64,000 nucleotides of DNA from Achromobacter sp. B7 (GTDB lineage: Bacteria > Pseudomonadota > Gammaproteobacteria > Burkholderiales > Burkholderiaceae_B). The translations under genes were made by a program, and so were the position numbers. Positions 1 through 64,000 of the stretch are shown here, one piece after another. Each line of letters opens with the position of its first letter. Positions within the stretch are counted from its first letter, which is position 1. The stretch lies in assembly GCF_003600685.1 (NCBI RefSeq), contig NZ_CP032084.1:1922001-1986000 (forward strand). The letters are read 5' to 3'. The notes below the pieces were generated by a model that was given only the letters and a program-made list of their open reading frames with translations, had not been told where the DNA came from and searched no databases.

Positions 1-334
1 CCTGAATGGCATTTCCGGCCTGTGCATCACCAAGCTGGACGTGCTGGATGGCCTGGAAACGATCCAACTGGGCGTCGGCTACCGCGTCAACGGTGAATTC
101 CGCGATGTGCTGCCTTACGGCGCGCACGCCGTTGCGCAAGCGCAGCCGGTGCTGGAAGAATTGCCGGGCTGGTCCGAGTCCACTGTTGGCATCACCGAGT
201 ACGACAAGCTGCCCGCCGCGGCCCGTCGCTACCTGGAGCGCGTTGCCGAAGTTTGCGGCGTGCCGATCGACCTCGTGTCGACCGGTCCGGATCGCAATGA
301 AACCATTGTCCTGCGTCATCCCCTGAAGGGCTGA
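1..334 (+). CDS. purA: Adenylosuccinate synthase, C-terminal part (window edge)
   Basis: The reading frame is open from base 2 to a TGA at 332-334 and gives the last ~110 residues of adenylosuccinate synthase, which makes adenylosuccinate from IMP, aspartate and GTP in the committed step to AMP. Recognisable end-of-protein motifs are [15 protein letters not shown] near the start and [12 protein letters not shown] just before the stop. The N-terminal GTP-binding part lies outside the window. A strong hairpin terminator follows 16 bases after the stop, so purA ends its transcription unit here or is attenuated before the next gene. Confidence 0.95.
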
Positions 335-350
335 TCGGGTTAATATTCCA

Positions 351-387
351 AAGGCCGCCGCCGGTCTCATACCGGCGGCGGCCTTTT
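351..387 (+). terminator. Rho-independent terminator after purA
   Basis: A near-perfect GC-rich inverted repeat (AAGGCCGCCGCCGGT / ACCGGCGGCGGCCTT around a short CTCAT loop) followed by a short T-run. It lies between the purA stop and the next ribosome-binding site at 401-405. Confidence 0.9.
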
Positions 388-415
388 CGTATTTTTAAGC
401 AGGAGATGCTTACCT

Positions 416-958
416 ATGAGCGCACCGACCAATGATGAGAGCCATCTGTGGGTGACGTGGGACGATTACAACCGGCTGATCGAGCGCCTGACCTTGCAGG
501 TGCACCAGTCGGGATGGAAGTTCGACAAGATTCTTTGCCTGGCGCGCGGCGGTATGCGCGTGGGCGACGTTATGTCCCGTATTTTTGATGTCCCGCTGGG
601 CATTCTGGCCACCAGCAGCTATCGCGAAGCCGCCGGCACCAAGCAGGGCGACATGGACATCGCGCAGTTCATCACCATCACGCGCGGCACATTGTCCGGG
701 CGGGTGTTGCTGGTGGACGACATGGTCGACACCGGCAAGACGTTCAGCAAGGTCTACGACCATCTGAAGAGCCAATTCGCCGACATCACGGAATTGCGCA
801 GCGCCGTCCTCTGGTGGAAAGGGCATTCGCAGGCCACGCCCGACTATTACGTCGAGAAGCTGCCGACGAACCCCTGGATTCACCAGCCGTTCGAGGATTA
901 CGACAGCCTGCGACCACATCAGCTGGAAGCGTGGATCCGCAAGGGTTACAAGAGCTGA
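416..958 (+). CDS. Phosphoribosyltransferase-family protein
   Basis: A 180-residue type I phosphoribosyltransferase fold protein. The PRPP-binding signature is visible as VLLVDDMVDTGKTF (residues ~99-112), and an upstream ILCLARGGMRVGDVM segment matches the hypoxanthine/xanthine PRTase N-terminal half. The ATG at 416 has an AGGAG ribosome-binding site at 401-405. Proteins of this type beside purA are usually annotated only as phosphoribosyltransferases; a role in purine salvage (hypoxanthine, guanine or xanthine to nucleotide) is inferred from the family and the purA neighbour, and the base specificity cannot be read from the sequence. Confidence 0.85.
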   Translation: MSAPTNDESHLWVTWDDYNRLIERLTLQVHQSGWKFDKILCLARGGMRVGDVMSRIFDVPLGILATSSYREAAGTKQGDMDIAQFITITRGTLSGRVLLVDDMVDTGKTFSKVYDHLKSQFADITELRSAVLWWKGHSQATPDYYVEKLPTNPWIHQPFEDYDSLRPHQLEAWIRKGYKS

Positions 959-1359
959 GCTCGGTCGGTCTGAAGTCCAAGGCGGGAAAGGAGGGATGCA
1001 TGTATGCGTCAAGCGTCCCTCCTAGTAGTCAAAGCGGGCATGACCATGCTAGAATCGCTGGTTATCGCTAAACCGAACTTGGCTTGTTACTCTTTGGGTA
1101 GTCTTTGGGTAACGGAAACAGCCAGCGGAAATCCGAGAAATACGTAAAAAAACGGGCAAGAGTGGGTACGCATCAGTACTGCTAAAGCAGCGCTGCATGT
1201 TTTCCCGCTACGTCGTTTTTCGAGATCTTGGGTTGCGCTTTCAAGGTTCCTCGTTCCGCGGTTATTGGTTACCGCGGACCTGGACCCGCGCAGCGTTGCT
1301 GGTAAGCAAGCCAGGTTTGTCATCAACTTTTGTTACCCTACAAGCAGGCCAATCACTTT
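959..1359. other. Intergenic region upstream of rpsU
   Basis: About 400 bases with no convincing gene; ORFs here on both strands have poor composition. It holds an 11-bp inverted repeat (989-999 with 1013-1023, one G-U pair) not followed by a T-run, and a 10-bp direct repeat TCTTTGGGTA at 1091-1100 and 1102-1111. The promoter of the rpsU-dnaG unit must lie here but no clear -35/-10 pair could be assigned. Confidence 0.5.
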
Positions 1360-1572
1360 ATGCCTATCGTTCGACTGAAGGAAAACGAACCGTTTGAAGC
1401 CGCTCTGCGCCGCTTCAAGCGCACCATCGAAAAGACCGGTTTGCTCACCGAGCTGCGTTCGCGCGAGTTCTATGAGAAGCCCACGGCCGAGCGCAAGCGC
1501 AAGCACGCCGCCGCCGTGAAGCGCCACTACAAGCGCATTCGTAGCCAACAACTGCCCCCGCGCCTGTATTGA
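1360..1572 (+). CDS. rpsU: 30S ribosomal protein S21
   Basis: A 70-residue, strongly basic protein with the S21 signature [20 protein letters not shown] at the N-terminus and a Lys/Arg-rich C-terminal half. It joins the small ribosomal subunit near the anti-Shine-Dalgarno end of 16S rRNA. An upstream in-frame ATG at 1330 would add ten non-conserved residues, so 1360 is chosen. It is followed after 19 bases by dnaG, giving the classical rpsU-dnaG-rpoD macromolecular-synthesis order. Confidence 0.96.
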
Positions 1573-1591
1573 TTTTTGATTCCCGAATCTA

Positions 1592-3655
1592 TTGATTCCA
1601 GAATCATTCATCCAGGATCTACTCGCCCGAGTCGACGTCGTCGACGTAGTCGGGCGATATGTGCAGTTGCGAAAGGGTGGGGCCAACTTGCTTGGCCTGT
1701 GCCCCTTTCATAACGAAAAAAGTCCGTCTTTCACTGTCAGCCCCACCAAGCAGTTTTATCACTGCTTCGGCTGTGGAGCCCATGGCAGCGCCATCACATT
1801 CCTGATGGAACATACGGGTACCAGTTTCCCCGAAGCCGTGCGCACGCTCGCGGCTTCGGCGGGAATGACGGTCCCGGAAGAAAATCGCAGTCCACGTCAG
1901 CAGCAGGAAACCGCGCGCCGCAAGGCCGAGGAGTCCCGCCATACGCAGGTGCTGGATGCCGCCCAGGCGCACTACCTGAAACAGTTGCGTGCCTCTCCGG
2001 CCGCCATCCGCTACCTGAAGCAGCGTGGCCTGACGGGCGAAATTGCCGCGCATTTCGGCTTGGGGTGGTCGGGAACCGACCGGCACGGCCTTGCGCAGGT
2101 CTTTCCCAATTACGACGACCCCACGCTCGTGGAGTCGGGGCTTGTCATCGAATCCGAAGATGGGCGCCGTTATGACCGCTTTCGCGAGCGCGTCATGTTT
2201 CCGATTCGCAACGCGCGAGGCAGTCTGATCGGGTTTGGCGGTCGCATCATCGGCAAAGGCGAACCCAAGTACCTGAATTCTCCCGAGACGCCGCTTTTCT
2301 CGAAGGGCCATGAGTTGTACGGCCTGTGGGAGGCGCGCCAAGCCATCCGCCAGGAAGGCCAGGTGATCGTGGTGGAAGGTTACATGGACGTGGTCGGGCT
2401 GGCGCAGCAAGGGATCGCCAACGCGGTCGCGACGTTAGGCACGGCAACGACGCCGGACCACGTCAAGAAGCTGCTGCGCGCCAGCGACAAGGTGATATTC
2501 AGCTTTGACGGTGACGGCGCTGGTCGGCGTGCCGCATGGCGCGCGCTGCAAGCCTGTCTGCCCGTTCTGCGCGACGATATCGCGATCCGTTTCCTGTTCT
2601 TGCCGTCCGAGCACGATCCGGATTCGTACGTGCGGGAGCTGGGCGCTGAAGCATTCCGCGCATGCCTGGGCGACGCTGTTGCCCTGTCCCGATTTTTGCT
2701 GGACGAATTGGCCTCGCGCCACAACATGAATGAAGCGGAAGGCCGCGCCAGTTGCCTGCACGAGGCCAAGCCTTTGCTGGCAGCGATTCCGGAATGCGCG
2801 TTGCGCGTCCAGATCGAGCGCGAAATGGCCAAGCTTGTGCAACTGACGCCCGAGGAAATGTCGCAGATCCTGGCGCAGCAGCCGGCCAAACCTTTTGCCC
2901 CGCCTGGCGCGGCGAAAGCCAGCGCAGGCGAGGCCGGTGCACCGTCAGGACATTCGGGTTCGGATCAGGACGGCGGTCACTCCGATATGGGGTATGACTT
3001 TGCCGGCCATGATTTCCACGATATTCCCGCCGAAGAGCCCGATTTTGCCGATTACGGGCATTTTCCGTCGGCGGGTGGGGGTGCGGCGGCGGGCTCCGGC
3101 CAACGATCCGGCGGGAAGCCCGAATGGAAGAGCAAAGGCGATTGGAAAGGCAAAAGCGACTGGAAGGGCGGCAAGGGCAACTGGAAAGGGCGCCGGGACA
3201 ATGATGTCGGCGGCTTTGAGGGGCGCCGCACCATGCCGTCCCTGGCCAAGCGTCTGCTGGGGCTTTTGCTGGCTCACCCCGAACTTGTCGACTCGATGGG
3301 CGATCAGCAACTTGAAGTCATCGATCATGGCCCCCATCTAGGTTTGGTACGGGACTTGATCATGCTGGCTCAGTCCAGCGGCGCGCGCCATGTCGGCGCC
3401 CTGTTGGAGGCAGCCGAGCCCGATTCGGACCTGGCAACGGTCCTAAAGGGGCTGCGCGCGGACATCCTGTCTCAGGAAGATTTGCCGGATCCCCAAACCG
3501 AGTGGGATGACGCCTTGCGGCGCATTGAATTTGATTCAGCGAAGCTTGAAATGGCCAAACTGGCGGCGACGGGTCTGTCTTCCGAGGAAGCTCGGAAGCG
3601 CTATCTGGAGCTGTCCAGCCGATTGGCGGTGTTGAAAGGTGCTGGGATACGGTAA
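1592..3655 (+). CDS. dnaG: DNA primase
   Basis: A 687-residue primase that lays down RNA primers at the replication fork. The N-terminal zinc-binding domain has CPFHNEKSPSF and YHCFGCG (residues ~37-63); the TOPRIM catalytic core includes VIVVEGYMDVVGLAQ (~258-272) and an acidic SFDGDGAGRRAA motif; the C-terminal ~130 residues are the helicase-binding domain. The start is TTG at 1592, because an in-frame stop lies at 1577-1579 and residue 2 onward (IPESFIQDLL) is the conserved beginning. The linker between core and helicase-binding domain is unusual: an acidic Gly/His/Asp stretch followed by Trp-Lys repeats (residues ~508-538). Confidence 0.96.
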   Translation: MIPESFIQDLLARVDVVDVVGRYVQLRKGGANLLGLCPFHNEKSPSFTVSPTKQFYHCFGCGAHGSAITFLMEHTGTSFPEAVRTLAASAGMTVPEENRSPRQQQETARRKAEESRHTQVLDAAQAHYLKQLRASPAAIRYLKQRGLTGEIAAHFGLGWSGTDRHGLAQVFPNYDDPTLVESGLVIESEDGRRYDRFRERVMFPIRNARGSLIGFGGRIIGKGEPKYLNSPETPLFSKGHELYGLWEARQAIRQEGQVIVVEGYMDVVGLAQQGIANAVATLGTATTPDHVKKLLRASDKVIFSFDGDGAGRRAAWRALQACLPVLRDDIAIRFLFLPSEHDPDSYVRELGAEAFRACLGDAVALSRFLLDELASRHNMNEAEGRASCLHEAKPLLAAIPECALRVQIEREMAKLVQLTPEEMSQILAQQPAKPFAPPGAAKASAGEAGAPSGHSGSDQDGGHSDMGYDFAGHDFHDIPAEEPDFADYGHFPSAGGGAAAGSGQRSGGKPEWKSKGDWKGKSDWKGGKGNWKGRRDNDVGGFEGRRTMPSLAKRLLGLLLAHPELVDSMGDQQLEVIDHGPHLGLVRDLIMLAQSSGARHVGALLEAAEPDSDLATVLKGLRADILSQEDLPDPQTEWDDALRRIEFDSAKLEMAKLAATGLSSEEARKRYLELSSRLAVLKGAGIR

Positions 3656-4523
3656 ATGCGCTAAAATCGAAGGTTGTCCGCTGGCAAGGGCCATGCGAAG
3701 CTGTGTAGTTCCGAGAGTGGTGCGACCATCGAGCATAGTCTTGGAGACTATAGCCTTGGAGCATATAGCCTTGAAGCATAGCCTTCCGACCGTAGCCTTG
3801 CATTTTATGCATCGATGCTTGCAGCGCAAAGATTCCTGAAATATTTCTGAATCCTAAGACGACTTGGCCCGAGAGCGCTCGTGCTGAAGGATGCGTCCAA
3901 GCCGGCGGAATCAATTTCGGCTAGATGAATCTAATAGATTTTCGCCGTCTTTGCTTGAAGCGGTTTGGCAGGAAGTAAGGCCCGCAGGACGGTGCAGGCA
4001 GGACGGCATCGCAGGCGTGCATGAATGTGCAGTGCAAGACGTAGTGATGAATCGTAGTGATGAAGATTGATGCGAAAGCAGTATTGAGAAAGACCGAAGT
4101 ACATCAAAGGTACTTGTTTTAAGTGATTTTATGGCCGACGGCTGGAGCCGAAGGCTGAGCGGTGAATCAGGCAGTTCAGCGGTGAGCATTTTTGCGTAGC
4201 GTTAGTGGTCTGGGTGCTGTGTCTACATAGCTGCTAGGGGCAACCGTCCCCATAAGCAAGCAAAGCCTATTTATAGGCAGGCAGCCCCCCCGACGCCCGG
4301 AATCCGCCGCAGGATGAGGTTATGCACGTTAAGCGCCCGAACGGTATTGCACCGGCAAGGCGCCAAGCGGGCTCGCAAGAGCTGGCGCTGCGAACAACGC
4401 AGCCGCGTGATCTTGGCCGGTTTATCTGTTTTACCCGTATCTGCGTCGCGCTGGGCCACCGTCCAGGGTGAACCAGCGCGGTGCAACATGCCCAAACGGG
4501 TTGCGACGACCACGGAAGCGACT
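3656..4523. other. Long dnaG-rpoD intergenic region
   Basis: About 870 bases with no supported gene. A reading frame open upstream of rpoD (from 4314) has poor composition and is not taken as coding. Contents seen: a cluster of 15-bp repeats (3735-3803), and a small hairpin AAGTAC/GTACTT at 4097-4115 followed by GTTTT. The length suggests rpoD has its own promoters here, as in E. coli where an internal promoter serves rpoD; exact promoter positions could not be assigned by eye. Confidence 0.5.
3735..3803 (+). repeat. Short 15-bp-period tandem repeat cluster
   Basis: Five imperfect copies of the motif ATAGCCTTGGAG begin at about 3735, 3750, 3765, 3779 and 3792; the first three are spaced exactly 15 bases apart. 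Non-coding, between dnaG and rpoD. No function can be assigned. Confidence 0.7.
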
Positions 4524-6800
<2,277 letters not shown>

Positions 6801-6809
6801 TCGTTTCCT

Positions 6810-6888
<79 letters not shown>

Positions 6889-6914
6889 AGAAAATCCTGA
6901 GTAATCAGGTACGT

Positions 6915-6947
6915 ACAGCCGCCAGCAATGGCGGCTGTTTCGTTTTT
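6915..6947 (+). terminator. Rho-independent terminator after the tRNA
   Basis: Perfect 10-bp stem ACAGCCGCCA/TGGCGGCTGT with a GCAA tetraloop, followed by TTCGTTTTT. It would end the rpoD-tRNA transcript. Confidence 0.9.
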
Positions 6948-7072
6948 GGAGCGAAGAGGGGCCTTCAGTGTGTGCAGAATATGTGTCATTGAGAAACAGC
7001 GATATCTTTGTTGCCGTTAAGCGCCCATAGTGGCTGCGGGAATATTTTTTCCCTGTACATCTAGGACATACA

Positions 7073-7282
7073 TTGAAGATAGAAACTGGTATCGTGAAGT
7101 GGTTCAACAACGACAAGGGCTACGGCTTTATTTCGCCGGAACTGGGTGGTAAAGACCTCTTTGCGCATTACTCGGAAATTCAGGGTGACGGGCACAAATC
7201 TCTTGAAGAGAACCAGCGCGTTTCTTTCGTCGCCGGCCAAGGACAGAAAGGTCCTCAGGCGACCATGATCAAAGCGATTTAA
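7073..7282 (+). CDS. Cold-shock (CspA-family) protein
   Basis: A 69-residue single cold-shock domain that binds single-stranded nucleic acid. RNP1 is visible as KGYGFI (residues ~15-20) and RNP2 as DLFAHYS (~28-34), with the usual [11 protein letters not shown]-terminus. The start appears to be TTG at 7073, preceded by AGGA at ~7062-7066; no in-frame ATG lies near enough to preserve the domain. It is monocistronic between two terminators, with an AT-richer leader upstream as is common for csp genes. Confidence 0.93.
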
Positions 7283-7330
7283 TAACCTGTTTGCCCGCTG
7301 TCAGGCGGGCAGGTAGGTAGCAAGCTGCGG

Positions 7331-7366
7331 GGCCGAATCCATTGGAACAATGGATTCGGCCTTTTT
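7331..7366 (+). terminator. Rho-independent terminator after the cold-shock gene
   Basis: Perfect 13-bp stem GGCCGAATCCATT/AATGGATTCGGCC around a GGAAC loop, followed by TTTTTG. A smaller GCCCGC/GCGGGC hairpin at 7293-7310 precedes it. Confidence 0.92.
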
Positions 7367-7370
7367 GTTT

Positions 7371-7694
7371 GTGAGGCCGGTCTAGCGTTCGCTCTTGGGC
7401 TAACACGGGGGCTAACAACAGGGCCAACAGACCAGATCGTGTGAATCTTGGCTGATTCTTTGTGCAGCCAAGGCGGGTATGCGGAAAGGTATGCGGCGGC
7501 CCCGACAAAAGCTATGGGCTTTGCCGGTGCGTTCGCAGTCTTCATTGTGCAAAAGTCATACGGATATGGCCTTTACCGCCTCGTTCGGGAGCGTGTGAAA
7601 CGCGCCCTTGCCTTTTCAAGGTCGGTAACTGCTGAAGGCACATCCGTATGGTGGGTTTCCGTGGGCTTATCTAATGCCTGCGGGCGTCGCCTGC
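7371..7694. other. Non-coding stretch at the edge of an accessory patch
   Basis: No supported gene. Three imperfect copies of a GGGCTAACA-type motif lie at ~7397-7431, and by eye the base composition is less GC-rich than in the flanking housekeeping genes. Open frames on both strands translate into low-quality sequence. This may mark the boundary of inserted DNA, but no integrase or clear attachment site is visible. Confidence 0.4.
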
Positions 7695-7847
7695 CTATTC
7701 ATTCGGATCCGGGCGCATGCCTCTCGCTTCTTGCAACGCTATCTCTGCGCAGAACGCTCGGATCATCGTTATGCAAAGCTCTTTGTCGGCTTCGGAGAGC
7801 GCCCGGAATTCGGCGGGCGGGAAATCGGGATAGGGCCATGTGTTCAT
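7695..7847 (-). CDS. Small hypothetical protein (50 residues)
   Basis: An ATG-to-TAG frame encoding a well-balanced 50-residue peptide beginning MNTWPYPDFPPAEFRALSEA and continuing as an amphipathic helix with two cysteines (residues 25 and 33). It is on the same strand as, and 106 bases downstream of, the 101-residue hypothetical. No good ribosome-binding site is seen, which lowers confidence. The amino-acid composition is more protein-like than the competing plus-strand frames over the same bases. Function unknown. Confidence 0.45.
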   Translation of the reverse strand: MNTWPYPDFPPAEFRALSEADKELCITMIRAFCAEIALQEARGMRPDPNE

Positions 7848-7953
7848 TCAGACACTCTAGCAACGGGATTCGCTTCTGTATCGTCTGAAGCCCGGAACTA
7901 GGACTGATTGACGGGTCTATGCGCGGCGCTCCGGGGCTTGTGGCCTTGCCTTT

Positions 7954-8259
7954 TCAGCGCGGGGCCATTCCCTTGCGAAGCTTGTCAGGAGCCTCCAGCA
8001 GCGAGGCCGCCAGGCTGTCGCGCTCTTGCACACAGGGCTCGTCGCACAGACTTTTGACGAAATCATCGTACAGTTCGCCCGTCACGCCGGCGGGCCGCTT
8101 GAAGTCTCCCGATAGTTGATAGGCGCGCAGGATCACCGACCTTAGGCGCTTGACCTCCCAAAGCAGCGAGATCACGTCGGAGTTCCAGGGTTGACGCTCG
8201 CGGATCGTCCGGAGGTCGTCTAGGGTGAGGGGGGCTTTGAACGTCATGGCGAAAGACAC
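7954..8259 (-). CDS. Hypothetical protein next to SRAP gene
   Basis: A 101-residue soluble, charged protein beginning MSFAMTFKAPLTLDDLRTIR, mostly predicted helical, with no signal peptide or membrane segment. The start is GTG at 8259; an ATG four codons in (8247) is an alternative. It lies 36 bases downstream of the SRAP-family gene on the same strand, so the two are probably co-transcribed. I do not recognise the family; the association with SRAP hints at, but does not show, a DNA-damage or mobile-element context. Confidence 0.7.
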   Translation of the reverse strand: MSFAMTFKAPLTLDDLRTIRERQPWNSDVISLLWEVKRLRSVILRAYQLSGDFKRPAGVTGELYDDFVKSLCDEPCVQERDSLAASLLEAPDKLRKGMAPR

Positions 8260-8295
8260 TGTTTATATATCCAGTATATTCCACCAGAAACGGGG

Positions 8296-8958
8296 TCATT
8301 TCACGGCGTCGGCAATTAGTTTCAGGGCCGGATAGGCGCCCAGAAGGTCACGCGTCTCTTCCGGAGGCGCGCTCAGCCAGTCTTGGTACGAACCTTCCGA
8401 CAGGATCACCACCATCCGCTTTTCCTCGTTTGGCCGGTGGTATCGACTGAACAGCGGATCGTCGTCGGCGTTGATGGTCAGCATTGTGTAGCTTTCGTAC
8501 AGGTGGCCCGCGGCGTCGCGCCACCTGTCCCAAAGCCCGGCGATGCCTAGCGGCATGCCGTCGGCACGGCTGATCCGAGTCGGAACGGCCGCGCCTGATC
8601 GCCAGTCGGGTTCGAAGATGGCTTGGGCGGGGATGATGCAGCGTTGCGCGCGGCGCCAAGCGTTGCCGAACGTGTATGACTTTGCTGCGGTTTCGCTACG
8701 AGCGTTGAAGGTGGACAATTTGGCGGCTTTATCCACCGCATCCGGGCGCGTCGCCGCCGAGATCAGGCCCCATCGGCCGATGACGGCCTCTCGTTCCGGC
8801 ACCGCTTCATCACCTGAATCCCACTCTTTCGGCCGGCGGACAAACAAGCCTTCGTAACGGGGCCACATGTCGTACTTCGTGCTGACGGAAGGGGCGCGAA
8901 CGCCGAATTTCTGCAGCAGCAGTTCTGCGTCTTTCAGCGTCTGATAGTGGGAACACAT
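8296..8958 (-). CDS. SOS response-associated peptidase (SRAP, YedK/HMCES-like)
   Basis: A 220-residue SRAP-domain protein. Family members use the N-terminal Cys2 to form a stable thiazolidine crosslink with abasic sites in single-stranded DNA, protecting them. Seen here: Cys2 directly after Met1, the NARSET motif (~residues 86-91), RCIIPAQAIFEPDW in place of the usual RC.IPA.G.YEW (Glu retained), and HRPNEEKRMVVIL, which supplies the conserved His. The ATG at 8958 has a GAGG ribosome-binding site. The spacing and the altered FYEW motif place it in a divergent subgroup of the kind often found in phages and islands; that placement is inference. Confidence 0.88.
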   Translation of the reverse strand: MCSHYQTLKDAELLLQKFGVRAPSVSTKYDMWPRYEGLFVRRPKEWDSGDEAVPEREAVIGRWGLISAATRPDAVDKAAKLSTFNARSETAAKSYTFGNAWRRAQRCIIPAQAIFEPDWRSGAAVPTRISRADGMPLGIAGLWDRWRDAAGHLYESYTMLTINADDDPLFSRYHRPNEEKRMVVILSEGSYQDWLSAPPEETRDLLGAYPALKLIADAVK

Positions 8959-9338
8959 GCGTGCCTCGATGGCTGAAAAGTCGACGCCAAAACGGAAGAG
9001 CGCCCCAGCTCAAGATGAGTCTGAGGCGCTCCTGCCCGGCTTCGCACGCGATGGGTGTCAGACAGCCCGGCAACTCAAATCTACTGCTGGAAAAAACGAC
9101 CGGCAATAGGGAAAACCCCAAAAGAATTAGCGGGTTACAAGATCTCGGTCTTACGCAGCTCATTCCGCTCTGAACCCCGTTATGACCGTCCGGCGTTAAC
9201 GAATTTTTTGCCCGCTGTGGCGCTCTTCCAACGCGTCAAGGCCCGGGGACACATTTGCCCACCTCGGCTTGTGCGAATTGTGGCGCCTGAGTGCGACGTC
9301 GACACTGACGCCTACTTTCAATGCAGCGGAGAGCAGAA
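8959..9338. other. Intergenic region upstream of the Tad pilus locus
   Basis: About 380 bases between divergently transcribed genes (SRAP on minus, pilin on plus). It must carry promoters for both. A GAGCGCC/GGCGCTC inverted repeat with a 20-base loop lies at 8998-9031. No convincing gene on either strand. Confidence 0.45.
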
Positions 9339-9605
9339 ATGTGGAGCAGTCGAAAACGTCAGCTTGGGCAGGGCATGACCGAATACATCGTCGTCGTAGC
9401 GCTTGTGGCGGTCGCGGCGATCGCCGTCTATCAATACTTCGGACAAGTGGTTCGCTCGCAAACCGCCGCGATGGCGCGCGAGCTGGCCGGAGAAGACGGC
9501 GGGACGCAGACGCGCGCGGCGCAGCAAGCGGCTCAGAAGGCGGGCGCGCAGGCAAAGGCCCGCTCGTTGAAGTCTTTCACCGGCAATGCGACGGAAGCGA
9601 AGTGA
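9339..9605 (+). CDS. Flp-type (type IVb) pilin
   Basis: An 88-residue prepilin-like protein. A short basic leader (MWSSRKRQLG) precedes QGMTEYIVVV, which fits the Flp rule of cleavage after Gly with Glu at +5 and Tyr at +6 of the mature protein, followed by a hydrophobic helix (~residues 15-36) and an Ala/Gln-rich tail. The ATG at 9339 has GGAG at 9328-9331; an upstream ATG at 9321 in the same frame is less likely. It is the first gene of the Tad cluster and overlaps the start region of the next gene, so it is the probable major pilin. The hydrophilic tail is long for Flp pilins. Confidence 0.85.
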   Translation: MWSSRKRQLGQGMTEYIVVVALVAVAAIAVYQYFGQVVRSQTAAMARELAGEDGGTQTRAAQQAAQKAGAQAKARSLKSFTGNATEAK

Positions 9606-9607
9606 AG

Positions 9608-11023
9608 ATGTTTACTCGTACGCCAGAGTCCCTTCAACATGGCCAGGCCCTGGTGCTCGGCATGGTCGTTGTGTCAGTGGCTGTGGCGTCCCTGGTCGTG
9701 CTTTACAACCTGGGCCAGACCGTCGAGGGACGCGTGCGGCTGACGCATGCCGCGGATGCGGCGGCGTACAGCGGCGCGCTGGAACAAGCGCGCACGCTCA
9801 ACGCGATCGCCTACGTCAATCGCACCCACATTGCCCACCAGGTCGCCATGGCGCATCTGGTCACGCTGGCAGCGGCCGCGCAGTACGGCGGCGCCTTGCA
9901 CACGCAGCACACTCGCCGCAATCCGCCGGCGGGCCTGATAGCCATGCTGTTCGGCGCGGATATGGGCCTGGCCTATCGGGCCGGGCAAGCCTCATCGGAC
10001 GCACAGTCGCGGCTGGCCGGCGCGTTTGCTCAACATGATCGGGCGGTACATCGCGTATTGAAGGCGGGTGCGGAATCGGCCAGGGCGGGTCTTGTCGCTA
10101 CTCGCGATCGCATCATGCGCAAGGTGCTTGAAGCCAACATGGTCGACTCCGGGTCCGGTTCCGATTCCGGCGTAGGCGCACGTTCGTCGGGCTTGGCGCT
10201 GGATCTGCTGTCCGACAACTGGCCCGGCTTCATTGGGCGCAGCGCAGCTACCCGAGAAGCGGGCCTGCGTCCGGCCGTGGAGCAGGCCACCGAACGTTAT
10301 CGCTTTCTGAATAGCCGCGATGCAACGCGTCGCAATGCCTGGCCGGTCAGCCGCCGATGTCCGTTGAAAAGGCATGAATTGCGCCGTCGTGGAATGACCT
10401 GGCTTGGCCCGGACGGGCGATGGGGCGCGTTGGATACGCAATCGTTCCATGCGCTGCGTTCCAATCGCTGGATTGGGTGCTACTTCCGTGAGTACGCCAT
10501 GGGTTGGGGCACGGCCCAAGGAAAAAAGTCCCAGACGCCTGACGGCATCGATTACGTGGATGACGCGCCCGCGGATTTCTCCCAAGAGGATTTTTGGCGA
10601 TGGGTGCAGCAGTCCACCGGGTGGGACATTTTCAGCGGCGCGACCAATCCCATGGCCAACTCCTATGCGATGGCTTCAGCGCAGCGTTGGCCCGCCGGTG
10701 GCTTGCCGTCTTATCTGGAAATACCGACTGAGCGTATGCGCGACCCGCTGCGTTTTGCCGTGCGCGTGGCCTGGTCAGGCGCCCGGCTCAAGACGACGGA
10801 TGCGGATAGCGCACTGGCACAACCTCGTGGTCGCTTTCGCTATGACGGCTTGGGCCAGTCGGGCGCCATCACCGTCGTCAGCGCCGCCGAAACGTACTTT
10901 CTGCGGCCGGAACCTAGAGCCGACAAAAAAAGTGAATTGCCGACATTGTTTCGACCCTATTGGCGGGCACGTCTATCCGCAATCACTCGCGACGAAGCGC
11001 TGCGAATCCGGGAGGCACGATGA
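9608..11023 (+). CDS. TadG-like Flp pilus assembly protein
   Basis: A 471-residue protein with a short N-terminal cytoplasmic segment, HGQALVLGMVVVSVAV forming a membrane helix (~residues 11-33), and a long periplasmic part, as in the putative Flp pilus-assembly TadG-like N-terminal family (motif R..HAADAAAYSGAL). The remainder has no recognised domain. ATG 9608 lies 2 bases after the pilin stop; GTG 9602 is an alternative. It ends by overlapping the next ATG. Likely a minor pilin-like or envelope component of the Tad machine; the exact role of TadG is not settled in the family. Confidence 0.75.
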   Translation: MFTRTPESLQHGQALVLGMVVVSVAVASLVVLYNLGQTVEGRVRLTHAADAAAYSGALEQARTLNAIAYVNRTHIAHQVAMAHLVTLAAAAQYGGALHTQHTRRNPPAGLIAMLFGADMGLAYRAGQASSDAQSRLAGAFAQHDRAVHRVLKAGAESARAGLVATRDRIMRKVLEANMVDSGSGSDSGVGARSSGLALDLLSDNWPGFIGRSAATREAGLRPAVEQATERYRFLNSRDATRRNAWPVSRRCPLKRHELRRRGMTWLGPDGRWGALDTQSFHALRSNRWIGCYFREYAMGWGTAQGKKSQTPDGIDYVDDAPADFSQEDFWRWVQQSTGWDIFSGATNPMANSYAMASAQRWPAGGLPSYLEIPTERMRDPLRFAVRVAWSGARLKTTDADSALAQPRGRFRYDGLGQSGAITVVSAAETYFLRPEPRADKKSELPTLFRPYWRARLSAITRDEALRIREAR

Positions 11024-11655
11024 GCTCGATGTCGACTCGCGCGGGCTTTCCGGCCGCCCAGCAAGGGCAGGCAATGATTGAAGCGCTGCTGATGCTGCCA
11101 TTGATGGCGGCGCTAGTGTGGAGTGTCACCTGGATCGGAGGGTTGCAGTTTTCGGCGCAACAGTTGGCGCACGCCAGCCGCAAGGCGGCGATGGCCGGCG
11201 CGTTGGGCGAACCGGTGACGCCACGACACTCTTTCGCAGCCGCCGCGCAAACTCGCCGGGTACTCGGCCTTGCTGACGTCGCAGCGCCAAACCTGTCTCG
11301 CTTGCAGCACGAGTGGTTTGGAGCCGGGCTCCATTTGCTTGCGGTGTACGCCCGGTCGGCGCCTTCAGGGCGAGACGGACCGCCGGCGCCTTTAATCACG
11401 CGTCATACGCACGTGGCGGTCGGCACGGGACACGCACACGGAGACGCCGATGCACGCCGACGCATCGCCAACGCGCCCACGGCATGGCGTCACGTCGAAC
11501 AAACGTCTCTTGCCGAGGCGCGTCGGATGGCGCCGTACGTCCAGCGCATGGACCGCGCATGGGGCAGGGCGGCGATCCACACTGATTGGTTGTCGGCGTG
11601 GGACGACGTCGTCCCGCCGGGCCGATTGGGCCAACAAAAGGAACGATCCCGATGA
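11020..11655 (+). CDS. TadE-like pseudopilin
   Basis: A 211-residue protein with the TadE-family N-terminus: a basic leader, QQGQAMIEALLMLPLMAALVW with the helix and a Glu near its start (~residues 14-40), then a periplasmic region ending in charged residues. The start ATG overlaps the upstream stop by four bases (ATGA type) and has GGAGG at 11010-11014, so translation is probably coupled. TadE-like pseudopilins are processed by the TadV-type peptidase in other systems; no such peptidase is encoded in this window. Confidence 0.75.
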   Translation: MSSMSTRAGFPAAQQGQAMIEALLMLPLMAALVWSVTWIGGLQFSAQQLAHASRKAAMAGALGEPVTPRHSFAAAAQTRRVLGLADVAAPNLSRLQHEWFGAGLHLLAVYARSAPSGRDGPPAPLITRHTHVAVGTGHAHGDADARRRIANAPTAWRHVEQTSLAEARRMAPYVQRMDRAWGRAAIHTDWLSAWDDVVPPGRLGQQKERSR

Positions 11656-12383
11656 CCACGGCTACGAACACTACTCAGAGACAAAGAAGGCGCGCTGTCA
11701 GCGCCGGCCTTCGTCCGCTGACGGCCGGCGTGCTGCTTGGCTGTATGGCCGTATCTTCCGTCGCGTGGCCGTCCGGGCGTTCGGCGGTATCGCCTGGCGT
11801 TACGTTGAACCGACTACGTTTTCCCGAAGGAAGCCGGCATGACATGTTGGCGGATCGTATATGGCTGCATGGGCTTCCTGCCCAGGTGCTTGTGTTCGAC
11901 TCGCCTGTAGCAGTGCCCGACCTGATCCGCGACTTGTCGACTCAGCAGCCGGCCTTGGTCGACTTGAATGTGCTTCCCGATCAAATCATTTTGTCTGGCT
12001 GGGTCGACGACATGCAATGGGCGGTGCAGCTGCAAGGTGCGGGCCCGAGCCGCACGGTCGGCACGGTTTCTACGCTGCGCATGAATTCCGTTCCAGGCCT
12101 TGCGACACCGGCCTGGCTGCCGCGGGGCGCAATACCGAGGCTGGATCTTGCGGTGCAGGAAAAGGGAGGCAAAGTGTCTGATCGCATCTGGCAACTGGCC
12201 CTGCCGCCCGCCCGGCTTGGGCCGTTGCTGCACGGCGCGTTGCGCCGCGAAGGATGGGTATTTGAAACCGAAACCGAAAGTGGTGCAGAGCAGTCGTGGG
12301 CACAGGCTGGCGAGCGCCTGCAGATATCATTGACTGCGTTGGATGGGGGCAGCGGGCTCCACGTCAGAAGGTGGACGCCATGA
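11652..12383 (+). CDS. Exported protein of unknown function in the Tad locus
   Basis: A 243-residue protein with a basic N-terminus (RQRRR) and a hydrophobic segment around residues 20-40, likely a signal or anchor, followed by a soluble domain. I do not recognise the family. The ATG overlaps the TadE-like stop region, an AAGGA site lies ~10 bases upstream, and its own stop overlaps the next ATG, so it is an integral member of the pilus operon. By position it could replace a missing accessory gene such as rcpB or tadD, but no sequence motif supports that. Confidence 0.7.
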   Translation: MTTATNTTQRQRRRAVSAGLRPLTAGVLLGCMAVSSVAWPSGRSAVSPGVTLNRLRFPEGSRHDMLADRIWLHGLPAQVLVFDSPVAVPDLIRDLSTQQPALVDLNVLPDQIILSGWVDDMQWAVQLQGAGPSRTVGTVSTLRMNSVPGLATPAWLPRGAIPRLDLAVQEKGGKVSDRIWQLALPPARLGPLLHGALRREGWVFETETESGAEQSWAQAGERLQISLTALDGGSGLHVRRWTP

Positions 12384-13237
12384 AGGCCGCACTGATGCAC
12401 GGCGTTCTGCGGTTGCGGCGCGTTGGCGTTTATGGGCTGGCATTGGCGGCGGGGCTGGTATCCGCGTGGGCCGTGCGCGAGCATGTGCAGCAGCGAGTGG
12501 AAGCGCTGGAAGCCGAAGCTCGGGCGCCTGTCGTCGAGCGCCTGGTGGCGGCGTATGACTTGGCGGCGGGGGCGCAGCTTGAAGAAATCGACCTGGCCGT
12601 GCGAGAGATCCCGGTGAAGTGGGCGTCTGCCGCCAGTTTGGAGCCGCAGGCCGTGAACCATCTTCTTGGCGGCACGCTGGTCGTGGATGTCGCCCAGGGC
12701 GAACCCCTGCTGAAGTCGCAGGTGACGTTCACGGCGCCGGCGCCCGCGTTGGCATCCCGATTGCGATCGGGCCAACGGGCGCTGACCGTCAGCGCCTCGG
12801 ACCTTGGCGGCTTGGCCGATAGCTTGCGCGCCGACGACCTGATCGACCTTTACGTGACCTTCGTCCATCACCAACGAGAGGTCACTGTGCCCTTGCTGCA
12901 AGGGATGCGCGTGTTGACCGTAGGCGCCGGGGCGGACGAAGACGGCATCGTCGGCTCGGCCGGCAGCATCACGCTTGCCGCCGATCCCGATCAAGCAATG
13001 AAGTTTGTTGCTGCCAGGCAGGCAGGCGCGCTAACCGCCATGCTGCGGCATCGCGACGATGTGGCCACCGTGGCTGATTCGACTCAAACGGACCTGGCGT
13101 CCCTTATCGGGCTTGACCCCGAGCCCAAGCGCGCGCCGGACGTGACCATTTTGTATGGAGATCGTATGGACAAGCAGTCGGTGATGTTCCCACCGGAAGC
13201 CGTCGACGCGCCGGACTATTCCGCGAGGCGGCCATGA
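12380..13237 (+). CDS. cpaB: Flp pilus assembly protein CpaB/RcpC
   Basis: A 285-residue protein with an N-terminal membrane helix (~residues 15-33) and a periplasmic SAF/beta-clip region typical of CpaB/RcpC: VVERLVAAYDLAAGAQLEEIDLAVREIP (the SAF-like part) and a later GQRALTVSASDLGGLADSL segment matching the RcpC core. It is thought to associate with the secretin. ATGA overlap with the upstream gene and again with the secretin downstream indicates coupled translation. Confidence 0.85.
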   Translation: MKAALMHGVLRLRRVGVYGLALAAGLVSAWAVREHVQQRVEALEAEARAPVVERLVAAYDLAAGAQLEEIDLAVREIPVKWASAASLEPQAVNHLLGGTLVVDVAQGEPLLKSQVTFTAPAPALASRLRSGQRALTVSASDLGGLADSLRADDLIDLYVTFVHHQREVTVPLLQGMRVLTVGAGADEDGIVGSAGSITLAADPDQAMKFVAARQAGALTAMLRHRDDVATVADSTQTDLASLIGLDPEPKRAPDVTILYGDRMDKQSVMFPPEAVDAPDYSARRP

Positions 13238-14619
13238 GACAAGTCATGGTGATTTTGCGGACTCTCTGCGTGGCGGCTGTCACTGCGCTTCTGACTCCCA
13301 GCACGGCGGCCGCCCTGGCGAACTCGGAAGTGCTGGAGCTACAGGTCGGCGAAACCCGTGTTCTTTCCCACCCTGGTGTGAAGCGCGTGGCGATCGGCAA
13401 CGGGCAGGTACTAAGCGCCATTGCCGCCGAGGGCCGCGACGTGGTGATCTTCGCGCGCGCGGAAGGAATGTCGTCGGTGCACGTCTGGACCGCCGCCGGC
13501 CGCGCGGCTGCGTACGAGCTGCGCGTGGTGCCTGCCGGGGCGCCACGCCTGCGCGCGGAGGTCGACTCGCTGCTTTCTCGAATTCCCGGGGCGCGCAGCA
13601 CGCACGTGGGTGGCCGTATCGTGATCGAAGGGGATGACTTGTCTGACGACGACCGAGCGCGCATTGCCGCCCTGGCTGAACGCTATCCCGCCATCCTGGA
13701 CTTCACCGGGCAGGTGGGATGGGACCGCATGGTGCTTCTTGATGTTCAAGTCGTGGAAATCCCCACCTCGCGGATGCGAGAGTTCGGTGTGCGCTGGGAC
13801 GGTGTTTCGCAGGGGGGCGTGAATGCCGGCGTCGCCTGGGACGCCGGCTCCAGAGGACGCATGACGCGTCCGGGCGAACCTGTGATCGAGACGCCGGGTC
13901 CCATGTCGACCGCGGCCGGATACTTCGGGGTCAACGCCTTGCTGTCCGCGCGTATCGCCGCGCTGGCCCAAAGCGGCGAGGCCGTCATGTTGGCTCAGCC
14001 GCAATTGCTGGCGCGCAGCGGCGCCAGCGCCACTTTCCTGGCTGGTGGCGAGGTCCCCTACACATCGACGGACTCGCGTGGCAACCCTACCACCTTGTTC
14101 AAACCGTATGGGGTGTCCCTGAACATTACGCCCCGCATCGACCGCAACGGCGTGATCCGTTCATTGATTGAAGTCGAGGCAAGTTCCGTGGACAGCTCGA
14201 TAAGCGTCGCAGGAGGACCAGCGTTGCGCACGCGGCGGGCGTCTACCGAATTCAATGTCAGGTCGGGCAACACGCTGGTTATTGGCGGCTTCTTGTCGCG
14301 CGAGCAGGGGCAAGAGTCCACCGGACTGCCGTGGTTGAAGAACATTCCCATTCTGGGGGCGCTGTTTTCGTCCCGACGATTCCAGCAGCGCGAAACGGAA
14401 CTGGCCATATTCGTGACGCCAAAAATCGTGTCGCAAAGCGAGCCGGCCCTGATGGACCGCGTGCAGCGGGGGCGGGGCGTTATTGACGCCGCGTTCCCGG
14501 ATCCGCCCCGCCTGGGAACGGCGGCTCCGGTCGCCAGCCAGGGATGGGATCCCTATTCCGGCGCGGGCTCCCAGTGGGCCGTGAATGATGAACCTGCGCA
14601 GCCGCCAGATCAGCCCTGA
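13234..14619 (+). CDS. cpaC: Type II/IV secretion secretin, CpaC/RcpA family
   Basis: A 461-residue outer-membrane secretin forming the exit pore of the Flp pilus. A cleavable signal peptide (~residues 1-28) precedes the N-terminal pilus-secretin and BON-like domains; the secretin core runs ~150-410 with hallmark segments AQPQLLARSGASATFLAGGEVP, LNITPRID and GNTLVIGGFLSREQ, then LPWLKNIPILGALFSSRRFQQRETEL, the classic secretin end motif. ATG overlaps the cpaB stop. Confidence 0.92.
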   Translation: MRQVMVILRTLCVAAVTALLTPSTAAALANSEVLELQVGETRVLSHPGVKRVAIGNGQVLSAIAAEGRDVVIFARAEGMSSVHVWTAAGRAAAYELRVVPAGAPRLRAEVDSLLSRIPGARSTHVGGRIVIEGDDLSDDDRARIAALAERYPAILDFTGQVGWDRMVLLDVQVVEIPTSRMREFGVRWDGVSQGGVNAGVAWDAGSRGRMTRPGEPVIETPGPMSTAAGYFGVNALLSARIAALAQSGEAVMLAQPQLLARSGASATFLAGGEVPYTSTDSRGNPTTLFKPYGVSLNITPRIDRNGVIRSLIEVEASSVDSSISVAGGPALRTRRASTEFNVRSGNTLVIGGFLSREQGQESTGLPWLKNIPILGALFSSRRFQQRETELAIFVTPKIVSQSEPALMDRVQRGRGVIDAAFPDPPRLGTAAPVASQGWDPYSGAGSQWAVNDEPAQPPDQP

Positions 14620-14623
14620 AGCC

Positions 14624-16453
14624 ATGCTGGACATCGAAATGACCTATGAAGATGCCGGCGTTCGCCGCCTGGCCACCACCGCGCCGGTACTGATCGGGCG
14701 AGGTGCCCAGTGCGGCCTTCGTATCGTCAATTGGCGAGTGGGGCGGCAGCATGCCCGACTGCTGCGCGAGGACGGCCATATCGTCCTGGAGGATCTGGGT
14801 ACGCTTGCCGGCACCATTGTCAATGGCGCTCGTGTCGTGCGGCATGCGCCGGTGCTGCCGGACGACGCCATCCTGATTGGACCGTGCCGCCTCAGGGTGC
14901 GCTTGGCAACCCCTGACGCAGCCGCGCTGCCGGAACCGTCCGCCAGTGCTTCGGCGCATTGCCACGCCGCGCCCGGCGGCGTTGCAACCGCCCATTTGCC
15001 GCTGGCCGCCGTCTCCCGGTTAACCCCATCCCCATCGCCATTGCCATCGAGCCTGCCGTCGCCCGCTCCATTGACCGCATCAAACGCATCAAACGCATCA
15101 ACCCGAGCGACTACGGCAACGCAACAGGAGCCAACGCCCCCACCTCGACTTCAACCTCAACTTCAGCCACAGCAGGTGCAGGCGCGCCGCCGCCTGCATG
15201 CGGCGCTGTTGGACGCGCTGGACCTGCGCAGGCGCGATGTGGCAGGCATGAGCGATGGCACGTTGCGCGCCGAGGCCGAGCGCCTGCTGACGCGGATCGT
15301 GGCGTCGGACATCGATCTGCCGCCGGACGCCGACAGGCAGGCCCTGTGCGCCGAGGTGCTGGACGAGGCTGTGGGCCTGGGTCCCCTGGAACCGCTGCTG
15401 GCCGCGCCCGATATCACCGAGATCATGGTCAACCGCTATGACGAAATCTATGTTGAACGCGCTGGGCGTCTATGGCGGCATCCGGCCGCGTTCACCAGCG
15501 AACAGTCGGTCCGTTGGGTGATCGAACGTATCGTCACGCCGCTGGGCCGCCGCATCGACGAAAGCTCCCCGATGGTGGATGCACGCTTGCCGGATGGCTC
15601 GCGCGTGCATGCCATCATCCCGCCCGTCGCGATGAAGGGCGCAAGCCTGACCATCCGCAAGTTTCCGCAGCGTCGGCCTCAGATGGCGGATTTGATTGCG
15701 GCGGCGTCATTAAGCGGTCCCATGGCCGGGTTCCTTGCGCTATGCGTCAGGATGCGCAAGAACGTGGTCGTATCCGGCGGAACGGGGTCGGGGAAAACGA
15801 CATTGCTGAACATCCTGTCCGACGAAATCCCCGAGGGCGAGCGTGTCGTCACCATTGAAGACGCGGCCGAACTGCGGCTGAATCACGATCATCTGGTTGC
15901 GCTGGAAGCGCGTCCCGCCAACCAAGAGGGCAGGGGGCATATCGCGATTCGCGAATTGGTTCGCAACGCGCTGCGCATGCGGCCCGACAGAATCGTCGTA
16001 GGCGAATGCCGAGGGGCCGAGGCGTTCGACATGCTGACGGCCATGAACACCGGGCATGAGGGCTCTTTGACCACGCTGCACGCCAATTCCCCCCGGGATG
16101 CACTGGCGCGGCTGGAATCGATGATCTTGATGGCTGGCCTGGATTTGCCTCTGTCGGTGGTGCGCGAACAGATAGCCGCCAGTGTGGACGTGATTGTGCA
16201 GCAGGCAAGAATGGCAAACGGCCGGCGAGTGGTGACATCCATTGTTGAGGTCGCGGGCATGGAAAGCGGTCGCATACAGATCCAGCAGCTATTTCGGTTT
16301 GATCGTGCAGCCGGCTTCAGCGGATGCGGAGCCTTGCCCGGCTTCATGCAGGATTGGGCCGACGAGGGTGTGTCGCTGGAACCGGCATGGTTCTCCGAGG
16401 CCGCCTCCATACCCGCGCCGGTAGATGCCCATGGCGTATGGGGGGCATCATGA
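14624..16453 (+). CDS. tadA: FHA domain-TadA/CpaF fusion ATPase
   Basis: About 609 residues. The N-terminal ~105 residues form a forkhead-associated domain ([20 protein letters not shown] and a late NGARV), which binds phosphothreonine peptides in other proteins. A low-complexity Pro/Ser/Thr/Gln linker follows, then a CpaF/TadA secretion ATPase with Walker [13 protein letters not shown] (~residues 383-394), an Asp box, and Walker B region [12 protein letters not shown]. It powers pilus assembly. Start chosen at 14624, four bases after the secretin stop; ATGs at 14585 and 14588 in frame are alternatives that would overlap the secretin. The FHA-ATPase fusion is a notable departure from the standard TadA. 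Confidence 0.88.
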
Positions 16454-17295
16454 TCTGGTTGGCGGCTGGGGCGGCGATGTGCTGCGCAGCGATGCTGGCT
16501 TGGCATGCGCAGGCCTGGTTTGCGCCAGCGTTACGCCGCTATCGGGCGCTTTATACGCAGGACGCGGGGGTGCGCCTGAGCGAGGTCTTTCTGTTCATTG
16601 ACCCCGCGCAGTTATGGGCCGCCGCCATGGCGTTTGCGGCAATGGCGGGGGCGCTGGTCTTTTCATTGACCGGCAGCGGCATTTTGGCTGCCTTGTTCGC
16701 GGGCGTGGCCTCCAGGGCTCCCCGCATGACAGTTGATCTGTTGCGGCGAAGGCGGGCACGACGTTTCGAACAGCAGTTGCCCATGGCTTTGTTGATGCTG
16801 GCGGCGGCACTGCGCGCGGGCGTCGCGTTGACGACGGCGTTGCGCCATGTCGTCGAGCAAAGCGGCGCACCCCTGGCGCAGGAATTCGGGTTGATGCTGC
16901 GGGAACAGCGCTTGGGCGTGCCCTGGGACGTCGCGCTGGAAAACCTGCAAGCGCGGATGCCGGGGGATTCCACTGCATTGGTGGTGGCGGCAATGCGTAT
17001 CGCGGCGCAAACCGGCGGGAACCTGGCAGAAGCATTGGACAGCATCGCGCAAACCCTGCGGGCTCGCCTGCAGCTACAGGCGAAATTGCTCGCCTTGACC
17101 TCTCAAGGGCGCTTGCAGGCGTGGATCGTCGGCGCGTTGCCCGTGCTGTTGCTGGCTGTGCTGGACCGCCTGGAGCCCGATGTGATGGCCGTGCTGTGGC
17201 ACACGCCGATGGGTTGGGGCGTCCTCGCGATATTGACCGTGCTGGAAACGGCCGGGGTGCTGTTGATCCGGCGCATCGTCCGAATCGAACTCTGA
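16450..17295 (+). CDS. tadB: Type II secretion F-family inner-membrane protein TadB
   Basis: A 281-residue polytopic protein with N-terminal membrane helices, the T2SSF cytoplasmic domain ([26 protein letters not shown]..., ~residues 95-215) and two C-terminal helices. It is the platform protein on which TadA acts. ATG overlaps the tadA stop (ATGA). Length and order immediately before tadC match the family. Confidence 0.9.
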
Positions 17296-17307
17296 CTGGG
17301 AGGAACC

Positions 17308-18177
17308 ATGTTGCTGACTTTGAGCATGATGATGGCCGCGGCGGCCGTGGGCTGGTTGACTTGGTCCGCATTGCGTCCGTTGCTGGGCGGCAACCGATTG
17401 GTATTGGCCGGGCTGCCATGGTGGTGGCGGGTGGCTTGGCCGTGGGTGTCGGCCGTGGCGCCCCTTGTGGGGCCGCTTTGTTCGTGGCGTCTGCGTGCCC
17501 GCCTGGCCCGTGCAGTCGAACTGGCCGGGCTGACTGCCGAGGTTGGCTACGCGCACGTCGCGGCGTTGGGCGTCAGTGCGGCGTTGCTTGCAGGCGGTGT
17601 GTGCGCAGCCCTGACGACGGCCTTTGACGCCTTCTTTCAAAGCGGGTGGCTGTGGTCGATAGCGGCGGCCATGGTGGCCGGCGTGGCGCCACGCCTGTGG
17701 TTGCATGGGCTGAGCGAAGCGCGGCGCCGCAGCATTGAACGCGACTTGCCCTTTGTGTTCGACATGATGACGCTATGCGTGGAAGCGGGCCTTAGCGTGC
17801 AGGGGGCGCTGCAAGTTGCGGCGCAAAGCGGGCCGAAGGGTGCGTTGCGCGATGCCCTGTCAGAAGCACTGTCGGAAATGCGGGCGGGCGTGACGCGCAC
17901 CGTGGCCATCAAAGCGCTGGCTGACCGCAGCAATAGCCCGATCGCCCGGACGTGGGCTGCGGCGCTGGCTCAAGCCGAGACGCTGGGCATCAGCCTCGGC
18001 CCCGTTCTGCGTGCGCAGGCGGCGCAGTGCCGTGGTGACCGGCATGTGCGGGCCGAACAGCAAGCGATGCAGGCGCCGGTAAAAATGCTGTTGCCCTTGA
18101 TTGGCTGCATCTTCCCGTGCACGTTCATTGTGCTGGCCTTTCCGATCGCGGTTCAGCTGCTTCAGAGCATTCCATGA
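17308..18177 (+). CDS. tadC: Type II secretion F-family inner-membrane protein TadC
   Basis: A 289-residue protein with the second T2SSF module: RRRSIERDLPFVFDMMTLCVEAGLS (~residues 140-165) and C-terminal membrane helices. GGGAGGAA at ~17297-17304 is a good ribosome-binding site for ATG 17308, the only gene of this locus with its own clear spacing. With TadB it forms the inner-membrane platform. Confidence 0.9.
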   Translation: MLLTLSMMMAAAAVGWLTWSALRPLLGGNRLVLAGLPWWWRVAWPWVSAVAPLVGPLCSWRLRARLARAVELAGLTAEVGYAHVAALGVSAALLAGGVCAALTTAFDAFFQSGWLWSIAAAMVAGVAPRLWLHGLSEARRRSIERDLPFVFDMMTLCVEAGLSVQGALQVAAQSGPKGALRDALSEALSEMRAGVTRTVAIKALADRSNSPIARTWAAALAQAETLGISLGPVLRAQAAQCRGDRHVRAEQQAMQAPVKMLLPLIGCIFPCTFIVLAFPIAVQLLQSIP

Positions 18178-19226
18178 ACCGGAACAGCCAAAGCCAAAGC
18201 CAAAGCCAAAGCCCCTTGCCGCTGGCCCGGCTGCGATTCTTGCGTGTGCTTGACTGGAAAGGGCGGATGCGCGGACTGCTCGGGCGTCGACCGCCCGGCA
18301 GTCGGTCCGGTGTGATGCTGATGCCTTGTGCCGCTGTGCATACCTTTGGCATGCGCTACGCCATCGACGTGGCGTTTGTGTCGCGCGATTTAGGCGTGAT
18401 AGCGGTGCGCCGGGCGCTGCCGCCATGCCGCATCGCCCTATGCCTGGGCGCTATTGCCGTTGTCGAGATGCGTGCTGGCGTTATTGATGCCGAACACGGA
18501 GGTATAGGCAGGATAGAAGCTGCAATACAACGCGCCGCCTGCGGCGATGTTGAACGGAATCTGCAACGTGCCGGCAAACTGCGGCGACAACCCCATGTAG
18601 ACCAACAAGCCCGCGCACAGGTCGATGAAAAGAAACACCAAGGCCCACGTGGCGCCATACACCAGAAAGGGCCACTTATTACGCCAGCACGCGATGCCAG
18701 AGAAGAACAGGGCTTGCACCAGCCGCAGGCCGTGCCAGGCGACCAGAACGGGTGCATGCCAGAACAACGCGGCAATCACCACATAAATAATGGCGAAGAT
18801 GGTCAGCGGCACGCGCATGGCCATCAGGATCGGGTCCAGGGAACGTTCGACCGATGCAATCCGATAAGCTTCCGCCATCGAATCCATGAACGGCATAAAC
18901 GTCAGCAAACCGGCCGCCATGCTCAAACCGGCGTACAGCAGGCCCATGACGAAAAGCTTTCTGAACACGCCCGGTTGCTTCAGCGGCTTGCCCCACATCG
19001 ACGGCAACATGACGCGGTCGGCTTCGACGTGCTTGCACGCGGACAACGTCATGAGGGTGATGATGGGCATGAACGCCACGACCAGGATGGGGCCGACGGG
19101 CGGTGTCGCGCTGGCGAAAACGACCAGCAGGCTGATGAACATGGCCCAGGTGAACATGGCCAGGGGTTGCTTGCGGAACAGGCGGAAGCCGTCTCGAACC
19201 CATTGCCAGCCGGATGTCGCGGGTAG
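18174..19226 (+). CDS. DUF192-family protein, C-terminus running into antisense of the next gene
   Basis: The first ~110 residues are a DUF192 protein: after a Ser-Gln repeat (NSQSQSQSQS) come RMRGLLGRRPPG, PCAAVHTFGMRYAIDVAFV and a VVEMRAGV end motif, matching the whole short domain. The natural protein should stop near 18500, but the frame has no stop until 19224-19226, crossing almost the whole convergent gene at 18438-19241 as antisense. The tail after ~residue 115 has the composition of non-coding antisense. ATG overlaps the tadC stop, so it belongs to the Tad operon. DUF192 genes are common small neighbours of tad loci; function unknown. Confidence 0.6.
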   Translation: MNRNSQSQSQSQSPLPLARLRFLRVLDWKGRMRGLLGRRPPGSRSGVMLMPCAAVHTFGMRYAIDVAFVSRDLGVIAVRRALPPCRIALCLGAIAVVEMRAGVIDAEHGGIGRIEAAIQRAACGDVERNLQRAGKLRRQPHVDQQARAQVDEKKHQGPRGAIHQKGPLITPARDAREEQGLHQPQAVPGDQNGCMPEQRGNHHINNGEDGQRHAHGHQDRVQGTFDRCNPISFRHRIHERHKRQQTGRHAQTGVQQAHDEKLSEHARLLQRLAPHRRQHDAVGFDVLARGQRHEGDDGHERHDQDGADGRCRAGENDQQADEHGPGEHGQGLLAEQAEAVSNPLPAGCRG

Positions 19227-19241
19227 GAATGCTGCTTGCAT
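18438..19241 (-). CDS. BPSS1780-family membrane protein
   Basis: A 267-residue polytopic inner-membrane protein with five or six hydrophobic helices and an N-terminal WQWVRDGFRLFRKQPLAMF segment typical of the BPSS1780/DUF family of glycerophosphoryl-diesterase-like membrane proteins. No catalytic residues are apparent; function unknown. The ATG at 19241 has a weak AGAGAG site upstream. Its C-terminal tail overlaps the conserved end of the DUF192 frame on the other strand, so the two convergent genes have no intergenic space. Confidence 0.85.
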   Translation of the reverse strand: MQAAFLPATSGWQWVRDGFRLFRKQPLAMFTWAMFISLLVVFASATPPVGPILVVAFMPIITLMTLSACKHVEADRVMLPSMWGKPLKQPGVFRKLFVMGLLYAGLSMAAGLLTFMPFMDSMAEAYRIASVERSLDPILMAMRVPLTIFAIIYVVIAALFWHAPVLVAWHGLRLVQALFFSGIACWRNKWPFLVYGATWALVFLFIDLCAGLLVYMGLSPQFAGTLQIPFNIAAGGALYCSFYPAYTSVFGINNASTHLDNGNSAQA

Positions 19242-19307
19242 GGCTCTCTAAAGGAGGGATAGCTCTCAAAAAGGGACGCGCTAGCCCCATTATGGGGGGC
19301 GTTACGG

Positions 19308-20276
19308 TTACGGCAATATTGGCAAGCCCGGGCGGTGGCGCGCCTGCAACACTCTTTCAAAGTGTCGGGGGTCATGCGGCTTAAGCGTTTGGGCCGGGCG
19401 GGGCAGATAAAAGTCGTAGAGGCGCGACACCCAGAACCGCAACGCGGCGGCGCGCAGCATCAGCGGCCATACCTGGCGTTCGGCGTCGGTGAAGGGGCGC
19501 ACGGCGGCATAGGCCGACAGCCAGGCTTGCACCAGTTCGGGGACGAACTCGCCCGTGTCACGTTCGATACACCAATCGTTGACGCTGACGGCCACGTCGA
19601 ACAGCCAGGTATCGCAGCCAGCGAAATAGAAATCGATGATGCCGCCCATGAGCGGATCTTCGAAGGTGCCCGCGAACAGGACGTTGTCGCGGAAAAGGTC
19701 GCAATGGGCCGGGCCGGTTTGCAGGGCTTGCCAGGAGGGCGTGGCCACCGCGGCCTGCTGGGCAGCCAATTCAGCAGTCAGCAGCTCGGCTTGCGCGGGC
19801 GCCAGGAACGGCATCACCTTGGGGGCCGTATCCAGCCACCAGTTCAAGCCACGCAAGTTGGGTTGGTGTATGGGAAAGTCCTGCGCCGCCAGATGGGCGC
19901 GCGCCAGGGTCGCGCCGGCAAGGGCGCAGTGCGCGGCGCCGGGAGCCGGCTCGTACCCGCCCGGCAGGCGCGACACGATGGCGCAGGGCTTGCCGTGCAG
20001 CGTCGTCAGGCGGGTGCCGTCGCGCAGGTTCTGCGGCCGAGGCACCGGGATGCCGCGTTCCGCCAAGTGATACATCAATTCGATATAGAACGGCAGTTGG
20101 GCGTGGGTCAACACTTCGAACAACGTCAGCACATATTCGCCGCGGGTCGTATACAAGAAGTAGTTGGTGTTCTCGATACCCGCCGTAATCCCTCGAAGCG
20201 AGACGAACTCGCCCAGATCGAATTGCGCCAGCAGGGCGCGCGCGTCGTCGTCGGATACGGGAGTAAATACGGCCAT
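19308..20276 (-). CDS. thrB: Homoserine kinase (ThrB, aminoglycoside-phosphotransferase fold)
   Basis: A 322-residue kinase phosphorylating homoserine for threonine synthesis. It has the type II ThrB pattern: MAVFTPVSDDDARALLAQFDLG start, ENTNYFL, the catalytic GPAHCDLFRDNVLF loop (~residues 195-208) and the metal-binding GIIDFYFAG. Start ATG at 20276; the frame is open further upstream but without conservation. Divergent from dusA with ~180 bases between starts. Confidence 0.93.
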   Translation of the reverse strand: MAVFTPVSDDDARALLAQFDLGEFVSLRGITAGIENTNYFLYTTRGEYVLTLFEVLTHAQLPFYIELMYHLAERGIPVPRPQNLRDGTRLTTLHGKPCAIVSRLPGGYEPAPGAAHCALAGATLARAHLAAQDFPIHQPNLRGLNWWLDTAPKVMPFLAPAQAELLTAELAAQQAAVATPSWQALQTGPAHCDLFRDNVLFAGTFEDPLMGGIIDFYFAGCDTWLFDVAVSVNDWCIERDTGEFVPELVQAWLSAYAAVRPFTDAERQVWPLMLRAAALRFWVSRLYDFYLPRPAQTLKPHDPRHFERVLQARHRPGLPILP

Positions 20277-20458
20277 TGATATGCAGGGAATAGGGGTTAA
20301 CGGACGCTGGGACAAGCCCGTGCGGCGGCGGCGGCGCAATTTTAGACCACATAGCGTCCGGCCGTTCGGAAGCGCCGGGCACTGTCTGGCAGGGCGTCCC
20401 GGACATAATGCCGCGAAGCCCGTAAAATACCGCATCCCCTTGTTTTGTAGAGTGATTC

Positions 20459-21475
20459 TTGGACTCCCCCGACTGGCGGCTGTGCGTCGCCCCGATGATT
20501 GACGTGACCGACCGCCATTGCCGTTTCTTCCACCGGCTGCTGGCCCCCCGCGCGCGCTTGTATACGGAAATGATCACCACGGGCGCGCTGCAGCACGGCA
20601 ACATCCCGCGCCACCTGGACTTTGACGAAGCCGAGCACCCCGTTGCGTTGCAGCTGGGCGGCAGCGAGCCCGATGCACTGGCCCAATCGGCCAAGCTGGG
20701 CCGTCAATGGGGGTACGACGAGATCAATCTCAATTGCGGCTGTCCATCGGAGCGCGTGCAGAAAGGCGCTTTTGGGGCTTGCCTGATGGCGGAACCCGAC
20801 CTGGTCGCCGATTGCATCAAAGCCATGCAGGACGCGGTCGACATTCCTGTCACCGTTAAACACCGCCTGGGTCTGGATTACGAAAATTCCTACGACTTTG
20901 TCCGAGATTTCGTCGGCAAGATTTACGACACCGGCTGTCGCGTTTTCATCGCACACGCCCGCAATGCCGTGTTGAAGGGCCTGACGCCCAAGGACAACCG
21001 CGAAATCCCGCCTCTGCGCTACGACGTCGTCAAGCAGCTGAAGCGGGATTTTCCCGATTGCACCTTCGTGTTGAATGGTGGCTTGGCGGATGCGGACCAG
21101 TCGGTGCAGGCGGCTGGCGAATTCGATGGCGTGATGCTGGGCCGCGCGGCCTGGCACACGCCGCGCGTGCTGTCCGAGGTGTCGCTGCGCTTGTGGCCGT
21201 CGGTACGCTTGCCCAGTGACGCGCAAGTCGTCGACGCCATGACGGAATACGCCGCCCGCCAGGTGGCCCAGGGCGTGCCATTGCGGGTGATGACCCGGCC
21301 GATGCTGGGCTTGGTGAACGGCCAGTCGGGCGCGCGTCGCTGGCGCCGGATGTTGTCCGACCCGGCCCTGCTTTCGGCTAACAACCCCGAACTGATCTAC
21401 GACGCATGGCGCAGCCAGCGGCAGGCGCCTGACGTGCGCGGCGCCGCATTGGAAGCGGCGCCGGCAGGGGTGTAG
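20459..21475 (+). CDS. dusA: tRNA-dihydrouridine(20/20a) synthase DusA
   Basis: A 338-residue flavoenzyme reducing uridine to dihydrouridine in the tRNA D-loop. Family motifs: VAPMIDVTDRHCRFF at the start, EINLNCGCPSERVQKGAFGACLM with the catalytic Cys (~residues 92-113), TVKHRLG, and FIAHARNAVLKGLTPKDNR. The start is TTG at 20459, since an in-frame TGA lies two codons upstream and a later ATG would cut into the conserved N-terminus. Confidence 0.95.
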   Translation: MDSPDWRLCVAPMIDVTDRHCRFFHRLLAPRARLYTEMITTGALQHGNIPRHLDFDEAEHPVALQLGGSEPDALAQSAKLGRQWGYDEINLNCGCPSERVQKGAFGACLMAEPDLVADCIKAMQDAVDIPVTVKHRLGLDYENSYDFVRDFVGKIYDTGCRVFIAHARNAVLKGLTPKDNREIPPLRYDVVKQLKRDFPDCTFVLNGGLADADQSVQAAGEFDGVMLGRAAWHTPRVLSEVSLRLWPSVRLPSDAQVVDAMTEYAARQVAQGVPLRVMTRPMLGLVNGQSGARRWRRMLSDPALLSANNPELIYDAWRSQRQAPDVRGAALEAAPAGV

Positions 21476-21538
21476 CGTGGCGTCGGGGTGGCGGCTAGCG
21501 CTGCCTGAACCCTAGCCTGACCGAACTAATCAGAACAA

Positions 21539-21997
21539 TCAGGACTTTGCCGGTTCGGCAGTTTCAGCCGGCCAGTCGCGGATATAGGCCTTCAGCATGT
21601 TGTTTTCGAACTGCTGCGCCGCGACGATCGCCTGCGCCATGTCGTAGAACGAAATCACGCCCATCAGGGTCGGGCCGTCCATGACCGGGATGTACCGCGC
21701 ATGCTTTTCCAGCATCAGGCGCTGGACTTCATCGGCGCTGGTATTGGGCGAAACGCTGACCGGCGCGTCGTCCATGATCGACCGAATCGTGGTTTCGCCG
21801 GCCCCGCCGTGCGCGTGCATGTGGCGGATGATCTCGCGGAACGTGAGCATGCCGGTCAGGGTGCCGAATTCCATGATGACAAGCGAGCCAATATCCTGCT
21901 CGCTCATGGTTTGCACAGCCTGGGACACAGGCATGTCGGGCGACGCCGTATAGAGCGTATCGCCCTTGACGCGCAAAATCTCACTGACCTTCAACAT
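21539..21997 (-). CDS. CBS-domain protein
   Basis: A 152-residue protein made of a tandem pair of CBS motifs (~residues 5-60 and 70-128), modules that bind adenosine nucleotides. No enzymatic domain is attached. GGAGGAAC lies just upstream of the ATG at 21997. It is 36 bases downstream of the BrkB/YihY gene on the same strand and may be co-transcribed. Ligand and role cannot be deduced. Confidence 0.92.
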   Translation of the reverse strand: MLKVSEILRVKGDTLYTASPDMPVSQAVQTMSEQDIGSLVIMEFGTLTGMLTFREIIRHMHAHGGAGETTIRSIMDDAPVSVSPNTSADEVQRLMLEKHARYIPVMDGPTLMGVISFYDMAQAIVAAQQFENNMLKAYIRDWPAETAEPAKS

Positions 21998-22033
21998 CGG
22001 TTCCTCCCGGGCGGACTGCGCCCTGATGCTTTG

Positions 22034-23347
22034 CTATTTCTTGTTCGCTTCCAATTGCAGTAAGGGAGCGATTCCATTTTCGGTATTCTGCGCTTCTCCG
22101 CACAGTTCTTCCAGCGTGGGTGTATTTTGCTGTGAAATAACGGCCGAAGCGACTCGCAGAATTTCCGGGTCGTTACGGACCCTGGGCTGGCTGCGGTCCA
22201 GCAGGAAATTATCGACCACCGGCGCCATCGACGTTTCGCGGGCATCGCAGGTCAGCACCCAGTGGTCGTCGGGGCTGCGGGTGGCCAGGCCCATTGCGCT
22301 TAGCGTTTCCAGCACCTCGTTCAGTTCGTCCTGATGCAGCCGCAACTGGGACGCCAGCACATTGGCGGGCAGACCGGGCGGGTTGGCGGATTGCACACGG
22401 CGCAACGCGCGTAGCGCATCCAGGGCGTCGACGAATTGCGCGCCCGGGTAGCGGTTGATTTCCCAGCGGCCCAGCCGGATCAGCGGGGCGCTTGAGGCCA
22501 GGGTGGCGCCCAGCAAGACGGCCAGCCACGACAGGTAAATCCACAACAGGAAGATGGGCAGCGTCGCGAACGCGCCGTAAATGACCGTGTAGGTGGGGAA
22601 CCGCGTCAGGTAGTAGGCAAAACCCGACTTCATGATTTCCAGCGCAACCGCCGTCACCCCGCCGCCCACCAACGCGTCGCGCCACAGCACGTCGCGGTTC
22701 GGCACGACGACAAATAGCGCCGCAAAGCCCAGCCCGGTCAGGACAAGCGGGATAAAAGAAACGATGACGCTGACGACTTCCGGCACGTCCCGGACCAGCC
22801 CCAGCGATTCGCGCGCCACGAACGAGGTCGCCCACAGGCTGGCGCCTGCCAGGACGGGGCCCAGCGTGATGATGGCCCAATACACCAGCGCCCGCTGCGG
22901 CAAGGGCCGCTGGCGGGACACATGCCAGATGTCGTTAAAAGCCTGGTCGATCGTCATGATCAACAGCAGGGAAGTCACCAGCAGGAATGCGCCGCCGATC
23001 GCCGTCAGGCGGGACGCCTGGCGTGCGAACTGGTTCAGGTATTCCATGATGTTGTCCGAGACGGACGGGGGCATCAAGCTGTTGGTCAGGAAGTCTTCCA
23101 GGGCGACACGGAACTCCTGGAACACCGGAAAGGCGGTGAACAGGGAAAGCACCACTGCCAGCATGGGCACGATGGCCAGCACCGTCGTGAAGGTGAGGCT
23201 GGAGGCAACCTGCAGCAGCTTTTCTTCGCCGGCGCGTTGCAACGTGAACCGGAAGACGCGTCCGGCCCTTGCTACCCATGAAGAGCGCGCGGTCGAGGGT
23301 TCGGGGGCCACCGGCGTAGCGGCGCCGGGCTCGGCGGGGCGATTCAT
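22034..23347 (-). CDS. YihY/BrkB-family inner-membrane protein
   Basis: A 437-residue protein whose first ~300 residues carry six membrane helices and the YihY/BrkB signature (LTFTTVLAIVPMLAVVLSLF, residues ~51-70, and YGAFATLPIFLLWIYLSW). A cytoplasmic C-terminal winged-helix-like region of ~130 residues follows. In Bordetella, BrkB was described with serum resistance, but this gene has no brkA beside it and is more likely the general UPF0761 paralogue. Its ATG is only 17 bases from the divergent DUF2069 start. Confidence 0.9.
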   Translation of the reverse strand: MNRPAEPGAATPVAPEPSTARSSWVARAGRVFRFTLQRAGEEKLLQVASSLTFTTVLAIVPMLAVVLSLFTAFPVFQEFRVALEDFLTNSLMPPSVSDNIMEYLNQFARQASRLTAIGGAFLLVTSLLLIMTIDQAFNDIWHVSRQRPLPQRALVYWAIITLGPVLAGASLWATSFVARESLGLVRDVPEVVSVIVSFIPLVLTGLGFAALFVVVPNRDVLWRDALVGGGVTAVALEIMKSGFAYYLTRFPTYTVIYGAFATLPIFLLWIYLSWLAVLLGATLASSAPLIRLGRWEINRYPGAQFVDALDALRALRRVQSANPPGLPANVLASQLRLHQDELNEVLETLSAMGLATRSPDDHWVLTCDARETSMAPVVDNFLLDRSQPRVRNDPEILRVASAVISQQNTPTLEELCGEAQNTENGIAPLLQLEANKK

Positions 23348-23364
23348 CAGGCGATAATAGCAGC

Positions 23365-23736
23365 ATGAATCCCGAACTCAACCCCCGTCTACGCCTGCTG
23401 GCCTCGGCGTCATTGTTCGCTTTGATCGTCTTGTGCATTACTTGGGAAACGGTGGTGGCGCCGCTGCGGCCGGGCGGGTCCTGGATGCTGCTGAAGGCGT
23501 TGCCGCTGGCCTTTCCGTTGCGCGGCATTTTGCGCGGCAACCTCTATACCTATCAGTGGGCGTCCATGTTGTCGCTGCTATATCTGATGGAAGGCGTGGT
23601 GCGGGCGATGTCGGATCCGGCGCCGCTTTCCGTCCTGATGGCCTGGGGCGAAATCGTTCTTTCGGCTATCTTTTTCCTTAGCGCCATTTTCTATGTGCGG
23701 CCCGCCAAGCGCGCCGCCAGGAGCCAACGCGCATGA
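23365..23736 (+). CDS. DUF2069-family membrane protein
   Basis: A 123-residue protein with four membrane helices (around residues 10-28, 36-55, 60-80 and 88-110) and the family-typical segment LRGILRGNLYTYQWASMLSLLYLMEGVVRA. Function unknown. Its stop overlaps the selO start (ATGA), so the two are translationally coupled. Confidence 0.9.
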   Translation: MNPELNPRLRLLASASLFALIVLCITWETVVAPLRPGGSWMLLKALPLAFPLRGILRGNLYTYQWASMLSLLYLMEGVVRAMSDPAPLSVLMAWGEIVLSAIFFLSAIFYVRPAKRAARSQRA

Positions 23737-25220
23737 ATGCCAGATCTCTTTCCGAACTTCAAGCGGTCAACAGCTTTGCCGCGTTGCCCGCTGCTTTCTA
23801 CACCCGGCTGGCGCCGCAAGGCCTGAATAATCCGCGCCTGTTGCACGCCAATGCGGACGCTGCGGCGTTGATCGGCCTGGACCCGGCCGCGTTGGATACG
23901 CCGGAATTCCTCGAAGTGTTCTCCGGCCGCGCACCCTTGCCGGGCGGCGACACCTTGGCGGCGGTCTACAGCGGCCATCAGTTTGGCGTGTGGGCCGGCC
24001 AACTGGGCGATGGCCGTGCCCATTTGCTGGGCGAAGTCCAAGGGCCGGATGGCGGCTGGGAATTGCAGTTGAAAGGCGCCGGGATGACGCCGTACTCGCG
24101 TATGGGCGACGGCCGCGCCGTGTTGCGATCCTCGGTACGCGAATACCTGGCCAGCGAAGCCATGCATGGGTTGGGCATCCCCACCACGCGGGCCTTGGCG
24201 TTGGTGACATCTGACGACCCGGTCATGCGGGAAACCGTCGAGACGGCCGCGATCGTGACCCGGATGTCCCCCAGCTTCGTGCGATTCGGCTCGTTTGAAC
24301 ATTGGTCGTCACGCCGCCAGCCCGAACTGCTCAAGACGCTGGCCGATTATGTGATCGACCGCTTTTACCCTGAATGCCGCGAAGCGCCGGCCGATCCGGC
24401 CCAGGCCCAGATTGCCCCTTATCTGAATCTGCTGCGTGCCGTCACGCACCGCACCGCGCGGCTGATGGCGGATTGGCAGGCCGTGGGCTTTTGCCATGGC
24501 GTGATGAACACCGACAACATGTCCATTCTGGGTTTGACCCTGGATTACGGCCCCTATGGGTTCATGGACGGCTTTCGGCTGGGGCACGTCTGCAACCATT
24601 CCGACTCGGAAGGGCGTTATTCGTGGAATCGTCAGCCGTCGGTGGCCCTGTGGAACCTGTATCGCCTGGGCGGAAGCCTGCACGCGCTGGTGCAAGACGT
24701 CGAGCCGCTACGGGCGGTGCTGGACGAATTCGAGGCGGTGTTCACGCGCGCTTTCCATGACCGCATGGGCGCCAAACTGGGGCTGGCCGCTTGGCAGCCG
24801 GCCGACGAGCCGCTGCTGGACGACCTGCTTAAACTGATGGACGCGAATCAAGCGGACTTCACTTTGTCGTGGCGCCGATTGGCGGATGCGGTGCTGGGTC
24901 AGCGCAGCGGGTTCGAAGACCTGTTCATCGACCGTCCCGCTGCCGGCGCATGGCTGGATCGTCTGTTGGCGCGCCACGCACAAGAGGGCCGCCCCGCGCA
25001 AGAAGTGGCCGACGGCATGAACCGCGTGAACCCGCTATATGTATTGCGAAATCACCTGGCTGAAGAGGCGATCCGGGCTGCCAAGACGGGCGACGCCAGC
25101 GAAATCGACACATTGATGAGGCTGCTGCGCGACCCGTACACGGCGCAGGCCGGGTACGAACGTTACGCCGGGTTGCCCCCGGATTGGGCCGGAAGTTTGG
25201 AAGTCAGCTGCTCGTCTTGA
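23733..25220 (+). CDS. selO: Protein adenylyltransferase SelO (YdiU family)
   Basis: A 495-residue pseudokinase-fold enzyme that AMPylates protein hydroxyls. Recognisable motifs: VYSGHQFGVWAGQLGDGRA (~residues 77-95), the ATP-binding LQLKGAGMTPYSRMGDGRAV, the metal/catalytic region GFCHGVMNTDNMSI and DYGPYGFMD, and the characteristic Ser-Cys-Ser-Ser C-terminal end, where eukaryotic homologues carry selenocysteine. ATG overlaps the upstream stop. A strong terminator follows. Confidence 0.95.
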   Translation: MNARSLSELQAVNSFAALPAAFYTRLAPQGLNNPRLLHANADAAALIGLDPAALDTPEFLEVFSGRAPLPGGDTLAAVYSGHQFGVWAGQLGDGRAHLLGEVQGPDGGWELQLKGAGMTPYSRMGDGRAVLRSSVREYLASEAMHGLGIPTTRALALVTSDDPVMRETVETAAIVTRMSPSFVRFGSFEHWSSRRQPELLKTLADYVIDRFYPECREAPADPAQAQIAPYLNLLRAVTHRTARLMADWQAVGFCHGVMNTDNMSILGLTLDYGPYGFMDGFRLGHVCNHSDSEGRYSWNRQPSVALWNLYRLGGSLHALVQDVEPLRAVLDEFEAVFTRAFHDRMGAKLGLAAWQPADEPLLDDLLKLMDANQADFTLSWRRLADAVLGQRSGFEDLFIDRPAAGAWLDRLLARHAQEGRPAQEVADGMNRVNPLYVLRNHLAEEAIRAAKTGDASEIDTLMRLLRDPYTAQAGYERYAGLPPDWAGSLEVSCSS

Positions 25221-25286
25221 CGAGCGGATTATCCCGAATCGCGCAAAGGTGGGCGGTGGCGGGGGCGTTTTCCGGCGATTTACGCG

Positions 25287-25325
25287 AAAAAGCGATGATA
25301 GAGAGCGAAATATCACGCTTTTTTT
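25287..25325 (+). terminator. Rho-independent terminator after selO
   Basis: A 13-bp stem with one bulged A (AAAAAGCG-A-TGATA pairing with TATCACGCTTTTT) around a 10-base loop, ending in a run of T. It separates selO from the response-regulator gene. Confidence 0.85.
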
Positions 25326-25445
25326 CTCTGCAATCATTCGTTTCCATTGTAAATCTCGTAAGATTGTCGCCTGCGGGACACTCAGGATCGCATACCGCAT
25401 CCATGGGGCATTTGTCGACAATTTTCAATATAAAGCACTCTGAAT

Positions 25446-26165
25446 ATGCCTGGCGCAGATGGTTTGCTATGTATCGGTCTGCTCGAGGATGACGCTGACT
25501 TCCGCGAGGAATTGGCGTTAGGCTTGGGCGGCTATGGTTTTCGGGTAGCGTTTGCTTGTGACAATGCTGCGGCGTTCTATCGCCGATTGCAGGAACAGCC
25601 GTGCGACATTGTCATCCTGGACGCGCATCTTCCTGGCGAGGACGGCTTTTCGGTCGCGACGCGTTTACGAGCCTTGAGCCCCGTGGGCATTGTCATGCTG
25701 ACCGGCCGCAGCGCGCTTGAAGACCGCGTGCGCGGGCTGGAAGGCGGCGCTGACGTCTACATGACCAAGCCCGTCGACCTGCTGGAACTCAGTTCCGTGA
25801 TTCGCAGCCTGGCGCGCCGGATGCGGCTGGCCAAGGCCCCGCGCCCCGCCGATGCTGAAACCCGCGCCTCTGCCGACAGCACCTGGTCCCTGCAAGACGG
25901 GGGCTGGATCCTGGTGGCCCCGGACGGCGCCTCACTGCACCTTAGCGCCCAAGAACGGACGTTTTTGATGGCGCTGATGGACGCGGCAGGTAATGCCGTC
26001 AGCCGGCAGGTGCTGGCAGAACTGTTTTTGCCTGAAAGCCCGGGCGGTTTCGAATTGCGCCGTATTGACGTATTGGTCAGCCGCCTGCGCGCCAAGGCGC
26101 AAAGCGCGGGCCTGAAGTTGCCGGTGTTGTCGGTGCGCGGTCAGGGTTACGTTTTCGCGGCCTGA
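25446..26165 (+). CDS. OmpR/PhoB-family response regulator
   Basis: A 239-residue two-domain regulator. Receiver domain residues 1-125 with acidic pocket LLEDD, phospho-acceptor Asp in DIVILDAHLPGEDGF (~residue 59), switch Thr in MLTGR and Lys in MTKPVD. A winged-helix DNA-binding domain covers ~145-239 (LHLSAQERTFLMALM, RIDVLVSRLR, VRGQGYVF). It converges on, and overlaps by 19 bases, the histidine-kinase gene, its likely partner. A 10-bp palindrome TTGTCGACAA lies at 25412-25421, just upstream of the start. Confidence 0.93.
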   Translation: MPGADGLLCIGLLEDDADFREELALGLGGYGFRVAFACDNAAAFYRRLQEQPCDIVILDAHLPGEDGFSVATRLRALSPVGIVMLTGRSALEDRVRGLEGGADVYMTKPVDLLELSSVIRSLARRMRLAKAPRPADAETRASADSTWSLQDGGWILVAPDGASLHLSAQERTFLMALMDAAGNAVSRQVLAELFLPESPGGFELRRIDVLVSRLRAKAQSAGLKLPVLSVRGQGYVFAA

Positions 26166-27718
26166 TCCGCGCCCGGTTCTCCGGGGGCATTGACGGGCAG
26201 GGTGATTACAAAGCGCGTCCCCACGCCCACCTTGCTGTGCAGGGTCAACCAGCCGCCCTGGTTCTGACAAATGCGCCGGGCCAGATATAGCCCGATGCCC
26301 ATGCCTTGCGTTTCCCGATGCGCGGAACGCCGAAAATGCGGTTCGAACACGCGCGGCTGGTCCTGATCTTCGATGCCCGGCCCGCGATCCACCACCGCCA
26401 GCCACGCCATCGGCGCATCCCCTTCACGTATCTGACCCACTTCAATCCGGACCGGCTCGTTGGCCGGTGAATACTTGATCGCATTGTGAATCAGGTTGCG
26501 CACGACCACGCTGGTCAGCGGGCGGTCGCAGAACACCGGCAAGCGGTCGTCGGCGTCCAGCAGCAGCGCGTGCGCGGTGTCCGGCCGCATCGCCGTCACC
26601 ACATCGCGTGCCAACTCCGCCAGATCCGTGTGCTCGCCCCTGGGCGTCCAGGCCTGATCGCCCAGGCGGTCCTGGTTCAGCAGCTGGTCCATCAATTCCG
26701 TCATCCGCGAAACGGACCGATGGATGCGAGCCAGGCGCGTGTCGACCGCTTCACCGCTGTCGGACAGGATCATGTCCAGCGATTGCGCGGCCGCGCTGAT
26801 GGTCGCCAACGGCGCGCGCAGCTCGTGCGAAATCAACGCGTTCATCTGGCGTTGCGTGTCCAGCGCGCCGGCCAGTTCCGCCACGCGCAGTTCGCCCTGG
26901 GCAACATGTTCGGCATCCGCGTGGTCCTGACCCGCCCGGCGGTCGCCGGCGCTTCCGTGACGTTGGCCGATCAGCGCCAAGCCGAGCAGGGCGCCGGTCA
27001 CCAACAACAGCCGCGCCACTTCAATCAGCGAACCGGACGTGTCTGCGCCGTTCGATAGCCAGGCCTCGCCGCCCAGCATCCACGCGGTCGTGGCATGAAT
27101 ACACGCCACGGTCAGCGCCAGCGGGCGGCCTTTTTTTTGCGTTGCGGCCTGGACGGCGAACCAGATGGCCAGGCCCGCGCTGATGCCGGCTCCCAGTCCC
27201 GCGATCAGGGTTGGAATCAGCCCATCCTCGGTCTCGTAGACGAATATCAGCGCCAATGCGGCCACGCCGGCCAGCGCCATGCTCAAGGCACGGCATGCGG
27301 ACGCGATGGTTGCGGACCGGGCCACGCCGGCACCTGCCACCAGCGGCGCCGTCACGGCCAGCAACGCGGCATAAGAGCCGGCTTGCAGGGCGCCCGGCGG
27401 CAGCAATGTGGGCAAGGTGCGAAACACGCCTTCCAGTGTCACGAAGGCCAGGCCGGCGCCGTAAATCGACGCGCGGGCGCACGCCCACACAAGCGCGCAC
27501 GCCAGGCCGCACGCAATGGCGACGCCCGCCGTCAGGCCAAGCTGTAGTCCTGCAATTGGGGGAGAGACACCGTAGGCCCGCGCGACCGCCGGCAAGAAGA
27601 ATGCACACGCCAGCAATAGCCCCAGTGGCGACAACAGGGCTTGCGATCCTGTCGCGGCGCGGCGTTCACCTCGTGCGCCGAAAAGGCCGTGGATGCGAAG
27701 AAACAATCCTTCCTTCAA
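26147..27718 (-). CDS. Membrane histidine kinase coupled to a LapD-like gene
   Basis: A 523-residue kinase. The N-terminal ~250 residues hold about seven hydrophobic helices without a large periplasmic loop; then a coiled segment, the HisKA H-box MNALISHELRAPLATI, N-box RNLIHNAIKYSP, and a G-box VVDRGPGIE. The start is TTG at 27718 (minus strand), overlapping the TGA stop of the LapD-like gene (TTGA), so translation is coupled to it. The polytopic sensor suggests a membrane-associated or intramembrane signal. Cognate regulator is probably the convergent OmpR-type gene at 25446. Confidence 0.92.
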   Translation of the reverse strand: MKEGLFLRIHGLFGARGERRAATGSQALLSPLGLLLACAFFLPAVARAYGVSPPIAGLQLGLTAGVAIACGLACALVWACARASIYGAGLAFVTLEGVFRTLPTLLPPGALQAGSYAALLAVTAPLVAGAGVARSATIASACRALSMALAGVAALALIFVYETEDGLIPTLIAGLGAGISAGLAIWFAVQAATQKKGRPLALTVACIHATTAWMLGGEAWLSNGADTSGSLIEVARLLLVTGALLGLALIGQRHGSAGDRRAGQDHADAEHVAQGELRVAELAGALDTQRQMNALISHELRAPLATISAAAQSLDMILSDSGEAVDTRLARIHRSVSRMTELMDQLLNQDRLGDQAWTPRGEHTDLAELARDVVTAMRPDTAHALLLDADDRLPVFCDRPLTSVVVRNLIHNAIKYSPANEPVRIEVGQIREGDAPMAWLAVVDRGPGIEDQDQPRVFEPHFRRSAHRETQGMGIGLYLARRICQNQGGWLTLHSKVGVGTRFVITLPVNAPGEPGADQAAKT

Positions 27719-29682
27719 CTAGTAACCCATTGGTGATCCGGCGCCAGCTCGCGCGTATGGGCGAAGTTTACGACAGCCCCACGTATCGCGCGGACGCCCA
27801 GGTCTTCCAGAATGAGCTGGGTGGCGGAATCGGGAACGTCTTCGGCGTATACGGCCATGTCCAGCGTTGCCGCCGTGGCCATGACCGTGGCGGCCAGGTG
27901 CTGGCTGCCCGGGCTATGGCGCAAACCCGTAATGAAGCTGCCGCACAATTTCAAATAGGAAACCGGAAATTCGTGCAGCCGTTCCATCGCGCCGAATTGC
28001 TGCGACAGCCTGGACAGGCCGACGCGGGCGCCCGCCGTGGTCACGATGCGGCACAGCTGACGCAGGTCACCGGCTTGTTCGATCAAACCATCGGCGTCCA
28101 CTTCGATGAACAGCCGTCCGGTCAACGCCGGGCGATCCGCCAACATGCGTTCAAGCCGCGACAGGAAAGAAGTCTGGGTCAAAGAGGCCAGGGATACCGG
28201 CACCGTCAGCGCGGCAGAACGGGTGAACAGCCAGTCCAGCCCCAGCCGGATCGCCTGGATGTCACATTCCGCCGACAGGCCAAGCCGCACCGCCGGTGGC
28301 ATGAAGATCGAGGCGGGGACCGGGTCGCCGTCTGTGGTGTCATGCAGCGTCAGGCTGGCCTCGTGATGCAGTAATTCGCCCGTCACGGCGTAGAGCGGCA
28401 GCACCGACAACGAAAAGCGGTGTTGCTCCAGTGCGGTGACCAGGGCGTCGTGCCAGCTGTACTCGCCGATGCGCGTGCTGTCGGCGGCCTGGCTGGCTGG
28501 GGTGATCTGGTCGTCGTCGGCGCTTTCCGCGCACATCAGCGCGTGATCCAGCCTGGCCAGCGTATCGCTCATGTTGTCGCCGGGCGCGAAAGCGGCCATC
28601 GCCAGCGCCCACCGGCACCATCCATATTTGTCCATGGGCACGCGCAGCGCGCGCAGTTCATGGCGTACGCGTTCGGCCAGGACGCTTGCCTGCGGCGCCG
28701 AGGTGCACGGCAGCAACAACGCAAAATCCGACCCGCTGATCCGGGCCAGCTGCGCCGAGGGCCCGCCAAATTCCGCCACCAGTTTGCGCAAACGGTCGGA
28801 CGAAGACCGCAGCCATTGATCGGTGAACGCCCGCGACAGATGGCGGTTGATCTGGGCCAGGTCTCGCTGGCGGAACATCAGGATGTGGCCGCCCGCATCG
28901 GTGGACTTGTCTGCCAGCGCCGCGCGGAAAAGGTCGATGAAGTGCTTGCGGTTGGACAGGCGGGTGATGGGGTCGCGGTAAATCTCGCTTTGCAGCGACT
29001 CGATCTTTGCGTTCTGCTCCTCGACGGTCGCGGCCACCCGACGCTGCGCGTCGACGAACGCCTGATCCACCCCGGCCAGCTCGCAAGACCCGACGGGCGG
29101 CGCGCTGCTGCCCGGCGCCAACGCACGTACGCGATCACAGATGTCGCGCGAGGTGCGCGTCTCGATCCAGCGCACCAGGTTGAAGGCAAACAGCGACCAG
29201 AACACGCCGGCCGCCAGCACCAGTCCCAGAACGCGTACCCCGCCTTGCCAGAGCGTGTCGCGAGCCAAGCGCCCATCCGCCTGCACGGTGACGGTGCCGC
29301 GCGCGCCGCCATCCATCGACACGTAGGGGCGCGACACGGCGGGGGCCTGCACGTTTAGCCAGGCCGTACGCCAGTCGCTGTCGCGACCGGCCGTTGCGGC
29401 CTTGTGCCGTTCCAGTACCGTGGCGCCGCCTTCATCGGCGATGCGCACCATGGAATACAGGCCCTGTCCAAACAGGTCATCCGCCAACGCCGCCCGCTCA
29501 TCGGGGCGGGACGAGGCGTGCGCCAACGCCCACGACAAGGCGCTTGCGCCGCCTTCGCTCTGTTGGGCAAGTTGCGTATTCAGATAGCGATGGGCAGCGA
29601 CCATCCCCAGCGCCTGTGCGCCAAGCAGAATGAAGCCGACCAGCAGGGCAGTGCAGAAAAGTAATCGGCGTAATGTCGACAT
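27715..29682 (-). CDS. LapD-like c-di-GMP receptor (second copy), degenerate GGDEF-EAL
   Basis: About 655 residues, similar along its length to the LapD at 33658-35628. N-terminal helix (~residues 8-28), a periplasmic LapD/MoxY-type domain, a second helix (~150-170), HAMP, then GGDEF and EAL domains. The GGDEF site reads SGSDF, and the EAL domain lacks EAL (HEASL) and the Asp-Asp metal pair (LSRLSQQFG), so it should bind c-di-GMP without making or cutting it. Start set at ATG 29682 by analogy with the MSILRQLL start of the paralogue; TTG 29691 is possible. No lapG is adjacent; instead it is coupled to a histidine kinase. Confidence 0.85.
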   Translation of the reverse strand: MSTLRRLLFCTALLVGFILLGAQALGMVAAHRYLNTQLAQQSEGGASALSWALAHASSRPDERAALADDLFGQGLYSMVRIADEGGATVLERHKAATAGRDSDWRTAWLNVQAPAVSRPYVSMDGGARGTVTVQADGRLARDTLWQGGVRVLGLVLAAGVFWSLFAFNLVRWIETRTSRDICDRVRALAPGSSAPPVGSCELAGVDQAFVDAQRRVAATVEEQNAKIESLQSEIYRDPITRLSNRKHFIDLFRAALADKSTDAGGHILMFRQRDLAQINRHLSRAFTDQWLRSSSDRLRKLVAEFGGPSAQLARISGSDFALLLPCTSAPQASVLAERVRHELRALRVPMDKYGWCRWALAMAAFAPGDNMSDTLARLDHALMCAESADDDQITPASQAADSTRIGEYSWHDALVTALEQHRFSLSVLPLYAVTGELLHHEASLTLHDTTDGDPVPASIFMPPAVRLGLSAECDIQAIRLGLDWLFTRSAALTVPVSLASLTQTSFLSRLERMLADRPALTGRLFIEVDADGLIEQAGDLRQLCRIVTTAGARVGLSRLSQQFGAMERLHEFPVSYLKLCGSFITGLRHSPGSQHLAATVMATAATLDMAVYAEDVPDSATQLILEDLGVRAIRGAVVNFAHTRELAPDHQWVTS

Positions 29683-29791
29683 GTCGGTCAATTCCCTTCG
29701 CGGGCAGCAAGCAAGCCAAGATTACTGGGTCGCCCGGGTAAAGGGGGCGCCGGGCAAAGAACGTGCCCAGCGCGAAAAAAGCTGGATAAGA

Positions 29792-29806
29792 AACGTGACA
29801 CACGTT
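29792..29806. promoter_or_regulatory. Palindromic candidate operator upstream of the LapD-like/kinase operon
   Basis: AACGTG-ACA-CACGTT is a perfect 6-bp inverted repeat with a 3-base spacer, ~110 bases upstream of the LapD-like start codon. The binding protein is unknown; the nearby OmpR-type or another regulator is possible. Confidence 0.35.
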
Positions 29807-30037
29807 ACTAATACCTCAGCAGCGCCGCTTACACTGTAATTCGGCATGTCACAGAACGTACAGAATATTACGAAATTAGGCGCCACGTCAGACAAGCTGT
29901 GCAATTATTTCGATCGTGATAATCGTCCCATTGAGAACTATTGAGACACCACGTATTAATTTTTGGGCTTTGCCTGTCGTAGTAAGGGTAGGGCATGGGT
30001 CTGCGGACCGGCCGGCTAACGCTATCCAAGGACCGAC

Positions 30038-30127
30038 ATGACCCCCCTCGAGCATCCTAAGAACCTTCGAAATACAAGGAAAAGAGGCGCGTTGCCTTCG
30101 AAGTGTGGCGTTTTTTTGCGAAAATAA
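30038..30127 (+). CDS. Possible 29-residue leader peptide upstream of the EAL gene
   Basis: An ATG at 30038 preceded by AAGGA (7 bases away) opens a 29-codon frame ending in TAA 16 bases before the phosphodiesterase start. The peptide is basic (many Lys/Arg). It may be a translated leader; it may equally be chance. No similar peptide is recognised. Confidence 0.3.
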   Translation: MTPLEHPKNLRNTRKRGALPSKCGVFLRK

Positions 30128-30142
30128 TGCATAATTTAAAAA

Positions 30143-31588
30143 ATGTTACAGCCCTTGGGTTTCCTTCTGGACCGCAACGCCAAGGGTTTCCAGATAGGGG
30201 GCTCCGTGCGTGAGAGTTACCTGCTCGCACTGTGTCTGACGCTCGCAGGCGCTTTGGCGGCGATCAGTCTGTTTTTCGTGCGCAGGGAACGCGCCCTGCG
30301 TCGTCGCTTGATGCGCGATGAGTTGACCGGCGTTTTGAGTCAGCAGGAATTGCATCGTCGCGCCCGTGCCTGGCTGACGCAAAAAGAGGGGCCCGCGCGC
30401 CGAGGCGCTTTTTTTCTGGTCAGCTTTGAACAATACGCCGAGATCAGCGCCATGCTGCGCGCCGGCGAAGACCAGGCATTGCTGGTGCTGGTTGCCGATC
30501 GCCTAAGCCTGATCACCCGGACGCTGGGCGGCATGGTGGCCCGAAGCGGTACGGATTCATTCACTATTTGCGTGCCCGAAGTGGACGAAGTGGGCGCCGC
30601 CCAGGTATCGGCCAAGCTGCTGGAAGACCTTAGCGAACCCTACGCGCTTGGCGGGCGCACCCTGATTGCGGTATTCAGGGTGGGGGCGGCGCTCTATCCC
30701 GAGCATGGCCGCACGGTCGAAGAACTGCAACGCTGCGTGCAGGTGGCCATGGTGCCGCTCAAAGAGCGCGGTGGACCGGGATGGAATCTCTTTGACTTCC
30801 GTCTGCTGGCGCGGCATCGCGATGAGCAGGGCCTGGAAAATGATCTGCGCCTGGCCCTGACCACGCCGGCCATGGAGCAGTTCGAATTGTTCTACCAGCC
30901 CGTTTGCGATAGCGGCTCCGGCGTCGTGCAAGGCTGCGAGGCCTTGCTGCGCTGGCATCACCCCACGCTGGGCAGCGTGTCGCCCGCCGTAACCATCGAG
31001 CTGGCCGAGCGCAGCGGCCTGATCGTGCCGTTGGGCGCCTGGATCCTGGAGCGTGCATGCTCGCAGGCCGCCCTGTGGCCCCCGGCGTGGCGCGTGCATG
31101 TGAATCTGTCCGTCAAGCAGATGAATGAAGACGGCCTGGTGCAGCTGATTGCCGACGTGCTGAAGGCCACGCAGCTGTCGCCTCGCAAACTGGTATTGGA
31201 AATTACCGAGTCGATTTTCATCCTGCACTACGAGCGCCACGTGAAGATGTTGAACACGCTGCGCGCGCAGGGCATCGGCATTGCGCTGGACGATTTTGGC
31301 TGCGGCTATTCCAGCCTGAACCACCTGCGTCATCTGCCCATCGACTGGGTCAAGATCGACCGCAGCTTCATTTCCGCGCTGGAGTCCGATGCCGGCAGCC
31401 GCGAAGTGGTATCCGCTCTTTTCGGTTTGTGCCAGGCGATGCGTCTGCCTGTTGTGGCCGAAGGCGTTGAAACCGAAGGGCAGCGTGAAATTCTGAAGTC
31501 GCTGGGTTGCCGGGTGATGCAGGGCTTCCTGTTGGGCCGGCCCGCTCCCGCCTCGGAAATCCAGGCTTTGGCTTCGGCGGTGTCATAA
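30143..31588 (+). CDS. Membrane EAL-domain c-di-GMP phosphodiesterase with degenerate GGDEF
   Basis: A 481-residue protein: one N-terminal membrane helix (~residues 26-46), a GGDEF domain whose active site is degenerate (SGTDSF), and a C-terminal EAL domain (~245-475). EAL catalytic motifs are present: CEALLRW, VNLSVKQM, LEITES, ALDDFGCGYSSL, VKIDRSFI, AEGVET and QGFLLGRP, so it should hydrolyse c-di-GMP to pGpG. Located between a LapD-like receptor and the Lap locus, it could lower the local c-di-GMP level that LapD senses; this link is inference. Confidence 0.92.
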   Translation: MLQPLGFLLDRNAKGFQIGGSVRESYLLALCLTLAGALAAISLFFVRRERALRRRLMRDELTGVLSQQELHRRARAWLTQKEGPARRGAFFLVSFEQYAEISAMLRAGEDQALLVLVADRLSLITRTLGGMVARSGTDSFTICVPEVDEVGAAQVSAKLLEDLSEPYALGGRTLIAVFRVGAALYPEHGRTVEELQRCVQVAMVPLKERGGPGWNLFDFRLLARHRDEQGLENDLRLALTTPAMEQFELFYQPVCDSGSGVVQGCEALLRWHHPTLGSVSPAVTIELAERSGLIVPLGAWILERACSQAALWPPAWRVHVNLSVKQMNEDGLVQLIADVLKATQLSPRKLVLEITESIFILHYERHVKMLNTLRAQGIGIALDDFGCGYSSLNHLRHLPIDWVKIDRSFISALESDAGSREVVSALFGLCQAMRLPVVAEGVETEGQREILKSLGCRVMQGFLLGRPAPASEIQALASAVS

Positions 31589-31624
31589 TCGGGGTTGCTT
31601 GCAAATCCGACCTGTTGACTCCCT

Positions 31625-32692
31625 ATGCCCGGCAATACCCTAGGTACCCTTTTTACCGTCACGAATTTCGGCGAATCCCACGGGCCGGCCATCGGTTGCG
31701 TCGTGGATGGCTGTCCCCCGGGGCTAAGCCTGGACGTCGCCGATATCCAGCTTGAACTGGATCGCCGCCGCCCTGGCACGTCGCGTCACGTCACGCAGCG
31801 CCAGGAAGCCGACCAGGTCGAAATCCTGTCGGGCGTCTACGAAGGCGTCACCACCGGGACCCCCATCGGTCTGCTGATCCGCAACACGGACGCCCGCAGC
31901 AAGGACTACTCAAACATTGCCGACACGTTCCGGCCGGGCCATGCCGATTACGCTTACTGGCGCAAATTCGGCGTGCGCGATCCGCGCGGCGGCGGCCGTT
32001 CGTCGGCCCGCCTGACGGCGCCCACGGTGGCGGCCGGCGCCATCGCCAAGAAATGGCTGGCCGAACAATATGGCGTGAAGGTGCGCGGCTACATGAGCCA
32101 GCTGGGCCCCGTCGCCATCCCGTTCGAGTCCTGGGACGAGGTGCCCAACAATCCGTTCTACGCACCCAACGCGCAGATCGTGCCGGAACTTGAAGCCTAT
32201 ATGGACCAGTTGCGCCGCGATGGCGATTCCGTCGGCGCCCGCATTGAAGTCGTCGCGGAAAACCTGCCCGCCGGCTGGGGCGAACCCATCTACGACCGCC
32301 TGGATGCCGACATCGCGCACGTGATGATGGGCCTGAACGCCGTGAAGGGCGTTTCCATCGGCGCGGGTTTTGATTGCATCGCACAGCGCGGTTCCGAGCA
32401 CGGCGACGAGATCACGCCCGATGGTTTCCTGACCAACCATGCGGGCGGCGTGCTGGGCGGTATTTCAACGGGCCAGCCGATCACGGTGTCGCTGGCCATC
32501 AAGCCCACGTCCAGCATTCGCGTTGAACGCCGCTCGGTCAATCGTGCGAACGAGCCCGTCATGGTGCAGACGCTGGGCCGTCACGATCCTTGCGTTGGTA
32601 TCCGCGCCACGCCCATCGCCGAAGCCATGCTGGCGTTGGTACTGATCGACCACGCGCTGCGTCATCGCGGCCAGTGCGGCGATCCGCTCTGA
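31625..32692 (+). CDS. aroC: Chorismate synthase
   Basis: A 355-residue enzyme converting EPSP to chorismate, last step of the shikimate pathway, FMN-dependent. Family motifs: [14 protein letters not shown] at the start, [31 protein letters not shown] and [18 protein letters not shown]. Length is usual. It lies 36 bases after the EAL gene. Confidence 0.97.
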
Positions 32693-32729
32693 TCCCCGAT
32701 ACTCTTGCCATCGACTTCAGGAGGCCGAC

Positions 32730-33557
32730 TTGAAACGTAATCGTCATCTGTTGCGCCGCGCCGGCGCCGTGCTTGCCTTGGCACTGCTGGGCGGTTGCAC
32801 GGGCATGAACACCACGCAATCCGGTGCCATCGGCGTGAACCGTACGCAATACATGTCCAGCCTGGTGCCGTCCCAGGCGCTGGAGCAGGAAGCCAGCCAG
32901 CAATACGCCGACATCCTCAAGCAGGCGCAGGCCAAGGGGCTGTTGGACCGCGACGCGCAGCAGCTGTCGCGCGTGCGCGCCATTTCGCAGCGGCTGATCG
33001 CGCAGGCTGGCGTATTCCGGCCAGACGCGGTGGGCTGGAAATGGGAAGAACACGTGATTTCCAGCGATGAAATCAACGCGTGGTGCATGCCCGGCGGCAA
33101 GATTGCCGTCTATACCGGCTTGCTGACCAAGATCAAGCCCACCGATGACGAGCTTGCGGCGGTGCTTGGCCACGAGATCGCCCACGCGCTGCGTGAACAT
33201 GCGCGCGAGCGCGTCTCGCAGCAAATGGCCACGAACCTGGGTTTGTCGGTGCTGTCCATCGCCACGGGCTCCAGCGCCGCGTCTGACCTGGGCGGCCAAC
33301 TGACCGATGTGATGTTCTCGCTGCCCAATAGCCGCACCCACGAAACCGAGGCCGACCGCATGGGCGTCGAACTCGCTGCCCGCGCCGGTTTCGATCCGCG
33401 CGCCGCCGTGACGTTGTGGCAGAAGATGGGCGCGGCCAGCAGCGGCAACGCACCGCCGGAAATCCTGTCGACGCACCCGTCGGCAGAGTCCCGCATCACC
33501 GACTTGCAAGCTGCCGCGCAGCAAGTCCTGCCGCTGTATCAGCAAGCAAAGAAATAG
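32730..33557 (+). CDS. M48-family metallopeptidase lipoprotein
   Basis: A 275-residue zinc peptidase with a lipoprotein signal (LALLGGC, lipobox Cys at residue 22). The catalytic HEIAH motif (~residues 150-154) and downstream ETEADRMG supply the ligands. It resembles periplasmic outer-membrane-anchored M48 proteases such as LoiP. Start is TTG at 32730 with AGGAGG at ~32719-32724. It converges on lapD, sharing a bidirectional terminator. Confidence 0.92.
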   Translation: MKRNRHLLRRAGAVLALALLGGCTGMNTTQSGAIGVNRTQYMSSLVPSQALEQEASQQYADILKQAQAKGLLDRDAQQLSRVRAISQRLIAQAGVFRPDAVGWKWEEHVISSDEINAWCMPGGKIAVYTGLLTKIKPTDDELAAVLGHEIAHALREHARERVSQQMATNLGLSVLSIATGSSAASDLGGQLTDVMFSLPNSRTHETEADRMGVELAARAGFDPRAAVTLWQKMGAASSGNAPPEILSTHPSAESRITDLQAAAQQVLPLYQQAKK

Positions 33558-33589
33558 CCGCATCGTCCTGCGATCGCGGGGAATAAAAA

Positions 33590-33623
33590 AATACGCCGCC
33601 TGGAGATCCAGGCGGCGTATTTG
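33590..33623. terminator. Bidirectional terminator between M48 peptidase and lapD
   Basis: A 14-bp stem (AATACGCCGCCTGG/CCAGGCGGCGTATT, AGAT loop), with an A-run on the left and T-richer bases on the right, so it can work for both convergent genes. Confidence 0.88.
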
Positions 33624-33657
33624 TTGATGCAGGTGCCGGCTACGTCTATGCCCGCGC

Positions 33658-35628
33658 CTATGCCGATGCCGCGCCGGCCGCGGGTTTGACGCCCGGTCCG
33701 CGCATCACGGCAATGCCCAGGCCGGCCAGGATGCGCTGCGTTTCGGCGTCGGGCACGTCCTCGGCGTAGACGTCGATGTTCAGCGAACGTGCCGTCTCCA
33801 GCACCGACGCCGTCAACTGCTGGCTGCCTGGGCTTTGCGACATCCCGCCCACAAAACCGCCGCCCAGTTTTACATAGGACAGGGGCAGGGTGTGCAGCTG
33901 CGCCACGGCGCCAAACTGCTGCGCCAGGCGGCGCACGCCGATATGCGCGCCAAACTCGGAGGTCACGCGCGCCAGCGTGGCGATCTGTTCGTGGCATTCC
34001 ACCAAGCCGTGCGCGTCGATTTCAAGATACAGGCGGTGCGCCAGCGGGCGGCGTTCGGTCAGTAACAGCGCCAATTGACGGAAGAACTTCTGGCCCCGTA
34101 GCGACGGCAGCGCCACGCGCACCGCCAGTTCACCCGGGTTGTCCGCCAGCCAGTCCAGGCCAAGGCGCACCGATTCCAGATCGCAGTCGGCCACCAGGTC
34201 CAGGCGCACCGCCGGCGGTATGAACAGCGTGGCGGGAATGGCGACCTGGTCGGGCGCCGTGCGTAGCATCAGCATCGCTTCGGTGCGCAGCGCGGTGCCG
34301 TCGGCAGCCAACAGATGCTCGGTCGCCAGCTCGAAATGGTGGTCTTCCAGCGCGGTCAGAATCGCGTCCTTCCACGCCCGTTCACCCGATTCCGACGGGG
34401 ACTGCATGTCGGTCGCACCCGCAATCACCACTTGATCGCTATTGGCGCTTTCGGCTCGCATCAATCCAAAGTCCAGCCTTGCCAACACGGGGCCAGCCTG
34501 GCTGCCTTGGCCATAGTCCGTCATGGCCAGAGCCCAGCGGCACAAATGCCCTTCGCCAACGGGAATGCGGGTGGCATGCAGATCGGTGCGCAGCCGTTCG
34601 GCAACCATCATCGCCTGGGGCGCCGCGCAACCGGGCAGCAGCAATGCAAAGTCCGAACCATTCAAGCGCGCCAGCAACGGGGCCGACACGTTCAGCGCCT
34701 TCAAGGCACCCTGGATGCGTTCGCAAGCGGCGCGCAGCCACTGGTCGATGAATTCGCGCGGCATGTGGCGGTTCAGGTCGGCCAGATCGCGCTGACGGAA
34801 CACCAGCACATGGCCGCCCGTCACGCCAGGCGCTTCCAGCGCGCGGCGGAATTCGTTCACGAAATACTTGCGGTTCGGCAGACGCGTGACGGGGTCCTGG
34901 TTCAGTTCCAGTTCCAGCGATTCGATCTTGGCGTTCTGTTCCTCAACGCTGGCGTAGACGCGTTCGCGCGTCTGGTTCAGTGCCTGCACCACGCCCGACA
35001 ACTCGGGTACGCGTGCCTCTACCTGTTCGGGCGGCGTGTCGCGCCCGATGCTGCGCACGTGGTCGCTGATTTCGCGCAGCAGGCGGTTCTTGATCCAGCC
35101 CACCAGCACGAACGCAAACACCGCCCACAGCACGCCCGCACCGATCACCAGCGCGATCATCTTCAAGCTGCTGCGCCACAGCGCTTCCCAGGCGTAAGAA
35201 TCGTTGGCGATCAGGGTCACTTCACCCACCTGACGCCAGCCGTCGCTGACCGCGTGGCTGGCTGGCTGCGTGTCCAGCGGCGCCAGCTTTTGAAACCATG
35301 CCGGCACCGACTTCGGCGTGGCGGTGGAGCGACGTTCGATCAGCACCTTGCCATCCGGATCCGCCAGCCGCACCAACGAGAAATGTCCGCCGTCATACAG
35401 CGCCGACACCAGCAATTCCTGCAACACCGGGTCGTTGTTCGCGGGCTGCGACAAGGACAGCGCCAGCGACACGGCCGCGTCGGTGCTCTGCACCTGCAAC
35501 TGGCCGGACAGGTATTCCCGCGCCGAATTCACGCTAAGCGCCAGCGTGCCCAGCAAAATGACGCCGATTGCCAAGGTAACGCTGAGCAGTAACTGTCGAA
35601 GTATGGACATAGTCTTATTTCCGGACAT
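33658..35628 (-). CDS. lapD: LapD c-di-GMP receptor controlling LapG
   Basis: A 656-residue inner-membrane protein. Membrane helix near residues 10-30, LapD/MoxY-type periplasmic domain, second helix (~155-178), HAMP, then degenerate GGDEF (NGSDF) and degenerate EAL (TEAML; VRRLAQQFG instead of DDFG). In the known system, c-di-GMP binding to the EAL-like domain lets the periplasmic domain hold LapG, keeping the adhesin on the surface. The start ATG at 35628 overlaps the lapG stop (TGATG), so the pair is translationally coupled. ATG 35610 is an alternative start. Confidence 0.92.
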   Translation of the reverse strand: MSGNKTMSILRQLLLSVTLAIGVILLGTLALSVNSAREYLSGQLQVQSTDAAVSLALSLSQPANNDPVLQELLVSALYDGGHFSLVRLADPDGKVLIERRSTATPKSVPAWFQKLAPLDTQPASHAVSDGWRQVGEVTLIANDSYAWEALWRSSLKMIALVIGAGVLWAVFAFVLVGWIKNRLLREISDHVRSIGRDTPPEQVEARVPELSGVVQALNQTRERVYASVEEQNAKIESLELELNQDPVTRLPNRKYFVNEFRRALEAPGVTGGHVLVFRQRDLADLNRHMPREFIDQWLRAACERIQGALKALNVSAPLLARLNGSDFALLLPGCAAPQAMMVAERLRTDLHATRIPVGEGHLCRWALAMTDYGQGSQAGPVLARLDFGLMRAESANSDQVVIAGATDMQSPSESGERAWKDAILTALEDHHFELATEHLLAADGTALRTEAMLMLRTAPDQVAIPATLFIPPAVRLDLVADCDLESVRLGLDWLADNPGELAVRVALPSLRGQKFFRQLALLLTERRPLAHRLYLEIDAHGLVECHEQIATLARVTSEFGAHIGVRRLAQQFGAVAQLHTLPLSYVKLGGGFVGGMSQSPGSQQLTASVLETARSLNIDVYAEDVPDAETQRILAGLGIAVMRGPGVKPAAGAASA

Positions 35629-36326
35629 CAGGGGCGGATGCCTTCCCGTTCCATGCGTTGAAGTAGATCACGCCAGCGGCTCAGGCGGTCAACCGGCGCG
35701 GCGGGCTTGCCGTCCACGTAGACGCCGTCCGCGTTAAAGCTGAACACCGGCGTCAGGTCGCGTCGCTGCGTAGCCGGCAGGATGGTTGAAATCAAGCTGT
35801 CCAGCACCAGCGGGACCGCGTTGGGGGTGTCGTAATAGCCCAGCACCATGTGGGCGACCTGGCTGCTGCTGGCCGGTCCGCCCACGCGCGCGCGGACGTA
35901 AATGAAACGCAGCTTGTTGGCGGGCACGCCCATCGCAAGCAGCGTGAAGTACTTGCCGATGACGTAGTCTTCGCAATCGCCGGCGCCCCTGCCCAGGGAT
36001 TCCAGCGGCGTGGCCCAGTAGTCTGCCTGCTTCCAAAGGGTGATGTCTTCGCCGGACAGCAGGGACTGATTCCAGAAATCGTTCGCGGTCGTCAGCTTGT
36101 CCCGCTCTTCGCGCGGGGGCGGGTTGCGCAACAGCTGTAGCCAGTTGCCCACCGCCTTCGCGCCTTTCGGGCCGTAGCGGCTGGCGGCCAGGCTTTGCAG
36201 CCGGTCCGAGCTGACCTCCAGGGCGAAACTTCCGCCCCAGACGCAAGCCAGGCACAGCAACACCAACCGGCATAGGCCCCGCAGGCTGCGGAAACGGTGA
36301 GTCGAAGACATGAAACGGATTTTCAC
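35628..36326 (-). CDS. lapG: LapG-type periplasmic cysteine protease
   Basis: A 232-residue bacterial transglutaminase-like cysteine peptidase. A signal peptide (~residues 1-36) precedes the domain; the catalytic triad is visible as Cys in GAGDCEDYVIGKYF (~residue 118), His in AHMVLGYYD, and Asp in LVLDSL. It should cleave the adhesin in its retention module. Start GTG at 36326 or ATG at 36311. It follows the adhesin after a terminator and is coupled to lapD. Confidence 0.92.
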   Translation of the reverse strand: MKIRFMSSTHRFRSLRGLCRLVLLCLACVWGGSFALEVSSDRLQSLAASRYGPKGAKAVGNWLQLLRNPPPREERDKLTTANDFWNQSLLSGEDITLWKQADYWATPLESLGRGAGDCEDYVIGKYFTLLAMGVPANKLRFIYVRARVGGPASSSQVAHMVLGYYDTPNAVPLVLDSLISTILPATQRRDLTPVFSFNADGVYVDGKPAAPVDRLSRWRDLLQRMEREGIRP

Positions 36327-36355
36327 ATTTTTCCAGCGCGTATAAGGCTCGCCTG

Positions 36356-36396
36356 AAAAAAATATCGGGGGGATGGCGGTTGCCCGTCGTCCCCCC
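36356..36396 (-). terminator. Terminator after the giant adhesin gene
   Basis: On the minus strand a GGGGGGA/TCCCCCC stem is followed by GATATTTTTTT. It lies between the adhesin stop (36417) and the lapG start, so lapGD need their own promoter or read-through. Confidence 0.75.
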
Positions 36397-36416
36397 GGTG
36401 CTTACGCGACTACGGC

Positions 36417-39400
36417 TTAGCTGTGGTCGACGTTCAGCTTACCCTTCTGCAGCAGGTCATTGATGATGGCCTGGTTGCTCATGGTGCCGTTGCCCGTCAG
36501 GTCCACGTTTTCCAGCACGATCTTCTGGTCGACGCCTTGGGCGATCTGGCCCTTGGTGTTGATGTCGATGACCGTGTTGTTGCCTTCCTTATGGATGTTC
36601 AGGAACTGGGTCAGCGTGCCGTCCTTCTCACCGATCAGCAGGTCCTTCAGGTCCAGGACGTCGCCGCCATTGGCCAGGGTGTCCGCCGAGAAGTCCTTGA
36701 TGGTGTCGACGGCCGGGGCGCCAACCGAGCCCTGGTCGTTCAACTCCCACTTGAACGTGTCGCTGCCCAGGCCGCCGTACAACGTGTCGTTGCCCTTGCC
36801 ACCGATCAGGGTGTCATTGCCAGCGCCGCCGTCCAGCGTGTCGTTGCCCGCGCCGCCATGCAGCAGGTCGTTGCCGGCGCCGCCGTACAGGATGTCGTTG
36901 CCGTCATCGCCGTACAGGGAGTCGTCGCCGCCCTGGCCGTAGATGATGTCATCGCCCGTGCCGCCGTGCACCGTATCGTTGCCGCCGCGCGGATCATCCG
37001 CAATGTTGAACTGCGCGTGGTTGGCCTTCAGGTAGTCATAGACCTCGGCGCTGGTTGCCGCATGACCATTCTGGTAAGCCAGGAAGTCTTGCAGCGCCTT
37101 CAGGCCCTGGCCATCGTGCGAACCGGCGGCCACATTGCCCCAGGCAAGATGATCGGTATTGATCGTGTCGCCAAAGATGATGTCGTTGCCGGCACCGCCG
37201 TTGATGACGTCATTACCCACCACGGCCGGATCGGTGCTGGAGCTGCCGCCTTGCAGGGCGGCAGCCAGGTCCGAACCCTTCAGCACGATGTCGACTTGGC
37301 CCGCGGGGGCGACGATGACCTGGCTGGCGGCGTAGGCTGCCAACGAGATATTGTCGATGTTCACCGTTGCATTCGAGTTGTTGTTCGTGCCATCCACCAC
37401 TTCATAAACAAAGCGGTAATCGCCCGACGTCAACATCTTGGATGTGATGGTCGTCGTGCTGCTGAAACCAGAGTTCGATGTTCCGCCATCGACGCCGACC
37501 CACGTCTTGGACGCGGCATCGTAGCGCTGCAACGTCCAGGTGAATTGGTCGCCCGTGCTGAAATTGGACGTCTGAACCGTGAAGCTCAACTTTCCATATT
37601 CGCTGATGGAGATCTTCGTGTCGTTGGTCGCGGTGGTGCTGCTGCCGCCGGCAAAGTCCACAAGCCTGAGCACGCCGTTGGTCTTGGACACCGATCCGGA
37701 CTGCGAACCCGTACCGGTCGTTGTCCAGTTGTTGATGTTATTCAAGCCCGAGTTGCTGCTGCTGCCAAAGGCAGCCAACGAAGAGTCGTTGCTGTCGCCG
37801 ACCGTCGTGTAGGCAGTGCCGCCGCCGCCCGTGTTATCGAACAGACGCAGATAGTCTGCATTCACGCCGTTGCCAATGCCGATGCCATGCACGGTACTTA
37901 CCTTGGACAAGGGATCGAAGGCGTTGACGGATTCTTGCAGCGTCGTGGCGCTGGTTGAGCTACCCGTGCCGCCGAGGTTGCCGTAGCGGTCGTAGTAGTA
38001 CGTCGGATCGCCGTCGGTCAGGAAGAACGTGACGTTTTCGTAGCCTGCCGCCGCGGTTTTGCCCGCCGTGGCCTGGCTGTTGAACCACGACACCGCCGTA
38101 TTGAATGCGGCTTCGTAGTTGGTGCCACCATTAGCCGACAGGTCGCCGATGGCGTCCGTCAGTTGCTTCAGGTTCGACTGTGACAGGTTTTGCAGCGTCA
38201 GGTTCTGCCGAGCGCCGGCGGCAAAGCCGATCAGCGTCACGTTCACCGTTCCGTCGTGTCCCGCCAGCTGGGTGGCCAAGGACTTCAGCGCGTCAATGAC
38301 GAGCTTCATCCGCGAATTGGCGTAACTGACGTTTTCGCTGCCGTTCAGGCCATACGCCATGCTGCCCGACGTATCCACGACCAGGGCAATGTTGTAGTTC
38401 TTGCCCGGCTCCACGGTCACGACCGTACCGCCCTTGTCGCCCAGGATGATGTCGTCACCCGAACCGCCGTTCAGCACCGGCGTCGTGCCCGTGCCGCTGC
38501 CGACGTTTTCGCCCGTCACCATATTGTTGGTGTTCAACACAAAGTTGTACGTGCCCGACGTGTTCTGGCCACCGTGGTCCGTACCGCCGTTGTCACGCAC
38601 CTGGAAGCCGATCGAGGTATCCAGGCCGTTGGCCGAAGGCGTGAAGATCAGCTTGCCGGCGGCAATGTCCGCTGCCGAGACAGCGGTGTTCAGGCCCACG
38701 GGGTTGCCGTTCAACGTCAGCGTGCCGTCGGTCGGCAAGCGCGAGATGATCACGCTTTGCAGCGCATTGCCTTCGGCGCCGTCGCTGAAGTTGAATTCGG
38801 ACAGGGTGAAGACGTGGCTGTCGCCGATCTCCACATTGGCCGAGTTGTCCGCGGCGACCGGTGCGTCGTTCGTGCCGACGATCGACACCGAGATCGGTTG
38901 CACCGTCGTGCCGTCGCCCGTCGTCACATTGAACGTCTCGGACAGCAGGGCGCCTGCCGGCAGGTTCTGCACCACAGCCAGGCTGTTGTTCAGCGTGTAG
39001 GTCCAGTTGCCGTTGGCATCGATCGAGAACGTGCCGTACTTGCCGACCACGTTGGTCTGCGCCAGGACGCCGCTTTGGCCGACGTCCGCGTCCACCACAG
39101 TCAGCTTGCCGGTGGTGGACAGGCTGTAGTCCTCGGTCACCGTGCCAGAGGTCTGGCCGGTGATGACCGGGGCGTCGTTCGTGCCGGTAATGGTGACCGT
39201 GACCGGCAATTGCGCCGTACCGCCGTGGCCGTCGTTGACGGTCACGGTGATGGTGTCGGTGACCTGCTGGCCTTCCTTCAGGCCCTGGACGTTCGCGCTG
39301 GTGTTATTCAGCGTGTAGGTCCACTTGCCGCTGGAATCGACCACGAACGTGCCATACGTGCCCGCGCCGTTGTTGCTGACGGACCAGGTGTGCGTGTCGG

Positions 39401-42400
39401 TGAGGTCGATGTCCGACTTGGTCAGTTGGCCATTGGCGGTCAGCGTGCCGTCTTCCTTCACGGCGCCCGTGACGTTGCCCGCGATGGTCGGGGCGTCGTT
39501 CGTGCCCGTCACCGTCACGGTGATCAACTGCGTGGCGGTACCGCCATGGCCATCGTTGACGGTCACGGTGATGGTGTCGGTCACCTTCTGCCCGTCGGCC
39601 AAGGCTTGCACCTTGGCGCTGGCGTTGTCCAGCGTGTAGGTCCACTTGCCGTTCGCATCCACCACAAAGGCGCCGTACGTGCCCTTGCCGGCGTTGTTCA
39701 GCGTCCAGGTGTGGGTGTCCGTCGTGTCGATGTCAGCCTTGGTCAACTGGCCGCTGACCACTTGTGTGCCATCTTCGGTCACGCCGCCGGTAATGACGCC
39801 GCCCATGGTCGGGGCGTCGTTCGTGCCGGTAACGGTGATCGTGATGGTTTGCTGCGCGGTGCCGCCATGGCCGTCGTCGATGGTCACGGTAACGGTGTCG
39901 GTCACTTGCTGGCCCTCGGCCAGGGCTTGCACCTTGGCGTTGGCGTTGTCCAGCGTGTACGTCCACTTGCCGGTGTTGTCCACTGTCAGCGTGCCGTACG
40001 TACCCTTGCCGTTGTTGCCGACCGACCAGGTGTGCGTGTCGGTAGCGTCAACGTCGGCTTTGGTCAGCTGGCCGGTGACCACTTGCGTGCCGTCTTCCTT
40101 GACGGCGCCGTTGGCCACGCCATCGATAGTCGGGGCGTCGTTGGTGCCAGTGATCGTCACGACCACTTGCTGCTGCGCCGTACCGCCATGGCCGTCGTCA
40201 ACGGTCACGGTGATGGTGTCGGTCACTTGTTGGCCGGCAGCCAGGGCTTGCACCTTGGCGCTGGCGTTGTCCAGGTTGTAGGTCCACTTGCCGGTCGCAT
40301 CAACCGAGAACGTGCCGTACGTACCCTTGCCGGCGTTGTTGACCGACCAGGTGTGGGTGTCGGTCGCGTCAACGTCGGACTTGGACAATTGGCCAGAGAT
40401 GCTGCTGGGCGCAGTATCTTCCTTGACGGTGCCGACGGCCGTGCCCGAGATCGTCGGGGCGTCATTGGAGCCCGTGATCGTAACGGTCACTTGCTGCTGC
40501 GCCGTACCACCATGGCCGTCGTTAACGGTCACGGTGATGGTGTCCGTCACTTGCTGGCCGGCAGCCAGGGCTTGCACCTTGGCGCTGGAGTTGTTCAGGT
40601 TGTAGGTCCAATTGCCGTTGCCATCAACGGAGAAGGAGCCGTAGGCGCCCTTGCCGTCGTTGTTAACGGACCAGGTGTGGGTGTCGGTCGTGTCGACGTC
40701 GGCGACATCCAGCTTGCCGGTGGCCACCTGCGTGCCGTCTTCCGTGACGGTGCCATCGGCCTTGCCGGTCAGGACCGGGATGTCGTTGGTACCGACGATG
40801 GTGACCACGACTTGACCGGTCGTACCGTCAGCGGTCGTAACCGTGAAGGTTTCGGTCAGCGTCTTGCCAGCACCCAAACCTTGGACAGCCGGGTCATTGT
40901 TGGTCAGGTTGTACGTCCATGCGCCGTTGGCGTCGACGGAGAACGTGCCGTGTTGGCCAGGCGCGTTCGTTTGAACTTGGAACACGGCTTGGCCGGCGTC
41001 CGGGTCGGTAACGTTGAGCTTGCCGTCAACAGACAGCGTCTTGTCTTCAATGACTTGGCCCTTGTCGCTGTCAGGCGTAGCGGGCGTAATGATCGCGCCG
41101 TCGTCCGTGCCGTTGATCGTGACCGTAACGTCCTTGGTGACCACACCGCCGTTGCCGTCATCGACGGTGACGGTGAACGTTTCGGTGATCGACTGACCGG
41201 TCTTCAGACCTTGGACATCCTTGTTGGCGTTGTCCAGGTTGTAGGTCCAGTTGCCGTTGCCATCAACGGAGAAGGAGCCGTACGTACCCTTGCCCTCGTT
41301 GTTAACAGACCAAGTGTGGGTATCGGTCGTGTCAACGTCCGCGACATCCAGCTTGCCGGTGGCAACCAGCGTGCCGTCTTCGGTAACGGCGCCATCGGCC
41401 TTGCCGGTCAGAACCGGGATGTCGTTGGTGCCGACGATGGTGACCACGACTTGACCGGTCGTGCCGTCAGCGGTCGTAACCGTGAAGGTCTCGGTCAGTG
41501 TCTTGCCAGCACCCAAGCCTTGGACAGCCGGGTCATTGTTGGTCAGGTTGTACGTCCATGCGCCGTTGGCGTCGACAGAGAACGTGCCGTGTTGGCCAGG
41601 AGCATTCGTTTGAACCTGGAACACGGCTTGACCAGCGTCCGGATCGGTGACGTCGAGCTTGCCGCCGACGGAAAGCGTCTCGTCTTCAATGACTTGGCCC
41701 TTGTCGCTGTCAGGGGTAGAAGGCGTGATGATCGCGCCGTCATCGGTACCATTGATCGTGACCGTAACGTCCTTGCTCACTACGCCGCCGTTGCCGTCGT
41801 CCACCGTGACGGTGAACGTCTCGGTGATCGATTGGCCGGTCTTCAGACCTTGGACATCCTTGTTGGCGTTGTCCAGGTTGTAGGTCCAGTTGCCCGACGA
41901 GTCGACCGAGAACGAACCGTACGTACCTTTGCCCTCGTTGTTAACGGACCAGGTGTGGGTGTCGGTCGTGTCGACGTCGGCGACATCCAGCTTGCCGGTT
42001 GCAACCAGCGTGCCATCTTCGGTGACTGCACCATCAGCCTTGCCGGTCAGAACCGGGATGTCGTTGGTACCGACGATGGTGACCACGACTTGACCCGTCG
42101 TGCCGTCAGCGGTCGTAACCGTGAAGGTCTCGGTCAGCGTCTTGCCAGCGCCCAGGCCTTGAACGGCCGGGTCGTTGTTGGTCAGGTTGTACGTCCATGC
42201 GCCGTTGGCGTCGACGGAGAACGTGCCGTGTTGGCCGGCCGTGTTGGTTTGAACTTGGAACACGGCTTGGCCGGCGTCCGGATCGGTGACGTCGAGCTTG
42301 CCGTCAACAGACAGCGTCTTGTCTTCAATGACTTGGCCCTTGTCGCTGTCAGGCGTAGCGGGCGTAATGATCGCGCCGTCATCGGTACCGTTGATCGTGA

Positions 42401-45400
42401 CGGTCACATCCTTGGTAACCACGCCGCCGTTGCCGTCATCGACGGTGACGGTGAACGTCTCGGTGATCGATTGGCCGGTCTTCAGACCTTGGACATCCTT
42501 GTTGGCGTTGTCCAGGTTGTAGGTCCAGTTGCCCGACGAGTCGACCGAGAACGAACCGTACGTACCTTTGCCCTCGTTGTTAACGGACCAGGTGTGGGTG
42601 TCGGTCGTGTCGACGTCGGCGACATCCAGCTTGCCGGTTGCAACCAGCGTGCCATCTTCGGTGACTGCACCATCAGCCTTGCCGGTCAGCACCGGGATGT
42701 CGTTGGTACCGACGATGGTGACGACGACTTGACCCGTCGTGCCGTCAGCGGTGGTGACGGTAAACGTTTCGGTCAGCGTCTTGCCAGCACCCAGGCCTTG
42801 GACAGCCGGGTCGTTGTTGGTCAGGTTGTACGTCCATGCACCGTTGGCGTCGACGGAGAACGTGCCGTGTTGGCCAGGCGCGTTCGTTTGAACTTGGAAC
42901 ACGGCTTGGCCGGCGTCCGGGTCGGTGACGTTGAGCTTGCCGTCAACAGAGAGCGTCTCGTCTTCAATGACTTGGCCCTTGTCAGCGCCCGGTGCTCCCG
43001 GGGTGATGATCGCGCCGTCGTCCGTGCCGTTGATCGTGACCGTCACATCCTTGGTGACCACACCGCCGTTGCCGTCATCGACCGTAACCGTAAACGTCTC
43101 GGTGATCGATTGGCCGGTCTTCAGACCTTGGACATCCTTGTTGGCGTTGTCCAGGTTGTAGGTCCAGTTGCCCGACGAGTCGACCGAGAACGAACCGTAC
43201 GTACCTTTGCCCTCGTTGTTAACGGACCAGGTGTGGGTGTCGGTCGTGTCGACGTCGGCGACATCCAGCTTGCCGGTTGCAACCAGCGTGCCATCTTCGG
43301 TGACTGCACCATCAGCCTTGCCGGTCAGCACCGGGATGTCGTTGGTACCGACGATGGTGACCACGACTTGACCCGTCGTGCCGTCAGCGGTGGTGACGGT
43401 GAACGTCTCGGTCAGCGTCTTGCCAGCACCCAGGCCTTGGACGGCCGGGTCGTTGTTGGTCAGGTTGTACGTCCATGCGCCGTTGGCGTCGACGGAGAAC
43501 GTGCCGTGTTGGCCAGGCGCGTTCGTCTGAACTTGGAACACGGCTTGACCAGCGTCCGGGTCGGTAACGTTGAGCTTGCCGTCAACAGACAGCGTCTTGT
43601 CTTCAATGACTTGGCCCTTGTCGCTGTCAGGCGTAGCGGGCGTAATGATCGCGCCGTCATCGGTACCGTTGATCGTGACGGTCACATCCTTGGTGACCAC
43701 ACCGCCATTGCCGTCATCAACCGTGACGGTGAACGTCTCGGTGATGGATTGGCCCGTCTTCAGACCTTGGACGTCCTTGTTGGCGTTGTCCAGGTTGTAC
43801 GTCCAGTTGCCCGACGAGTCGACCGAGAACGAACCGTACGTACCCTTGCCCTCGTTGTTAACGGACCAGGTGTGGGTATCGGTCGTATCAACGTCCGCGG
43901 CATCCAGCTTGCCGGTGGCCACCAGCGTGCCGTCTTCGGTTACTGCACCATCAGCCTTGCCGGTCAGAACCGGGATGTCGTTGGTACCGACGATGGTGAC
44001 CACGACTTGACCCGTCGTGCCGTCAGCGGTCGTAACCGTGAAGGTCTCGGTAAGGGTCTTGCCAGCGCCCAGGCCTTGGACGGCCGGGTCGTTGTTGGTC
44101 AGGTTGTAGGTCCATGCGCCGTTGGCGTCGACGGAGAACGTGCCGTGTTGGCCGGCCGTGTTGGTTTGAGCCTGGAACACGGCTTGACCAGCGTCCGGAT
44201 CGGTGACGTTGAGCTTGCCGTCAACAGACAGCGTCTCGTCTTCAATGACTTGGCCCTTGTCGCTGTCAGGCGTAGCGGGCGTAATGATCGCGCCGTCATC
44301 GGTACCGTTGATCGTGACCGTCACATCCTTGGTGACCACACCGCCATTGCCGTCATCGACGGTGACGGTGAACGTCTCGGTAATGGACTGACCGGACTTC
44401 AAACCTTGGACATCCTTGTTGGCGTTGTCCAGGTTGTAGGTCCAGTTGCCGTTGCCATCAACGGAGAACGAACCGTACGTACCCTTGCCCTCGTTGTTAA
44501 CGGACCAGGTGTGGGTATCGGTCGTATCAACGTCCGCGACATCCAGCTTGCCGGTGGCAACCAGCGTGCCGTCTTCGGTGACGGCGCCATCGGCTTTGCC
44601 GGTCAGGACCGGGATGTCGTTGGTGCCGACGATGGTGACCACGACTTGACCGGTCGTGCCGTCAGCGGTCGTAACCGTGAAGGTCTCGGTCAGCGTCTTG
44701 CCAGCGCCCAGGCCTTGGACGGCCGGGTCGTTGTTGGTCAGGTTGTACGTCCATGCGCCGTTTGCGTCGACGGAGAACGTGCCATGTTGGCCAGGCGCGT
44801 TCGTTTGAACTTGGAACACGGCTTGGCCAGCGTCCGGGTCCGTGACGTCAAGCTTGCCACCCACGGAGAGCGTCTTGTCTTCGACGACTTCGCCCTTGTC
44901 GCTGTCAGGGGTAGAAGGCGTAATGATCGCGCCGTCGTCCGTGCCGTTGATCGTGACCGTCACGTCCTTGGTGACCACGCCGCCGTTGCCGTCATCGACG
45001 GTGACGGTGAACGTCTCGGTGATCGATTGGCCGGTCTTCAGACCTTGGACGTCCTTGTTGGCGTTGTCCAGGTTGTACGTCCAGCTGCCCGACGAGTCGA
45101 CCGAGAACGAACCGTACGTGCCCTTGCCCTCGTTGTTAACGGTCCAGGTGTGGGTATCGGTCGTGTCGACGTCAGCCACATCCAGCTTGCCGGTGGCGAC
45201 CAGGCTGCCATCTTCGGTAACTGCACCATCAGCCTTGCCGGTCAGGACCGGGATGTCGTTGGTACCGACGATGGTGACCACGACTTGACCGGTCGTGCCG
45301 TCAGCGGTGGTGACGGTGAACGTTTCGGTCAGTGTCTTGCCAGCACCCAAGCCTTGGACGGCCGGGTCGTTGTTGGTCAGGTTGTACGTCCAGTTGCCGT

Positions 45401-48400
45401 TGGCGTCGACGGAGAACGTGCCGTGTTGGCCGGGCGCGTTCGTCTGAACTTGGAACACGGCTTGACCAGCGTCCGGGTCCGTGACGTCAAGCTTGCCACC
45501 CACGGAGAGCGTCTTGTCTTCGACGACTTCGCCCTTGTCGCTGTCAGGGGTAGAAGGCGTGATGATCGCGCCGTCATCGGTACCATTGATCGTGACCGTA
45601 ACGTCCTTGCTCACTACGCCGCCGTTGCCGTCGTCCACCGTGACGGTGAACGTCTCGGTAATGGACTGACCGGACTTCAGACCTTGGACGTCCTTATTGG
45701 CGTTGTCCAGGTTGTACGTCCAGTTGCCCGACGAGTCGACCGAGAACGAACCGTACGTACCCTTGCCCTCGTTGTTAACGGTCCAGGTGTGGGTATCGGT
45801 CGTGTCGACGTCGGCCACATCCAGCTTGCCGGTGGCAACCAGCGAACCGTCTTCCGTGACGGCGCCATCGGCCTTGCCGGTCAGGACCGGGATGTCGTTG
45901 GTGCCGACGATGGTGACGACGACTTGACCGGTCGTGCCGTCAGCGGTCGTAACCGTGAAGGTTTCGGTCAGGGTCTTGCCAGCGCCCAAGCCTTGAACGG
46001 CCGGGTCATTGTTGGTCAGGTTGTACGTCCAGTTGCCGTTTGCGTCGACAGAGAACGTGCCGTGTTGGCCGGCCGTGTTGGTTTGAGCCTGGAACACGGC
46101 TTGGCCAGCGTCCGCGTCCGTGACGTCAAGCTTGCCACCCACGGAGAGCGTCTTGTCTTCGACGACTTCGCCCTTGTCGCTGTCAGGCGTAGCGGGCGTA
46201 ATGATCGCGCCGTCGTCCGTGCCGTTGATCGTGACCTTCACATCCTTAGTGACCACGCCGCCGTTGCCGTCATCGACCGTAACCGTAAACGTCTCGGTAA
46301 TCGACTGACCGGTCTTCAGACCTTGGACATCCTTGTTGGCGTTGTCCAGGTTGTACGTCCAGTTGCCGTTGCCATCAACGGAGAAGGAGCCATACGTGCC
46401 CTTGCCTTCGTTGTTGACGGTCCAGGTGTGGGTGTCGGTCGTGTCGACGTCGGCCACATCCAGCTTGCCGGTGGCGACCAGGCTGCCGTCTTCCGTGACG
46501 GTGCCGTCGGCCTTGCCGGTCAGGACCGGGATGTCGTTGGTACCGACGATGGTGACGACGACTTGACCCGTCGTGCCGTCAGCGGTGGTGACGGTAAACG
46601 TTTCGGTCAGCGTCTTGCCAGCACCCAAGCCTTGGACAGCCGGGTCATTGTTGGTCAGGTTGTAGGTCCATGCGCCGTTGGCGTCGACGGAGAACGTGCC
46701 GTGTTGGCCAGGCGCGTTCGTCTGAACTTGGAACACGGCTTGGCCGGCGTCCGGGTCGGTGACGTCGAGCTTGCCACCCACGGAGAGCGTCTTGTCTTCG
46801 ACGACTTCGCCCTTGTCGCTGTCAGGGGTAGAAGGCGTGATGATCGCGCCGTCATCGGTACCGTTGATCGTGACGGTCACATCCTTGGTGACCACACCGC
46901 CATTGCCGTCATCAACGGTGACGGTGAAGGTCTCGGTGATCGATTGGCCGGTCTTCAGACCTTGAACATCCTTGTTGGCGTTGTCCAGGTTGTAGGTCCA
47001 GTTGCCGTTGCCATCAACGGAGAAGGAGCCGTACGTGCCCTTGCCATCGTTGTTAACGGACCAGCTATGCGTATCGGTCGTATCAACGTCCGCGACATCC
47101 AGCTTGCCGGAGACGACAAGGCTGCCGTCTTCCGTGACCGCACCGTCGGCCTTGCCCGTCAACACCGGAACATCATTGGTCCCGACGATCGTGACCACCA
47201 CCTGGCCCGTCGTGCCGTCAGCCGTCGTAACCGTAATGGTTTCCGACAGCGTCTTGCCAGCGCCCAGGCCTTGGACGGCCGGATCCCCGTTATTCAGGTT
47301 GTACGTCCAGTTGCCGTTGGCATCGATCGAGAACGTGCCGTGCGTGGTGGTGGCGTTCGTCTGAACCTGGAACACCGCTTGACCCGCGTCCGGGTCGGTG
47401 ACTTCCAACTTGCCGCCGACCGACAGCTTCTCGTCTTCGACGACCTGGCCCGCGTCAGCACCCGGTGCCCCCGGGGTAATGATCGCGCCGTCGTCCGTGC
47501 CGTTGATCGTGACGGTGACCACTTGCGTCGTCACGCCGCCGTTGCCGTCGTTGACCGTGACGGTGAACGTCTCGGTCAAGGTCTGGCCGGCGATCAGTGC
47601 CTGGACGGCGGGGTTGGCGTTAGCCAGGTTGTAGGTCCACGTGCCGTCGGCCGCAATCGTCAGCGCGCCGTATTGGCCGGCGCCATTGTCGTTGACGGAC
47701 CACGTGTGCGTGTCGGACGTGTCGACGTCGGCCACGTTCAGCTTGCCGGTGGCGACCAGCGCCGTGTCTTCGGTGACCGCGCCGGCGGCTTGGCCGCTGA
47801 TCGTGGGGACGTCGTTGGTGCCCTGGATGGTGACGGTGACCGTGCCGGTCGTGCCGTCAGCCGTGGTGACCGTGAAGGTCTCGGTCAGGGTCTCGCCAAC
47901 GGCCAGCGCTTGCACGCGGGTGTCGTTGTTGTTCAGGTTGTAGACCCACGCGCCGCTGGCGTCGATCGAGAACGTGCCGTGCTGGCCGGCCTGGCCGGAT
48001 TGCACGACAAAGCGCGCTTCGCCGTCGTCCACGTCGGTGACGTTCAGCTTGCCGTTCGCGGTGAAGGTGGTGTCTTCCTTGACCGTGCCGGCATCGTCGC
48101 CGGCGTTGGCCGGGGTGATCTGGGCCGGGTCGTTCACGCCGACAATCGTCACTTCGACGGTGGCGGTGGACGTTGCGCCGCTGGGATCGGTGACCGTGTA
48201 CGAAATCGTGCTGGTGGCGGTCTGGCCGGCGGGCAGGTTCTGAAAGCCCGTGCCGGGCGTGAAGACGTAGCTGCCGTCGGGCAGAACGGTAAAGGTGCCG
48301 CCGTTGGAGCCGTTGACGGTGACGCCGCCCGCGGTCATGGGCCGGCCGCTGACCGACACGATGGCCAGGGGATCGCCGTCGGGATCGCTGTCATTGCTGA

Positions 48401-48998
48401 GCAGGTTGCCGCGCTGGACCGCGTTCTGGTCGCCCGTGCTGGCATCGTTCAGTGCGGACGGGGCGCTGTTGGTCGCTGCCGGGACAGCGGCATCGCCGTT
48501 GTTGTCGCCCGTGGCGCCGGCGGCGCCGGCGCGGGGCAGGGTGTCGTCACCGCGGCCGGGGTTGGCGTAGGCCAGGTCCAGCGGCGTGGTGGTTTCCAGG
48601 ATGCGGGCCAGACGCACGAAGCTGCTGCCGCCGGCATCGCCGCCGCCGGCCACGATGGCGGCGGTGGGGTCCAGTTCGTCAAACGGGTCGCGGCCGGCCT
48701 GCAACGCGGCCAGCAGGCGGTCGGAATCCGTGCCGGTGGGCGGCGTCAGCGCGGCTTCGCTGGGGTCGGCCAAGGGGCCCGTGATGTCGCCGTTGACGGC
48801 GACTTCACGGCTTTCGCCGATCACGATCGGCATGCCGTTTTCAACCTGAAGGGAAACCGTGGCGCCCGAGGCCGTAACGATGTCGCTGCCGGCGGGGACT
48901 TTGCTGCCTTGATGCAGTTCGGTCAGCGAGCCGTCGCTGTTGCGTATCCACGCGCGACCGGAGATTTCATTGACGACTGCGGGAGTAGTGTTGGCCAT
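36417..48998 (-). CDS. Giant LapA/BrtA-like RTX biofilm adhesin (4193 residues)
   Basis: A 4193-residue type I-secreted adhesin. In order: retention module (residues ~1-150) with a candidate LapG cut site [10 protein letters not shown] (111-120); a cadherin-like repeat; one diverged repeat pair; eleven tandem 213-residue VCBS pairs (~residues 496-2840) built of two ~106-residue units beginning [10 protein letters not shown] and [10 protein letters not shown]; four ~107-residue VCBS units; a last VCBS and a cadherin-like segment; a von Willebrand A domain with DTSGS metal site (~3535-3720); Gly/Asp RTX nonamers ([11 protein letters not shown], ~4005-4080); and a C-terminal secretion signal. 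The neighbouring genes encode a matching exporter, LapG and LapD. Confidence 0.95.
36740..36985 (-). repeat. RTX calcium-binding nonamer block in the adhesin
   Basis: Eight or more consecutive Gly/Asn/Asp-rich nonamers (for example [20 protein letters not shown]) near the C-terminus; in RTX proteins these fold on calcium outside the cell and precede the type I secretion signal. Confidence 0.93.
39170..40470 (-). repeat. Four ~321-bp VCBS repeats in the adhesin
   Basis: Four single-unit repeats each starting G(T/S)NDAPT and containing TDTHTWSV or TLN, GKWTY and DGHGGTA. Spacing is about 321 bases (unit boundaries near 40470, 40145, 39825, 39500 and 39180). Confidence 0.85.
40470..47510 (-). 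repeat. Eleven tandem 639-bp supra-repeats in the adhesin
   Basis: Units beginning [10 protein letters not shown] recur every 639 bases (213 codons), eleven times. Each supra-unit is an A-type VCBS ([10 protein letters not shown]... [15 protein letters not shown]) plus a B-type VCBS ([14 protein letters not shown]... [12 protein letters not shown]). Adjacent copies are almost identical in protein and largely in DNA; small variants are shuffled among copies. Confidence 0.93.
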
Positions 48999-49065
48999 GT
49001 GGGTTCCGTTTCAGGGAGTTATCCAAGATGGCCAGATACTAAAGAGCGCCGGGCGGGCGCGATAT

Positions 49066-49079
49066 TGTCCTTAAGGACA
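49066..49079. promoter_or_regulatory. Palindrome between regulator and adhesin genes
   Basis: TGTCCTTAAGGACA is a perfect 14-bp palindrome four bases after the LuxR-family gene stop and ~68 bases upstream of the adhesin ATG. A candidate operator for the adhesin promoter; a GCGCC/GGCGC hairpin follows at 49046-49060. Confidence 0.4.
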
Positions 49080-49082
49080 GTT

Positions 49083-49739
49083 TCAGGAAGTAATTTTGCT
49101 GCGTGTGTCGGCCGGCGCCGAAATGCCGTGCACCAGCAGGGCAAGTTGAAGGCGATCGGACACGCCCAGCTTTTCAAAGACGGCGGAAAGATGCGCCTTG
49201 ACCGTGCGTTCGGTGATGCCCAGGGCCTCGGCGATCTGCGCGTTGGCCTGACCGCTGGCGGCGTAGCGCGCCACGGTGATCTCGCGCTCGGTCAGCAGGC
49301 CGTTGTCCCAGGAATGCGAATCCTGGGCGCGCTCGGTGACCAGCTTTAGCAAACGCGCCACCAAAGAGCGGCCCATCCATATCCCACCGGACAAGACCAC
49401 TTCCAGCGCTTGCGACAGCGCGGCGGCGGGCGCGTAGCTGTGGCAATAGCCATGGGCGCCCGCGCCCAGCGCTTGCGTGCCTTGCTCGTCATTGGGGCTG
49501 GGGCTGGCGACCACCAGATGCAGGCCGGCCAGGGCAGGGCCCCAGCTGGGATCCTGCCACGATGGCAAGCGCGGCACGTCGGTATCCAGCACGGCCAGCG
49601 TGCGGCCTTGCTCTCGCCAGCGTTGCAGGTCGGCCAGGCCGCGCCCGCGGGCAGCCAGCCAGCGCGTGGAATCCAACGCGCGCCAGTGTTGCCAGAGCAG
49701 GTCGTCGTGCGTAATCAACAAGACGGGAACGGGTTTCAT
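49083..49739 (-). CDS. LuxR-family (NarL/FixJ-type) regulator of the adhesin locus
   Basis: A 218-residue regulator with a receiver-like N-terminal domain and a C-terminal LuxR helix-turn-helix (LTEREITVARYAASGQANAQIAEALG...TVKAHLSAVFEKLGV, ~residues 150-205). The receiver keeps LITHDD and AVLDTDV acidic residues, but the usual late Lys is not evident (GAHGYCHSYAP), so phosphorylation is uncertain. Start ATG 49739 has AAGG and GGAGAG upstream; a longer frame to 49790 would overlap the adaptor gene. Lying between exporter and adhesin, it probably controls adhesin transcription. Confidence 0.88.
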   Translation of the reverse strand: MKPVPVLLITHDDLLWQHWRALDSTRWLAARGRGLADLQRWREQGRTLAVLDTDVPRLPSWQDPSWGPALAGLHLVVASPSPNDEQGTQALGAGAHGYCHSYAPAAALSQALEVVLSGGIWMGRSLVARLLKLVTERAQDSHSWDNGLLTEREITVARYAASGQANAQIAEALGITERTVKAHLSAVFEKLGVSDRLQLALLVHGISAPADTRSKITS

Positions 49740-49758
49740 AAAGCCTTGCAGCTCTCCT

Positions 49759-51180
49759 TTAACGTTCGGTGAAGGCGTTTGCCTTGGCACGCAGAATCGG
49801 TTTGAGCAGGTACTGCAACACGGTGCGTTTACCCGTCAGGATATGAACCTCGGCCACCATCCCGGGGATGATGGGCAATAGTTTGTCGCCCACGGTGCTG
49901 CGGTCCGTGCGGACCCGCACCACGTAATAGGAATTGCCTTTTTCGTCGGTGACCGTGTCGGCGCCGATCTGTTCGACCTTGCCTTCCAGGCCGCCGTAGA
50001 TGGAGAAGTCGTAAGCGGTGAACTTCACTTCCGCCTTCTGGTCGGCATGCAGGAAACCGATGTCGCGCGGCTGGATGCGCACTTCCAGCAGCAGCGTGTC
50101 GTCCTTGGGCACGATCTCGATAATGTCCTTGCCCGGCTGCACCACGCCGCCGACGGTGTTGTTGAACAGCGTCTTGATGGTGCCGGCCAGCGGCGCACGC
50201 ACTTCGGCCAGCTTCACGCGGTCGGCCAGGGCCAGCTTGCCCTGGCGCAGGGTCGACAGCTTGGTGTTGGTCTCGGACAGTTCGCTGCGGGCCTGGTTGC
50301 GAATATTGAGCTCGGACTCTTCCAGCTTGCTTTGCGCTTCCTTGATCGACGCCTGGAACCGGTCAATCTGCGCCTCGGCGCCTTTTTGCTCGCCGCAATA
50401 CCGCGCCACGTCGCGTTGCAGGCGCAGCAGGTCCACTTCGGACACGGCGCCGCTCTTGAGCAACGGCCGGGTCACCTGCAATTCCCGCGAGGTCAGTGCG
50501 CAACTGGCCGAGGCTTGATCGCGCTTGGCGATGGTTTCGCGCAGGTCTTCCTGGCGTTGCTTGAGCTGTTCGCGCGCCACGTTGATGGTGGCGTTCAGCT
50601 CGGTGTTGCGCGCTTGCCAGGCGTTGCGTTCCATTTCAGCCAGGCCGGGCGCCTGCTTCAGCACTTCTTCCGGCGCCACGAAAGGTTCGCCGGTGGCCAA
50701 GGCCTGCAAGCGTGCGGACTTGGCCAGCAGCGACAGGTATTCCGCGTTGTTCTCGCCCAGGGAAGAGGCAAAGCGCGTGGAATCAATTTTCAGCAGGGTC
50801 TGGCCGGCCTGGACTTCCTGGCCCGGGCGGACCAGGATTTCCTCGACGATGCCGCCGTCCAGGCTTTGGATGATCTGCACTTGGCGCGACGGCACAACCT
50901 TGCCTTCGCCGCGAACCACTTCGTCGATGCTGCCGGTGGCCGCCCAGACGATCAGCAGGAAGGTCGCCAGCAGCGCCACCCACAGCAGCACGCGCGAGCT
51001 GCGGGCCTGCGACTCCTGGATCACCCATTCGGCATTGCCGACATAGTCCGAGCGCTTTTCCCGCTTGCCTTTTTCGGTGCCGTCCAGCAACCGGTCAAAG
51101 AAGAATACGAAGACGTTGCGCAATTTGCGCCACAGGGTGCCCAGCAGGCCGTGCCGGGTCTCTCCAGGATTTTTCAGCAT
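49759..51180 (-). CDS. Type I secretion HlyD/LapC-family adaptor
   Basis: A 473-residue membrane-fusion protein of the type I exporter. Single N-terminal helix (VLLWVALLATFLLIVWAAT, ~residues 47-65), biotinyl-lipoyl-like segment (GGIVEEILVRPGQEVQAGQTLL), long coiled-coil hairpin (~170-300), and the HlyD-family C-terminus (PGMVAEVHILTGKRTVLQYLLKPI). It bridges the inner-membrane ATPase and the TolC-like pore. Start ATG 51180, eight bases after the ATPase stop. Confidence 0.93.
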   Translation of the reverse strand: MLKNPGETRHGLLGTLWRKLRNVFVFFFDRLLDGTEKGKREKRSDYVGNAEWVIQESQARSSRVLLWVALLATFLLIVWAATGSIDEVVRGEGKVVPSRQVQIIQSLDGGIVEEILVRPGQEVQAGQTLLKIDSTRFASSLGENNAEYLSLLAKSARLQALATGEPFVAPEEVLKQAPGLAEMERNAWQARNTELNATINVAREQLKQRQEDLRETIAKRDQASASCALTSRELQVTRPLLKSGAVSEVDLLRLQRDVARYCGEQKGAEAQIDRFQASIKEAQSKLEESELNIRNQARSELSETNTKLSTLRQGKLALADRVKLAEVRAPLAGTIKTLFNNTVGGVVQPGKDIIEIVPKDDTLLLEVRIQPRDIGFLHADQKAEVKFTAYDFSIYGGLEGKVEQIGADTVTDEKGNSYYVVRVRTDRSTVGDKLLPIIPGMVAEVHILTGKRTVLQYLLKPILRAKANAFTER

Positions 51181-51187
51181 GGCGCCC

Positions 51188-53362
51188 TTAACTCCCGCGT
51201 CCAACGCGTCCTTGACGCAGTGCTTCGACAACTTGCTCCTTGGGGCCGTCCGCAACGATGTGACCGTTATCGATCACGATCAGGCGGTCCACCAGGTCCA
51301 GCAGCGCGGTGCGGTGCGTGACCAGCAGGATCGTCTTGGTGGCGCTGGCCTCGCCCAGCCGCTTGCGTAACTGCGCTTCGCTCTGGTGGTCCATGTTGCT
51401 GCTGGGTTCATCCAGCAGCAGGATCGGCGGGTCGTTGATCAGCGCGCGGGCGACGGCGACGGACTGGCGTTGGCCGCCCGACAGCGATTCGCCGCGTTCG
51501 CCGATCACCATGTCGAAGCCGTTGGGGTGCAGGTTGGCAAAGTCCGTCACGCCGGCCAGGTTGGCGGCGGCCAGGATGCTGGCGTCGTCGGCGTAGGGCG
51601 CGCCCATGGCCAGGTTGTGTTTCAGGCTGCCGTAGAACAGCGTGGGGTCTTGCGGCACATGGCCGATGGCGCGGCGCACGTCGGCCGGGTCGATCTGGCG
51701 CACGTCCACCCCGTCCAGCAGCACAGCGCCTTCGGTGGGCTGATACAGCGCCAGCGCCAGCTTCTCCAGCGTGGTCTTGCCCGAGCCGATGCGGCCGATG
51801 ATGCCGACCTTTTCACCGGGCTTGAGCTTGAAAGACACCTTCTTCAGTACCGGCTGCGTGCTGCCGGGGTAGGCGAAGGTGACGTCGCGAAATTCCAGGC
51901 CGCCATGAAACACGGGGCGGTGCAGGAATTCGGCTTCGGCCGGGCGTTCAATCGGCAGCTTCATATAGTTGTCGATGGAACCCAGCGAGGTGCGGGCGTT
52001 CTGGTATTGCATCAACAGCCCGGCAACCTGGCCCAGCGGCGCCAGGCAGCGGCTGGCGATCATGGACGCGGCGATGATGCCGCCCATGGACATGGCCGAT
52101 TCCTGGGCCTGGTACACGCCGATGATCACCACGGCGATCGACACCAGTTGCTGGATCGCTTGCACAAAGCCGACGGTGGACGACGAAATCAGCTTGAGCT
52201 TGCCGCCTGTCTGCGCGATGAATTCCGTGGCGCGTTCCCAGTTGCGTTGCACCGAGCCTTGCGCGTTCAGCGTCTTGACGGCCTCCAGGCCGGTCAGCGC
52301 TTCGACCAGTGTCGCGTTGCGCTGCGAACTGGCCTGGAAGCTGGCCATCGTCAGCGCTTCCATGCGTGCCTGTGCGGCTAGCGACACCAGCAAAATCAGC
52401 ACGATGGCAACCAGCGGCGGCAGGATCATCCACGGCGATATCCAGGCCAGCGCGGCCAGGAACAGCAGGATGAAGGGCAGGTCGACCAGCGTGGTGATGG
52501 TGGCCGACGCGATGAAGTCGCGGATGGATTCGAACGACCGCAGGTTGGCCGCGAACGATCCGACGGACACGGGGCGGCCTTCCAGCCGCAGGTCCAGCAC
52601 GCGCTCCATGATCTGCGCGGACAGGCGCACGTCGACGCGCTTGCTTGCACTGTCCACCACATGAGAGCGGGCGGTCGACAGCACCATGTTGAAAATCACC
52701 ACCAGCGTGATGCCGATAGCCAGCACCCACAGCGTTTCGACGGCGTTGTTGGGCACCACGCGGTCATACACGTTCATGGTGAACAAGGGCATGGCCATGG
52801 CGAAGATATTGATCAGCAGCGCGGCGACCAGCGCATCGCGGTACAGGCGCCGGTTTTCCATGATGGCCGCCCAGAACCAATGGCGTTCGCGCACTTTGGC
52901 CACTTCGGGCGCGCGGGCGTCGAACCGGAATTGCGGACGCACGAAGCAGACCAGGCCGGTGTATTGCGCGGCCAGGGCTTCGGGCGTCATCTCGACGGAA
53001 CTGCCGCCAAGCTCGGGATGGCTGACCACATATTTGCCGTCTTCTTTTTTCAGCAGCAGGCAGGCGCGTTCGCCTTGCAACAGCAAGATGGCGGGCAGAA
53101 GGTCGGGGGAAATGCTGTCCAGCGTGCGCTTGACCACGCGCGCGGAAAGTTGGGCCCGCGCCGCGGCGCGCGGCAGCAGGGCAGGGGTCAGGCGGTGTTC
53201 TTCCAGGGGCAGGCCGGCGGACAGCGCCTGCGCCGTGGCGGTCACGCCATGCAGGCGCGTAATTTCAACCAGGCAGTCCAGCAAGGGGTCGTCATGCGCC
53301 GCTCGGGCGTCGGCGCGCCAATCACGCGCCGCCTTTTCAGATAACTTGTCCATCTTCGTCAT
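51188..53362 (-). CDS. Type I secretion ABC transporter (LapB/HlyB family)
   Basis: A 724-residue permease-ATPase. N-terminal C39-like domain without an obvious catalytic Cys-His pair (as in HlyB/LapB), six membrane helices (~170-450), and a nucleotide-binding domain with Walker A GRIGSGKTTLEK, signature LSGGQRQSVAVARAL, Walker B ILLLDEPSSNMD and the H-loop VTHR. It drives export of the RTX adhesin. Start ATG 53362 overlaps the small gene upstream by 26 bases; ATG 53353 is also possible. Confidence 0.95.
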   Translation of the reverse strand: MTKMDKLSEKAARDWRADARAAHDDPLLDCLVEITRLHGVTATAQALSAGLPLEEHRLTPALLPRAAARAQLSARVVKRTLDSISPDLLPAILLLQGERACLLLKKEDGKYVVSHPELGGSSVEMTPEALAAQYTGLVCFVRPQFRFDARAPEVAKVRERHWFWAAIMENRRLYRDALVAALLINIFAMAMPLFTMNVYDRVVPNNAVETLWVLAIGITLVVIFNMVLSTARSHVVDSASKRVDVRLSAQIMERVLDLRLEGRPVSVGSFAANLRSFESIRDFIASATITTLVDLPFILLFLAALAWISPWMILPPLVAIVLILLVSLAAQARMEALTMASFQASSQRNATLVEALTGLEAVKTLNAQGSVQRNWERATEFIAQTGGKLKLISSSTVGFVQAIQQLVSIAVVIIGVYQAQESAMSMGGIIAASMIASRCLAPLGQVAGLLMQYQNARTSLGSIDNYMKLPIERPAEAEFLHRPVFHGGLEFRDVTFAYPGSTQPVLKKVSFKLKPGEKVGIIGRIGSGKTTLEKLALALYQPTEGAVLLDGVDVRQIDPADVRRAIGHVPQDPTLFYGSLKHNLAMGAPYADDASILAAANLAGVTDFANLHPNGFDMVIGERGESLSGGQRQSVAVARALINDPPILLLDEPSSNMDHQSEAQLRKRLGEASATKTILLVTHRTALLDLVDRLIVIDNGHIVADGPKEQVVEALRQGRVGRGS

Positions 53363-53549
53363 CCAAGAGGTCTAGGTGTTCCGAGAGGCGCGCGCGTTGC
53401 TGCTTGCGCTGGGAGAGCTTTTGCTGTGCCTGGATAGGCAGGTCTGTCATGCGCAAGGTGCCATTGGCGATCAAGGCGTCGATCAGGTCTTCAAGAACGC
53501 GGACAAAGTCCGCGTCCAACTGCGAAAATTCGTTGCCCTGGGGCGTCAT
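53337..53549 (-). CDS. Small acidic/helical protein in the type I secretion operon
   Basis: A 70-residue soluble protein with a Gln/Lys/Arg-rich helical middle (QAQQKLSQRKQQRARLSEH) and an acidic end (DLLDDEDGQ). It is tightly packed: 24 bases after the TolC-like stop and overlapping the ATPase start. I do not recognise the family. The position suggests a role in export or its control. Confidence 0.75.
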   Translation of the reverse strand: MTPQGNEFSQLDADFVRVLEDLIDALIANGTLRMTDLPIQAQQKLSQRKQQRARLSEHLDLLDDEDGQVI

Positions 53550-53573
53550 ATGGCCTCCTTGCGCCCGCCGCCT

Positions 53574-55085
53574 TCAAGGCTTGGCGGTGGGTGCGTTCAG
53601 CGGCACGAGCGTGGGCGGCAGCGTGCCTTCGTTGTATTGAACGCGCACGGGAGCCAGGCGGGCAGAGTCGGGGACCGTCGAATTGCAAAGCTTGATCACT
53701 TCGTCGGTTACCTCCAGTTTGCCGTTTTCCTCGGGCATCTCGTTGCGCGCGGGTTGCAGCGACAGCGCGGGCAACAGCGCATGTGACAGCGCCAGCCAGC
53801 GGTACTGCGCAAGCTTGAGGTCATACAAGCCGTTGGTCAATGCGCGGCGCGACTCGAACAGTTCGTTTTCAGTGTCAAGCAAGTCCAGCAGCGAGCGCTG
53901 ACCAATCTGGAACTGTTGTCGATATGCGTCACGTACCTTGGTCGTGGCCACTTCGTGGTCGCGCAGGAACGGCAGCTTCTGGCTCAGGCTGGTGATGTTG
54001 TTCCAGGCCACGGCCAGGTCCTGCTGCACGTTGCGGCAGGTGTAGTCGCGGATGTCGCGCGCGGCGTACGACTGCGCGGCGGTTTGACGCACGCGGGCCG
54101 AATCCGCGCCGCCGCGGTACAGGTTGTAGCTCATCACAACTTGCACGCTGGAGCTTTGGATGTCGCGCGTTTCCGGCGTGGGGTCGTTCTGGTCACGGCC
54201 CGAGGACGCCACGAATTCAAACTTGGGCGAGAAAGCGCCCTTGGACGAGGCCACGCCGGCTTGCGCGGCTTGCAACCCGGCTTGCTTGGACAGGAAGCTG
54301 GGGTTGCGGCGCAGCGACTCGTTGAAGTCGCCCGGCTTGACGGGCAGCTTGGCGGCGATGTCGGGCGGCGGCTGCATGGCTTCGGGCGGGAAAGCGCCGG
54401 TCACGCGCTGAAAGCGCTGCTGCACGTCAAGCAGGTTGGCGGTTTCGGTCATCAGGTTGGTCTGGGCCAGCGACAGGCGGCCGCCTGCCTGTTCCAGGTC
54501 AACGCGGCGGCCCACGCCGGATTCGGTGCGTTCGCCGATCTGCTTCAGCGTTTCTTCGTGCAGCGAATAGTTCTGGCGGGCCAGCAGTTCCATGTCGCGG
54601 TAGCGTTGCAAGTCGATATACGCCTGCACGGCGGCGAACGCGGTGCTGTCGCTGGTGGCCAATACGTCATAGAAGCGCGCCAGCTTGTCGAAGCCGGCCT
54701 GTTTGACGTCGTTGCTGGTGCGGAAGCCGTCAAAAATCAACTGGCGCAGCTCAACGTTGTAGCCCGGGCGGCTCCAGCGTTGCGATCCCACGTCCGGCAC
54801 GTTGCTGCGATATTCGCGGCCTACATAGCCCTGAGCATTGATTTGCGGGAAGAAGGCGGCGCGTGCAACCGACTGACCTTCCAGCGACGCCTGGAAGTCG
54901 TGATACTTGGCCTGGATTTCCGGGTTGCTCAACAGCGTCTGCTCAACAACCTGATTCAGCGTCACCGTGGATACGGTGGCGGCCGGCGCGCCTTGAGCGG
55001 CGGGCGGGGTGGGCTGGGCAAAAGCGGCGGGAACAAAAGCCAAGGCGAAAAGCGAAGTCGTGCGTTTGATCAAAAACGAAGCCAT
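53574..55085 (-). CDS. TolC/LapE-family outer-membrane efflux protein
   Basis: A 503-residue protein with a signal peptide (residues ~1-23, ending AAFAQ) and the TolC duplicated helical repeat; conserved segments include NPEIQAKYHDFQAS and SLLDLLDTENELFESRR. It forms the outer-membrane channel of the adhesin exporter and leads the minus-strand operon. Start ATG 55085 chosen for the signal peptide; the frame is open to 55145. Confidence 0.93.
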   Translation of the reverse strand: MASFLIKRTTSLFALAFVPAAFAQPTPPAAQGAPAATVSTVTLNQVVEQTLLSNPEIQAKYHDFQASLEGQSVARAAFFPQINAQGYVGREYRSNVPDVGSQRWSRPGYNVELRQLIFDGFRTSNDVKQAGFDKLARFYDVLATSDSTAFAAVQAYIDLQRYRDMELLARQNYSLHEETLKQIGERTESGVGRRVDLEQAGGRLSLAQTNLMTETANLLDVQQRFQRVTGAFPPEAMQPPPDIAAKLPVKPGDFNESLRRNPSFLSKQAGLQAAQAGVASSKGAFSPKFEFVASSGRDQNDPTPETRDIQSSSVQVVMSYNLYRGGADSARVRQTAAQSYAARDIRDYTCRNVQQDLAVAWNNITSLSQKLPFLRDHEVATTKVRDAYRQQFQIGQRSLLDLLDTENELFESRRALTNGLYDLKLAQYRWLALSHALLPALSLQPARNEMPEENGKLEVTDEVIKLCNSTVPDSARLAPVRVQYNEGTLPPTLVPLNAPTAKP

Positions 55086-55277
55086 AGTGATTATTCGCGT
55101 GTCGGAGTGGGATTGAATGGCGGCCATATTGTATGTAAATGTCATATTTCCCTAGTCAAGATTTGTTAAGTCTTGCAGAAGGCAAAATGACTCGCCACAA
55201 CGTTTCTTCGCGCAACATCACCTAATTTGACTGAATTTGCACGAACTTCACAGACCGTGAAAAGTGCCAGCTTTATT

Positions 55278-55299
55278 AATACGGTTTATTTCGTATTAT
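55278..55299. promoter_or_regulatory. Dyad element 1 upstream of the exporter operon
   Basis: TAATACG-N8-CGTATTA, a perfect 7-bp inverted repeat, ~190 bases upstream of the TolC-like start. Candidate operator. Confidence 0.4.
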
Positions 55300-55325
55300 T
55301 TCGAAAGTGACGTGTCTGTAGTGAA

Positions 55326-55354
55326 ACAGAATTATATCGGTTTGATAATTCTGT
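55326..55354. promoter_or_regulatory. Dyad element 2 upstream of the exporter operon
   Basis: ACAGAATTAT-N9-ATAATTCTGT, a perfect 10-bp inverted repeat in AT-rich DNA. It may be an operator or a hairpin; no T-run on either side supports a terminator strongly. Confidence 0.45.
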
Positions 55355-55602
55355 ATCTGATTTCTCTTATCGAATTTGTAATTTGTGATTAATTTTCCAC
55401 AGTGTTCTCGCACTGTTTGCCGCGCTGGAGGTGACGGATTCCGTAACCAACATGGTAGTGGTGGTACTAGTATGTATGGTGTGGTTGTACTAGGTTCAGA
55501 GCCTGGGCATAATTCCCGCATGCCGCAGTGGCCGGCACGGAAGCGATTTGCTGATCAACCGTGCGAGGCTCGAGCCGGACTGTCTATTTGCAGAGCGCAT
55601 CC

Positions 55603-57006
55603 ATGGCCCAAACCCTTTACGACAAACTCTGGGACGCCCACATCGTCCACCAGGAATCAGACGGCACCTGTCTGCTCTATATCGATCGCCATCTGGTGCA
55701 CGAAGTCACCAGCCCGCAGGCCTTCGAAGGTCTGGCGATTGCCGGCCGCAAGCCCTGGCGCACCGGCGCCAACCTGGCGGTGGCCGACCACAACGTGCCG
55801 ACGCTAAACCGCGCACAGGGCATTGACGACCCGATCTCGCGGCTGCAAGTGGACACGCTGGATGCCAACTGCGAGAAATACGGCATTACCGAATTCCGCA
55901 TGAACGACTTGCGCCAAGGCATCGTGCACGTCATCGGCCCCGAGCAGGGCGCCACGTTGCCGGGCATGACCGTGGTCTGTGGCGATTCGCACACCAGCAC
56001 CCACGGCGCGCTGGGCGCACTGGCATTCGGTATCGGCACGTCCGAGGTCGAGCACGTGCTGGCCACGCAGACGCTGCTGATGAAGAAAGCCAAAAGCATG
56101 CTGATCAAGGTCGACGGCGACTTGCCTTTTGGCTGTACGGCCAAAGACGTGGTGCTGCACATCATCGGCATCATCGGCACGGCCGGTGGCACGGGCCACG
56201 CGATTGAATTCGCCGGCAGCACCATCCGCGCCCTGTCCGTGGAAGGCCGCATGACCGTGTGCAACATGGCGATTGAAGCCGGCGCGCGCTCGGGCATGGT
56301 GGCGGTCGACGACAAGACCGTTGAATATTTCCGTGGCCGCCCCTTCGCGCCCACGGGCGTGGTGTGGGACCAGGCCGTCAAGTACTGGCGCACGCTGCAC
56401 ACCGACGAAGGCGCCAAGTTCGACACGGTGGTGGAAGTGAACGCGCGCGACATCAAGCCGCAGGTCACCTGGGGCACGTCGCCCGAAATGGTGTTGCCGG
56501 TTGATTCCCGCGTGCCGGACCCCGACCGCGAAAAAGACGATGTGCGCCGCAGCGGCATGGAACGCGCGTTGCAATACATGGGCTTAAAGCCCAACACGCC
56601 GCTGACCGACATCCGCGTGGATCGTGTGTTCATTGGATCGTGCACGAACTCGCGCATCGAAGACCTGCGCGCGGCTGCCGCCGTGGCACGCGGCAAGCGC
56701 GTGGCTTCCAATGTGCGTCAAGCCATGGTTGTGCCGGGCTCTGGCCTGGTCAAGCAACAAGCCGAACGCGAAGGGCTGGACAAGATTTTCATCGAAGCCG
56801 GTTTCGAATGGCGCGAACCGGGCTGTTCGATGTGCCTGGCCATGAACGCCGATCGCCTTGAACCGGGTGAACGTTGCGCGTCGACGTCGAACCGTAATTT
56901 CGAAGGCCGGCAAGGTCAGGGTGGCCGCACGCATCTGGTCAGCCCCGCGATGGCCGCCGCCGCCGCCGTGGCCGGCCACTTCGTCGACGTCCGCACGTTC
57001 CGTTAA
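55603..57006 (+). CDS. leuC: 3-isopropylmalate dehydratase large subunit
   Basis: A 467-residue aconitase-family subunit that with LeuD isomerises 2- to 3-isopropylmalate. Iron-sulfur cysteines are seen in GSCTNSR and GCSMC; start segment [13 protein letters not shown] is conserved. An upstream in-frame ATG at 55561 adds non-conserved residues and is rejected. First gene of leuCDB. Confidence 0.97.
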
Positions 57007-57032
57007 GCGATCACGCACCGAGTACCGACATC

Positions 57033-57683
57033 ATGCAAGCATTTACCACTCACGAAGGCCTGGTGGCTCCGCTCGACCGTGAAAACGTCGACACGGACCT
57101 CATCATTCCCAAGCAGTTCCTCAAGTCGATCCAGCGCACCGGTTTCGGCCCCAACCTGTTCGACGAGCTTCGCTACCTGGATCACGGCGAGCCCGGCATG
57201 GACAACAGCAAGCGTCCTCTGAACCCGGATTTTGTGCTGAACCAGCCCCGCTACCAAGGCGCCTCGATTCTGTTGGCGCGCAAGAACTTCGGCTGCGGCT
57301 CCAGTCGCGAGCACGCGCCCTGGGCGCTGACGCAGTACGGCTTTCGCGCGATCATCGCGCCGTCGTATGCCGACATCTTTTTCAACAACAGCTTCAAGAA
57401 CGGCTTGCTGCCGATCGTGCTGTCTGAATTGGAAGTGGCCCGCCTGTTCGACGAAGTCAAGGCGTTCCCGAATTACAAGCTGCAAATCGACCTGGACCGC
57501 CAGGTCGTGATCGCCGCGGACGGCCGCGCGATGGGCTTCGATATCGAACCGTTCCGCAAGTACTGCCTGCTGAACGGCTTTGACGATATCGGCCTGACGC
57601 TGCGCCATTCCGACAAGATCCGCGCCTTTGAGGCCGAACGCCTGGCCCGCCACCCGTGGCTGGAAAGCCGTCCCATCGCCTGA
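57033..57683 (+). CDS. leuD: 3-isopropylmalate dehydratase small subunit
   Basis: A 216-residue partner of LeuC with the swivel-domain motifs [14 protein letters not shown] and [15 protein letters not shown]. It follows leuC by 26 bases. Length is usual. Confidence 0.97.
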
Positions 57684-57712
57684 ACCCATTCTGATCACAG
57701 GATCGTTTTCAA

Positions 57713-58789
57713 ATGACCCACAACATTGCAGTCTTGCCGGGTGACGGCATCGGACCGGAAATCGTCGAACAGGCCGTACGCGTGCTTCAAGCGCTGGACG
57801 TGCCGTTCGACATCAAGCAGGCGCCCGTTGGTGGCGCCGCGTTCGACCAGTTCGAACACCCGCTGCCCCCGGCCACGCTCAAGCTGGCCAAGGAATCCGA
57901 CGCCGTGCTGTTCGGCGCCGTTGGCGACTGGAAGTACGACAGCCTGCCGCGCGAGTTCCGTCCGGAACAAGCCATTCTGGGCCTGCGCAAGGCGCTGGGC
58001 CTGTTTGCCAACCTGCGTCCGGCCATCCTGTACCCCGAGCTGGCCAGCGCATCGTCGCTCAAGCCCGAGATCGTGTCCGGCCTGGACATCCTGATCATTC
58101 GTGAACTGACGGGCGACATCTATTTCGGCACGCCGCGCGGCGCCCGTTCGTCGCCCGACGGCTCGTTTGCGGGCGAGCGCGAAGGCTACGACACCATGCG
58201 CTACGCCGAATCCGAAGTGCGCCGCATCGCGCGCATCGGCTTCGAGTCGGCGCAAAAGCGCAACAAGAAGCTGTGCAGCGTGGACAAGGCCAACGTGCTT
58301 GAAACCTCGCAGTTCTGGCGCGATATCGTCATTGAAGTGGCGCGCGAATATCCGGACGTAGAGTTGTCGCACATGTACGTCGACAATGCCGCGATGCAGT
58401 TGGTGCGCAACCCGCGCCAGTTCGACGTGATCGTTACGGGCAACCTGTTCGGCGACATCCTGTCGGACGAAGCGGCGATGCTGACGGGTTCGATCGGCAT
58501 GTTGCCGTCGGCCTCTTTGAACGCCGGCGGCCAGGGCCTGTACGAACCCAGCCACGGTTCGGCCCCGGACATCGCGGGCAAGGGTATCGCCAACCCGTTG
58601 GCAACCATCTTGTCCGCCGCCATGTTGCTGCGCTATTCGCTGAACCTTGCACCGCAAGCCGACCGCATCGAAGCCGCCGTGCGCCGCGTGCTGGCCGACG
58701 GCCTGCGTACCGCCGACATCTTTGAAGCGGGCGCCACGAAGGTCACCACGGCCGCCATGGGCGACGCCGTGCTCAAAGCCTTGGCCTGA
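57713..58789 (+). CDS. leuB: 3-isopropylmalate dehydrogenase
   Basis: A 358-residue NAD-dependent enzyme that oxidises and decarboxylates 3-isopropylmalate. Conserved: [13 protein letters not shown] start, [11 protein letters not shown], and the [25 protein letters not shown] region with metal-binding Asp residues. AGGAT lies upstream of the ATG. Third gene of the leu operon. Confidence 0.97.
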
Positions 58790-58834
58790 TCGCCGGGCAA
58801 GGGGCGCGCCCTTGCGGCGCCGCCCCATCTTGGA

Positions 58835-58864
58835 AGGGGCCGCTGCAGGTAGCGGCCCTTTTTT
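58835..58864 (+). terminator. Rho-independent terminator after leuB
   Basis: GGGCCGCT/AGCGGCCC stem with a GCAGGT loop followed by six T. Confidence 0.88.
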
Positions 58865-59023
58865 CGCCCGTGTTGTGACGGCGCCGCGAAAGCCATTGGG
58901 CGGTCTTCCGGCCCCAATTTTTTCTAGCTGCGCCGCAACATACGCGCGTGCATTCTGATAAATTGTTGAATTGCACGACTTTTTCTACCCGGACCTTGTA
59001 TCCACCTTTATAGAGCGATTGAA

Positions 59024-60154
59024 ATGAATCAAGCAGTAGGCCTTGTCGGCTGGCGCGGAATGGTCGGCTCGGTGCTCATGCAACGCATGCGCGACGAGAA
59101 CGACTTCGCACTGATCGAACCGGTGTTCTTTTCCACCAGCAATGCTGGCGGCGCCGCGCCCACGTGGGCCGAAGGCGCGGGCCCGTTGCAAAATGCCTAC
59201 GACATTGATGCTCTGAAAAAACTGCCGATTATTCTGACGGCTCAAGGCGGCGACTACACGTCCGAGGTTTATCCCAAGCTGCGCGGCGCGGGCTGGAACG
59301 GCATCTGGATTGATGCGGCCAGCACCTTGCGCATGGCAGAAGACGCCATCATCGTCCTGGACCCGGTCAACCGCCCGGTCATCGACGCGGCGCTCAAGCG
59401 CGGCGTGCGCAACTTCATCGGCGGCAACTGCACGGTCAGCTGCATGCTGATGGGCCTGGCCGGCCTGTTCAACAACGACCTGGTGGAATGGATGACGTCC
59501 ATGACCTACCAGGCGGCGTCCGGCGGCGGCGCGCAGCACATGCGCGAACTGCTGACCCAATTCGGCGAGATCAACCAGGCCGTCAAGCCCTTGCTGGACG
59601 ATCCGGCGTCGGCCATTCTGGCTATCGATCGTGGCGTGCTGGCCAAGCAGAAAGATGCGTCGCTGCCGCACGAACACTTTGGCGTTCCGCTGGGCGGCAA
59701 CCTGATTCCCTGGATCGACAAGGATCTAGGCGACGGCATGTCCAAGGAAGAATGGAAGGCCGAAGTCGAGACCAACAAGATCCTGGGCCGCGGCGCCGCC
59801 TTCGGCACGCCCGCCACCCCGATCGACGGTCTGTGCGTGCGCATCGGCGCCATGCGCTGCCATAGCCAGGCCCTGACCATCAAGCTCAAGCGCGATGTGC
59901 CGCTGGACGAGATCGAAGCACTGATCGCGCAAGGCACGCAATGGGCCAAGGTGGTTCCCAACACCAAGGAAGCGACGGTTTCGGCGCTGACCCCGGTTGC
60001 CGTGACCGGCACGCTGGACATCCCGGTTGGCCGCCTGCGCAAGCTGTCGATGGGCTCGCAATACCTGGGCGCCTTCACGGTGGGCGACCAACTGCTGTGG
60101 GGCGCTGCCGAACCGCTGCGCCGCATGCTGCGCATCGCGCTGGCCGAAGCCTGA
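59024..60154 (+). CDS. asd: Aspartate-semialdehyde dehydrogenase
   Basis: A 376-residue enzyme making aspartate semialdehyde for lysine, threonine and methionine. N-terminal [17 protein letters not shown] nucleotide-binding motif, catalytic Cys in GGNCTVSC (~residue 133), and the late [11 protein letters not shown]. An AT-rich leader precedes it. It is followed by fimV and truA, the order known in Pseudomonas. Confidence 0.97.
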
Positions 60155-60206
60155 CGCGCAGGTGTGGACGGTCGATAAAAGTGGTTTGATCGGCCGTGTA
60201 GACAAG

Positions 60207-60230
60207 CAAGGGCACCTTCGGGTGCCCTTG
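60207..60230 (+). terminator. Hairpin after asd (probable terminator)
   Basis: CAAGGGCACC-TTCG-GGTGCCCTTG, a perfect 10-bp stem with a UUCG-type loop. The following bases are only modestly T-rich (ACGTTT), so termination strength is uncertain. Confidence 0.6.
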
Positions 60231-60413
60231 ACGTTTGGACAATCGTAAAAGGGAAGCGGCGGATGTGCCCGAGAGCCAACGCCGAAGCGCCTTTCAGGTT
60301 TGTGAAACCGGCATCATCCATTACACTTTTCCCGTGAATTGAGGCCTGTTTCGCTAATATGTGGCGCGACCCGGCCAGCCCGTAATTCGACTACAAGAAC
60401 GGAATTCCAGCTT

Positions 60414-62501
60414 ATGACCCAGCGTTCGCGCCATGTGAAGCATGCCCGCCGTTTGAAAACCCTTCAATGGGCGATCGCGTTGGCGATTGGGTCGAGCATG
60501 TGCAGTTCGGCGCTGGCCATGCGGGTCGGGCATTCCCGCGTGGTGTCGGCACCGGGCGCGCCGTTGCAGGCGGTGGTTGGTTTGCAGGAATTGACGCCCG
60601 ATGAGGTGTCGTCGTTGAAGGTGTCGGTGGCGGATGAAGCCGCCTGGCAGCGCGCCGGCCTGAAGCCGCCGGTGCCGTTGGCCAGCATGGTGGTCCGCAT
60701 TGAAGACGGCATCGACGCCACGCGCAAGAACCTGCGCGTGCGCGGCACGCAGCCGCCGGCCAGCGGCGCGGTCGACCTGCTCTTGGACATCACTTCAAGT
60801 TCCGGCCAGCGCCAGGTGCAGGTCAGCGTATTGGTGCCCCTGCGCGGCACCGGCGCCGACGTGACGCCGGCCTCGGTGGGCGGCGCGGCGCGCGCGGGGG
60901 GCAGTACCGCGACGGTCAATGTGAAGCAGGGCGACAATCTCTTTGCCATTGCGCAGCGCAACGCCGTGCCCAACGCCTCGGTGTATCAGATGCTGGTGGC
61001 GTTGTGGCGCGCGAATCCAGACGCCTTTATTCAGAACAACATGAACCTGGTGCGCGCCGGGCAAAAGCTGAAGATTCCGGATGCGGCCACGGTTCGGGCG
61101 ATTGATCCGGCCGAAGCGCGCCGCATCTTTAACGAACATGCCGAAGCGTTTGCCAAGTACCGCGCCAGGGTCGGCGCGGCGGCAGGCGCCAATCCGTCGG
61201 TGGTGAAGGGGCAGGACGCGGCATCCGGCTCCGTGGCGCAACCTGGTGATACGGGCGTGGCAACGCCCGCTCCAACCCAGGACCGTGTGCGCTTGTCGAC
61301 CGGGCTGGCGGCAGGAGGCGCGGTCGCGCAGGCGGATGCGCAAGCCGACGCGAAGACATCGAACGAGCGCGCACTGAAAGACGTTGAAGGCCGCGTGAAT
61401 CAGCTGCAAAGCAATGTGGACGAGTTGAACAAGGCCGTGGCGCAGCAGGGCGGTTCGGGAACCTCGGGCGCGGGCGGCACCGGCGCGGCGGGCGGTGCGG
61501 GAGCCTCCGCAAGCGCAGGGGGCACGGGCGCGACGGGCGCTTCCGGTGCGACGGGCGGTTCCGGTGCGGCAGGCGGTTCGGGCGCAGCGGGCGGTTCGGG
61601 TGCAGCCGGTACTCCGGGCGCAACTGGTGCTCCGGGCGCAACTGGTGCTCCGGGCACGGCGGGCGCTCCCGGCGCGACGGGCGCTCCCGGCGCGGCCGGT
61701 ACCCCGGGTGCAACGGGCGCTTCCGGCGCGGCCGGTTCCCCGGGTGCAGCGGGCGCTTCCGGCGCGGCCGGTACCCCAGGTGCAACGGGCGCTTCTGGCG
61801 CGGCGGGTACCCCAGGTGCAGCGGGCGCTTCTGGCGCAGCTGGTACCCCAGGTACGGCGGGCAGTTCCGGCGTAGCCGGTACTCCGGGTGCAGCGGGCAC
61901 TCCCGGCGCCGCAGGTACTCCCGGCGCAGCGGGCACCCCAGGCGGTGCCGGTTCGACGAATAATACCGGCGCGACCGGCGCGGCGGGTGCGACTGGTACG
62001 CCCGGTAGCCCGGCCGCGTCCGGCGTTGCAGGCGCCACGGCGCCCGCGGGCGCGGCGGGTCCGGCCAGCACACCGGGCGGGGCCGGTAGCGCCGCAGCTC
62101 CAGGTGCAGCGGGCGCAACCGGCGCCGCAGGCTCTCCAGGCGCCACCGGCTCTCCAGGCGCCACCGGATCACCCGGCGCGCCTGGTGCATCCTCCTCGGA
62201 CAGCGCCCGTACGGGCACGCCGCCCGACAACGCCAAAGACCTCTCCAGCAGCATGCCCAGCTGGCTGGCGGACAATCTTCTCGTCATCGTTACCGCCTTG
62301 TTGGCGTTGATCGCCTTCGCGATCGCCTGGCTGCTGCGTCGCGCCGGCGCGCGTCGCGACGACGATGACGAGGATACCTACGCCTTTAACGAGCCGGTGC
62401 TGGACACGGCAGCGCTGAACCGCAAGCTCGATACGATCAATCTCGACCTGGACGAACCGCCCACGGACGAACCGCGCCGAGTCAGCGGTCCACGGGTTTG
62501 A
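60414..62501 (+). CDS. fimV: FimV-like LysM protein with a collagen-like tract
   Basis: A 695-residue protein. Signal region (~residues 14-36), FimV-type N-terminal domain, a LysM-like peptidoglycan-binding domain ([14 protein letters not shown]...[12 protein letters not shown], ~170-225), a coiled-coil segment (~317-344), then ~250 residues of Gly-X-Y triplets ([16 protein letters not shown] pattern, ~345-594), a membrane helix (~622-643) and a short acidic cytoplasmic tail. It lies between asd and truA as fimV does in Pseudomonas, where FimV organises the cell pole and type IV pili. The large cytoplasmic TPR domain of Pseudomonas FimV is missing. Confidence 0.88.
61450..62195 (+). repeat. 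Collagen-like Gly-X-Y coding repeat
   Basis: Roughly 250 codons of mostly uninterrupted G-x-y triplets rich in Ala, Thr, Ser and Pro. At DNA level it is a set of GC-rich imperfect 9- and 18-bp units, prone to slippage. One short break occurs at STNNTGA. Confidence 0.9.
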
Positions 62502-62504
62502 ACG

Positions 62505-63314
62505 ATGTCTAGAGTTGCATTGGGGCTGGCGTATGACGGCTCCGCTTGGCAGGGTTGGCAGACGCAGCCGCACCGGCAAACGGTGCAGGACACACTGGAG
62601 TCTGCCTTGGCAAAATTCTCCGGCGTGCAGGGCGTGGTGCCCACGATATGCGCGGGCCGCACCGATACCGGGGTGCACGGCGCGATGCAGGTGGTACACC
62701 TGGACACCGAGTTGGACCGGCGCATGGAGTCCTGGGTACGCGGTGTGAATGCGTTTCTGCCGTCCAGCGTGTCGGTGCAATGGGCGCAACAAGTGTCCGA
62801 CGAATTTCATGCGCGTTTTTCCGCGCGCGCCCGCACCTATGTGTACCTGCTGTGGCGCGGCCGGGTGCGGCCGGCTCTGTGGGCCGGGCGGGCCGGTTGG
62901 TGCTTTCAACCGCTGGATGTGCAAGCCATGCGTGCCGCCGCGCAGGCCCTGGTCGGCGAACACGATTTTTCAAGCTTCCGTTCTTCGCAATGCCAGGCCA
63001 AGCATCCGGTGCGCCAGATGCACCGGCTGGAAATCGCGGAACGCGGGCCGTTCCTGGTTTTCACCTTGAAGGCGAACGCGTTTTTGCATCACATGGTTCG
63101 CAACATCATGGGCGCGCTGCTGCAAGTGGGGCAGGGCAGGGAATCGGTGGACTGGATGGCGCAACTGCTGTCCTGGCGTGACCGTACGCGCGGAGCGCCC
63201 ACCTTCGCGCCTGACGGCCTGTACTTGGCGGCCATTGATTACCCCGCCGAGTTCGGCTTGGAAGAGCTTGATGGCGGCTCGACGTTGTTGTCGCCGTTTA
63301 CGCAGTCTTATTAG
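62505..63314 (+). CDS. truA: tRNA pseudouridine(38-40) synthase
   Basis: A 269-residue pseudouridine synthase. Catalytic Asp in [10 protein letters not shown] (~residue 53), plus family motifs [11 protein letters not shown] and [17 protein letters not shown]. Start ATG 62505, three bases after the fimV stop. Length is usual. Confidence 0.96.
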
Positions 63315-63374
63315 GAATTTCCAGGAAGCCGCCGTCGCCATCGCGCCTTCCATGCGCTTAAAGGAACCATTGCC

Positions 63375-64000
63375 ATGCAACGCCGCGCGTTTTTGAAACA
63401 AGCCGCCCTCGGCGCGGCAGGCAGTGCCGCGTTGGCCGCACCGGCCATCGCACAACAGGCGACGGCCATCGGACAACAGGAGCCAGTCCTCGCACAACAG
63501 ACACCGGCCGTCGCACAGCAGACGCCGGCCGTCGCACAACATACAGCACCCGTCGCACAACAGACATCGCCCAGTACAGCGCAGGCGCCAACGGTCGCAT
63601 GGCGGCTTGCGTCCAGTTTTCCAAGCGAATCGCCCACCTTGTTCGCGGGCGCGGAAGATGTTGCGCGGTATGTGTCCGAAGTGACCGACGGTCGTTTCAC
63701 GATCCAGATTTTCCCGGCAGGCGATTTGGTCCAGCCTGGCCAAGTGCTTGAAGCCGTGCAGCATCGTGTCGTGGACTGCGGGCACACCGCATCGACGCGC
63801 TACTTCGATACAGACCCTGCGCTGAGTTTTGACGCCGGCGTTCCGTTCGGGCTGAATACCCGGCAGATGAACGCCTGGATGCTTCAGGGCGAAGGCTTGG
63901 CGCTGACGCGTGTGCTGTTCGACAAGTACAACATCGTGAACTTCCCTTGTGGCTACACCGGTGCGCAGATGGGCGGGTGGTTCCGGGGCGAGGTCAAGAC
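63375..64000 (+). CDS. TRAP-type (DctP) substrate-binding protein, N-terminal part
   Basis: The frame is open from ATG 63375 (AAGGA at 63361-63364) to the window end. It has a twin-arginine-type signal (RRAFLKQAALGAAG...AIAQ), then six 7-residue (A/G)QQ-containing repeats that are not part of the fold, then the DctP domain start (VAWRLASSFPSESPTLFAGAEDVARYV and later GQVLEAVQHRVVDCGHT). TRAP periplasmic proteins deliver organic acids or similar ligands to a DctQM permease; ligand unknown and the permease genes are outside the window. Confidence 0.88.
   Translation, partial: MQRRAFLKQAALGAAGSAALAAPAIAQQATAIGQQEPVLAQQTPAVAQQTPAVAQHTAPVAQQTSPSTAQAPTVAWRLASSFPSESPTLFAGAEDVARYVSEVTDGRFTIQIFPAGDLVQPGQVLEAVQHRVVDCGHTASTRYFDTDPALSFDAGVPFGLNTRQMNAWMLQGEGLALTRVLFDKYNIVNFPCGYTGAQMGGWFRGEVK
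63447..63572 (+). repeat. Six 21-bp tandem repeats in the TRAP protein gene
   Basis: Six consecutive 21-base units starting at 63447, 63468, 63489, 63510, 63531 and 63552, each encoding a (I/L/V)(A/G)QQ-type heptapeptide such as VAQQTPA. In frame, so copy changes lengthen or shorten the linker without frameshift. Confidence 0.9.

Follow-up and report, generated by a model that had tools for sequence, protein, structure and literature searches.

A LapD-like receptor gene overlapping a sensor histidine kinase gene in Achromobacter, and its likely kinship with Bordetella DdpA

The locus and its products

The window, the whole stretch of 64,000 nucleotides of Achromobacter sp. B7 that was analysed, carries two LapD-like genes. 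The features that matter here are the following.

25446..26165, plus strand: OmpR-type response regulator (Pfam Response_reg and Trans_reg_C), converging on the kinase gene
26147..27718, minus strand: sensor histidine kinase, partner of LapD2, 523 aa (Pfam HisKA and HATPase_c)
27715..27718, minus strand: TTGA shared by the end of LapD2 and the beginning of the kinase gene, a putative site of translational coupling
27715..29682, minus strand: LapD2, built as TM, periplasmic domain without GWxQ, TM/HAMP, SGSDF (degenerate GGDEF) and HEASL (degenerate EAL)
30143..31588, plus strand: predicted c-di-GMP phosphodiesterase, divergent from LapD2, with SGTDSF replacing GGDEF and the EAL catalytic motifs present
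33658..35628, minus strand: LapD1, a canonical LapD with a GWRQ loop, the paralogue used as contrast to LapD2
35628..36326, minus strand: LapG periplasmic protease (Pfam Peptidase_C93), presumed partner of LapD1
36417..48998, minus strand: giant repeat adhesin of the BrtA/ArtA type, a 4193-aa ORF, presumed substrate of LapG

The LapD2 open reading frame runs from 27715 to 29691 on the minus strand and encodes 658 aa counted from a TTG. The likelier gene is 27715-29682, with 655 aa from the ATG at 29682, because most orthologues align from residue 4. Pfam recognises LapD_MoxY_N (28.1 bits, cut-off 25), GGDEF and EAL in the product; it gave no HAMP family, and the HAMP comes from alignment with LapD. 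LapD2 thus combines a LapD/MoxY-type periplasmic domain and a HAMP with degenerate GGDEF and EAL domains, and its GGDEF-EAL fold is LapD-like according to a structure table that covers GGDEF/EAL chains and holds little on the periplasmic domain. Both paralogues fall short of the NCBIfam LapD model NF045673 (cut-off 1020 bits), LapD2 scoring 237 and LapD1 318, and the LapG of the window scores 217.8 bits against NF045674, under the cut-off of 320. The name of the adhesin rests on likeness in size and place to BrtA and ArtA, as far as the available text describes them, rather than on a domain search.

The kinase has a variable multi-TM N-terminal part followed by conserved coil/DHp and CA domains; it carries the H-, N- and G-box motifs, and a regulator gene lies nearby. 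In the TTGA shared by the two genes, TGA is the stop of LapD2 and TTG the start of the kinase. Of 39 Achromobacter loci, the window among them and L173-L176 left out, 37 have this junction together with a kinase frame that stays open after the TTG; L047 and L087 do not. ATGA takes its place at two loci of a sister genus, and an ATGA overlap of LapD and kinase is retained in A. aestuarii and S. fraxinea. The LapD2 or kinase frame is broken or shifted in three Achromobacter loci (L047, L072 and L087). The sequence-only reading had described the SGSDF and HEASL motifs, the TTGA overlap and the converging OmpR-type regulator, and all of these are borne out: both motifs are in LapD2, the overlap is at 27715-27718, and the ends of the regulator and kinase genes overlap by 19 bases. 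That reading also placed the pair "without LapG", which holds for the immediate neighbourhood but not for the window, where lapG (35628-36326) and the canonical lapD (33658-35628) lie 4-6 kb from LapD2.

Distribution, fusion and ancestry

The kinase and the regulator occur in an identical set of 61 of the 268 family genomes, at limits chosen by the authors and unequal for the two proteins (E<=1e-45 for the kinase, E<=1e-60 for the regulator). In all 61 the kinase gene has a LapD-like gene beside it or fused to it, so the pairing is conserved in relatives, which the earlier reading had made a test of its proposal. In a sample of 399 genomes of the order, the kinase was found in four, all four being members of the same family. 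A broader search used the periplasmic domain family PF16448, which is carried by 71 of 349 genomes in a phylum sample. At the 79 places examined among the 81 listed (LapD1 of the window and G895, at a contig end, being left out), LapG is in the flanks of 71, some flanks being cut by contig ends, while a kinase, sought by tblastn or motif, appears at only one, L288. The PF16448 match of L288 is weak and does not represent a proper LapD; a LapD match is likewise weak in L287, and none was found in L286 and L289.

In the genus of Bordetella (g31), LapD2 and the kinase form one open frame in all nine kinase-bearing genomes. Four of these fusions, examined with Pfam, contain GGDEF, EAL, HisKA and HATPase_c within 903-950 aa, and a database search returned 14 fused proteins of 890-950 aa. 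The TM part of the kinase is absent from the fusions, and Pfam does not recognise the periplasmic part in the four tested. In a LapD tree of 58 chosen rows, in which G195 is a long row, the kinase-linked LapDs, the g31 fusions included, form one branch with support of 92/89, which is below the usual bar. This lends moderate support to an old duplication of lapD.

Across Achromobacter, gene order is kept over the entire stretch from SelO to M48. In G103 and G113, however, the regulator, kinase and LapD2 are all absent, and 255 bp separate the SelO match from the phosphodiesterase match. LapD2 and kinase are thus inherited with the regulator, and the three are lost together. In A. aestuarii and S. 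fraxinea, with AroC and M48 outside the 18 kb examined, the kinase is adjoined by a GWxQ-bearing, LapG-linked LapD; the kinase can therefore stand without a partner from the LapD2 branch, and pairing alone does not require loss of LapG. A cyclase gene adjoins LapD2 in all six loci of the sister genus g33 and in G195, and lies behind the kinase in L058. The neighbour of the kinase-linked LapD is thus a cyclase gene in three sister lineages and a predicted phosphodiesterase in Achromobacter.

The fused form has a counterpart in print. DdpA (BB2109/BP1092) and BB2108 of Bordetella have been described as a putative two-component system (PMC12805831, PMC11537037, as far as the accessible text goes), and PdeB (BB2110) as a bona fide EAL protein (PMC12004968, seen in part); the numbers BB2108-BB2110 follow PMC11537037 and PMC12004968, in the parts available. 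The g31 loci are ordered regulator, LapD2 and kinase as one protein, phosphodiesterase, and from this order and the domains the g31 fusion is very probably DdpA. Based on position, the regulator at 25446..26165 would correspond to BB2108 and the phosphodiesterase at 30143..31588 to PdeB. LapD2 shares the place of the DdpA lineage, between a regulator and a PdeB-type phosphodiesterase, and groups with the g31 fusions in the moderately supported branch; it differs in that receptor and kinase remain split genes with a TTGA overlap in Achromobacter. The earlier statement that no system of this make-up has been described is therefore true of the split form only, since the fusion, in all probability DdpA, has been published together with BB2108. 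In the portions of the literature searched, no mention was found of a LapD origin of DdpA, of the split form or of the lost LapG site, and the open-licence literature, judged mostly by titles and the opening lines of abstracts, gave no paper on a LapD-kinase pair.

The LapG site and the EAL pocket

The architecture of LapD2 (TM, periplasmic domain, HAMP, GGDEF and EAL, with degenerate enzymatic domains) is that of LapD of Pseudomonas fluorescens and of LapD BB1184 of B. bronchiseptica. These proteins hold LapG through GWxQ, a loop missing from LapD2, which is linked to a kinase instead. The Trp of GWxQ is present in 39 of 39 LapD1 sequences (three Achromobacter without LapD1, and G033, are excluded) and in none of 41 LapD2 sequences (L072, with a split frame, and the fragment L176 are excluded). 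Over the rows considered, it is found in 33 of 33 that are LapG-linked and in none of the 25 that are kinase-linked but not LapG-linked, five of which are without the domain. The substitution W125E in P. fluorescens LapD abolishes LapG binding (PMC3032553, PMC4359373, in the sections available). From the loss of the loop, LapD2 is predicted not to bind or sequester LapG.

A search for LapG across the whole genome covered 27 of the 61 genomes with the kinase, namely a set of 24 that includes G128, ten of the 24 being without a match, together with G195, G001 and G004. No match was found in 11 of the 27, G195 among them; three of the LapG-less genomes are draft assemblies in 50-200 or more contigs. 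LapG is present in all three kinase-less genomes G102, G103 and G113. In B. hinzii (L052 and L142), a partial LapD1 match is retained and LapG is absent.

The domains of the two paralogues have drifted to different extents. Over 38 genomes, the mean identity of the periplasmic domain is 0.907 in LapD1 against 0.606 in LapD2, that of HAMP 0.901 against 0.737, that of EAL 0.872 against 0.793 and that of GGDEF 0.886 against 0.850. In five of six g33 genomes the periplasmic domain is absent from the kinase-linked LapD. The kinase, over 38 sequences, has a mean pairwise identity of 0.564 in its TM part, 0.905 in coil and DHp and 0.815 in CA. Constraint is thus weak on the periplasmic domain of LapD2 and the TM region of the kinase, and stronger on GGDEF/EAL and coil-DHp-CA.

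The EAL domain of LapD2 has lost eight of 13 positions which we take to be the ligand or catalytic ones, including the Arg of ExLxR, the Asn, the DD pair and the C-terminal Gln. Among the 41 LapD2 sequences, 7 have T in place of the EAL Lys and 10 have A or D in place of the EGVE Glu; the pocket is more degraded still in the Bordetella fusions. At position -6, presumably the place of the I-site Asp, none of the 41 sequences has Asp, and LapD2 of the window has GPSA where RxxD would stand. With such losses, c-di-GMP as the input of LapD2 may be wrong. The losses in LapD1 are nearly as extensive, however, so that LapD2 may still bind c-di-GMP; LapD of B. bronchiseptica acts in a LapD-LapG pathway (PMC4933386, PMC12805831, in the text available). 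The textbook c-di-GMP contacts are missing from the Alcaligenaceae LapDs examined, the LapG-linked ones included.

Proposed function and its alternatives

LapD2 is probably a LapD paralogue in which the holding of LapG has been exchanged for dedicated regulation of the adjacent kinase, with the convergent regulator as output. This suggests an adhesion receptor rewired toward control of gene expression. The sequence-only reading had offered a LapD repurposed to link c-di-GMP with two-component signalling; the two-component part is well supported because of the pairing in 61 of 61 genomes, the conserved overlap, the nine fusions, the lost LapG site and the relaxed periplasmic domain, while c-di-GMP sensing was assumed and meets a pocket with eight of 13 EAL positions lost. 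In mechanistic terms, the GGDEF-EAL module of LapD2 would touch the coil/DHp region of the kinase and shift its kinase/phosphatase balance in response to the local c-di-GMP state or to docking of a c-di-GMP enzyme, and the regulator would then set transcription. A published point in line with this is that the Bordetella cyclase BdcA depends on DdpA for its activity (PMC12805831). A more tentative proposal, for which the chances fall a little short of even, is that the GGDEF-EAL module of a LapD-type receptor acts directly on a separate kinase, setting its kinase/phosphatase state in answer to c-di-GMP or a docked cyclase, and that a passage from protease control to transcription control is caught in successive states, namely LapD with LapG and kinase, LapD2 with kinase, the form whose periplasmic domain is missing, and the single fused DdpA.

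Known systems resemble parts of this arrangement. In the GcbC-LapD system of P. fluorescens, the LapD-type protein works by contacting a diguanylate cyclase (PMC12805831, in part), but its output is LapG and no kinase is involved. ShkA of Caulobacter and RavS of Xanthomonas are kinases under c-di-GMP control (PMC7010744, PMC6707612); they differ in that the nucleotide binds the kinase itself, through a pseudo-receiver domain in ShkA, and the accessible text mentions no LapD-type subunit. The periplasmic domain family of LapD2, LapD_MoxY_N, also bears the name of MoxY. MoxY is a kinase, and in kinases of its type the periplasmic domain passes its signal straight to the kinase, with no GGDEF-EAL in between.

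The signal might also run in reverse, with the kinase, or the kinase part of the fusion, as the sensor and LapD2 as an adaptor that is blind to ligand and turns on a diguanylate cyclase, so that c-di-GMP is the output and the regulator a side branch. This is unlikely, even though BdcA cyclase activity in B. bronchiseptica needs DdpA and not LapD (review PMC12805831, as far as its text was available), the cyclase gene adjoins LapD2 in g33 and G195, and the EAL pocket is degraded. Constraint on the kinase is lowest in its own TM part, which the fusions lack, and all 61 genomes with the kinase have the regulator too, which speaks for transcription as a real output. The earlier suggestion of a second input to the same LapG would make LapD2 an additional receptor with its own tuning that feeds into adhesin release. 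It draws on the nearness of LapG and LapD1 and on the LapD_MoxY_N domain still recognised in LapD2 of the window. It is now very improbable and was rejected as the leading reading, given the anchoring Trp missing from every LapD2, the genomes without a LapG match and the periplasmic domain gone from most g33 proteins.

Equally improbable is an inherited gene order in which LapD2, kinase and regulator have no joint function. The synteny of the whole SelO-to-M48 stretch is in keeping with it, and the single-gene frame breaks (L047 and L072) and the kinase without a LapD2-branch partner in A. aestuarii and S. fraxinea slightly favour it. Against it, the three genes are jointly absent from G103 and G113 with the flanks kept, LapD2 and kinase are fused in g31, and the four-base overlap is conserved, as ATGA even in A. 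aestuarii and S. fraxinea; chance synteny was set aside as the leading reading on the block absence, the fusion and the overlap.

If dedicated regulation of the kinase by LapD2 is correct, it would explain the origin of DdpA, which is conserved in Bordetella and whose function is unclear, as a LapD copy joined to a kinase. The split form would be easier to dissect, as receptor and kinase can be removed singly and the likely output regulator is named. The family would also provide a graded natural series in which the output of one receptor family passes from protease sequestration to two-component signalling. Conserved blocks, to none of which a binding site could be matched, are present 5' of the regulator and of LapD2 in 19 loci.

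Locus layout and conservation of the pairing

In the window, the LapD-like gene (LapD2) overlaps the kinase start by TTGA, bases common to both genes on the minus strand, and the OmpR-type regulator gene converges on the kinase gene, both as the sequence-only reading had described.

25446-26165, plus strand: OmpR-type regulator gene, converging on the kinase gene
26147-27718, minus strand: histidine kinase gene
27715-29682, minus strand: LapD2, LapD-like gene
30143-31588, divergent from LapD2: GGDEF-EAL gene, predicted phosphodiesterase
33658-35628: LapD1, the canonical LapD, past AroC and the M48 peptidase as seen from LapD2

Past the 30143-31588 gene come AroC and an M48 peptidase (both named by likeness), LapD1, LapG and a repeat adhesin of 4193 residues. 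LapD2 is 45% identical to LapD1 and 91% identical to its counterpart in A. piechaudii NBRC 102461. The product of 30143-31588, in which SGTDSF replaces GGDEF, is predicted to be a phosphodiesterase because the EAL catalytic motifs looked for are present. Its position makes it the counterpart of PdeB (BB2110) in Bordetella; repeated attempts to delete that gene are reported to have failed (excerpt of PMC12004968). Upstream of the regulator gene, a block at about 25285-25345 that contains two GTAA steps at a spacing of 9 bases is conserved across 19 Achromobacter loci, and is a possible autoregulation site. A LuxR-type regulator, an HlyD-like adaptor, an ABC exporter with a C39-like domain and an outer-membrane efflux protein (49083-55145) are presumably type I secretion genes for the giant adhesin. 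The open frame of 3719 codons antisense to the adhesin repeats (38190-49349, plus strand) most probably arises from the high GC content and the repeats.

Of 268 family genomes, 61 have a kinase match (E<=1e-45), and these 61 are also the ones with a regulator match (E<=1e-60): 43 Achromobacter, nine Bordetella, six of genus g33 (which includes A. aloeverae and Bordetella sp. LUAb4), the single genome G195, and two of genus g62 (A. aestuarii and Schauerella fraxinea). Conservation in relatives had been set as a check on the pairing, and inspection of the loci places a LapD-like gene beside the kinase, or fused to it, in all 61. The LapD2 stop and the kinase start form TTGA, with the kinase frame open onward, at 37 of 39 Achromobacter loci; the junction is ATGA at both g62 loci. 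In three Achromobacter genomes (L047, L072, L087), the LapD2 or kinase frame is broken or shifted, which may be real decay or assembly error. Of 399 genomes sampled across the order, four have the kinase, and each of these belongs to this family. In the phylum sample, a kinase lies near one of 79 LapD_MoxY_N places, with LapG near 71. The pairing thus looks like a lineage-specific invention and not a rule for LapD.

The LapD2-kinase pair moves with the regulator. The Bordetella genomes G103 and G113, possibly close relatives and then a single event, have their SelO and phosphodiesterase matches 255 bp apart, with LapD2, kinase and regulator all missing between them. LapD1 and LapG are kept, and neither genome has a match anywhere to the kinase (E<=1e-45) or the regulator (E<=1e-60).

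A probable lapD duplication and the LapG site

In a GGDEF-EAL core tree of 58 chosen rows, the kinase-linked LapDs form one branch (92/89) and the LapG-linked LapDs of the same lineages a neighbouring one (98/93). On this tree, the lapD duplication would predate the divergence of these genera, with moderate support. Achromobacter LapD1 and LapD2 have the same orientation and are 4 kb apart, which fits a tandem duplication. The LapD of g62 falls within the LapG-linked branch, carries GWTQ and stands in the order lapG-lapD-kinase. This order may be ancestral, with the tandem duplication following it; alternatively, g62 may have lost LapD2. The A. aestuarii locus (L058, 5550-10764, reverse strand) reads lapG-lapD-kinase-cyclase with GWTQ in its LapD, and here a single LapD possibly serves LapG and the kinase alike.

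LapG is anchored in LapD of P. fluorescens by the Trp of the periplasmic GWxQ loop, and W125E abolishes binding (excerpts of PMC3032553 and PMC4359373). This Trp is present in 39/39 Achromobacter LapD1 vs 0/41 LapD2. In a wider set, every one of the 33 rows linked to LapG has it, both g62 rows included. None of the 25 kinase-linked rows that have no adjacent LapG has a Trp at that place; five of them, from g33, have no periplasmic domain, and in the fusion L048 a Trp stands a few positions before that place. Judged by this residue, LapD2 would no longer fit LapG. No LapG match was found in ten of 24 kinase-bearing genomes searched, namely three Achromobacter (A. insuavis and A. dolens among them) and seven Bordetella, nor was one found in G195.

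Over 38 genomes, the mean pairwise identity within LapD1 compared with that within LapD2 is 0.907 vs 0.606 for the periplasmic domain, 0.901 vs 0.737 for HAMP, 0.886 vs 0.850 for GGDEF and 0.872 vs 0.793 for EAL. In the kinase, conservation of the TM part (0.564) is far below that of the coil and DHp (0.905) and CA (0.815) parts. Drift is greatest in both membrane parts and least in the parts able to meet in the cytoplasm.

The fused form in Bordetella

In all nine kinase-bearing Bordetella genomes, the LapD2 and kinase matches lie in a single open frame of 913-972 codons (1007 is given for G110, where the match runs across a stop). A protein database search gave 14 fused proteins of 890-950 residues. 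Pfam finds GGDEF, EAL, HisKA and HATPase_c in the four Bordetella fusions tested, and does not find LapD_MoxY_N in them. The fusions are without the kinase TM part; the LapD part has two TM segments in two of three scanned and one in the third.

The Bordetella order regulator-fusion-phosphodiesterase fits BB2108-BB2109-BB2110; from gene order and domains we infer that BB2108 would be the regulator and BB2109 the fusion. BB2109 is the protein named DdpA, in which a degenerate GGDEF-EAL part is accompanied by a predicted kinase domain (excerpt of PMC12805831). G107 carries at least 137 IS481 matches and is read as B. pertussis; the fusion is present there and LapG gave no match, in line with the 'LapD absent, DdpA present' of that review for B. 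pertussis, as excerpted. One paper lists BP1092 as a response regulator (excerpt of PMC8076611), in conflict with its naming as DdpA or a putative kinase in other papers. The fused form is very probably DdpA, and the system is therefore not wholly new. The earlier statement that no system of exactly this make-up was known stands only for the split kinase partner, which is new in the literature searched; the same goes for the descent from LapD, the lost LapG site and the series of graded states.

Possible input to LapD2 and direction of signalling

A second input to LapG or a LapD repurposed to two-component signalling had been proposed for LapD2; the comparative evidence strongly supports repurposing. 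Beyond the gene pairing, we infer the mechanism: in the best reading, LapD2 would act as a sensory subunit for the kinase and so feed the regulator, and its input may be free c-di-GMP or a docked cyclase.

Most of 13 EAL positions scanned are lost in LapD2: the Leu of EAL, the Arg of ExLxR, the Asn, the DD pair with the Phe after it, the second Glu of EGVE and the C-terminal Gln. Those kept are the EAL Glu (41/41), a further Glu (40/41), the FQP Gln (35/41; Leu in the window's LapD2), the Lys (34/41) and the EGVE Glu (31/41). The EAL domains of the Alcaligenaceae LapDs examined, LapG-linked ones included, are without most of the residues that are known for holding c-di-GMP. These losses leave binding unsettled, because LapD1 and the Bordetella LapG-linked rows show nearly the same ones, yet B. 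bronchiseptica LapD functions in the LapD-LapG pathway.

The cyclase BdcA needs DdpA, and does not need LapD (excerpt of PMC12805831); given that published need, a docked cyclase is no less plausible an input than free c-di-GMP. In G195 and at all six g33 loci, the kinase-linked LapD has a GGEEF cyclase gene next to it, and for two of these genes Pfam confirms GGDEF. The main rival to LapD2 as sensory subunit reverses the flow, from kinase to cyclase. In Achromobacter it is the predicted phosphodiesterase gene that adjoins LapD2, and in A. aestuarii (L058) a GGEEF gene, its PAS part judged by eye, lies behind the kinase.
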